DNA from: a virus
IMG/VR virus record: IMGVR_UViG_3300031276_000012
Coordinates: 1 to 25,865 of that record
Length of the DNA stretch: 25,865 nt
Reading direction: 5' to 3' (one strand)
Shown: one piece after another, positions 1 through 25,865 of the stretch
How the letters are laid out: every line of letters starts with the position of its first letter
How positions within the stretch are numbered: the stretch's first letter is position 1
Program-made: the position numbers and the translations under genes
The notes under the pieces: model-generated
Databases searched by the model: none
What the model saw: the letters and a program-made list of their open reading frames with translations, nothing else
What the model was told of the DNA's origin: nothing

Positions 1-569
1 ATCTGTTTCGACAGCGCCGCCAGTTCGTCGGCGTTTTCCTCCTTGCGCGTGTACCTGGCCTCCCAATTGTGCTTTGCGTCGTTCCATTCCTGCCAGCGCT
101 CGCCAAATGACGCCTGCCGGAAACCAAGTTCAACCACTGTCGCGTAACAGTCCAGACCGCTACAGGCAAGGAGCACCATTGGCCCGTAATTGCGGACGAT
201 AGGCACCCACCAGACCGTCAATGCCGTTTGCCGCGTAAAAATGACGAACAGGTTTCCGAGTGTGGCGATCAACGAAATGGCAATGCCCAGTTTGTCCCAC
301 TTGTTGACCGCATCGGATTGCCACTTGCGCCACACCTCCATGACAGTGGCGATAGTGCCCATCTCGCCGCCGAACACCATCAGCGCGGAGCCGTACAATT
401 GCGTACCCAGTGTCGGCGCGAAGGCCGTCATTGACTCCAGGCTGTAGACAATGACGCCCAGCACATAGACAACCGTCGGCACGAGCATGGCCAGGTAGAT
501 ACCATCGACTAATTGCGGCTCTGGTCGCCAATATCGCAATTCCGAGTTTTTGTCAGTTTTTTTGTACAT
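1..569 (-). CDS. Phage membrane protein, partial (runs off left edge)
   Basis: Open frame read leftward from ATG at 569 to the window edge, about 189 codons with no stop. The product begins MYKKTDKNSELRYW. It has about four hydrophobic stretches (roughly residues 22-42, 52-75, 92-112 and 120-142), followed by a charged tail rich in W, E, K and R, so it is probably a polytopic membrane protein with a cytoplasmic helical tail. The ATG directly abuts the TAA stop of the upstream gene at 570-572, as expected for the last genes of a compact early operon. I do not recognise the family and assign no function. The C-terminus lies outside the window. Confidence 0.75.
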   Translation of the reverse strand, partial: MYKKTDKNSELRYWRPEPQLVDGIYLAMLVPTVVYVLGVIVYSLESMTAFAPTLGTQLYGSALMVFGGEMGTIATVMEVWRKWQSDAVNKWDKLGIAISLIATLGNLFVIFTRQTALTVWWVPIVRNYGPMVLLACSGLDCYATVVELGFRQASFGERWQEWNDAKHNWEARYTRKEENADELAALSKQ

Positions 570-770
570 TTAGTGTCCCTCCTCTTTTGGTTCTGGCAGC
601 GCGGCCCATTCCTCCAACACCCGCCAGTGGTCGCGCTCAAGCCATTCGTCCAGTTCGAGATACGGACACACCTCGTATTCCCATTCTCTGAGTAGGGCCG
701 GGTGCTCTCTGCCCAACCATTTCTCGAACCTGTATGTCCGCGTGCTCTTGGGTCCGAAACGGCGTCTCAT
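570..770 (-). CDS. Small charged protein of unknown function
   Basis: A 66-residue product starting MRRRFGPKSTRTYRFEKW. It is rich in Trp, Glu, Arg and Leu (LEREHP-, WLERDH- and VLEEWA-like segments) and probably helical. I chose the start at 770 because a GGGAGGGAG ribosome site precedes it and because its ATG overlaps the TGA of the upstream zinc-knuckle gene in an ATGA. It lies between that gene and the membrane protein gene at the end of the replication operon. No family recognised. Confidence 0.6.
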   Translation of the reverse strand: MRRRFGPKSTRTYRFEKWLGREHPALLREWEYEVCPYLELDEWLERDHWRVLEEWAALPEPKEEGH

Positions 771-919
771 TCTCCCTCCCCCACCGGCACCTGTCGCCGG
801 TTCCCACACACCGGGCAGCGGTACACGTCCCATACCACGCCGCGCACGTCGGTGCGGGTGTGGCTGTAGGTGTAGCGCCGGGTAACAAGGCAGCAGAAAC
901 AGAACCACTGGATCGTCAT
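767..919 (-). CDS. Small zinc-ribbon-like protein
   Basis: A 50-residue product beginning MTIQWFCFCC and containing a second cysteine pair in YRCPVCGNRR, so two CxxC/CC pairs could bind one zinc ion. The ATG overlaps the TGA of the DnaB-like helicase gene (ATGA at 916-919), and its own stop overlaps the next start at 768-770, so it is probably translated by coupling. The role is unknown. Such small zinc ribbons are common in phage early operons, and several more occur in this window. Confidence 0.6.
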   Translation of the reverse strand: MTIQWFCFCCLVTRRYTYSHTRTDVRGVVWDVYRCPVCGNRRQVPVGEGE

Positions 920-1887
920 AGGTACGGCTCCTCTCGTCTCAACTCCAGGTCGCATAGTTCGAGCTGCGCCGGGTTGAAGTGCTTGGCCCAGGTGAAACCC
1001 GCCGGGCCGAACCGCTGCTTTGACATCTGGATGATGATCAGGTTCTCCGTGATCGGGACTTCGGCGCCGCCAACCGGGATCGGCTTTTTCTCGCGGTCGG
1101 TCAACCAGGGCCGCCATAGGCCAATGAACTTATCCGTCACCTGCTCGATAATACTGGCCCACTGCGCGTCTCTCGTGGTGGGTATCTTGAACTCTTGATC
1201 GTCCACCTCGCGCCGGGCCTGGGCGCCGACAAACGCCGGAACCCCGATCCGCTTCGCCAGCTCCTTGGCCCGCTTGGCGGCGTACAGGACTTGCATAACC
1301 TGCTCTGTCGCCTCGCGCACCGGGATGATCTGGATGTAGTCGAGGCACAATAGGGTCGGCGTGATGCCGAACTCCTCCACGGCCAGCTCGATAGCGGTGC
1401 ATACCGCGTCGGTGAACAGGCGTATGCTCTTGGTGCTGGTCCGGCTGATGCTGTCGCCGATGATCCAGATCGGCAGGTTAACCCGCTTGATGGCCCGCGC
1501 CCGGATCACGTCCAGGTTGGCCCGTCCGCGCATAATGTCGGCCACGGTGTAGTCGTCGTTGGCGTCGAGGATCAGGTCGATCTCCTCGGCGACCTGCTCC
1601 CAGGTGACATAGAATACCGCTTCCTCTTTTTCGCGGCCTCGCGCTATGATGCGCCGCGCCTCGGCCCGTGCGATGGTGGCCAGCAGGCTGGTCTTCCCAT
1701 GGCCCGGCCGGCCGCACAGGACCACCATATCACCGGGGTGGGCCGGGTTCATCTTGTCGTCGACGTCTTTGATGCCAAACGGAACGCCGGGACTGGTCAG
1801 GATGTGCTCGGCCCATTTGACTTTTTCCACGCCCAGGTCGGCGGGCGAGTGTACGATTTCGCGATATTTGGCCTTGTCGTCGGTCAT
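916..1887 (-). CDS. DnaB-like replicative helicase (RecA-type ATPase domain)
   Basis: A 323-residue protein whose core matches the C-terminal ATPase domain of DnaB-family helicases, which unwind DNA at the fork as hexamers. The P-loop is GRPGHGKTS (residues 59-67) and the Walker B segment is LLCLDYIQII (about 179-188, Asp183). Further on are a GAQARREVDD stretch like the DnaB H3 region and a TRDAQWASIIEQVTDK segment. At 323 residues it lacks the roughly 150-residue N-terminal primase-binding domain of bacterial DnaB, so it is a short phage form. It follows the initiator-like gene with an ATGA overlap at 1884-1887. The context (initiator upstream, primase in the neighbouring operon) fits phage replication. 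DnaB-like versus another RecA-fold loader ATPase cannot be settled by eye. Confidence 0.85.
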   Translation of the reverse strand: MTDDKAKYREIVHSPADLGVEKVKWAEHILTSPGVPFGIKDVDDKMNPAHPGDMVVLCGRPGHGKTSLLATIARAEARRIIARGREKEEAVFYVTWEQVAEEIDLILDANDDYTVADIMRGRANLDVIRARAIKRVNLPIWIIGDSISRTSTKSIRLFTDAVCTAIELAVEEFGITPTLLCLDYIQIIPVREATEQVMQVLYAAKRAKELAKRIGVPAFVGAQARREVDDQEFKIPTTRDAQWASIIEQVTDKFIGLWRPWLTDREKKPIPVGGAEVPITENLIIIQMSKQRFGPAGFTWAKHFNPAQLELCDLELRREEPYL

Positions 1888-2996
1888 AGGCTGTGACTCC
1901 AGTTCTCAAAGGGGGCCAGTTCGAGCACCCCGTCACGGATCTGTGATGCTGCCATGCGCAGCCTACCAAGGTAGCTCGTCTTGTGCGGGTCGGTCCATTG
2001 GTGGTGTTCCAAGAACCACTCACCCCACTCCTTGCGTGGTAAGATGTCGTGCGCCCGCACCAGGTGGCTCGGCGATAGGCCATTGTCCTCTGCCAATTGC
2101 GTAAACTGCCCCAACCAGTCCCGCCCGATCTTTTCGCCCATGGCTTCCGCCGACTGGGCGGTCATTTTGCAGAATGCCAGGAGCACCTTGTAATAGGGGT
2201 CCGGCCCTTCAGCCCCACGTATGGCCCAGTCGGGAACATTGCGCCGCTGTTTCAGGCGGGCACCTTGTAGGATGTCCGCCGCCATGTCACCAGTAACCTT
2301 GAACGGTTCTATGGCTTGCTGCTTTTCTTGGTGATCTTTTTTCTCACCAACAGGGAAGAGAGTATCGGGGTCTATGTCGGCGTCTTGGTTTTCGAATTCG
2401 GGAAAAACGTCTTTCTTTTCTTTTTCTTCTGAAGTCTCTGAAGTAGTCTCTGGAGTAGTCTCTGTATTTGTATCGGTTGATTGAGGGGGGGTATCCTGGT
2501 TGATTGACAGGGATATGTCAGTTGATTGACTTTGGCCGACGGGATAGCTGATTTCGGCTATCTTGGAGACAACCGGCTCGATGTAAAGGACGTTGGGAAG
2601 GTTGCCCATTTGTGTGGACACGGTGCGCAGCTCTAGCGTGATCACGCCCTTTTCCTCTAGCCACTTGATGGCCTTGCGGGCCTGTTCCTTGCTGAGTCCC
2701 AACAGGTCGCCGTACTGGGCATAGCTCCGTTGGAGTTTGTCGGCGCTGAAACGGCGTTCATATCGGATAACGTGCCCGGTGTCCTCGTCACGAACGACAC
2801 GCGGCCTGTACCAGTAACAGATGTCGGAGAGAATGGCAATCGCCTCAAGGTAGGGGTATGTGTACGTTTCTATTTCCCCGTTCTTGGCGCGGTGTTTCTT
2901 CTCCCTGGTGAGATGCTGATACCACGTATGCGGTACGATGTTCCCGCTGAAGTGGAGCCTTTCCATTTCGAGTACGGTCGGTGTTGGGTCTTTCAT
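1884..2996 (-). CDS. Replication initiator-like protein (winged-helix N-terminal half)
   Basis: A 370-residue product starting MKDPTPTVLEMERLHF. I chose the start at 2996 because AGGAGA lies 8 nt upstream and the frame above it runs into the structured leader. The N-terminal half (about residues 20-150) has a helix-turn-wing look (YGDLLGLSKEQARKAIKWLEE, then GVITLELRTV) typical of phage replication initiators and DnaA/DnaD-like primosome proteins. The middle (about 180-260) is a low-complexity acidic Ser/Thr/Glu linker. The C-terminal part contains NGLSPSHLVRAHD and a Trp-rich end. It is followed by the DnaB-like helicase with an ATGA overlap, the usual initiator-helicase order. Origin binding is an inference; no iterons were recognised inside the gene. 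Confidence 0.65.
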   Translation of the reverse strand: MKDPTPTVLEMERLHFSGNIVPHTWYQHLTREKKHRAKNGEIETYTYPYLEAIAILSDICYWYRPRVVRDEDTGHVIRYERRFSADKLQRSYAQYGDLLGLSKEQARKAIKWLEEKGVITLELRTVSTQMGNLPNVLYIEPVVSKIAEISYPVGQSQSTDISLSINQDTPPQSTDTNTETTPETTSETSEEKEKKDVFPEFENQDADIDPDTLFPVGEKKDHQEKQQAIEPFKVTGDMAADILQGARLKQRRNVPDWAIRGAEGPDPYYKVLLAFCKMTAQSAEAMGEKIGRDWLGQFTQLAEDNGLSPSHLVRAHDILPRKEWGEWFLEHHQWTDPHKTSYLGRLRMAASQIRDGVLELAPFENWSHSL

Positions 2997-3025
2997 TGTC
3001 GATCTCCTGTTGTCATCCTGGAAAC

Positions 3026-3175
3026 AAAAAACCTGCCCTTTTGCCGACGTTGCCCAAAGCATAGACAGGACTTTGGGCGACGTGCCCACTTGGGCAACGC
3101 CGACAAAAAAGCAGGTTCTCGCCTATCTATGCTCTGAGTCTTGCAGACGTGGGCCGTCACCCCACATCGTCTTCC
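3026..3175 (-). ncRNA. Structured leader L1: crossed 1-2-1'-2' arms ending in a terminator-like U-tract
   Basis: The minus-strand transcript from the promoter at 3176-3205 first makes a small hairpin (plus coordinates 3148-3164, GTGGG/CCCAC). Arm 1 (3122-3133) then pairs with arm 1' (3058-3069), 12 bp with one G-U. Arm 2 (3111-3117 plus 3089-3104) pairs with arm 2' (3030-3036 plus 3043-3059), about 20 bp in two blocks. Arm 2' runs directly into six U residues (3026-3031), so 2:2' is terminator-like, while 1:1' crosses it. The start codon of the initiator-like gene is about 30 nt further on. The same topology recurs at 5622-5766, 9443-9608 and 24929-25036. It could be an attenuator switch, a true pseudoknot, or a short terminated RNA. 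Confidence 0.7.
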
Positions 3176-3205
3176 ATTATACCACATGTGCGCTTTCAAT
3201 GTCAA
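3176..3205 (-). promoter_or_regulatory. Sigma70-type promoter for the initiator/helicase operon
   Basis: On the minus strand, TTGACA (3200-3205) and TATAAT (3176-3181) are perfect consensus hexamers with an 18-bp spacer, and TGG precedes the -10 (extended -10). The -35 overlaps the stop codon of the methyltransferase gene upstream. Transcription should start near 3168-3170, just before leader L1. Confidence 0.85.
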
Positions 3206-4230
3206 GGCGAAACCTCCAGGGTGAGCTGTACCATTTCGCGCTGGGCGGCCTCGATGCGGGCGCGGGCAGCCTTGAATCGTCGCGCGTTGATCTCGATGCC
3301 TACAAAGTCGCGGCCCAACTGGGCGCACGCCTCGCCCGTCGTTCCCCCGCCCATCATCGGATCGAGCACCAGGTCGCCGGGGTTGCTCGTGGTGGCGATG
3401 ATCCGCTCCATCAGCGCGGGCGGCTTGGGCGTCGGGCACGATGGATCACGCGGCGCGGGCGGGAATTGCCACACGCTGGATACCTTGCCGGGGTTGTTGA
3501 ACGTATAGCGCAAGTCCTCATACTCCCGCCGCAAGTCCTCATACTCCCGCCGCAGGTCCTCATACTCCCGCCGCAGGTACTCACCGCCATGATCATGTGC
3601 GTTGGCATAGGCGCGCAACTGGTGGTAATGTTCTCGTGTGGGCAGCGACCATTGTGTGGTCAGACCGATGTAGTGTGACGCCATCCCGCCACCGCTCAAG
3701 GACGATCCTACGGCTTTGTTAAGATCGCGCCGTGTCAGCCCCGCCCGTTTCCATTCCCCCGCCAAGTACGCCCGCAGCGGCTCAAAGATGAACCCGCGTT
3801 CCCGGTCGCATTGCGCCGTCCATTCGCCCTCGTCGGCGTGGTAGATGAGATACTCGGCCATCACCTGAAAGGAGCGCAACGAGTCAACCACGGTGTAGCC
3901 GTCCATGAAACCTTGCATGTCGCCCGCGTCGTTGTACTTGTCCCACGTCACCCAGTTGATCAGCCCATAGCCATGCGTCTCTATCATATCGGCTATGCGG
4001 CCCAAGATGCGCGGGTCTTTGTGGCTCACCCAAAACGCACCGTTTGGCGCAAGGGCGCGGGCGCATTCTGCGATCCACTGCTCGCACCACGCCAGATAGT
4101 CGGCGGGTGTCATCTTGCAGAAAATGCCGATGTTGTAGGGCGGATCGACAAAGCACAGTTTGACACTCCCCGCCTCAATCCCCGGTAGCACATCCAGGCA
4201 GTCGCCCAGGCGCAAGTCAACGCTCGTCAA
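3202..4230 (-). CDS. Beta-class DNA methyltransferase with REYEDLR heptad repeats
   Basis: A 342-residue S-adenosylmethionine-dependent amino-methyltransferase (N6-adenine or N4-cytosine). Motif IV DPPYN is at residues 29-33 and motif I DPMMGGGTTG at 291-300; the order IV then I defines the beta class. The middle part (about 100-215) should hold target recognition. Residues 222-242 are three copies of REYEDLR, encoded by 21-bp repeats at 3510-3572, and would form a short coiled coil. The start is TTG at 4230, preceded by GGGGAGGGCG and overlapping the previous stop (TTGA). It is the last gene of the primase operon. No partner restriction enzyme is visible, so self-protection against host restriction is the likely role (inference). 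Confidence 0.85.
   Translation of the reverse strand: MTSVDLRLGDCLDVLPGIEAGSVKLCFVDPPYNIGIFCKMTPADYLAWCEQWIAECARALAPNGAFWVSHKDPRILGRIADMIETHGYGLINWVTWDKYNDAGDMQGFMDGYTVVDSLRSFQVMAEYLIYHADEGEWTAQCDRERGFIFEPLRAYLAGEWKRAGLTRRDLNKAVGSSLSGGGMASHYIGLTTQWSLPTREHYHQLRAYANAHDHGGEYLRREYEDLRREYEDLRREYEDLRYTFNNPGKVSSVWQFPPAPRDPSCPTPKPPALMERIIATTSNPGDLVLDPMMGGGTTGEACAQLGRDFVGIEINARRFKAARARIEAAQREMVQLTLEVSP
3510..3587 (-). repeat. 21-bp in-frame tandem repeats in methyltransferase
   Basis: Three 21-bp units (3510-3530, 3531-3551, 3552-3572), the first two identical and the third differing by one base, followed by a degenerate partial unit. Each encodes one REYEDLR heptad. Copy number could vary by slippage without breaking the frame. 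Confidence 0.9.
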
Positions 4231-4379
4231 TTCGCCCTCCCCGCCAACCGTCGCAGCCGCATGATCTCTTGCAACATCTCCTCCGTCGTGGCGTCATCGT
4301 CCAGGCCCAGGGCGGCCTTGATGCATAGCACTATGGCCACGAGTAGGTCGATGGCGGCCTGTTGTGTGTTGGGGTCCAT
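4227..4379 (-). CDS. Small helical protein of unknown function
   Basis: A 50-residue product MDPNTQQAAIDLLVAIVL..., with a hydrophobic helix near residues 10-25 and a charged C-terminal helix (EEMLQEIMRLRRLAG). A GGAGAA site lies just upstream. The ATG overlaps the TGA of the preceding gene (TGATG), and its stop overlaps the TTG start of the methyltransferase, so it is embedded in the operon and probably translationally coupled. Function unknown. Confidence 0.6.
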   Translation of the reverse strand: MDPNTQQAAIDLLVAIVLCIKAALGLDDDATTEEMLQEIMRLRRLAGRAN

Positions 4380-4657
4380 CAGTTCTCCTCTGCCGGCTCT
4401 GCAAACGCAATCGCCGCCCCCGGAAACACGGCAATGGTAGCCTGCTTGGCATTCTCAAAGTGCTCGATTTCTTTCTGACAGTCTAATCCACACCTGCACA
4501 GGGGGCAGTGATAAATATGGATCCAGTATGCAATGTGGGCCTTGAGCGCACTTTGAGCCTGCTCCAGTTCGGCCTTGAGATGGTCACGTTCGGCACGGAT
4601 ATGATCCGAGTCAGAGAATGACGCCAATGCTTCTCCTGTGCTCATTTCTGCTATCAT
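4379..4657 (-). CDS. Small coiled-coil / zinc-knuckle protein
   Basis: A 92-residue product starting MIAEMSTGEALASF. A coiled coil at about residues 20-42 (HIRAERDHLKAELEQAQSAL) is followed by HCPLCRCGLDC, a cysteine cluster that could bind zinc, and a hydrophobic Ala-rich C-terminus. The start at 4657 is supported by GAGGAGAAG upstream. It lies 17 nt after the primase stop in the same operon. No family recognised. Confidence 0.6.
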   Translation of the reverse strand: MIAEMSTGEALASFSDSDHIRAERDHLKAELEQAQSALKAHIAYWIHIYHCPLCRCGLDCQKEIEHFENAKQATIAVFPGAAIAFAEPAEEN

Positions 4658-4673
4658 TATCTCTTCTCCTCTT

Positions 4674-5603
4674 TCAATGCACCCTCCACGCCAGGTCCAG
4701 ATACCGTTGAAACTCCCGCGGCGTCCCACCGTGCAGCGCGAAAAAGTCGTCCGGCTTGCACGGCAGGTCCACCACGCGCCCAGCTTTGCCAAACAGCCGC
4801 GCCGTCTCGGCGGCCTTTTCTGTGGCATCCGGGTCATAGGCCACGTATACCCGCTCGAATCGTTTGAACCGCACGGCCCAGGGCGGTTGGAACCCGCTCT
4901 TGCCCATCGTGCCGACGGTGTTGAAGCCGTATTGCGAAAGCGCGATGCTCTTTTTTTCTCCCTCGGCGATGACGATCTCGGGGACGTCCGCATACACGTT
5001 GTCGGCGTTGAACAAAGTATTCCCAAGTCCTGACATATGGGGCCGGTAACGATCTCCGCTGTCGCCCGGTCGGCATATCCTGTGCCGGATGTTGACGAGC
5101 TGGCCGCCGTTGACGACGGGTATCGTCCAGGACGGGCGGCCTTGTGTGTCGGTCGGGCACTGCCAGCAGAACCCGAGCAGGTAGCGGTCTATCGCCTCAT
5201 CAAAAATGCCTTGACTGTGCCAGTAGTCACGTCCGGCATCGTCAAGGCATTCGTGGTACTCCAGGTGGTCTTTGCATTGCGCCATGCGCTCGAGGGCGGA
5301 GAGACGTTTCTCGTGGTCGGCCTGCTTGCGCTGCATTCGCTTGATCTCGGCCTCGTGCCGTCTGATGGCGATCTGTTCAGGCGTTAGCACGCGCTGCTGG
5401 TCATCGTCCAGCCACCCATCATGGCCCCCGGGACGGCAGAAAAAGTATCCCGTGGAGAAAATCAGAAACCCGTCCTCGGTCGCCTGGTGGCAAATAGGAC
5501 ACGGCCCGCACGCCTCGTCTTGCGTTTTGATGCGCAGATCAAGTCCCGGCCAGCGGTGCTCAGCTAGTGCTATGGCTTCCTCGATGCTACTTGCGCAAGG
5601 CAT
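4674..5603 (-). CDS. DnaG-like primase (zinc-binding plus TOPRIM domains)
   Basis: A 309-residue primase-like protein that should make RNA primers for phage replication. The N-terminal CHC2-type zinc module is CPIC (Cys35, Cys38) with FFCRPGGH (Cys56, His61). A basic helical linker follows (about 75-110). The TOPRIM part has EIVIAEGEKK (Glu214) and VAYDPDA (Asp257, Asp259), the acidic residues that bind metal in this fold. I chose ATG at 5603 (MPCASSIEEA) because TAGGAGAAC precedes it. It is shorter than bacterial DnaG (about 600 residues) and has no helicase domain; a DnaB-like helicase is encoded separately at 916-1887. It heads its operon behind structured leader L2. Confidence 0.85.
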   Translation of the reverse strand: MPCASSIEEAIALAEHRWPGLDLRIKTQDEACGPCPICHQATEDGFLIFSTGYFFCRPGGHDGWLDDDQQRVLTPEQIAIRRHEAEIKRMQRKQADHEKRLSALERMAQCKDHLEYHECLDDAGRDYWHSQGIFDEAIDRYLLGFCWQCPTDTQGRPSWTIPVVNGGQLVNIRHRICRPGDSGDRYRPHMSGLGNTLFNADNVYADVPEIVIAEGEKKSIALSQYGFNTVGTMGKSGFQPPWAVRFKRFERVYVAYDPDATEKAAETARLFGKAGRVVDLPCKPDDFFALHGGTPREFQRYLDLAWRVH

Positions 5604-5621
5604 AGATGTTCTCCTAGAAAC

Positions 5622-5766
5622 AAAAATCCGCGCTCTTCTGAAGGCCGGTTGCCAGGTCGGTAAGCGCGCACACAGAAACGTCATACACGACTACCGGCCC
5701 TCAGAAGGGTACGGATTTATCTGTGTGCTCTATTTGCCGCTGGCACGGCTCTTGTCCGACACCCCT
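5622..5766 (-). ncRNA. Structured leader L2 before primase (1-2-1'-2' topology)
   Basis: On the minus-strand RNA, arm 1 (plus coordinates 5720-5728, GCACACAGA) pairs perfectly with arm 1' (5668-5676). Arm 2 (5712-5717 plus 5693-5707) pairs with arm 2' (5625-5630 plus 5635-5649), 6 bp plus 15 bp with one wobble. The order is 1-2-1'-2' and arm 2' ends in a U-tract (5622-5626). A further GUGCCAG/CUGGCAA pairing encloses arm 1. The primase ribosome site lies just beyond. Sequence downstream of the U-tract (TTTTTGTTTCYAGGA) is shared with leader L1. Confidence 0.7.
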
Positions 5767-5795
5767 ATCATACCACATCCCGCCCTCGTTGTCAA
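5767..5795 (-). promoter_or_regulatory. Sigma70-type promoter for the primase operon
   Basis: Minus-strand TTGACA (5790-5795), 17-bp spacer ending in TGTGG, and TATGAT (5767-5772). It is the same extended -10 context as the other early promoters. It sits about 20 bp past the remnant methyltransferase stop codon at 5818. Confidence 0.8.
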
Positions 5796-5817
5796 GGTGA
5801 AAACGCGCATCATCTCC

Positions 5818-5905
5818 TCACATCCCCGGCAGGCGCACGGGTAGGGGCTGCTCCAGGCGCGGGATAATGTGCTCGTCACAGTATGCCCGGCTCAACTTGC
5901 GCGAT
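5818..5905 (-). pseudogene. Displaced C-terminal coding tail of the methyltransferase
   Basis: The minus-strand frame encodes LSRAYCDEHIIPRLEQPLPV... and a stop at 5818. This closely matches the current C-terminus of the methyltransferase at 6444-6510 (LSKTYCDEHIIPRLEAPIQV...): 16 of 22 aligned residues are identical while the DNA has diverged. No start or upstream gene body is attached to it. The simplest reading is that this is the original 3' end of the methyltransferase gene, cut off when the HNH gene inserted. The HNH promoter now overlaps it. Confidence 0.75.
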
Positions 5906-5925
5906 TGTCCCTCTTGTGGTATAAT
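5897..5925 (+). promoter_or_regulatory. Promoter for the HNH endonuclease gene
   Basis: Plus-strand TATAAT (5920-5925) preceded by TTGTGG, with a weaker -35 TTGCGC at 5897-5902 and a 17-bp spacer. The HNH ribosome site and ATG follow 25 nt later, so the gene has its own expression signal against the direction of the surrounding operons. Confidence 0.65.
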
Positions 5926-5949
5926 AGACGAAAAGATAGGAGGGTTACT

Positions 5950-6462
5950 ATGCCAGTCAAGTGTGTCTGCCAAGTCTGTGGGAAAGAATTTTATGTCCCG
6001 CCCAGCGATTACAAAAGGGGACGCGGCAAACATTGCTCTAGAAAATGCCTTGCTGTTACAAAGACAAAAGAGATGCGCGGGAATCAGCGTGCTAAAGGGC
6101 ACGGGCCGAATAGTACGACATTCAAGCCAGGCCATGTGCCTTGGAATAAAGACCTGAAAGGTATCCACCTGTCTCCAGACTCCGAGTTCCAAGAGGGCGA
6201 TGTGCCTGCTAATCGTGTTCCTGTGGGCACTGTAACCATCCGAACCGATAAAGGGGGGCACCAACGCAGGTGGATCAAGCTCCATAATAGCCCACGAGGA
6301 TGGAGTGAGTTTGCCCGTGTAGTTTGGATAAATGAGCACGGCAGTATCCCTGACGACATGGTAATTCATCATATCGATCAAGATCCATTGAATGACGACG
6401 TTGAGAATCTTGAGCTGTTGACAAGGGCAGAGCATATTGAGGTTCATAGGAGACGTACCTGA
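5950..6462 (+). CDS. HNH homing-type endonuclease with zinc finger and NUMOD-like region
   Basis: A 170-residue product starting MPVKCVCQVCGKEF, with AGGAGGGTT upstream. The N-terminal zinc finger uses Cys7, Cys10, Cys29 and Cys33. A NUMOD3-like DNA-binding stretch follows (FKPGHVPWNKDLKG, about 58-71). The C-terminal HNH nuclease shows His140-His141, NLELLTRAEH and His162/His166. Free-standing HNH genes of this type cut intron-less or insertion-less alleles to spread themselves. It is the only plus-strand gene in the left arm, is more AT-rich than its neighbours, and its 3' end overlaps the convergent methyltransferase 3' end by 19 bp. The flanks show it is inserted into that gene. Confidence 0.88.
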   Translation: MPVKCVCQVCGKEFYVPPSDYKRGRGKHCSRKCLAVTKTKEMRGNQRAKGHGPNSTTFKPGHVPWNKDLKGIHLSPDSEFQEGDVPANRVPVGTVTIRTDKGGHQRRWIKLHNSPRGWSEFARVVWINEHGSIPDDMVIHHIDQDPLNDDVENLELLTRAEHIEVHRRRT

Positions 6463-7996
6463 ATAGGTGCTTCTAGCCTTGGAATAATGTGTTCATCACA
6501 ATACGTTTTGCTCAATTCAATAAGCAGCACTCGCCGCTTATGCTGAACCGCCACAAGCCCAACGGTCCCCGATCCTGAAAATGGATCAAGTACGGTACAG
6601 GGGACCGTGGGCGCGTCGTGCGAGCAGGTGGGACGCCAGCCGGTGGTGGTGGATGTAATATCAGATCGTATAGTAGAGGCTCCCTTACCATGCCGGATAT
6701 TTGGGGGTTGTTCTGTGTCTTGTAATGAGCAATATGTGCTCCCTTGTCTAATGGTTGTCTTTTCTATCACCCTCTCCCATGGCGCGCCGCAAACGCTACA
6801 GCATCCGCGCGCGCTCGTTGATCCCAAAATGAGCGGCCTGATCAAGTCCTCATTAAACGTGGCATAATGTGCTCCAGGATATCCCTTGGTGTTCACCAAC
6901 AGGGCCAGGGGATCGCTGTCCTCATCGAGCAGTAGCCCGCCATTGTCCCGTAGGTGCTCAAGGTGCGCAAGGTAGGCGCGTTGCTGGCCAATGAGGGCAT
7001 CCAGGGAGTCATAGAAAAAGTCGGACGTGCGCAGGTTGCGGCCTGGCGCTCCCACCTGGTGGACGGTTTGGCCCAGGGTGCCATTCTCGCCGTCTTGCAG
7101 CGTGCGGCGTTTTTCGCCGGCATTTGCCCCATTGCCGCCATGGCTCGTTGCGCTACCGGGCACACTCACGGCCTCTTTGTCCCAGTAGTAGCGCTCGCTT
7201 TTGGTGAGCATGAACCAGTATTCGTGTGCGGTCGTGGGGCGGTCGTTCATCGACTCTGGCATGCAGTTTTTCTTGATCCACGGCGGGGCGCTCCGCAACC
7301 ACCACCCGTCAGCCTGGAGGGCGAGGGCGCACCGCCACGGAATGCCGCAGAGGTCTTTGGGCTTGAGGCCCGGGCCTGGGTTGGCTGTGGGGGGCAATCC
7401 GCGCCAGCCGTTGTCCGCGTCCTCATATGCCTGCCGATGCCATCGCTCAGAGATTCGGCTACGTTGCTTACCGTCCCGGGTGCCATAATTGCCCCAACTA
7501 CCAGCGTAAGAATCGCCGCAGTTCCAGAACATCACCCCGTCCTCTCTGAGCACCCTCTTCAACTCCCGGCATATCGCCACCGTGTGGCCCACATATTCCT
7601 CAATCGTTCTCTCCAATCCGTAACTCCCCCGCCACCCGCCGCAGCGCTGGCAGTATTGGCCGTGTGTCCCTGAGAAGTGTGTATGACTATCTTTGTGCTG
7701 TCCAGTCAAGGCGTGGCTTGTGCCTCCAGAATACTTGATTTCTGGCCCGTCATTCCACACATGCTCGCACCCCTCTGCACACCCCGCCACTTCAATCTCG
7801 GGCAGTCCCGGCATTGGACTGTAGCGCACCGTGGGCCATTCGACGGGGGGAAGGCCATAGTCGCGTAATCCCCACTACTTCAGTAGGGCGGAGAGGTCAC
7901 AATACAGTGAACACTCCCCGCCCCAAGTCCCTCCAGCACGTCCAACACGTTGCCCTGGTATAGTTTCGCGCCGTCGTGTTGCCAGTATGGTGTCAC
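6444..7996 (-). pseudogene. Beta-class DNA methyltransferase, frame broken by an 8-nt insertion after SPPY
   Basis: Translation from GTG at 7996 (GTGA overlap with the upstream stop) gives 38 residues ending GSVHCIVTSPPY and then a stop. Skipping 8 nt (7875-7882), the frame continues WGLRDYGLPPVEWPTVRYSPMPG and runs to 6444. The joined product is about 510 residues, with motif IV TSPPY near the N-terminus and motif I DPFSGSGTVG near the C-terminus, a beta-class N6-adenine/N4-cytosine methyltransferase. Cysteine pairs (CQRCGG, CSVCGAPW) suggest zinc binding. The longest intact frame starts at 7829 (MRYSPMPGLP) and lacks the catalytic SPPY. Its last 22 codons duplicate the tail at 5818-5905. 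It could be a true pseudogene, a phase-variable allele, a programmed bypass, or a sequencing error. Confidence 0.8.
7875..7886. repeat. 12-bp imperfect palindrome containing the 8-nt insertion
   Basis: CTACTTCAGTAG: 5-bp inverted arms around TC. Removing 7875-7882 restores the methyltransferase reading frame and the expected SPPY-WGLRDYG sequence, so the palindrome was created by the insertion. Confidence 0.7.
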
Positions 7997-8301
7997 AGTT
8001 CCAACTCCATCTGTTGTGGCACGTTGGCTAGTCCCTTCCACCGCTCCCAGGCCACGAGCTGCGCACGCTGTAGGCGACGGTTGGCGTCGGCCCAGATCGG
8101 CAGGTTGGAGTAATCCCAGTCTACCGTGGAAACCTCACCCATCGCGTGGCTCTCTGCCGCCGTCTGTGCAATGAGGAATTCCATCAGCCCCCAATCCTCT
8201 CGTGCCTCATTTTTGAGCGATACGAGGTTGGCCCTTTCTTGCTCTAATAGTTCCGGTTCGGTACAGTATTCGCGCCAATTGTGGCGGGTGATCGTGGTCA
8301 T
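7993..8301 (-). CDS. Hypothetical early protein, 102 residues
   Basis: Product MTTITRHNWREYCTEPELLE..., mostly helical and charged, with several Trp residues (DWDYSNLPIWAD, VAWERWKG). It overlaps both neighbours by 4 bp (ATGA with the gene upstream, GTGA with the methyltransferase), so it belongs to the operon starting near 9605. No recognised domain. Its position directly before the methyltransferase may mean they act together, but nothing in the sequence shows this. Confidence 0.65.
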   Translation of the reverse strand: MTTITRHNWREYCTEPELLEQERANLVSLKNEAREDWGLMEFLIAQTAAESHAMGEVSTVDWDYSNLPIWADANRRLQRAQLVAWERWKGLANVPQQMELEL

Positions 8302-8504
8302 AACCCCAGCTCCCCTTGTCCCGCGTGCTCCGCCCGGAGCCGCCTGGCGTACCGCTCCAAGTCAGGCCCCGTAATCTGGCCCGACAGTTGCGAGTACACC
8401 TGTCCGTCCGGTTTCACATACTCCACCCGGCTCGGGGTGCGGTCGAGGTCCCAGCGCATCACCCACCCGTCGGGGGCGGTGATAGCGCCGTGGGTGGGCG
8501 TCAT
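8298..8504 (-). CDS. Hypothetical small protein, 68 residues
   Basis: Product MTPTHGAITAPDGWVMRWDL..., with a beta-rich first half (WVMRWDLDRTPSRVEYVKPDG) and a helical, Arg-rich second half (LERYARRLRAEH). It overlaps both neighbours by ATGA. Family not recognised. Confidence 0.6.
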   Translation of the reverse strand: MTPTHGAITAPDGWVMRWDLDRTPSRVEYVKPDGQVYSQLSGQITGPDLERYARRLRAEHAGQGELGL

Positions 8505-8737
8505 GGCTGGGTGTCCTCGGCCTGGAATTGCCCGTGTACCATCAGAAATGGTGCAACTCGTTCGAGTTCCGCCCGCAACCGCTCCACCTCCGCCCGCGCC
8601 TGCCCCAAGTCCTCATCATAGGCGTCCCTCTCGCTTATCAACGCATCCAGGGCGGCGCTCAGGGCGTCCCGCTCCGCCCGCAGCTCTCTGTTCTCTTTCT
8701 GCGCTGTCTCCAATCTCAGGATGGCGTCAACGTTCAT
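8501..8737 (-). CDS. Small coiled-coil protein
   Basis: A 78-residue product that is nearly all coiled coil: MNVDAILRLETAQKENRELR and onward to about residue 62, with dense Glu/Arg/Ala/Leu heptads, ending in a short non-helical tail. ATGA overlaps on both sides. It is the second of two consecutive coiled-coil genes, so the two products may form a heteromer (inference). Confidence 0.65.
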   Translation of the reverse strand: MNVDAILRLETAQKENRELRAERDALSAALDALISERDAYDEDLGQARAEVERLRAELERVAPFLMVHGQFQAEDTQP

Positions 8738-9063
8738 TGGGCGGCCTTGGTGATGACAGGTCGCAGCGTATTGGTAGCCAGTGCCTCATATGGCCCCAAT
8801 CCCGCTGTGGCCTCGTTGCAGATCGCTTGCATCTGTTTCCGCAGCCACTCTATCTCGGCCTGCGCCTCGTCCCGCTCGCCGCGCACCCGCTCAAGTTCGG
8901 CGCGTGCGTCATCTAGCTGCCTCCAAAGCTCTCGGTTCGCAGCCCGAGTGCTCCCCAAATCAGTTTGCAGCAAGCCCACCTGGAGCCGGTAGCCATTGTC
9001 TGCCCGCGTCAGTTCGATGTCGGGCGGTTCGACGGGAAAGTCGTCTCGTTCGTAGGTGGTCAT
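8734..9063 (-). CDS. Coiled-coil protein, 109 residues
   Basis: Product MTTYERDDFPVEPPDIELTR..., with a short beta-like N-terminus and then a long coiled coil (about residues 38-80, RELWRQLDDARAELERVRGE and onward). It overlaps both neighbours by ATGA. The role is unknown; such proteins often act as spacers or scaffolds. Confidence 0.65.
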   Translation of the reverse strand: MTTYERDDFPVEPPDIELTRADNGYRLQVGLLQTDLGSTRAANRELWRQLDDARAELERVRGERDEAQAEIEWLRKQMQAICNEATAGLGPYEALATNTLRPVITKAAQ

Positions 9064-9425
9064 TCCGTGGCCTCCAAATCTGCTCGCAGGCTGTCCGATT
9101 CATTCCACGCTTTGAGTGCATCCTCTGGTGGAAGCGCCGTCGTCAAGTTGCGGATAGTTTGTTCGGCACGTTGTAACCCCCGACGCGCCCGCGCTAGCTT
9201 GGTGCAGCACTTATCAAAATCCAGTTCTGCTTCTGTCCACCCCTTGGTGGAGTCTAAGGACAGCTCGCCCATTGTAGAAACGTGTTTCACTATTTCGTCA
9301 CGGACCGAATTACGCTTGCGGATGGCTGCCCTTGTTTCCTCTTGACACTCCGGTCCCATTTCGTTCAGGTGTGTGACGTCATCTTGAGCAGACATCAAGT
9401 CAAGCAGTTTCAGTGCTATGTTCAT
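9060..9425 (-). CDS. Hypothetical helical protein, first gene of the methyltransferase operon
   Basis: A 121-residue product MNIALKLLDLMSAQDDVTHL..., predicted helical throughout, with CCTKLARARRGLQRAEQTI in the middle. GTGAGGAC lies just upstream of the ATG at 9425, following leader L3. It ends in an ATGA overlap with the next coiled-coil gene. No recognised family. Confidence 0.65.
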   Translation of the reverse strand: MNIALKLLDLMSAQDDVTHLNEMGPECQEETRAAIRKRNSVRDEIVKHVSTMGELSLDSTKGWTEAELDFDKCCTKLARARRGLQRAEQTIRNLTTALPPEDALKAWNESDSLRADLEATE

Positions 9426-9442
9426 TAGTCCTCACTTTCTCA

Positions 9443-9608
9443 GACGCAAAAGCGCCCGCTTCATGCGTTCCTGTTGCGCCAGGTTGTCAGACCAGTGGCG
9501 GGCGTAGGTCCGCATGAAACAGGCGCTTTTGAGACAAGCGCTGTGTATAGCTTGTGAAGGTCTCTCCGGCGCAAAAGAAAACGCCCACTCCACTGATCTG
9601 ACAGCTCT
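9443..9608 (-). ncRNA. Structured leader L3 (1-2-1'-2' topology, long arms)
   Basis: On the minus-strand RNA, arm 1 (plus coordinates 9582-9603) pairs with arm 1' (9485-9504), about 19 bp with a small interruption. Arm 2 (9511-9531) pairs with arm 2' (9447-9467), 21 positions with mostly wobble exceptions. A third pairing (9568-9574 with 9474-9480, UUGCGCC/GGCGCAA) also crosses, and a local hairpin (9535-9556, ACAAGC/GCUUGU) lies between arms 1 and 2. Arm 2' ends in GCGCUUUUG, a weaker U-tract than in the other leaders. Start codon of the first gene at 9425. Confidence 0.68.
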
Positions 9609-9637
9609 ATCTTACCACACATTGCCGAGTTTGTCAA
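9609..9637 (-). promoter_or_regulatory. Sigma70-type promoter for the coiled-coil/methyltransferase operon
   Basis: Minus-strand TTGACA (9632-9637), 17-bp spacer ending in TGTGTGG, and TAAGAT (9609-9614). It sits directly after the stop of the preceding gene at 9643. Confidence 0.78.
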
Positions 9638-9642
9638 GCAAG

Positions 9643-9837
9643 TCATCGCCCCGCCCGCCGATCCACAGCCGCCCCAAACAGCACCCCGGCGATGGCGGCC
9701 AGCGTAGCGGCCACGGCCATCAAGTACCACGCAGCACCCAGGTCGCCGCGGGTGAACCATAGCCAACTCGTGATGCCCAGCAGGGCGGCGAGAAAGGCGG
9801 CGGCGAAGGACAGGGCAATGTAGGCGTCTCGTTTCAT
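9643..9837 (-). CDS. Small two-helix membrane protein
   Basis: A 64-residue product MKRDAYIALSFAAAFLAALL..., with two hydrophobic segments (about 6-26 and 34-56) separated by a short polar loop (TRGDLG) and a basic end (DRRAGR). I chose the start at 9837 because it overlaps the upstream TGA in an ATGA. A small inner-membrane protein of unknown role, the last gene of the long operon beginning near 14080. Confidence 0.6.
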   Translation of the reverse strand: MKRDAYIALSFAAAFLAALLGITSWLWFTRGDLGAAWYLMAVAATLAAIAGVLFGAAVDRRAGR

Positions 9838-10016
9838 CTCGGTATCACCCCCGGCGGGCACACCGTCGGCGTCGGGGTTGCAGGTGCCCGCGGCGTGTTG
9901 ATCAGCCCGTGCGTGCGGATCTCGCCGTATGGGTCATCACCAACACATGCCAGCGTCGTCAGTGCCAGCAGCACGATGACGGCGATCAGAATGATGGTTC
10001 TCGTCTTGGCGTTCAT
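9834..10016 (-). CDS. Small predicted lipoprotein
   Basis: A 60-residue product with a classic lipoprotein signal: MNAKTRTIILIAVIVLLALT followed by TLAC, a lipobox with Cys24 as the expected lipidated residue. The mature part is short and Pro/Thr-rich. ATGA overlaps on both sides. Phage-encoded lipoproteins can alter superinfection (known for other phages); here that is only a possibility. Confidence 0.62.
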   Translation of the reverse strand: MNAKTRTIILIAVIVLLALTTLACVGDDPYGEIRTHGLINTPRAPATPTPTVCPPGVIPR

Positions 10017-10309
10017 TCGTATCCCTCCTCTACCATTCTCGCCTTATGCCGATCGAGAAATACCAGGACCGCATCGGCCCCGCGGCATTTCATTTCCAAT
10101 TCAAACCGCCTGTGGTTCTCCAGCCTGCGCTCCAGCCGTCGTTCCTCAATCTTTGCGTTCCGTTGCTCTCGGCTGCACTGGTGGCACAACCTCTTGTTAT
10201 GGCTGATGATAGCACCGCAACCCTCGCAAACGTTGCAGTCGCTATAATCGGCGACGTTTCGCAGACTTGTACCGTGCGCCTTTTCGCCGTCAGTGTGGTC
10301 GTGGAGCAT
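10013..10309 (-). CDS. Small zinc-finger protein with basic helix
   Basis: A 98-residue product MLHDHTDGEKAHGTSLRNVA..., with CNVCEGCG and CHQC cysteine pairs forming a likely zinc knuckle (about residues 25-45), then a long basic helix (RNAKIEERRLERRLENHRRF) that could bind nucleic acid. ATGA overlap with the lipoprotein gene. Function not recognised. Confidence 0.62.
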   Translation of the reverse strand: MLHDHTDGEKAHGTSLRNVADYSDCNVCEGCGAIISHNKRLCHQCSREQRNAKIEERRLERRLENHRRFELEMKCRGADAVLVFLDRHKARMVEEGYE

Positions 10310-10310
10310 G

Positions 10311-10640
10311 TCATCTCTCCTTCAGCCATACGATCAGGTGGTCCCCATCCTGCCGAGTGGCCCACTTGTACCCGTCGGGTGTGGGGACATAGCCATAAAG
10401 GTGGTTTTGCACCCGGCTGGCTTTCGCCCCGCCTAACGGCACGCGCCGCCTCTGCCCCGGCTCTATGCCGTCCACCGCGTCCCGCAACCATTGCCAGGTC
10501 GACGGGTCGCGCTCTTTGTGCCGGTCGCGGTAGAACGGACATCTTGGATCGTGCTCGTTGCATTCGTCGGGTGCCAGCGGGCAGTCGAAGCACACCCGGT
10601 CGCGGTCGGTCAGGGGGCGAATGAGATTATAGCCGCTCAT
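10311..10640 (-). CDS. Cys-rich small protein, 109 residues
   Basis: Product MSGYNLIRPLTDRDRVCFDC..., with cysteines at CFDCPLAPDEC and CPFY that could bind zinc or an Fe-S cluster, followed by a basic, Trp-containing C-terminal half (YGYVPTPDGYKWATRQDGDH). The start at 10640 is supported by GGAGCG and the ATGA overlap with the upstream small membrane protein. Similar zinc-finger-plus-domain proteins occur in phage early regions; no specific function. Confidence 0.6.
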   Translation of the reverse strand: MSGYNLIRPLTDRDRVCFDCPLAPDECNEHDPRCPFYRDRHKERDPSTWQWLRDAVDGIEPGQRRRVPLGGAKASRVQNHLYGYVPTPDGYKWATRQDGDHLIVWLKER

Positions 10641-10765
10641 CGCTCCTCCAGGTGCTGGTCGGCGTTCCCGGCGACGCAGCACAGCGCGCCGACGAGCAGA
10701 CCTGCGAATGCGCCCGCAATGGCGCCGAGAATGGCGATCACGATTGTCCAACCGACGGGGATCAT
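10637..10765 (-). CDS. Tiny membrane protein, 42 residues
   Basis: MIPVGWTIVIAILGAIAGAF followed by more small and hydrophobic residues makes one glycine-rich membrane helix (about 6-32) with a short polar tail. GGAGGCG precedes the ATG, and the stop overlaps the next start. It is easy to miss because of its size, but the operon spacing supports it. Confidence 0.55.
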   Translation of the reverse strand: MIPVGWTIVIAILGAIAGAFAGLLVGALCCVAGNADQHLEER

Positions 10766-10766
10766 T

Positions 10767-10946
10767 TCACGCCTCCTTGTAGTACGGGTTCCTCACCATC
10801 CACACCGTCCCGTCCCGCTGCTGGCAGTACACCAGCCGTGAGCGGGCGTACAAGTCGGGGCGGGTGCGACACCAGCGCTCCACGTCGGCCACGAGTTCGG
10901 CGGATGGCTGCCGGGTGTCGTCAAATGCGAGTTGGACGGTGGTCAT
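10767..10946 (-). CDS. Hypothetical small protein, 59 residues
   Basis: Product MTTVQLAFDDTRQPSAELVA..., continuing with DVERWCRTRPDLYARSRLVY and an end rich in aromatic residues. I chose the start at 10946 because its ATG overlaps the upstream TGA (ATGA at 10943-10946). It stops 1 nt before the next ATG. No family recognised. Confidence 0.58.
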   Translation of the reverse strand: MTTVQLAFDDTRQPSAELVADVERWCRTRPDLYARSRLVYCQQRDGTVWMVRNPYYKEA

Positions 10947-11191
10947 GCCCATGACCTACTGTCTAATTCAACGATGGGTCGCGGGGTCTCAGCCATAAAT
11001 TGGTCATTGCGCCGTTGCGCCTCGGCGGCGCAATTTGGGCATACGGACACGCCATCAAACCAGGAGGTCATCAGATCGCCTTGTCCTTTTTCGTGTCCGC
11101 CGAAATATTGCCCGCAGATGGGGCAGGGCAGCCAGAAATAACCGCTGACGAACGCGCGTGCTTGATGATACAAACGGTTGATATTTTTCAC
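10943..11191 (-). CDS. Small zinc-ribbon protein, 82 residues
   Basis: Product MKNINRLYHQARAFVSGYFW..., with CPICGQYFGG (about 23-32) and CPNCAAEAQR (about 51-60) forming a four-cysteine zinc ribbon. ATGA overlaps on both sides. One of a run of zinc-ribbon proteins in this operon; the target is unknown. Confidence 0.62.
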   Translation of the reverse strand: MKNINRLYHQARAFVSGYFWLPCPICGQYFGGHEKGQGDLMTSWFDGVSVCPNCAAEAQRRNDQFMAETPRPIVELDSRSWA

Positions 11192-11514
11192 CTTACTCCT
11201 CTTTCCACATCCCGCGCTGCCTTTTCTGTTGCGGCGCGGATGATGTCAAGGCCCATTTCCTCTGCCGTACAAAATAGGGCAATCTGTAGGTCGACCAGTT
11301 TGTCATGGAGATCGTCAGGGCCAATAATGCCTTTCATATGCGCTACCCATCCGCCCCATTTGTTCCATGCTGGATCGTGAGCTTTGCGGGCGACAAACGC
11401 CTGGGGGGCCTGGCACTCGGCGGCCAGGGCGGCGCAGGTGGGGCACAATTCGCGGTCGTTGCGGTGGTCGGTGTATTCGGCGCAGCATAGGCACAAACCG
11501 GGGTTAGTGTACAT
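11188..11514 (-). CDS. Zinc-knuckle protein, 108 residues
   Basis: Product MYTNPGLCLCCAEYTDHRND..., with CLCC and CPTC pairs in the first 30 residues and a helical C-terminal half (DKLVDLQIALFCTAEEMGLD). It overlaps the next gene by ATGA and the previous one by about 11 bp. Function unknown. Confidence 0.6.
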   Translation of the reverse strand: MYTNPGLCLCCAEYTDHRNDRELCPTCAALAAECQAPQAFVARKAHDPAWNKWGGWVAHMKGIIGPDDLHDKLVDLQIALFCTAEEMGLDIIRAATEKAARDVERGVR

Positions 11515-11686
11515 CTTGTCTCTCCTCTATCGCATTGGCGTCGTACTCCAGCCGGTTGCCGCACTCGCACACCGTCCGGTCAAAGCGCGCCATCTCGAAA
11601 TGGCCCGTCCACTCGAACCATACCCGGTGGATGCGCCCGCAGATGCAGCGCTGGCGCATGATATCGGTCGTGCGGGTGTAGGCCAT
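11504..11686 (-). CDS. Small zinc-ribbon protein, 60 residues
   Basis: Product MAYTRTTDIMRQRCICGRIH..., with CICG (about 14-17) and CECGNRLEYD (about 40) as two zinc-binding pairs separated by a beta-rich stretch. GAGGAGGAA precedes the ATG at 11686. It follows the RecT-like gene by about 45 bp. Function unknown. Confidence 0.6.
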   Translation of the reverse strand: MAYTRTTDIMRQRCICGRIHRVWFEWTGHFEMARFDRTVCECGNRLEYDANAIEERQDVH

Positions 11687-11729
11687 GTTTCCTCCTCTGC
11701 CCGCCCCGTGTTGGCGGCGGGCTTGTGTG

Positions 11730-12584
11730 CTAGAATGGCAGGTCGTCCACTTGGTCATAGACGTCCTCGACGGGTTCGGACTCTTCGGCCTCCAGGTCTT
11801 GCCCGGCACAGTTGGCGATGTACTGCTCGATATCCGCCTTGGCCTCGCCCATCGTCCCGGTGTAGTCCGAGACGTGCTCCACGCCCAGGGCCTCGTGGAC
11901 TTGTGCATCGGTCAGCGTTTGCTCTTTCGTCCAGGCCCAGAACCGCGCGCGCACTTTGGGGTCGGTGATCCAGTGTGGCGGGGTGACGGGCGGCTCGGCC
12001 TCTTGCGGCGGGTCAAGCGCTTCCTCGAATGTGGCGTCTTGACTGGGGGGCGACGGCGTCACGTTGATCATGTTCCCCTCTTCGTCTACCTCGGCGCCCA
12101 GTTCATCGGGGGTGTAGACGGTTTGTCCGTTCATCACGTCGGGACAAAACCACTTGACGCCGTTCGACATCGCGCGGGCAAAGAGCATGTTGCGCGGAAA
12201 CTTGCCCATGTTCTGTGTCCCGGCCCGTTGCGCGTCCTGTTTGGTGAATATCGAGCGGCCCGCCTCTTGCTGCCCCTCAAAAAAGGCGATCTCGCACCCG
12301 TCATCGTTCAGGCTGATCACGCGGTAGTTGTAGCGCGGGTTCGCCTTGACGGCGGCGGCCATCAGGTTTGCGCCCAGAGTCACACGGCCCTTGATGATGT
12401 TGATCCCCGTCATGGATGCGATGGGGCCAAATCCGATCTCGCGTCCAGCTAAAATTTTCACGACAGCCTGCGCGGCCTGGTTAGCGTCGCTAAAATAGCC
12501 AGACTTGGCGAGTGTTCCACCCAAGGTCATCGTGTCTTGTAGCGTCATTTCGTGCCCGATTGGTACAAGTGCTTTCTCGTTCAT
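11730..12584 (-). CDS. RecT-like phage annealing/recombination protein with SSB-like C-terminal tip
   Basis: A 284-residue protein similar in organisation to phage proteins annotated as RecT-like: an N-terminal segment with SGYFSDANQAAQAVVKILAG and REIGFGPIASMTGINIIKGR, then RYNYRVISLNDDGCEIAFFE, and KFPRNMLFARAMSNGVKWFC (about residues 129-148). Such proteins anneal single-stranded DNA during phage recombination. After an acidic linker the protein ends DQVDDLPF, matching the acidic-Pro-Phe tip by which SSB recruits partner enzymes. GGGAGAG precedes the ATG. No separate SSB gene is visible in the window. The RecT family call is from memory of motifs; the C-terminal tip is seen directly. Confidence 0.68.
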   Translation of the reverse strand: MNEKALVPIGHEMTLQDTMTLGGTLAKSGYFSDANQAAQAVVKILAGREIGFGPIASMTGINIIKGRVTLGANLMAAAVKANPRYNYRVISLNDDGCEIAFFEGQQEAGRSIFTKQDAQRAGTQNMGKFPRNMLFARAMSNGVKWFCPDVMNGQTVYTPDELGAEVDEEGNMINVTPSPPSQDATFEEALDPPQEAEPPVTPPHWITDPKVRARFWAWTKEQTLTDAQVHEALGVEHVSDYTGTMGEAKADIEQYIANCAGQDLEAEESEPVEDVYDQVDDLPF

Positions 12585-12790
12585 TGCATTCTCTCCCTTC
12601 GATATGGTGCTCCGGGGTCGCCAGCCCCGGAGCTGTGAACCCTCTCCCCCGCTACCACACAGTCAGAGCGGGGCAAATTGTAGGCGTTGGCGGACACCCC
12701 TTTCCAGGAGCACCCGGCGTTCTCGGCGCTCCCCTCTGGCAACGACGGCGGTCGCGGCCAGAAGGGGGAGCCGTTACCACGCCCCGGCAT
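12581..12790 (-). CDS. Possible small ORF upstream of the RecT-like gene
   Basis: A 69-residue frame starting at 12790, inside the end of the preceding gene, and ending in an ATGA overlap with the RecT-like start. The product (MPGRGNGSPFWPRPPSLPEG...) is Pro/Gly/Arg-rich with no recognisable fold, and no ribosome site precedes the start. The interval also holds a perfect 8-bp hairpin at 12611-12633. It may instead be a structured 5' untranslated region; the ATGA is the only positive evidence. Confidence 0.28.
   Translation of the reverse strand: MPGRGNGSPFWPRPPSLPEGSAENAGCSWKGVSANAYNLPRSDCVVAGERVHSSGAGDPGAPYRRERMQ
12611..12633. promoter_or_regulatory. Perfect hairpin in front of the RecT-like gene
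   Basis: CTCCGGGG / CCCCGGAG, 8-bp perfect arms with a 7-nt loop. No T-tract follows on either strand, so it is not a typical terminator. It could influence translation or mRNA processing of the downstream gene (start at 12584). Confidence 0.5.
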
Positions 12791-13118
12791 AGCGGGTGTC
12801 GTTCTGGGTGTTCGCCAGGTCTATGGCGTCGGGCAGGCGGCAGAAATAGCCCCACGCCTTCCACCATTCGGCCAATGCCAGCAAGGTGGTTCCATAGCCC
12901 CCGCTTACAAAGGCGTGAAATGCCTCGCGATCCTCGTTGATGCCGATGCCCTTGTGCGCGGCCAGGGCGACGAACGTGTTGAACGACATTTTGACGGGTG
13001 CCGTCGCTTGCGCTGCGATCAGCGGCAGGAGTTCGGCTGCGCGCTTCCATAGCCTAGCCTCGGCGCGGTACTGGCGGGATTCCTGTTGGAGTTGCTCGAT
13101 GCGATCTTGTGTGCTCAT
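12774..13118 (-). CDS. Hypothetical early protein, 114 residues
   Basis: Product MSTQDRIEQLQQESRQYRAE..., with an N-terminal coiled coil followed by a helical domain (MSFNTFVALAAHKGIGINED, ALAEWWKAWGYFCRL). The ATG at 13118 overlaps the stop of the RHH protein gene (ATGA). Not recognised with confidence. Confidence 0.6.
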   Translation of the reverse strand: MSTQDRIEQLQQESRQYRAEARLWKRAAELLPLIAAQATAPVKMSFNTFVALAAHKGIGINEDREAFHAFVSGGYGTTLLALAEWWKAWGYFCRLPDAIDLANTQNDTRYAGAW

Positions 13119-13339
13119 TTCGTCTCCTGTTCGACGGTGTACTCGACGCCCGAGTCGATCAACTCGGACGCCGGGTGCTGGCGTGTCAGGTACGGCGGCC
13201 AAAGGTCGTATTCCTTGGCCTTCTCGCGGATCAGGTCGCGCACCACCTCGGACATAGTGCGCTTTTCCAGGTCGCAGATTGCGACCAGCACGGCCTTGAG
13301 TTCTGGTGACATCATAACGATGACGGTCTCTGATTTCAT
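13115..13339 (-). CDS. Ribbon-helix-helix (CopG/Arc-like) DNA-binding protein
   Basis: A 74-residue product. The N-terminal strand MKSETVIVMMSPELKAVLVA is followed by ICDLEKRTMSEVVRDLIREK; a beta strand, helix, turn (RTMSE) and second helix is the ribbon-helix-helix pattern. These proteins act as dimers and bind short palindromic sites, often in tandem about one helical turn apart. The divergent control region at 14165-14317 carries such tandem palindromes, so this is a candidate regulator of it (inference). AGGAGAGGG precedes the ATG. Confidence 0.7.
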   Translation of the reverse strand: MKSETVIVMMSPELKAVLVAICDLEKRTMSEVVRDLIREKAKEYDLWPPYLTRQHPASELIDSGVEYTVEQETK

Positions 13340-13359
13340 GGTCCCTCTCCTTTTTTCGT

Positions 13360-13584
13360 CTAGCCCGAAAGCTTATTTGTGCTGTCTAATGCGGTCGCGA
13401 TTAGCTCCAACCGATGCGCCACCAAGCGATACCCATCATCCCAATTGCGCTGAAAGCTCGCTCTAATTTCGTCCCATGTCATCATGCGGTACATGTGTCC
13501 CTGGGCGAGACATCGCTTGCATAATTCGCGCTGATGTTCCTGGCTCTTGATGTTGCCACATTGTGGGCAGGCTATGTTGGTCAT
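13360..13584 (-). CDS. Small zinc-ribbon protein, 74 residues
   Basis: Product MTNIACPQCGNIKSQEHQRE..., with CPQC and CKRC pairs in the first 25 residues and a helical C-terminal half (WDEIRASFQRNWDDGYRLVA). ATGA overlap with the upstream gene (13581-13584). Function unknown. Confidence 0.6.
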   Translation of the reverse strand: MTNIACPQCGNIKSQEHQRELCKRCLAQGHMYRMMTWDEIRASFQRNWDDGYRLVAHRLELIATALDSTNKLSG

Positions 13585-13772
13585 TTGGCCCTCGAGTCAT
13601 ACTTGCGCCCGGCAGCTTGGATCGCCTCGTCGGACCAATAGCGGGCCACATCACAGGGCATCTGGCCATAATCGCGCATCAACCGATACCAACCCGCAAC
13701 CGTAATACCATCGCTCTCGCGGTAAATTCCGGCGTTGTCGCCACCCCAAACCACGCTATATCGCTCGGTCAT
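13581..13772 (-). CDS. Hypothetical small protein, 63 residues
   Basis: Product MTERYSVVWGGDNAGIYRES..., a small mixed alpha/beta protein with WYRLMRDYGQMP and RYWSDEAIQAAGRKYDSR. AGGAGAGGG lies upstream of its start and its end overlaps the next gene by ATGA. Not recognised. Confidence 0.58.
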   Translation of the reverse strand: MTERYSVVWGGDNAGIYRESDGITVAGWYRLMRDYGQMPCDVARYWSDEAIQAAGRKYDSRAK

Positions 13773-13782
13773 GGTCCCTCTC

Positions 13783-14037
13783 CTAGTTTTCTCTCAACCA
13801 TTTGCGCTCGGCCTTGCGGCGGGCATCAAAGCCACCCTCAAACTCTGGCATAACGTCCGCTGCATAAACCCAGTGCGAGTCATTTTGTCCGCAAAGAGGG
13901 CACTTGGCAAAAATCTCAATCCGCGCAGCCTTTGTTCCGCAGAACCCTTGGCGGGTCAATCCTGCTGGGGCGTCGAATATACCATCGCAGCGGTTGCAGT
14001 GGATTGTGGTGCCCTGCGCGATCTTGGTTGAAGTCAT
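13783..14037 (-). CDS. Zinc-ribbon protein, first gene of the leftward early operon
   Basis: An 84-residue product MTSTKIAQGTTIHCNRCDGI..., with CNRC and CPLC pairs (about residues 14-17 and 46-49) making a zinc ribbon, and a basic C-terminus. AGGAGAGGCG precedes the ATG at 14037, about 35 nt after the expected transcription start. As the first gene expressed from a strong early promoter it may be a regulator or host-takeover factor (inference). Confidence 0.62.
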   Translation of the reverse strand: MTSTKIAQGTTIHCNRCDGIFDAPAGLTRQGFCGTKAARIEIFAKCPLCGQNDSHWVYAADVMPEFEGGFDARRKAERKWLREN

Positions 14038-14079
14038 TTCGCCTCTCCTTGTCGGTACTTGCTCTCAATCTCTACTCAT

Positions 14080-14108
14080 ATTATAAACGATTTTTATATA
14101 ATTGTCAA
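14080..14108 (-). promoter_or_regulatory. Strong leftward early promoter
   Basis: Minus-strand TTGACA (14103-14108), 17-bp AT-rich spacer, and TATAAT (14080-14085): full consensus. It drives the long run of small genes from 14037 to 9643. Unlike the other early promoters it is followed by only a short, unstructured leader, and it lacks the TGG extension. Confidence 0.85.
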
Positions 14109-14164
14109 TCCCCAATCTGCCAAATCCCGAAATATTTAAGGTTCGGCATACTATGGCGCGTACT

Positions 14165-14317
14165 ACCTAGTATACTATGGGTATACCGCGGGGTATACCA
14201 GAGATTCGACTAGAGCGGCGTGGGGGCCGATGTTTCTCGGTTTAGGTATGGTAGTATCAAAAAGGCTAGAGATTCCCTGCCAAACTTGACAAACTAGTAT
14301 ACTAGTGGTATACTAGG
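14165..14317. promoter_or_regulatory. Operator cluster: five GTATAC palindromes
   Basis: GTATAC occurs at 14170, 14181, 14193, 14297 and 14308. The first lies in TAGTATACTA, the next two in GGTATACC, and the fourth in CTAGTATACTAG. Spacing is 11, 12, 104 and 11 bp, about one helical turn within each group. The last two cover the spacer and the -10 of the rightward promoter. This is the expected layout for cooperative repressor binding, with a possible loop between the two groups. Confidence 0.75.
14286..14314 (+). promoter_or_regulatory. Rightward promoter for the lysis/structural unit, covered by operators
   Basis: TTGACA (14286-14291), 17-bp spacer containing the 12-bp palindrome CTAGTATACTAG and ending in TGG, then TATACT (14309-14314). 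Occupation of the overlapping palindromes would block RNA polymerase. Confidence 0.82.
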
Positions 14318-14341
14318 TGTGAACGTTAACGGATTCGGCCA

Positions 14342-14420
14342 GTGAGGTGCTGTATGTCTCACACAACGGCTGTCCATAGGAACGCCTGGAGGGTGGCTTT
14401 GCCGTCTCTGGGCGTTTTTT
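14342..14420 (+). terminator. Attenuator-like terminator before the first rightward gene
   Basis: A small hairpin (14342-14362, GTGAG/CTCAC) is followed by a strong stem, 14381-14391 with 14406-14416 (AACGCC...GGCGTT core, about 12 pairs with wobbles), and six T residues at 14415-14420. A 5-bp element ACGGC (14366-14370) can pair with GCCGT (14401-14405) inside the terminator loop, giving a weak version of the crossed 1-2-1'-2' layout of the early leaders. The first gene starts at 14445, so read-through must occur for it to be expressed from this promoter. Confidence 0.7.
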
Positions 14421-14444
14421 GTTTTGGGGTGAGGAGGTGATTTG

Positions 14445-14756
14445 ATGGTTGAAACCGGGTTGCTGGCCGAGGTTCTCAAGTGGCTCATGTCCGCCGGCGC
14501 GGGCGTGGTCACGTTTTTTGTTATGGAGAAGGTGCCACAGTTGGGGGAGATGAGCAGCGAGGCCAAGCGCTACATTTCTATCGCACTGGCTGCCGCGCTT
14601 TCGATGGGTGCCTATGCCGGGGCCGTGGGGCTGGGCTATGAACCGATGCCCGCCGACGTGCAGGCTTGGGTGGAATCGCTTTTTGCCGTCGCCTTTGTGG
14701 CGACCGGGCTATCGCAGGTGATGCACGGCAAGCTCGTGCTCGCCGAGGGAGACTGA
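14445..14756 (+). CDS. Holin-like small membrane protein
   Basis: A 103-residue product MVETGLLAEVLKWLMSAGAG..., with three hydrophobic segments (about 8-30, 42-64 and 75-92) and a charged end, a size and layout typical of phage holins, which permeabilise the inner membrane at lysis. GGAGG lies 7 nt before the ATG. It is first in the rightward unit and is followed by an XhlA-like protein, a common lysis pairing. No endolysin is visible nearby, so holin is inferred from topology and context. Confidence 0.62.
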   Translation: MVETGLLAEVLKWLMSAGAGVVTFFVMEKVPQLGEMSSEAKRYISIALAAALSMGAYAGAVGLGYEPMPADVQAWVESLFAVAFVATGLSQVMHGKLVLAEGD

Positions 14757-14789
14757 CGGACTATCGGGGGATAGAGCGTCGGAGACATT

Positions 14790-15158
14790 ATGATGACACC
14801 TGGCGGCGTGACGGTAGACAACGGGAATGGCCGCCTGAGAGATGCGCAACTGGAGGCCAAGGTCGAGCGCCTGAGCGATAAGGTGGCGGATCTGCAAGGC
14901 TCCATCGAGGCGCTGCGGTTGGAGTTTATGAACCATCGCGGCGAGACGGGCGCACGGCTGGAACACATCGGCGAGATGGTACACGGCAACACGTCCAGCC
15001 TCAACAAGTTCTGCGCCGTCGAAACACTCAAGTGGGAAAACCACGCAGACCTGCACAGCCGCGAGCACGCGAACCTCAAAACGTGGTCGGCTATCGTTAG
15101 CGCCTGTACCGGCTTCGTGGCGGGCATTCTCGGGTGGTTCGGCGGGCCGTCAGGATAG
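14790..15158 (+). CDS. Coiled-coil protein with C-terminal membrane anchor (XhlA-like)
   Basis: A 122-residue product: a long N-terminal coiled coil (DAQLEAKVERLSDKVADLQG and onward), a central histidine-rich part, and a single C-terminal hydrophobic helix (WSAIVSACTGFVAGILGWFG). This is the architecture of haemolysin XhlA-type lysis accessory proteins. GGAGAC precedes the ATG, and the second codon is also ATG. It sits beside the holin-like gene. Alternative: a tail or spanin-like protein. Confidence 0.6.
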   Translation: MMTPGGVTVDNGNGRLRDAQLEAKVERLSDKVADLQGSIEALRLEFMNHRGETGARLEHIGEMVHGNTSSLNKFCAVETLKWENHADLHSREHANLKTWSAIVSACTGFVAGILGWFGGPSG

Positions 15159-15181
15159 TCGGGGGAAGAAAAGGGCATATC

Positions 15182-16042
15182 GTGCGGCGAATAGTGGCCG
15201 ACATCTCGGACACGCACGGCGGGCACAAGGCGGGGTTGCTGAATCCCGATACCACGCTCTACGACGAGGACGAGCGCGGCAACCTGGTGCCCTGGAAGCC
15301 ACAGCTTACGCACATCCAGCTTTATCTGTGGCGCTGTTATCTGGACGATAGGGACAGTACGATCAAGCTGGCCGGGGACGATGAAATTGTCTTGATCCAC
15401 TGTGGCGACCTGACGCAAGGGGTGACGTTCCCGGAGCATCTTGTATCTACCCGGCGATACGACCAGATCGAGATCGCATTTAACAACCTGATACCGTGGC
15501 TCGAACTGCCGAACGTGCGCACGGTGCGCATCGTCAAGGGGACCGGGGTGCACGTCATGGGCGAGGGCAGCACCGAGATGGTAGTGGCGCGGATGCTGCA
15601 GGAGCGTTATCCGGGCAAGGACGTCGAGGCGTTATACCACGGCCTATTCGACGTTGACGGGGTGACTATCGACGCTGCGCACCATGGGCCATTTCCTGGC
15701 AGCCGGGTGTGGCTCAAGGGCAATTCGGCGCGCTATTACCTGCGCGATCTGATGCTGGGCGAGCAAGTGAGCGGGCAAGTCCCGCCGCGCGTGGTGCTGC
15801 GGGCGCATTATCACGAGTGGGTGCACGAGTACCTGGAACTGCCCTGCCGGGGCGGGACGGACAAGGCCGATCTGATCATCACGCCGTCCTATTGTGGGGT
15901 AGGCGACCACGCACGAAAGGCCATGCGCAGCCTAAACCGGCAGACACATGGCATGGTGGCGCTGGAGATCGACGGCGGCAAACTGGCAGGTATTCACCCG
16001 TTCAAGCGAACGCTGGACCTGCGCACCAAGGAGCGGCTATGA
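15182..16042 (+). CDS. Calcineurin-like metallophosphoesterase
   Basis: About 286 residues starting at GTG 15182 (MRRIVADISDTHGGHK); the open frame extends upstream to a GTG at 15134, overlapping the previous gene. Metal-site motifs are visible: DISDTHG (about 7-13), HCGDLTQG, the KGTGVH segment in place of the usual GNHD, AAHHG and RAHYHEW. These are the conserved blocks of calcineurin-type phosphoesterases, which cleave phosphodiesters or phosphomonoesters with two metals. Related proteins recur in phage genomes near structural genes; the substrate is unknown. The altered GNHD block is worth noting, though His is retained. Confidence 0.8.
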   Translation: MRRIVADISDTHGGHKAGLLNPDTTLYDEDERGNLVPWKPQLTHIQLYLWRCYLDDRDSTIKLAGDDEIVLIHCGDLTQGVTFPEHLVSTRRYDQIEIAFNNLIPWLELPNVRTVRIVKGTGVHVMGEGSTEMVVARMLQERYPGKDVEALYHGLFDVDGVTIDAAHHGPFPGSRVWLKGNSARYYLRDLMLGEQVSGQVPPRVVLRAHYHEWVHEYLELPCRGGTDKADLIITPSYCGVGDHARKAMRSLNRQTHGMVALEIDGGKLAGIHPFKRTLDLRTKERL

Positions 16043-16269
16043 GTCCCAAGGACAAGGCGGCGCTGCTGGCCGAGATCGTCGAGATGACGCAGGTGCGCGT
16101 GGTACAGCCGAGCGACATCAGGGTCACAGACTACATGACGGCGACGGGCATGAGTAACGCAACGTCGCGCGCGCGGTTGAATAGCCTGGTCAAGCAGGGC
16201 ACACTCAAAACGGCGACGGCGTTTGACCCGGAGTCGTGCCGTCGCGTTCGGGTATGGTTCAAGGCGTGA
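16039..16269 (+). CDS. Small winged-helix DNA-binding protein
   Basis: A 76-residue product MSPKDKAALLAEIVEMTQVR..., with a helix-turn-helix (VTDYMTATGMSNATSRARLN) followed by SLVKQGTLKTATAF and RRVRVWFK as a wing. It overlaps the metallophosphoesterase stop by ATGA. Probably a sequence-specific DNA-binding regulator; target unknown. Confidence 0.65.
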   Translation: MSPKDKAALLAEIVEMTQVRVVQPSDIRVTDYMTATGMSNATSRARLNSLVKQGTLKTATAFDPESCRRVRVWFKA

Positions 16270-16494
16270 GACCACCGGCAAGGGTTCCCTCTTCTCCCTT
16301 GCGCGGTTTCCTCCTTTCCTCGCCGGGGCCGGCTGAGGCGGGCGGTGGGTTGGCGATAGGGCAGCGGGTGTAGGCTGGCCCCGGCTGAGGGGGAATAGAC
16401 AAACGATGAGTGGGGCTAGGGTAGCACCCGAAAAGCGGACATCCGCACCGCCTGCCCCACTTGAAAAGTTGCGGAGTCACAAGCGGAGGTGACA
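16270..16494. other. Intergenic region with hairpins, a G-rich run and repeat copy 1
   Basis: This 225-bp gap holds a GCAAGGG/CCCTTGC hairpin (about 16277-16300) with a T-poor tail, possibly a weak terminator. A 9-bp inverted repeat (16322-16330 with 16377-16385) encloses four GGG runs (16340-16368) that could form a G-quadruplex. The first copy of the 25-bp direct repeat is at 16374-16398. A 28-codon frame (16406-16492, MSGARVAPEK...) ends just before the next gene and has no clear ribosome site; I do not call it a gene. Confidence 0.5.
16374..16398 (+). repeat. 25-bp direct repeat, copy 1
   Basis: Identical over 25 bp to 17954-17978 (core CCCCGGCTGAGGGGG, which can form a CCCC/GGGG mini-hairpin). 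The two copies flank the methyltransferase/nuclease pair. Confidence 0.92.
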
Positions 16495-17592
16495 ATGTTG
16501 GCGGAAGTTGCGCAACTGGAACTAACGACAAACGAACAGGCGGAGCTTGAACGCTGCGAGGCCGTGATTGATCGCGGACTAAAAACGTTTGTTGACGTGG
16601 GGAATGCTCTTTTAACAATTCGAGATGAGCGGCTGTATCGGGAGCAATGGGGTACGTTCGAGGCGTACTGTTGGGACAGGTGGGGCTTAAAGCGGTTTCG
16701 GGCTTATGAGTTAATGGAGGCCGCGACAGTTGTTGCAAATGTAGGAAATTTCCTACATTTACCAGCGCCGGAGCGAGAATCACACGCCGCTCCATTAGCC
16801 CCCCTAGAACCCGACCAACAGCGCGAAGCCTGGGCGATGGCTGTAGAAACTGTGCCAGAGGGCAAGAAAATAACCGGGGCACACATCAAGCGGGTTGTTG
16901 AGCAGATAACCCGCCCCGATCACGGGATTATAACCTGTCCTGCTTGTGGTGAATTGTACGATAGCCAGACGTTCAATCATTGCCCGTATTGCTACAAGCG
17001 CGCTCATGGCCTAAAGGGGTGGGTAGAGGGGCTACCTGAAAAGGTAAATGGTGTGCCCCACGTCGCGCACAACAGCGGCAACAACGAGTGGTACACGCCG
17101 CCAGAGTACATCGCAGCGGCGCGCCAAGTGATGGGCGACATCGATCTCGATCCGGCATCGTCTGAGATTGCCAACCAGACAGTACAAGCCAAGACGTTTT
17201 TCAGCCAAGAGGACGACGGCCTGTTGTGGGACTGGCGGGGCCGCGTGTGGATGAATCCGCCCTATGCGTCCAACCTGATCGGGCTGTTTGCGGACAAGCT
17301 GGCGAATCACGTTAGATTCGGCGATGTGACAGAGGCGTGCATACTCGTCAACAACGCGACAGAGACGGCGTGGTTCAATACGCTTCTGGATGTGGCGTCA
17401 TGCGTGTGCTTTATCCGGGGACGCGTAAAGTTCGTGGATGTGGACGGCAACCCAAGCGGCGCGCCATTGCAGGGGCAGGTGGTGCTTTACATCGGGCCGA
17501 ACGTAAAAGCGTTCGGAGGCGTGTTCTCTAGGTTTGGAGTGGTGTTATATGCGGGGGCAGATTCAAAACAGGGAAAGAGCCAGACAGCTTAG
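16495..17592 (+). CDS. Dam-type N6-adenine methyltransferase fused to a DNA-binding N-terminal domain
   Basis: A 365-residue fusion. Residues 1-140 are helical (TFVDVGNALLTIRDERLYRE, DRWGLKRFRAYELM) and resemble the ParB/KfrA-like N-terminal regions seen in phage proteins. Residues 148-166 form a zinc finger (Cys148, Cys151, Cys163, Cys166). Residues 195-350 match the phage Dam family (NNEWYTPPEYIAAARQ, DIDLDPASSEIAN, RVWMNPPY with the catalytic NPPY at about 254-257), which methylates adenine in DNA. GGAGG lies 5 nt before ATG 16495. A perfect 24-bp palindrome lies inside the N-terminal coding part. It overlaps the nuclease gene downstream. Likely role: protecting phage DNA from host restriction. 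Confidence 0.82.
   Translation: MLAEVAQLELTTNEQAELERCEAVIDRGLKTFVDVGNALLTIRDERLYREQWGTFEAYCWDRWGLKRFRAYELMEAATVVANVGNFLHLPAPERESHAAPLAPLEPDQQREAWAMAVETVPEGKKITGAHIKRVVEQITRPDHGIITCPACGELYDSQTFNHCPYCYKRAHGLKGWVEGLPEKVNGVPHVAHNSGNNEWYTPPEYIAAARQVMGDIDLDPASSEIANQTVQAKTFFSQEDDGLLWDWRGRVWMNPPYASNLIGLFADKLANHVRFGDVTEACILVNNATETAWFNTLLDVASCVCFIRGRVKFVDVDGNPSGAPLQGQVVLYIGPNVKAFGGVFSRFGVVLYAGADSKQGKSQTA
16737..16760. repeat. Perfect 24-bp palindrome inside the methyltransferase gene
   Basis: Arm AAATGTAGGAAA followed immediately by its exact reverse complement, with no loop, in a codon frame reading NVGNFLHL. It is more AT-rich than the surroundings. It could be a protein-binding site or a cruciform/hairpin element. 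Confidence 0.9.
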
Positions 17593-17941
17593 GGATTTCA
17601 CGGGGCTGCAATTTGGCAGCATAACGCCAACCGACGTTGACGGCTTTGTCGAGTTTCGGGATAAGCTGTTTGTGTGGATTGAGGCCAAGCTAGGAGGGCA
17701 AAGCATCCCGTCTGGGCAACGTTTAGCACTAGAGCGCCAATGCGATGCCGTGAGTGAGACGGGGCGCATGGCTGTTGTGTTAGTGATTGATCATGACACT
17801 AGCCCAAGTGAAGACATTAACTTTGCGTCTTGCCTGGTACGTGAATATCGTCTTGAGCAGGAATGGAGAGAGCCGCTTATGCCTATCACTTGTAGAGCAG
17901 CCATTGAGATACTACTCACAAAGGCGGGGATTCTCTTGTGA
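17549..17941 (+). CDS. PD-(D/E)XK-type nuclease-like protein
   Basis: A 130-residue product MRGQIQNRERARQLRDFTGL... The signature is TPTDVDGFVEF (Asp29/Asp31) and FVWIEAKLGG (Glu45-x-Lys47), an acidic residue followed by E-x-K on a strand, as in the restriction-like nuclease fold. GQRLALERQC and a hydrophobic strand (MAVVLVIDHD) follow. Its start overlaps the end of the Dam-type methyltransferase gene by 44 bp. It could be a resolvase, recombination nuclease or restriction partner; the pairing with a methyltransferase is suggestive but the family is widespread in phages. Confidence 0.7.
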   Translation: MRGQIQNRERARQLRDFTGLQFGSITPTDVDGFVEFRDKLFVWIEAKLGGQSIPSGQRLALERQCDAVSETGRMAVVLVIDHDTSPSEDINFASCLVREYRLEQEWREPLMPITCRAAIEILLTKAGILL

Positions 17942-17953
17942 ATAGGGGGGAGA

Positions 17954-17978
17954 GCTGGCCCCGGCTGAGGGGGAATAG
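17954..17978 (+). repeat. 25-bp direct repeat, copy 2
   Basis: Exact copy of 16374-16398. Here the GGGGG of the repeat may double as the ribosome site for the GTG start at 17979. Confidence 0.92.
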
Positions 17979-18356
17979 GTGAGGAAAACGAGTGTAGAAT
18001 CGAGCGATCGGAGCTTCGAGATAGTGCGGCCCGCCAGTGATGCGAGCGGCCTCCAGCTCGAATGCGACGCCTGGGACACCCTGAGCGACGAGGCGTGGAC
18101 CCTGTTCGATTCGTCTCTTGGCGAGAGCGACGCGACTGAAAACAGACAGATAGGGGGGCCGTTATGGCGGCGCGCGCCTGATTCGTGGAACGATATTGAC
18201 GTTGCGCCCGGTGCTGACACCGGCCTATCGTCGAGTGATCGTCGATTGGTAGACGATATGGTGCTCCGTGCGCGATGTTGGTCGCCAGATGAACGGCGCA
18301 AACTGGGGTATCACCTGATCGCGTGCGGGGCGGAGTTGATGGAGGGCGACGAGTGA
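17979..18356 (+). CDS. Hypothetical protein, 125 residues
   Basis: Starts at GTG 17979 (MRKTSVESSDRSFEIVRPAS...). Acidic, with conserved-looking aromatic residues (LQLECDAWDTLSDEAWTLFD) and a helical C-terminus (SSDRRLVDDMVLRARCWSPD). The GGGGGAATAG of the direct repeat lies just before it. Its stop overlaps the next GTG start (GTGA). Not recognised; part of the pre-terminase gene set. Confidence 0.58.
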   Translation: MRKTSVESSDRSFEIVRPASDASGLQLECDAWDTLSDEAWTLFDSSLGESDATENRQIGGPLWRRAPDSWNDIDVAPGADTGLSSSDRRLVDDMVLRARCWSPDERRKLGYHLIACGAELMEGDE

Positions 18357-18562
18357 GTGCCTTCTGGGCCACAGTTGCCAAGGTCCAAACTCTTGCGGAT
18401 TCGGGCATTAGGGTGACCTTGGACCTGCCCGAGACGGCAATCGTCCAAGCCGCTGAGTTGATGACCTACAAGCGTGAAGGTGTGGTGTTGGATTTTGAGG
18501 CGAGACCACGGAAAGACGATGACAGAGGAAATCCAAGCGAGTCCAAAAAACTCCATATCTGA
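18353..18562 (+). CDS. Small conserved-looking phage protein before terminase
   Basis: A 69-residue product beginning at GTG 18353 (MSAFWATVAKVQTLADSGIR...), chosen because the GTGA overlaps the upstream stop. Pattern: VTLDLPETAIVQAAELMTYK, a strand-helix unit, then GVVLDFEARP and a charged tail. The spacing suggests translational coupling. It overlaps the start of the small terminase gene by 44 bp. Function unknown. Confidence 0.58.
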   Translation: MSAFWATVAKVQTLADSGIRVTLDLPETAIVQAAELMTYKREGVVLDFEARPRKDDDRGNPSESKKLHI

Positions 18563-19055
18563 GCAGCTAGGGGCTGTTCTGGGACAGCTTTCGACAGACC
18601 AAATCCGGTTCGTCGTGGCGCGTCTGGAGAAACAGACAGACAAAGAGGCTGCTGAATCCCTGGAGATGAAACCGGATACCGTCTATCACTGGAAGAGCCG
18701 GGACAAGGCACCGATTGATGAGGCGCTGCGGCTGATGGCAGAGGACGGTCTTGTTGTGGCTCAGCATGTCCGCCGGCGCAACCTGGCAAAGGCCATGTTG
18801 GTCAAAGTCGGCGGCTTGGATAGCAACAGTGAAAATATCCGCCAAGGTGTTGCCACTGAGATCATCGAATGGGAAATGGGCAAGCCCACACAGCGCGCCG
18901 AGCTATCCGGCAAGGACGGCGGGCCGATTGAGACAAGCGTCACACTAACCGATGAAAAAAGAGATCGCGCACTATCTTCACTCGCTGACGCCATCGCAAG
19001 TTGTATACCTGGAGTCGGTGAGAGCGGGGACGGCGCTGTGGGCACCGCAGAGTAG
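18519..19055 (+). CDS. terS: Terminase small subunit-like protein
   Basis: A 178-residue product MTEEIQASPKNSISEQLGAV... The middle has a helix-turn-helix, TDKEAAESLEMKPDTVYHWK (about residues 46-65), of the kind used by small terminases to recognise packaging sites on phage DNA. A helical region (VRRRNLAKAMLVKVGGLDSN) and an acidic C-terminal part follow. It lies directly before and overlaps the large subunit, the standard terS-terL order. Assignment rests on HTH and context. The C-terminal 100 bp overlap the large-subunit frame. Confidence 0.68.
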   Translation: MTEEIQASPKNSISEQLGAVLGQLSTDQIRFVVARLEKQTDKEAAESLEMKPDTVYHWKSRDKAPIDEALRLMAEDGLVVAQHVRRRNLAKAMLVKVGGLDSNSENIRQGVATEIIEWEMGKPTQRAELSGKDGGPIETSVTLTDEKRDRALSSLADAIASCIPGVGESGDGAVGTAE

Positions 19056-21528
19056 GCCGCAATGGCTGGCCTACCTATCGCCCGCCGATGAACTGTTTTA
19101 CGGCGGGGCGGCAGGTGGGGGAAAGGCGCTTATGATTGAGACGCCATTACCAACGCCCACTGGCTGGACCACAATGGCAGATGTGGAAGCCGGTGATTGC
19201 CTGTTGGATGAAAACGGTCAGCCCTGTATCGTGTTGGCAGCCACTGGCATAATGCTTGGGCATCCATGCTATCGGATAACATTTAGTGATGGCGCGTCAT
19301 TGGTGGCAGATGAGGGCCACCAGTGGCACACAATGACGGATAGCGAGCGAAGCAAGGCACATCGACGCACGCCAGAATACCGGGCCAATCGTCGCGCCAA
19401 TCGTCCCAGCCGAAGCGCTGGGCGGCGTCCAGACTTAGTGATGGCAAACAAAGAGCGTGATTATGCCTTGCTAGATCCGCCGATGGGCAAGGTGCGCACA
19501 ACGCAAGACATTTATCATACGCTGAAGGTGCGAGGGCGCACCAATCATTCTATAGGGGTGTGCCAGTCCCTTGAATTGCCCGAGGCCGATTTGCCTATTG
19601 ATCCCTATATCTTTGGTGCGTGGCTAGGCGATGGCAGCAGCTACAAGGCAGAAATAACAACCGCCGATCCAGAGATAATTGATTCTATAGAAGAAGAATA
19701 CGAAACCAAGCGGCGGTCAGAAATTGCTTATGGCATCTATGGCCTGTTAACAACCTTAAAAGAATTGGGCCTTATCGGTCAAAAGCGAATCTTGCCCATT
19801 TATCTACGGGGATCTACCGGGCAAAGATTAGCGCTCCTTCAAGGATTGATGGACACCGATGGCTATTGTGACCCACGAGGCCAATGTGAGTTTACCACAA
19901 CTAGCCCGGCATTGCGCGATGGCATGTTCGAGTTATTGGGTACATTGGGGATAAAGGTCGCTATTTCCGAAGGGCGCGCGACATTAAACGGGCGCGATTG
20001 CGGGCCAAAATACCGGCTCAAGTTCCTTACCTCTTTGCCAGCTTTCCGCCTGAAGCGCAAATTAGAGGGCCAAAAGGGAAAAGGCTTTCGAGGAACGCAT
20101 GAGCAGCGGTACATTGTCGGCGTTGAGCCGATTGAGAGCGTTCCCGTTCGATGTATTAAGGTAAGTTCGCTGTCTGGGATTTTTCTTGCCGGTACATCAT
20201 TTATCCCAACCCACAACAGCGACTTGCTTGAGGGCCTAGCGATAACAGCACATGAAAAATCGATCATCTTCCGGCGTGAGTATACGCAGCTCACCGGGGC
20301 GACGGGCCTGATCGAGCGGAGCCATGAACTGCTAGACGACCACGCGCACTACAATGCGCAAGAGCACGTATGGCGCGACATTCCCGACGGGCGGTCGCTC
20401 GACTTTGGGGCAGTACAGCACGAGAAAGACAAGCGGCGCTACCAGGGCCGACCGCATGACCTGATCGCCTTTGACGAGGTGACAGAGTTCACAGAGTCGC
20501 AGTACCGTTTTCTGATCGGCTGGCTGCGCACGACCACAGAAGGCCAGCGCTGCCGGGTGGTGGCAACGGGCAACCCGCCGACACATGCGGAGGGCGAGTG
20601 GGTGATCCGCTACTGGGCACCGTGGCTGGATGATACGCACCCCAGCCCGGCGCAACCGGGCGAGCTACGATGGTTCGCGGTCATCAAGGGCAAGAGCCTG
20701 GAGGTGGATGGTCCGGAACCGTTCGAGCAGGACGGCGAAACGGTGATCCCGCAATCGCGGACGTTCATCCCGGCCCGGCTGAGCGATAACGTGTATCTGA
20801 TGCGCACCGGGTATGAGCAGACGTTGCAGGGGCTTCCGGAGCCGCTGCGCTCACAACTGCTTTACGGTGACTTTACGGTCGGGACGCAAGATGACCCGTG
20901 GCAGACGATACCGACGGCCTGGGTGCGGGCGGCCTTTGACCGCTGGGAGCAGAGAGAACGGCCCGACACGCCGCTGACTATGCTGGGCGTGGATGTGGCA
21001 AGGGGCGGAGATGACCAGACGGTGTTGAGTAGGCGATACGATAACTGGTTTGCGCCACTGGAGAAACACGACGGACGCGCGACGCCTGACGGTCCCAGCG
21101 CGGCGGCATTGGCGATTATGGCGCTGGGCGATGACGATGCACAGATCAACATCGACGTGATCGGCGTGGGAGCATCGGCCTATGACGACCTGGCCAACCA
21201 GAGCATCCGGGTGACGGGTGTCAATTTTGCGGAGAAAAGCGACGCGCGCGACAGGTCGGGCCGGCTGGCCATGCGCAACAAGCGGGCTGAAGCGTATTGG
21301 GGAATGAGGGAAGCGCTTGACCCGATCAAAGGCGACGATATCGCCCTACCAAGAGACAATGAACTACTGGCCGACTTGTGTGCGCCACGCTGGAAGATCA
21401 CGACGGGGGGCATATTGATTGAGAGCAAAGAGGATATCAAGGCGCGTCTTGGGCACTCCCCAGATTGTGGCGACGCCGTGGTGTTGGCCCGAATGGAAGG
21501 GCGCAAAATCCTGATAGGCTGGGTGTAG
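18952..21528 (+). CDS. terL: Terminase large subunit with in-frame intein
   Basis: 858 codons including a 364-residue intein (19126-20217); the spliced protein would be about 494 residues, a normal size. It packages phage DNA using an ATPase and a nuclease. The P-loop AAGGGK is interrupted before Ser423, which restores GGGKS after splicing. Walker B is LIAFDEVTEF, and a motor coupling motif ATGNPP follows. The RNase H-like nuclease begins at MLGVDVARGGDDQT, with SPDCGDAVVLA near the end. Start is uncertain: ATG 18952 has no good ribosome site; GTG 19018, with GGAG just upstream, is an alternative that leaves the motor intact. Splicing is required for an active ATPase. Confidence 0.9.
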   Translation: MKKEIAHYLHSLTPSQVVYLESVRAGTALWAPQSRPQWLAYLSPADELFYGGAAGGGKALMIETPLPTPTGWTTMADVEAGDCLLDENGQPCIVLAATGIMLGHPCYRITFSDGASLVADEGHQWHTMTDSERSKAHRRTPEYRANRRANRPSRSAGRRPDLVMANKERDYALLDPPMGKVRTTQDIYHTLKVRGRTNHSIGVCQSLELPEADLPIDPYIFGAWLGDGSSYKAEITTADPEIIDSIEEEYETKRRSEIAYGIYGLLTTLKELGLIGQKRILPIYLRGSTGQRLALLQGLMDTDGYCDPRGQCEFTTTSPALRDGMFELLGTLGIKVAISEGRATLNGRDCGPKYRLKFLTSLPAFRLKRKLEGQKGKGFRGTHEQRYIVGVEPIESVPVRCIKVSSLSGIFLAGTSFIPTHNSDLLEGLAITAHEKSIIFRREYTQLTGATGLIERSHELLDDHAHYNAQEHVWRDIPDGRSLDFGAVQHEKDKRRYQGRPHDLIAFDEVTEFTESQYRFLIGWLRTTTEGQRCRVVATGNPPTHAEGEWVIRYWAPWLDDTHPSPAQPGELRWFAVIKGKSLEVDGPEPFEQDGETVIPQSRTFIPARLSDNVYLMRTGYEQTLQGLPEPLRSQLLYGDFTVGTQDDPWQTIPTAWVRAAFDRWEQRERPDTPLTMLGVDVARGGDDQTVLSRRYDNWFAPLEKHDGRATPDGPSAAALAIMALGDDDAQINIDVIGVGASAYDDLANQSIRVTGVNFAEKSDARDRSGRLAMRNKRAEAYWGMREALDPIKGDDIALPRDNELLADLCAPRWKITTGGILIESKEDIKARLGHSPDCGDAVVLARMEGRKILIGWV
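19126..20217 (+). mobile_element. Class 3 intein with LAGLIDADG endonuclease in the terL P-loop
   Basis: Residues 59-422 of the terminase frame. The first residue is Ala, not Cys or Ser. Trp125 (in DEGHQWHT), Cys401 (RCIKVS) and Thr420 (PTHN) fit the W-C-T set that defines class 3 inteins, where the block F cysteine starts splicing. The C-terminal HN and +1 Ser are intact. Two LAGLIDADG motifs are present, IFGAWLGDGS (about 220-229) and LLQGLMDTDG (about 295-304), so the homing endonuclease looks complete. The DNA is more AT-rich than the flanking terminase, consistent with a separate origin. Confidence 0.9.
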
Positions 21529-21532
21529 GCAT

Positions 21533-23068
21533 ATGAGCATTATAGACAAGTGGCTAGAGCGGGCGGTATCAGGATTGGGATTCGTCAAGGCGGACACAAT
21601 CCCGCGTAACACAGAACTGGGCTACATCCTGAGCGGGGAATCATCGCCCGGCTCTGGCCTGTTGAACGTTAACAACTGGAGTCAGGATCAGCTAGAGCGG
21701 CTGGCGGCCTGCTGCACCTGGGTGGCGAGTGACATCAACGTCATCGCCAACACCCTGGCCTCGACGCCATTCGGGGTGTACCAGAGAACGGGCGAGCGTG
21801 ACGAGGCGATAGAGGCGCACCCGTTCGAGGTGCTGCTAGAGTTCCCATGCCCATTTTGGGATCAAGAGCTGTTATTGACGTATACGGCGTGGTGGTACAG
21901 CCTGCGCGGTGAGGCATACTGGATGCTCGTACCCGACAAAGGGGGCGGCCTGGCGCAAATCTGGCCGCTACCCGCAAGCCGGATGCGGCCCATCCCAGAT
22001 GCGCAGAATTACATCCGGGGATTCGGTTACACCTCGACGCGGGACGGGCAAGAACGGTTTTTGCCGCCTGAGTCGGTGGCGTTCTTTCGCCGGGCCAACC
22101 CGTTCGACTATCACCGTGGCATGTCGCCCATCAGCGCGTACAAGTTGGAAATGGCAAGCGACCGGTCCGCGGCAGAGTGGAACAAAGAGGCATATGACAA
22201 GGGGCTAACACTCGACGCCATCCTGAGCGTCCCGCCCGAGATGTCACCCCGGCAGTTCGAGGCCGTCAAAGAGGAGATCCGGCACGACATCGAGACGGAG
22301 CATAAAAGATGGATCATCGCCCGCGCCGGAGATCTGAAAGCTACTACTCTCGGCATGACCGCCAAGGATGCGGAGTACCTGGGCAGCCGCGTATTCAACA
22401 GCACAGTGATCGACCGGGTGTATGGCTTCCCAGAGGGATTTTGGAGCGTCCAGGCCAACCGGGCCAACGCCGAGGCGGCAAAGGCGACGGTCATCGAGAA
22501 CACCGTCTGGCCGATGTGCACGCGGTTCGCACGGACGATCACTGATCGCATCATTCGCCCGTTCTACGGTGACGACCTGCGGGGCCGGTTTGACGACATC
22601 CGCCCGCGTGACCGTTCGCTGCTGGTGCAGGAGCGGCGCGTATACTGGCAGGTGATGAGCATAGACGAGGCGCGGGCTGAGCTGGAGCTCGACCCGCTTG
22701 ACGACCCGATGCTAGGCGCAACGCTCGTGCCACTGGCCGTCCAACAGCAGGGCGGGGGCGTGGGCAGCATTGGCGGCATTGTCGCCGAGGGGCAGCAGCC
22801 GCAAGAGGAGCCGGGCGTGAGCAAGGCCGCACAAGACGACCTGCGCAAGTGGCAGCGCATCGCCCTGCGGCGGCTCAAGGACAGCGGCGATCCGGCATAT
22901 GCGTTTGACTCTGAGCACATCCCGCCAGACGTCAGTCTTGGCGTGTTGGACGCACTCAAGTCGGCCACGACTGAAGAGGAGGTCAGGGCGGCTTTTGCCG
23001 CCGGGTTTTGCCACGACCACGACCACGGCGGGGAAACAGTTTTTCACGACTGGGCAAACTATCCGTAG
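21533..23068 (+). CDS. Portal protein (HK97-type)
   Basis: A 511-residue protein. Portal-family blocks: NWSQDQLERLAACCTWVASD near residue 50, then NVIANTLASTPFGVY, LLLTYTAWWYSLRGEAYWML, SVAFFRRANPFDYHRGMSPI, and a long helix with AAEWNKEAYDKG. The C-terminal clip/barrel region contains NRANAEAAKATVIENTVWPM. It forms the dodecameric channel at the head vertex. It follows terL by 4 nt and precedes the MuF gene, the standard order. The C-terminal 57 codons overlap the next frame. Confidence 0.85.
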   Translation: MSIIDKWLERAVSGLGFVKADTIPRNTELGYILSGESSPGSGLLNVNNWSQDQLERLAACCTWVASDINVIANTLASTPFGVYQRTGERDEAIEAHPFEVLLEFPCPFWDQELLLTYTAWWYSLRGEAYWMLVPDKGGGLAQIWPLPASRMRPIPDAQNYIRGFGYTSTRDGQERFLPPESVAFFRRANPFDYHRGMSPISAYKLEMASDRSAAEWNKEAYDKGLTLDAILSVPPEMSPRQFEAVKEEIRHDIETEHKRWIIARAGDLKATTLGMTAKDAEYLGSRVFNSTVIDRVYGFPEGFWSVQANRANAEAAKATVIENTVWPMCTRFARTITDRIIRPFYGDDLRGRFDDIRPRDRSLLVQERRVYWQVMSIDEARAELELDPLDDPMLGATLVPLAVQQQGGGVGSIGGIVAEGQQPQEEPGVSKAAQDDLRKWQRIALRRLKDSGDPAYAFDSEHIPPDVSLGVLDALKSATTEEEVRAAFAAGFCHDHDHGGETVFHDWANYP

Positions 23069-24518
23069 AGACCTGGACGGCAACGAGGACCCGAATGGCG
23101 GGGCCAAGATCGCCGCCGAGGCGCGGATCGAAAACGCTCTTTACCAATTCTGGCGAGAACAGCTAGAGCGCATCAAGGACCGGCTGCGCGGGGGTATTCC
23201 GCAAAGTCGGCGCGCCATCGAGGACTTGGCCGACCGGCTCGATAGCAAGTTCTGGGACAGTGAGGATCGGCTTCTGTTGGCCTTGCTGCTGCCCGAACTG
23301 AGCGACATGAGCGAGGCGGCGGCCCAGGCACTCGTCGAACAGATGGAGAGCCAGTACACCGTCGGCGTAGACTGGACGCTGGTCAACGCCGATGCCGTGG
23401 ACTGGGCGCGCAAGTATGCCTATGACCTGGTGAAAGGCATTGACAACACGACCAAGCAGGGCCTACAACGCCACGTCGGTGCCTGGATCGAAACACCGGG
23501 CGCGACAATGGGCGATCTGTTCGACAAGTTGGAGGGCCTGTACGCGTTTGACCGCAAGAGGGCCAAACTCGTCGGCGTCACAGAAGTGACCAGGGCATAC
23601 GCGCAAGGGACCAAGATCGCAGCGCGGGGCTATGAGGACGCGGGCCTGTTCACTTGGCGGAAGACTTGGCACACTAACAACGATGGGTTAGTCTGCCCCC
23701 TCTGTCAGGCGCTACACAATGAGAGCGTGGACGGACTGGACACGCCATTCTCGGATGGCACGATTGACCCACCATTGCATCCGAACGGGCGTTGTTGGAC
23801 AACTCTTGAGCCGGTGCTGGTGACGGCGGCGGCTGAGGAGGAGCAAGAGGCGGAGCCGGGACTATTACAAGGGGCCGAGACCATCATTGATCGTTTTCAA
23901 CCTGGATCAATGCGAGACACAAGACGGGCACAAGGCGTTTACGATATCATCAGTGAAACCGATGCAGAGACAGCCAAGATATTCCTGACGCAAGGAATCG
24001 AACCTAGTTTCAAGCCTGATATAGGCGAGGTCACATCATACGCACCCGGTCAGGGTATTGAACGCAAGGGCCTATATGTTGCGAACGCTGAGGCTTTCAG
24101 CAAGGGAAGTTTCGGCAAGGTGCGAATGTATTTGACTGCTCTTAGGGATCAGCTTCGTTCACCGGCGGAGATGACACAACTCGGCCGTGAGTCTGTGGAT
24201 GATGTTCTAGGAACAGAAAACGGAGCAATTACAGAAGGGGCATTACCTAAAAGGGCAATAGTTGCTATAGAGGCGGCTGAGTATGAAGATGGCAAATGGC
24301 AATGGCGAACCTATACACCAGATCAATATCGGGAGAAATTAGGCATACCGGCAGATTTTCCCAAGTTGCCATCTGTATCTGAATATCGCTCATGGGCAGA
24401 ACAAAACGCCAGCTCGCTCAGGCTTTCGCAAGAAGACGTTGAAGATTTGGCGCATGATTATAACAGGGGTAGTCTTGAGGACAAACGATGGCTCGCAGAG
24501 GAAGCGGAACTAATATGA
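22899..24518 (+). CDS. MuF-type head morphogenesis protein with variable C-terminal domain
   Basis: Open frame of 539 codons. Residues about 58-320 match Mu gpF-like minor head proteins (helical N-terminus, VTEVTRAYAQGTKIAARGYE, HTNNDGLVCPLCQALHNESV, HPNGRC). From about 325 to the end is an extra, more AT-rich domain (FLTQGIEPSFKPDIGEVTSY, GLYVANAEAFSKGSFGKVRM, WRTYTPDQYREKLG). MuF proteins with swapped C-terminal toxin domains are known in temperate phages; an ADP-ribosyltransferase-like fold is possible here but not shown. The true start is uncertain: ATG 22899 lies 170 bp inside the portal gene without a clear ribosome site, and no ATG or GTG exists nearer the conserved RDLDG. A +1 frameshift from the portal is another possibility. 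Confidence 0.8.
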   Translation: MRLTLSTSRQTSVLACWTHSSRPRLKRRSGRLLPPGFATTTTTAGKQFFTTGQTIRRDLDGNEDPNGGAKIAAEARIENALYQFWREQLERIKDRLRGGIPQSRRAIEDLADRLDSKFWDSEDRLLLALLLPELSDMSEAAAQALVEQMESQYTVGVDWTLVNADAVDWARKYAYDLVKGIDNTTKQGLQRHVGAWIETPGATMGDLFDKLEGLYAFDRKRAKLVGVTEVTRAYAQGTKIAARGYEDAGLFTWRKTWHTNNDGLVCPLCQALHNESVDGLDTPFSDGTIDPPLHPNGRCWTTLEPVLVTAAAEEEQEAEPGLLQGAETIIDRFQPGSMRDTRRAQGVYDIISETDAETAKIFLTQGIEPSFKPDIGEVTSYAPGQGIERKGLYVANAEAFSKGSFGKVRMYLTALRDQLRSPAEMTQLGRESVDDVLGTENGAITEGALPKRAIVAIEAAEYEDGKWQWRTYTPDQYREKLGIPADFPKLPSVSEYRSWAEQNASSLRLSQEDVEDLAHDYNRGSLEDKRWLAEEAELI

Positions 24519-24519
24519 T

Positions 24520-24559
24520 AAAAAACCGCTGGGTTTTCCCATTGACGGAAACCCAGCGG
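24520..24559 (-). terminator. Intrinsic terminator of the minus-strand moron gene
   Basis: Arms 24526-24539 and 24547-24559 (CCGCTGGGTTT / AAACCCAGCGG, 13 bp with one bulge), followed on the minus strand by six T residues (24520-24525). It sits 2 bp beyond the stop of the plus-strand MuF gene. There is no T-tract on the plus strand, so it should stop only leftward transcription. Confidence 0.88.
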
Positions 24560-24578
24560 AAAATGTGGGCGGAGAAGT

Positions 24579-24914
24579 TCAAGCGCTGGAGGCTGGCACG
24601 AAGAAGGGGCAAGGTTTCGTAGTGTATTCGTCGGCAATTTCTCGCCATGCCATTTGGGAGCCGCGGCATTTGGTGCGGATAGTATTGTATCTTTCAAATG
24701 CCGCATCGGACGCATCTTGAGCACGTTGATAGATTTCCGCACGCCTTGCCGCGCATTCCGCGACGCGGGCGCAATGGGGCGTAATTTCAAGGACGGTATA
24801 ATGGATGTGGCGTCGAGGATCATAATTGGTTTTTGTTTCTTCTGTATTAGGAAGGCGATAAATGCAGCCCTCTTTGCAGCCAATCAGGGTATATTCAAAA
24901 ATGATATCTGACAT
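24579..24914 (-). CDS. Opposite-strand accessory (moron) gene beside MuF
   Basis: A 111-residue product MSDIIFEYTLIGCKEGCIYR..., with a beta-rich first half, five cysteines, and a helical stretch (ARRAEIYQRAQDASDAAFER). I chose the start at 24914 because GGAGG precedes it. It has its own promoter, structured leader L4 and terminator, reads against the surrounding head genes and is more AT-rich, all marks of a moron. It directly follows the variable MuF C-terminal domain, the usual place for an immunity gene in MuF toxin systems; that role is an inference. No family recognised. Confidence 0.72.
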   Translation of the reverse strand: MSDIIFEYTLIGCKEGCIYRLPNTEETKTNYDPRRHIHYTVLEITPHCARVAECAARRAEIYQRAQDASDAAFERYNTIRTKCRGSQMAWREIADEYTTKPCPFFVPASSA

Positions 24915-24928
24915 AGCGTCCTCCATTC

Positions 24929-25036
24929 AAAAAACCTGCCCACCTCGACCGGCGCTGTTGTCTAGGCAACGCGGGAGGCGGGCAGGTATGAGAACAAAAC
25001 AAAAAGCGCGGGTTGCCGCATTGCCTAGACAGATCC
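24929..25036 (-). ncRNA. Structured leader L4 before the moron (1-2-1'-2' topology)
   Basis: On the minus-strand RNA, arm 1 (plus coordinates 25016-25031) pairs with arm 1' (24959-24974), 16 bp with one G-U. Arm 2 (24975-24987, ACCUGCCCGCCUC) pairs with arm 2' (24934-24946), 13 bp with one mismatch-type change. Arm 2' runs straight into six U residues (24929-24934). It is the most compact and clearest member of the family. Arm 2 resembles that of L1 (ACCUGC/GCAGGU), while arm 1 is unrelated in sequence. Confidence 0.75.
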
Positions 25037-25065
25037 ATTATACCATGGCGAAGGGGCTTTGTCAA
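25037..25065 (-). promoter_or_regulatory. Sigma70-type promoter for the moron gene
   Basis: Minus-strand TTGACA (25060-25065), 17-bp spacer ending in ATGG, TATAAT (25037-25042): full consensus. The -35 overlaps the ATG of the gp10-like gene on the other strand at 25065. Confidence 0.88.
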
Positions 25066-25598
25066 TGACCATCGACCTAAAGATCAAGAATCTGGACAAG
25101 TTGATGATGGCCTTGCGCCTGATGCCCGCCGAGTTGACGACGGGCACAAAGGCGATGTTCAAAGGTATCGCGGAGCACCTGCGGGGCAAGATCGCCGTCT
25201 ACCCGCCCGACACCGCGGCCAACCGCCCGCCGGGCACTAACGGGTATTCGTGGTACGAACGCGGGTTCGGCACGCGCACGGTGACGGGCAAGGCATACCC
25301 GACCAGTGAGACACTGGGCCGCTCGTGGACGACCCAGGTGCGCGGGTTTGGCGATAACATGGCCGCATTCCTTGGGACGCGGGCCAGCTATGCGCCGCCT
25401 GTCCAGAACGCCGAACGGCAGGCGAGGTGGCACAGCGCGCGGGGCTGGATCACAGTTCAAGAGGCGCTGCGCGACTCAGAGGCGTGGATCAGAGAGTTTG
25501 GCGCGAACTGTATCAATCGCATCATTGGCGGGGCGCTGGGCAGCGCAGCTGGCGGGGCCATCAAGGGGCTGGGCGGGTTCTTTGGAGGGGGCAAGTGA
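25065..25598 (+). CDS. HK97 gp10-like head-tail/tail component
   Basis: A 177-residue product MTIDLKIKNLDKLMMALRLM... It begins with the short strand-helix of gp10-like proteins (a polypeptide that joins head and tail), has a central basic region (YSWYERGFGTRTVTGKAYPT, then TLGRSWTTQVRGFG and LGTRASYAPPVQNAERQARW) with the conserved Y-A-x-x-V-Q/H-like segment, and a glycine/alanine-rich C-terminus. AAGGGG precedes the ATG. The position after portal and MuF, with capsid genes presumably beyond the window, fits a structural role. Confidence 0.65.
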   Translation: MTIDLKIKNLDKLMMALRLMPAELTTGTKAMFKGIAEHLRGKIAVYPPDTAANRPPGTNGYSWYERGFGTRTVTGKAYPTSETLGRSWTTQVRGFGDNMAAFLGTRASYAPPVQNAERQARWHSARGWITVQEALRDSEAWIREFGANCINRIIGGALGSAAGGAIKGLGGFFGGGK

Positions 25599-25684
25599 TA
25601 TGGTGGCTGTACCCACTGTGCTTCGTCGCCGGGCTGATTGTCGGCGCGGCGCTGATGTACCGGGTGACGGCGTGGAAATGGTGA
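25595..25684 (+). CDS. Tiny single-pass membrane protein
   Basis: A 29-residue product from GTG 25595: MIWWLYPLCFVAGLIVGAAL plus a short basic, Trp-rich end. GGAGG lies 7 nt upstream and the GTG overlaps the previous stop (GTGA). One membrane helix fills most of it. Function unknown. Confidence 0.52.
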   Translation: MIWWLYPLCFVAGLIVGAALMYRVTAWKW

Positions 25685-25696
25685 GGGATAGAGGGC

Positions 25697-25865
25697 ATGA
25701 GTAGCGTATCGGGTTCCAGCGCAAGCTACACCAGAAGCACCGACTATGAGCACTCGCACGACCAGCGCGCGCTATGGCTGGGCATACGGCAGGCGCTCAT
25801 CATCGCGCTGGGCACAATTGAGCAGTACCTTGGTCTAGAGCAGAGTATCACGCCGAAGCGCAAGA
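25697..25865 (+). CDS. Partial gene at right edge
   Basis: Open frame from ATG 25697 (MSSVSGSSASYTRSTDYEHS...) to the window end, 56 codons without a stop. After a Ser-rich start it continues HDQRALWLGIRQALIIALGT, a probable amphipathic or membrane helix, and IEQYLGLEQS. GAGGG precedes the ATG. Too short to identify. Confidence 0.5.
   Translation, partial: MSSVSGSSASYTRSTDYEHSHDQRALWLGIRQALIIALGTIEQYLGLEQSITPKRK

Follow-up and report, generated by a model that had tools for sequence, protein, structure and literature searches.

A homing gene that settles in a protein-coding gene is believed to depend on an intron, an intein or a gene border if its host gene is to survive. Mobile endonuclease ORFs (mORFs) that replace the C-terminus of the invaded gene have been described in fungal mitochondria, namely in atp6 of Allomyces and in atp6, atp9, cox2 and nad3 of Glomus (PMC3630166). 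In Glomus atp6 the duplicated C-termini share 63.5% nucleotide identity; the inserted copy is expressed together with the gene core and the native copy is displaced (PMC3630166). T4-type homing in phages offers documented cases of one-sided illegitimate repair whose junctions show microhomology (PMC2988022). An out-of-frame HNH gene within a phage DNA methylase is known from the ShiLan element (PMC11855218). Our literature search, which most subscription journals lay outside, found no published phage case of end replacement.

In this study, we analyse a window of 25,865 nucleotides, the whole stretch available to us, which is a fragment of an uncultured phage (IMG/VR virus record IMGVR_UViG_3300031276_000012). 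An earlier reading of this DNA, made from the sequence alone and here called the original prediction, proposed that a mobile HNH gene had supplied a methyltransferase (MTase) gene with a replacement C-terminus. We consider it likely that an HNH homing endonuclease gene replaced the MTase 3' end, bringing along a foreign homologous tail and leaving the native end stranded. Such a mechanism has a precedent in the fungal C-terminus-replacing endonuclease ORFs (PMC3630166).

Results

Two diverged MTase ends flank an HNH gene

The features of the locus are as follows (positions in the window).

5767..5795, minus strand: promoter-like site TTGACA-17-TATGAT, just past the distal tail, toward a primase-like gene (4674-5684)
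5895..5818, minus strand: distal orphan MTase tail LSRAYCDEHIIPRLEQPLPVRLPGM and stop, stranded, putatively native
5890-5895, minus strand: TTGAGC, downstream end of the insert; 6-bp junction sequence common to both ends
5917-5925, plus strand: extended -10-like TGgTATAAT of the HNH gene, by inspection
5938-5944, plus strand: Shine-Dalgarno sequence AGGAGGG of the HNH gene, by inspection
5950 (ATG)..6462 (stop), plus strand: free-standing HNH_3 endonuclease gene, 170 aa (PF13392, E=2.7e-15; phrog_1891, E=1.4e-24)
6444..6515, minus strand: proximal MTase tail LSKTYCDEHIIPRLEAPIQVRLL and stop, fused in frame, putatively foreign; predicted terminal helix
6510-6515, minus strand: TTGAGC (codons Leu-Ser), upstream end of the insert
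6516..7829, minus strand: MTase body, N6/N4-type DNA methyltransferase (PF01555, Pfam E=7e-27), native codon usage, GC3 0.67
7829..6444, minus strand: MTase ORF, 461 aa, ending ...LIELSKTYCDEHIIPRLEAPIQVRLL and stop
7875-7882, minus strand: 8-nt insert TGAAGTAG that breaks the MTase frame between TSPPY and WGLRDYG
7883..8041, minus strand: N-terminal MTase fragment ending ...HCIVTSPPY and stop

The HNH gene thus sits between two homologous copies of the MTase C-terminal coding end. As originally predicted, both tails read YCDEHIIPRLE in diverged DNA, and the coordinates bear out an HNH gene on the opposite strand that overlaps the MTase tail (by 19 bp, 6444-6462) and is bordered by a shared gctcaa. 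Over their shared stretch the tails align gap-free with 43/72 identical nucleotides (60%); six of the 23 codon pairs are identical, 11 synonymous and 6 non-synonymous. Aligned with each other, the tails reach a Smith-Waterman score of 94; the runner-up among all stop-to-stop segments of the window in six frames reaches 39, and the top score in 2000 shuffles is 40. This rules out chance similarity and confirms a real tail duplication, far above chance.

A single frame joining the MTase to the orphan tail through the HNH antisense strand was considered and rejected: an ORF from 6447 to 5818 (minus strand) is open, but the MTase uses a different frame. The ATG of this ORF overlaps the MTase stop (ATGA), and it runs through the HNH antisense into the distal tail with its codons in register with the HNH codons; its openness may be due to chance. 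Elsewhere in the window, a second MTase (PF01555, 3202-4230, minus strand) contains a short in-frame tandem repeat, LRREYEDLRREYEDLRREYED, and the large terminase ORF (18952-21525, plus strand) matches LAGLIDADG_3 and contains, after its GGGK motif, an intein-like insertion that ends ...THNS.

Codon usage distinguishes the two tails

Codon usage was scored with a synonymous-codon model trained on twelve phage genes, with 915 native windows as reference. The proximal tail has a z of -4.56, within the lowest 0.7% of the 915 windows, and the HNH gene a z of -6.9; the distal tail scores +1.34. GC3 of the MTase in 20-codon blocks ranges from 0.35 to 0.9 and then falls to 0.25 in the final block, directly after TTGAGC. 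Orthologs have tails with a GC3 of 0.55-0.75, roughly equal to that of their own bodies (0.60-0.73), which shows that the family does not in general have AT-rich tails. By codon usage and GC3, then, the HNH gene and the proximal tail appear to form a single foreign unit, and the distal tail appears to be the phage's own, which fits the proposal that the mobile gene supplied the replacement C-terminus. We hold with moderate confidence, on compositional grounds, that the proximal tail is foreign and the distal tail native; some 20 codons carry the signal of the foreign tail, and a GC3 this low is seen in about 0.8% of native 20-codon windows.

Two other histories of the tails were weighed. The distal tail might be all that is left of another MTase gene in tandem, its body having disappeared or been exchanged at the arrival of the HNH gene, while the upstream MTase would have had its present tail from the start. 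Tandem MTases do occur in related loci (L018, L041, L042, L034, L069), and the window itself holds the further PF01555 MTase at 3202-4230. Against this, the upstream MTase appears to be the chimera, since its codon usage breaks sharply at the last 21 codons and that of the orphan tail agrees with the phage; the orphan tail also starts at exactly the codon where the upstream change occurs. We regard a tandem remnant as improbable. The reverse polarity, in which the proximal tail is native, the HNH gene is merely a convergent downstream neighbour and the distal tail was acquired with it from elsewhere, is more improbable still. Although phage homing genes are commonly intergenic and may overlap their neighbours, and the HNH gene overlaps the proximal tail by so few base pairs, codon usage and GC3 contradict this polarity for both tails. 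Moreover, the original end of the MTase would be expected close to the primase-like gene that follows, and the distal tail does lie beside the promoter-like site of that gene (the promoter scan returned 2 promoter-like sites, with 1.2 expected by chance).

The HNH gene and the MTase structure at the junction

The HNH gene is a stand-alone ORF with its own start and an intact HNH domain, the hallmarks of a free-standing HNH homing endonuclease. The protein carries an N-terminal CxxC...CxxxC and an intact HH.D...N...H motif, and its PF13392 match covers profile positions 5-44 of 46. It is a candidate homing endonuclease, to which we would attribute cleavage and mobility. The promoter scan found no plus-strand promoter at 5917-5944. 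Comparison of the protein with sequences of solved structures gave chance matches only, and its structure model was of poor quality and unusable for fold search. At E 1e-8, no HNH relatives were found in 396 Anaerolineae-class genomes; this search had no positive control and shows little.

In the AlphaFold model of the MTase (mean pLDDT 61; 81-84 for residues 421-450 and 54 for 451-460), the replaced stretch corresponds to the predicted last helix (441-453), which follows a strand at 433-436. The change point of codon usage, the shared TTGAGC and the modelled border between the last beta strand and the terminal helix coincide. According to the model, loss of the terminal helix would remove the end of the SAM-binding fold.

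Relatives of the locus

Relatives were gathered by a degenerate tail-motif scan and alignments. The MTases of L129, L092, L010 and L008 each end once in a tail of this type. The original prediction looked to phages lacking the HNH gene, and such relatives (L129, L092, L010) do carry a single tail, with the consensus ...YC[DR][ED]HI[IV]PRL... and stop. L129 encodes a full-length ortholog of 485 aa that is 65% identical to the window MTase over an 84-residue stretch. A protein search (E<=0.01) for the window HNH in these three records, which may be fragments, gave no match. With a cousin in the MTase of L088, the HNH gene thus has the patchy presence that characterises homing endonucleases.

Among about 110 related MTase loci, the window is the only one with a partial tail duplicate. 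The only other high-scoring downstream matches are those in L018, L041 and L042; since the matching ORFs carry their own DPPY motif, they are second tandem MTase genes and not stranded tails. The collections searched, from which records very close to the window may be missing, contained no uninvaded allele, in which the MTase body would be joined at TTGAGC directly to CGGGCATACTGTGACGAG... of the distal tail, and the loci searched contained no second HNH and tail unit. Protein-only scans of viral contigs with the MTase and with the HNH protein gave no matches. Because neither an empty-site relative nor a second unit was found, we infer direction and mobility.

A frame break at the catalytic motif of the MTase

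The original prediction held that the invaded gene stays intact. This applies to the 3' end only; at the catalytic motif, TSPPY|W, the reading frame of the MTase is interrupted. WGLRDYG resumes in another frame than TSPPY, and the MTase ORF (7829..6444) begins downstream of the break. L129 and L092 lack the frame-breaking insert, and L008 carries one of 7 nt in this position. Because of this break, the MTase may already be inactive, or may be made in pieces, and selection for a functional MTase is not evident.

Inserts directly after the TSPPY codons were observed in the window (8 nt), in L008 (7 nt; reverse strand, ~3335-3341) and in L063 (about 4 nt; ~2980). All three begin with an in-frame TGA; those of the window and L008 end with TAG before TGG and form near-palindromes. 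They could be repair scars, split genes or sites of ribosomal hopping. At about the same spot, L059 carries a LAGLIDADG gene.

The MTase family is a recurrent target of homing genes

Nucleases and inteins outside the window were assigned by motif inspection. An HNH_3 cousin of the window gene (36% identity over 159 aa) splits the MTase of L088 before the SAM-binding motif. Genes on the opposite strand split the MTases of L008 (by inspection resembling VSR-like nucleases), of L037 (an HNH gene) and of L059 (a LAGLIDADG gene, at the catalytic motif). Antisense HNH-type genes lie inside the MTases of L083 (3197-3817, minus strand) and L115 (2052-2621, minus strand), where the MTase frame is open through the whole insert. 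Since nucleases interrupt the MTases of L088, L008, L037, L059, L083 and L115, the family is a recurrent homing target. The MTases of L094 and L112 contain intein-like insertions.

Some further features of these loci were noted. The antisense HNH genes of L083 and L115 have the same phase relative to the MTase. In L008, a second HNH-motif ORF (3451-4005, minus strand) lies directly upstream of the split MTase, which is thus both flanked and interrupted by nuclease genes. The breaks in L008 (1929-2801), L037 (2200-2950) and L088 (3570-4290), made by different nucleases at different sites, share similar peptides: the N-terminal fragments end LR.DLT...YV..EL-like and the C-terminal fragments start P.HL..[FY]F (shuffle tests 0-0.65%, in a small sample spotted by eye). 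These peptides look like docking tails through which the fragments might reassemble; the one of L037 had no match when searched in phages.

Discussion

We propose that the HNH gene entered the MTase 3' end at the Leu-Ser codons (TTGAGC), at the border of strand and helix. The donor would be a related MTase allele or phage, from which the last ~21 codons and the stop came along, read opposite to the HNH gene. The resident MTase would thereby have been re-ended with a foreign homologous helix, and its native last codons, now detached from the gene, left as a remnant ~620 bp further downstream. The route was probably one-sided break repair: an HNH-bearing donor may have served as the template for mending a break in the MTase 3' end, with homologous exchange at the MTase flank and a microhomology join (TTGAGC) at the other. 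The insertion would part the halves of a site spanning TTGAGC and could so protect the carrier, even though the native tail persists.

The prediction had likened the locus to the gene-end regeneration of some integrating elements. We found no integrase and a repeat of 6 bp where att repeats would be expected. Regeneration by a tyrosine recombinase was accordingly rejected: the insert holds only the HNH gene, its flanks have 6 bp in common and the two tails share 60% identity.

How far end replacement was the work of a moving unit is a separate question. The tail may have come along in one isolated accident of one-sided repair in this lineage, and not be part of a recurrently moving nuclease with a gene end. 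The single instance among the loci searched agrees with such an accident, and the TTGAGC junction fits one-sided illegitimate repair of the T4 type (PMC2988022); in fungal mitochondria, on the other hand, a single genome has such units in four genes, and they are present in several lineages (PMC3630166). Because similar units recur there, and as sampling here is thin, recurrence is possible. We give the single accident slightly less than an even chance; it is a narrower version of our preferred explanation and overlaps with it, and is not an alternative to tail replacement. That the ~620 bp form a self-contained homing cassette carrying its own recoded replacement gene end seems rather doubtful to us. 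With no second HNH and tail unit found, one recombination event and a unit-moving cassette cannot be told apart.

A cassette, if real, would spare an enzyme gene even when entering its conserved core, and would leave an allele that its own nuclease no longer cuts. It would be one of several independent homing modes in the MTase family, besides inteins, out-of-frame or antisense genes, and split genes with possible docking peptides. End replacement in a phage, if true, would be a further route besides intron, intein and gene border. It would explain chimeric phage gene ends and offer a bacterial system for testing the mitochondrial mORF mechanism. The last codons of such genes may differ in history from the rest of the gene.

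Among phage systems, the locus resembles the free-standing homing endonucleases (T4 Mob/Seg, Aeh1 mobE; PMC2988022) in that an HNH-family gene, as the mob genes are, lies in a phage enzyme gene, and the one-sided repair of T4-type homing is a possible route here. Aeh1 mobE breaks nrdA up into two polypeptides; in our case the effect is limited to the last helix, which is replaced. As in ShiLan (PMC11855218), an HNH homing gene is hidden in a phage MTase with the reading frame unbroken at the site; the ShiLan gene lies inside the MTase frame and brings no replacement end, whereas the window HNH lies antisense at the 3' end with a duplicated tail. The closest arrangement described so far is the fungal mitochondrial mORF. 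Our locus differs in being phage DNA, in its HNH nuclease (LAGLIDADG or GIY-YIG in Glomus), in the orientation opposite to the host gene and in an exchanged end of ~21 codons; the native end is proposed here from codon usage and not from a close relative. As in the mORFs, an endonuclease ORF is flanked by two diverged C-terminal copies, the upstream one fused in frame and foreign-looking and the downstream one stranded and, in our locus, native-like in codon usage, and the DNA identity of the tails (60%) is near that in Glomus atp6 (63.5%; PMC3630166).

Follow-up and report, generated by a model that had tools for sequence, protein, structure and literature searches.

We identified in an uncultivated virus a cluster of five GTATAC palindromes that probably serves as an operator for a small dimeric repressor encoded by the phage, placed at the boundary between early and late genes, where it would hold a rightward membrane-protein and packaging operon shut. 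The window analysed here is the entire virus record IMGVR_UViG_3300031276_000012 (25,865 bp), which comes without a completeness estimate and may be a fragment; the true regulator may therefore be missing from it. Nearly all genes to the left of about 14.04 kb are oriented leftward and encode a DnaB-like helicase, a Toprim protein, two N6/N4 methylases, a RecT-like protein and many small ORFs. To the right of 14.44 kb the genes run rightward and encode two short membrane-type proteins (the first at 14442-14756, plus strand, with three hydrophobic windows), a metallophosphoesterase-like protein, a winged-helix protein, a Dam-type methylase, a terminase and a portal. The metallophosphoesterase-like assignment of the 302-aa protein is a reading of its sequence, with no match in Pfam or PHROGs. 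The intergenic region between the divergent operons spans 404 bp (14038-14441), and the cumulative GC skew changes sign at this gene boundary, at the same place as the array. The genes immediately flanking this region (13783-14037 and 14442-14756) had no helix-turn-helix match in Pfam or PHROGs; unlike in the CI/Cro immunity switch of lambda, where divergent repressor genes flank the operator, flanking repressor genes were not found here. Two small cysteine-rich, zinc-ribbon-like proteins are encoded close to where the leftward operon starts (13783-14037 and 13360-13584, both on the minus strand), the former with weak, sub-threshold matches and the latter with none.

The initial annotation had described five GTATAC palindromes in two groups with a phasing of about one helical turn, and both features were confirmed. 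The hexamers occupy positions 14170-75, 14181-86, 14193-98, 14297-302 and 14308-13, with start-to-start spacings of 11 and 12 bp in the upstream group, 104 bp between groups and 11 bp in the downstream group. The separation of the groups, given there as 95 bp, measures 98 bp. Site 1 (AGTATACT, 14169-14176) is a 10-bp palindrome, sites 2 and 3 (GGTATACC, 14180-14187 and 14192-14199) are 8-bp palindromes, site 4 (AGTATACT, 14296-14303) lies at the centre of a 14-bp palindrome within the spacer of the rightward promoter PR, and site 5 (GGTATACT, 14307-14314), a 6-bp palindrome, contains the PR -10. A one-mismatch site (GGCATACT, 14145-14152) forms a weaker neighbour upstream of site 1. The record holds 10 copies of GTATAC against 1.93 expected from dinucleotide shuffles. 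Could chance have produced the array, from promoter hexamers (TATACT) and accidental palindromes within an AT-rich gap? The -10 itself does supply one of the five sites, and some palindromic hexamer occurred five times within 160 bp in 6 of 300 whole-record shuffles. Yet five GTATAC appeared in none of 5,000 dinucleotide shuffles of 14038-14441 (maximum, 3), and one of 5,000 contained a palindromic hexamer of any kind five times. Further, all five sites share the R and Y flanks, and RGTATACY occurs exactly five times in the 25,865 bp, each copy an array site, while the remaining five GTATAC lack these flanks. A chance origin is thus extremely improbable.

PR (TTGACA-N17-TATACT, 14286-14314, plus strand) matches the consensus at 11 of 12 positions, with its -35 at 14286-91 and its -10 at 14309-14. 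As the initial annotation had stated, sites 4 and 5 cover its spacer and -10. Together the two sites form a 23-bp dyad, CTAGTATAC-N5-GTATACTAG (14294-14316), whose 9-bp inverted-repeat arms were attained in only 2 of 1,000 shuffled versions of the promoter. The same unit recurs at sites 1 and 2, the two pairs making one 25-nt repeat with 84% identity, and the pair centres lie 127 bp apart, or 12.1 helical turns of 10.5 bp each. The shuffle statistics and this geometry argue well for the proposed operator for a dimeric repressor at PR, and looping between the site groups over the 127 bp (12.1 turns) is possible. The leftward promoter, PL (TTGACA-N17-TATAAT, 14080-14108, minus strand), matches the consensus at all 12 positions and is directed away from the array; the nearest full site begins 62 bp upstream of its -35. 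The suggestion that the left operon is autoregulated is at best weakly supported: a ribbon-helix-helix (RHH)-like gene does belong to the leftward operon, but no site overlaps PL. Tandem repeats adjoining an AT-rich stretch, where cumulative GC skew turns, might instead be read as iterons of a replication origin or as a partition site. However, the skew also follows divergent transcription, the dyad sits exactly on a promoter and the Pfam matches of the record proteins include no partition ATPase, and we regard an origin or partition function as highly improbable.

If the array is a transcriptional operator, one repressor dimer would bind each RGTATACY, and adjacent dimers, one turn apart, would bind cooperatively. 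Two dimers on the 23-bp dyad would obstruct RNA polymerase over the PR spacer and -10, keeping the rightward operon (membrane proteins, metallophosphoesterase-like protein, terminase and portal) silent while PL drives the leftward early operon. Sites 1-3, 127 bp upstream and in phase, might strengthen repression via a short loop or a raised local concentration of the repressor, and a further effect on PL, from about -97 to -125, is possible. At a late stage of infection the repressor would be diluted or removed, and an antiterminator would let polymerase pass a terminator in the PR leader (14381-14420), as at lambda PR'/tR'. The binder would be the RHH-like protein (P0002) or, failing that, a repressor encoded outside the record or the winged-helix protein (P0001). 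One point speaks against an operator of this kind: an early protein that represses late genes needs a relief step, and none is visible in the record. In phi29, too, a regulatory stretch (A2c/A2b-A3) separates early genes transcribed leftward from late genes transcribed rightward; there, however, p4 recognizes sites of a different sequence, and at the late promoter polymerase is recruited, not blocked. If correct, the proposal describes a compact early/late switch with a single operator word, a pair of promoters and two small proteins as candidate regulators, although the array alone breaks no principle of gene regulation.

We tentatively favor P0002 (74 aa, 13115-13339, minus strand), which would be made early from PL, as the likeliest binder of the array. 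The initial annotation had called it an RHH protein in the divergent operon, an identity only partly borne out. P0002 matched the Arc-like PHROG 3431 (E 4e-4), and its single-sequence structure model has a strand-helix-helix arrangement (pLDDT 66.6). On the other hand, its Pfam RHH_1 score (16.5 bits) fell under the 20.5 cut-off, and the Foldseek neighbours of the model, although mostly RHH (CopASO and ParG best, then SvtR, Arc and CopG), were not significant, all with E values of at least 1.1. Base contacts in CcdA are made by strand residues R, T and T, which in a hand alignment are absent from the P0002 strand (T-V-I-V-M-M). P0002 had no CcdA-family match in Pfam; no relatives were found in the viral collection, and none of the 15 stretches matching the operator pattern encoded one. 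P0002 is thus only plausible as the binder, because its scores are sub-threshold, its strand differs from that of CcdA and no relative was found. The locus was also considered as a toxin-antitoxin module and rejected, the ORFs adjoining P0002 (12774-13202 and 13360-13584) having no toxin family in Pfam. In a related locus (L095), the gene closest to a pair of divergent promoters on the leftward side is a 61-aa ORF that looks RHH-like by eye, with no Pfam match at 0.01 and no PDB match. A 13-mer (TGATACTACCATA / TGATACTRCYATA), present once in the record (14247-14259, minus strand), also occurs at both L095 promoters; its weight is limited because the motif was defined after both sequences were seen.

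Like RHH operators, the array consists of short palindromic subsites in tandem, spaced by roughly a helical turn at a promoter. Among phage RHH repressors, Arc and Mnt of P22 bind as paired dimers, spaced by 11 bp, to a dyad of about 21 bp, a dimer-pair geometry similar to that proposed for the array, but with a different sequence and different target genes. The 6-bp site of CcdA is reportedly GTATAC, and in an F-type ccd promoter ATATAC-12-GTATAC-11-GTATGT lies immediately before ccdA. The operator of CopASO, from the CP4So prophage of Shewanella, is GTANTAC(N)3GTANTAC (PMC8706911). The operators of both RHH antitoxins are likewise short GTA/TAC palindromes repeated in tandem with roughly helical-turn spacing at a promoter, and the array repeats their tandem GTATAC or GTANTAC core. 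It differs from them in that its sites fall into two groups separated by 104 bp, it lies at the early/late boundary of a phage and no toxin gene was identified. The YefM-YoeB operator also has hexamer-core palindromes, 12 bp from centre to centre and one of them over the -10 (PMC4803016). Its core is TGTACA, however, and that report describes the YefM fold as different, not RHH (PMC4803016). No paper on this GTATAC operator could be recognized by title among the matches listed in a search of mostly non-subscription literature. If confirmed, the array would link the tandem operator type of RHH antitoxins to the control of phage late genes.

Other binders were weighed against P0002. The 76-aa winged-helix protein P0001 (16039-16269, plus strand) lies in the operon under PR and could bind the array to control its own operon. 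Its structure model is confident (pLDDT 84.9) and resembles regulators of the MarR/ArsR type (best E 0.03); yet the phage that encodes its relative (L099, 35% identity) has no GTATAC at its late promoter, and we consider P0001 an improbable binder. A CI-like or other helix-turn-helix repressor encoded outside the record could exercise the same operator function by binding palindromes of 12-14 bp (sites 1 and 4), leaving sites 2, 3 and 5 as secondary sites or, in part, the -10 itself. The lengths of the palindromes at site 4 (14 bp) and site 1 (10 bp) and the missing completeness estimate are consistent with such a protein. So is a locus in an unrelated virus with the same promoter geometry (L054, 5457-5536), where GTATAC-centred 12-bp palindromes (GAAGTATACTTC) lie over an equivalent promoter, TTGACC-N17-TATACT, between divergent genes that read, from their translations, as helix-turn-helix repressors. 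Against it, operators of such proteins usually take up more room than tandem 8-bp palindromes set 11-12 bp apart would allow, and no repressor gene recognized by Pfam or PHROGs flanks the array; an outside repressor seems unlikely.

Besides the putative operator, the PR leader carries a strong intrinsic terminator (14381-14420, plus strand), a hairpin with a dG of -21.0 followed by a T-run, placed between PR and the first rightward gene. The 105-nt stretch at 14321-14425 folds 2.2 sd below its shuffles, and an RNA-family scan of 14000-14500 returned a single, meaningless match (E 0.32, far under the gathering score). In lambda, PR' is followed by a short leader, the intrinsic terminator tR' and the late genes. 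The same order of promoter, leader, intrinsic terminator and late genes is found in the record and in L099, whose terminase is the most similar (TerL 66%) and whose late promoter (TTGACA-N18-TACAAT) precedes a leader of about 110 nt, a terminator with a dG of -23.6 and late genes. The leader terminator thus looks like a second lock resembling PR'/tR', although lambda PR' has no operator over its -10, unlike PR here. The late promoter would then be under two levels of control, the repressor operator and the leader terminator. No antiterminator or Q-like family was among the Pfam matches of the 38 record proteins; the PHROG scan took in 10 proteins of a record that may be a fragment. The L099 late promoter has no GTATAC, so that the promoter-terminator frame is common to the two phages and the array is not. 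Leader terminators were convincing in 4 of the 9 sequences scanned (the record, L099, L090 and L102) and not in the other 5 (L091, L093, L095, L101 and L103), with a hairpin before a short T-run visible by eye in L091 and L101. The upstream part of the L099 late operon also contains a DUF3800-VI RNA (RF02915, 1895-1951, 39.9 bits).

Searches for relatives gave distant ones. The DNA of 13000-25865 had no match among 50,697 phage records, and the first rightward gene had no relative in the viral collection. The portal retrieved one 97% contig, which ends short of the array, and RecT retrieved five loci, none with a GTATAC cluster. The metallophosphoesterase-like protein identified 16 viral and 2 genome loci. 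Upstream of 17 loci of this family none had three GTATAC within 170 bp, a count that omits L094 (same contig as L084), in which L105 shows the same positions as L104, and to which L096 and L106 contribute less than 300 bp of upstream sequence. One of 400 Chloroflexota genomes matched, and it was the assembly already found as a relative. The possibility raised initially, that relatives keep the promoter without conserved GTATAC sites, was thus realized in distant relatives only, and no close relative spanning the region was found; drift of the operator over such distances is expected. Palindromes over the -10 of the relatives reached 6-bp arms in L102 (36 of 1,000 shuffles) and 5-bp arms in L099 (166 of 1,000), with nothing in L095, L101 and L093 (679, 935 and 603 of 1,000, respectively). 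An operator of its own for each relative is only suggestive, because their arms are weak or absent relative to shuffles. The promoter-geometry pattern TTGACNNNNNRGTATACYNNNRGTATACT occurred in 5 viral contigs, two of them near-identical around the site, a number for which we claim no excess over chance. A looser pattern matched at least 80 stretches, and most of those with CTAGTATAC-N-GTATAC lie within long reading frames. In an AT-rich virus (L017, about 960-1150), tandem GTATAC groups flank a tRNA-like stretch beside a gene read as an integrase; ARAGORN detected no tRNA in this stretch, and the groups may be recombination arm sites.

A broader proposal, which we put forward as distinctly doubtful, is that an uncultivated phage lineage, with one relative in a Chloroflexota assembly, keeps a double lock on its late operon. 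An RHH repressor with CcdA/CopASO-like DNA specificity, recruited from toxin-antitoxin control, would hold the late promoter from two phased operators, to which a read-through terminator would be added; the promoter-terminator frame would be kept across relatives and the operator word would change by phage. Repression from tandem operators and late promoters with a leader terminator are already known; finding them joined at such a boundary, here in a phage with no close relatives described, adds a new instance. No cultured relative of the phage was found in this analysis.

Other features of the record lie outside the intergenic region. An int-alpA RNA (RF02996) is predicted at 16409-16474 (plus strand, 45 bits) and, in L099, at 3797-3863 (43.2 bits), in each case flanked by the winged-helix gene and a methyltransferase gene, with no integrase seen nearby. 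An HNH endonuclease gene (5869-6462, plus strand), perhaps a selfish insertion, sits within the leftward operon and overlaps the end of a methylase gene. The methylase encoded at 3202-4230 (minus strand) carries a tandem peptide repeat (YLRREYEDLRREYEDL...) in the middle of the protein, and the terminase large subunit (18952-21528) contains an intein-like insert with a LAGLIDADG domain.
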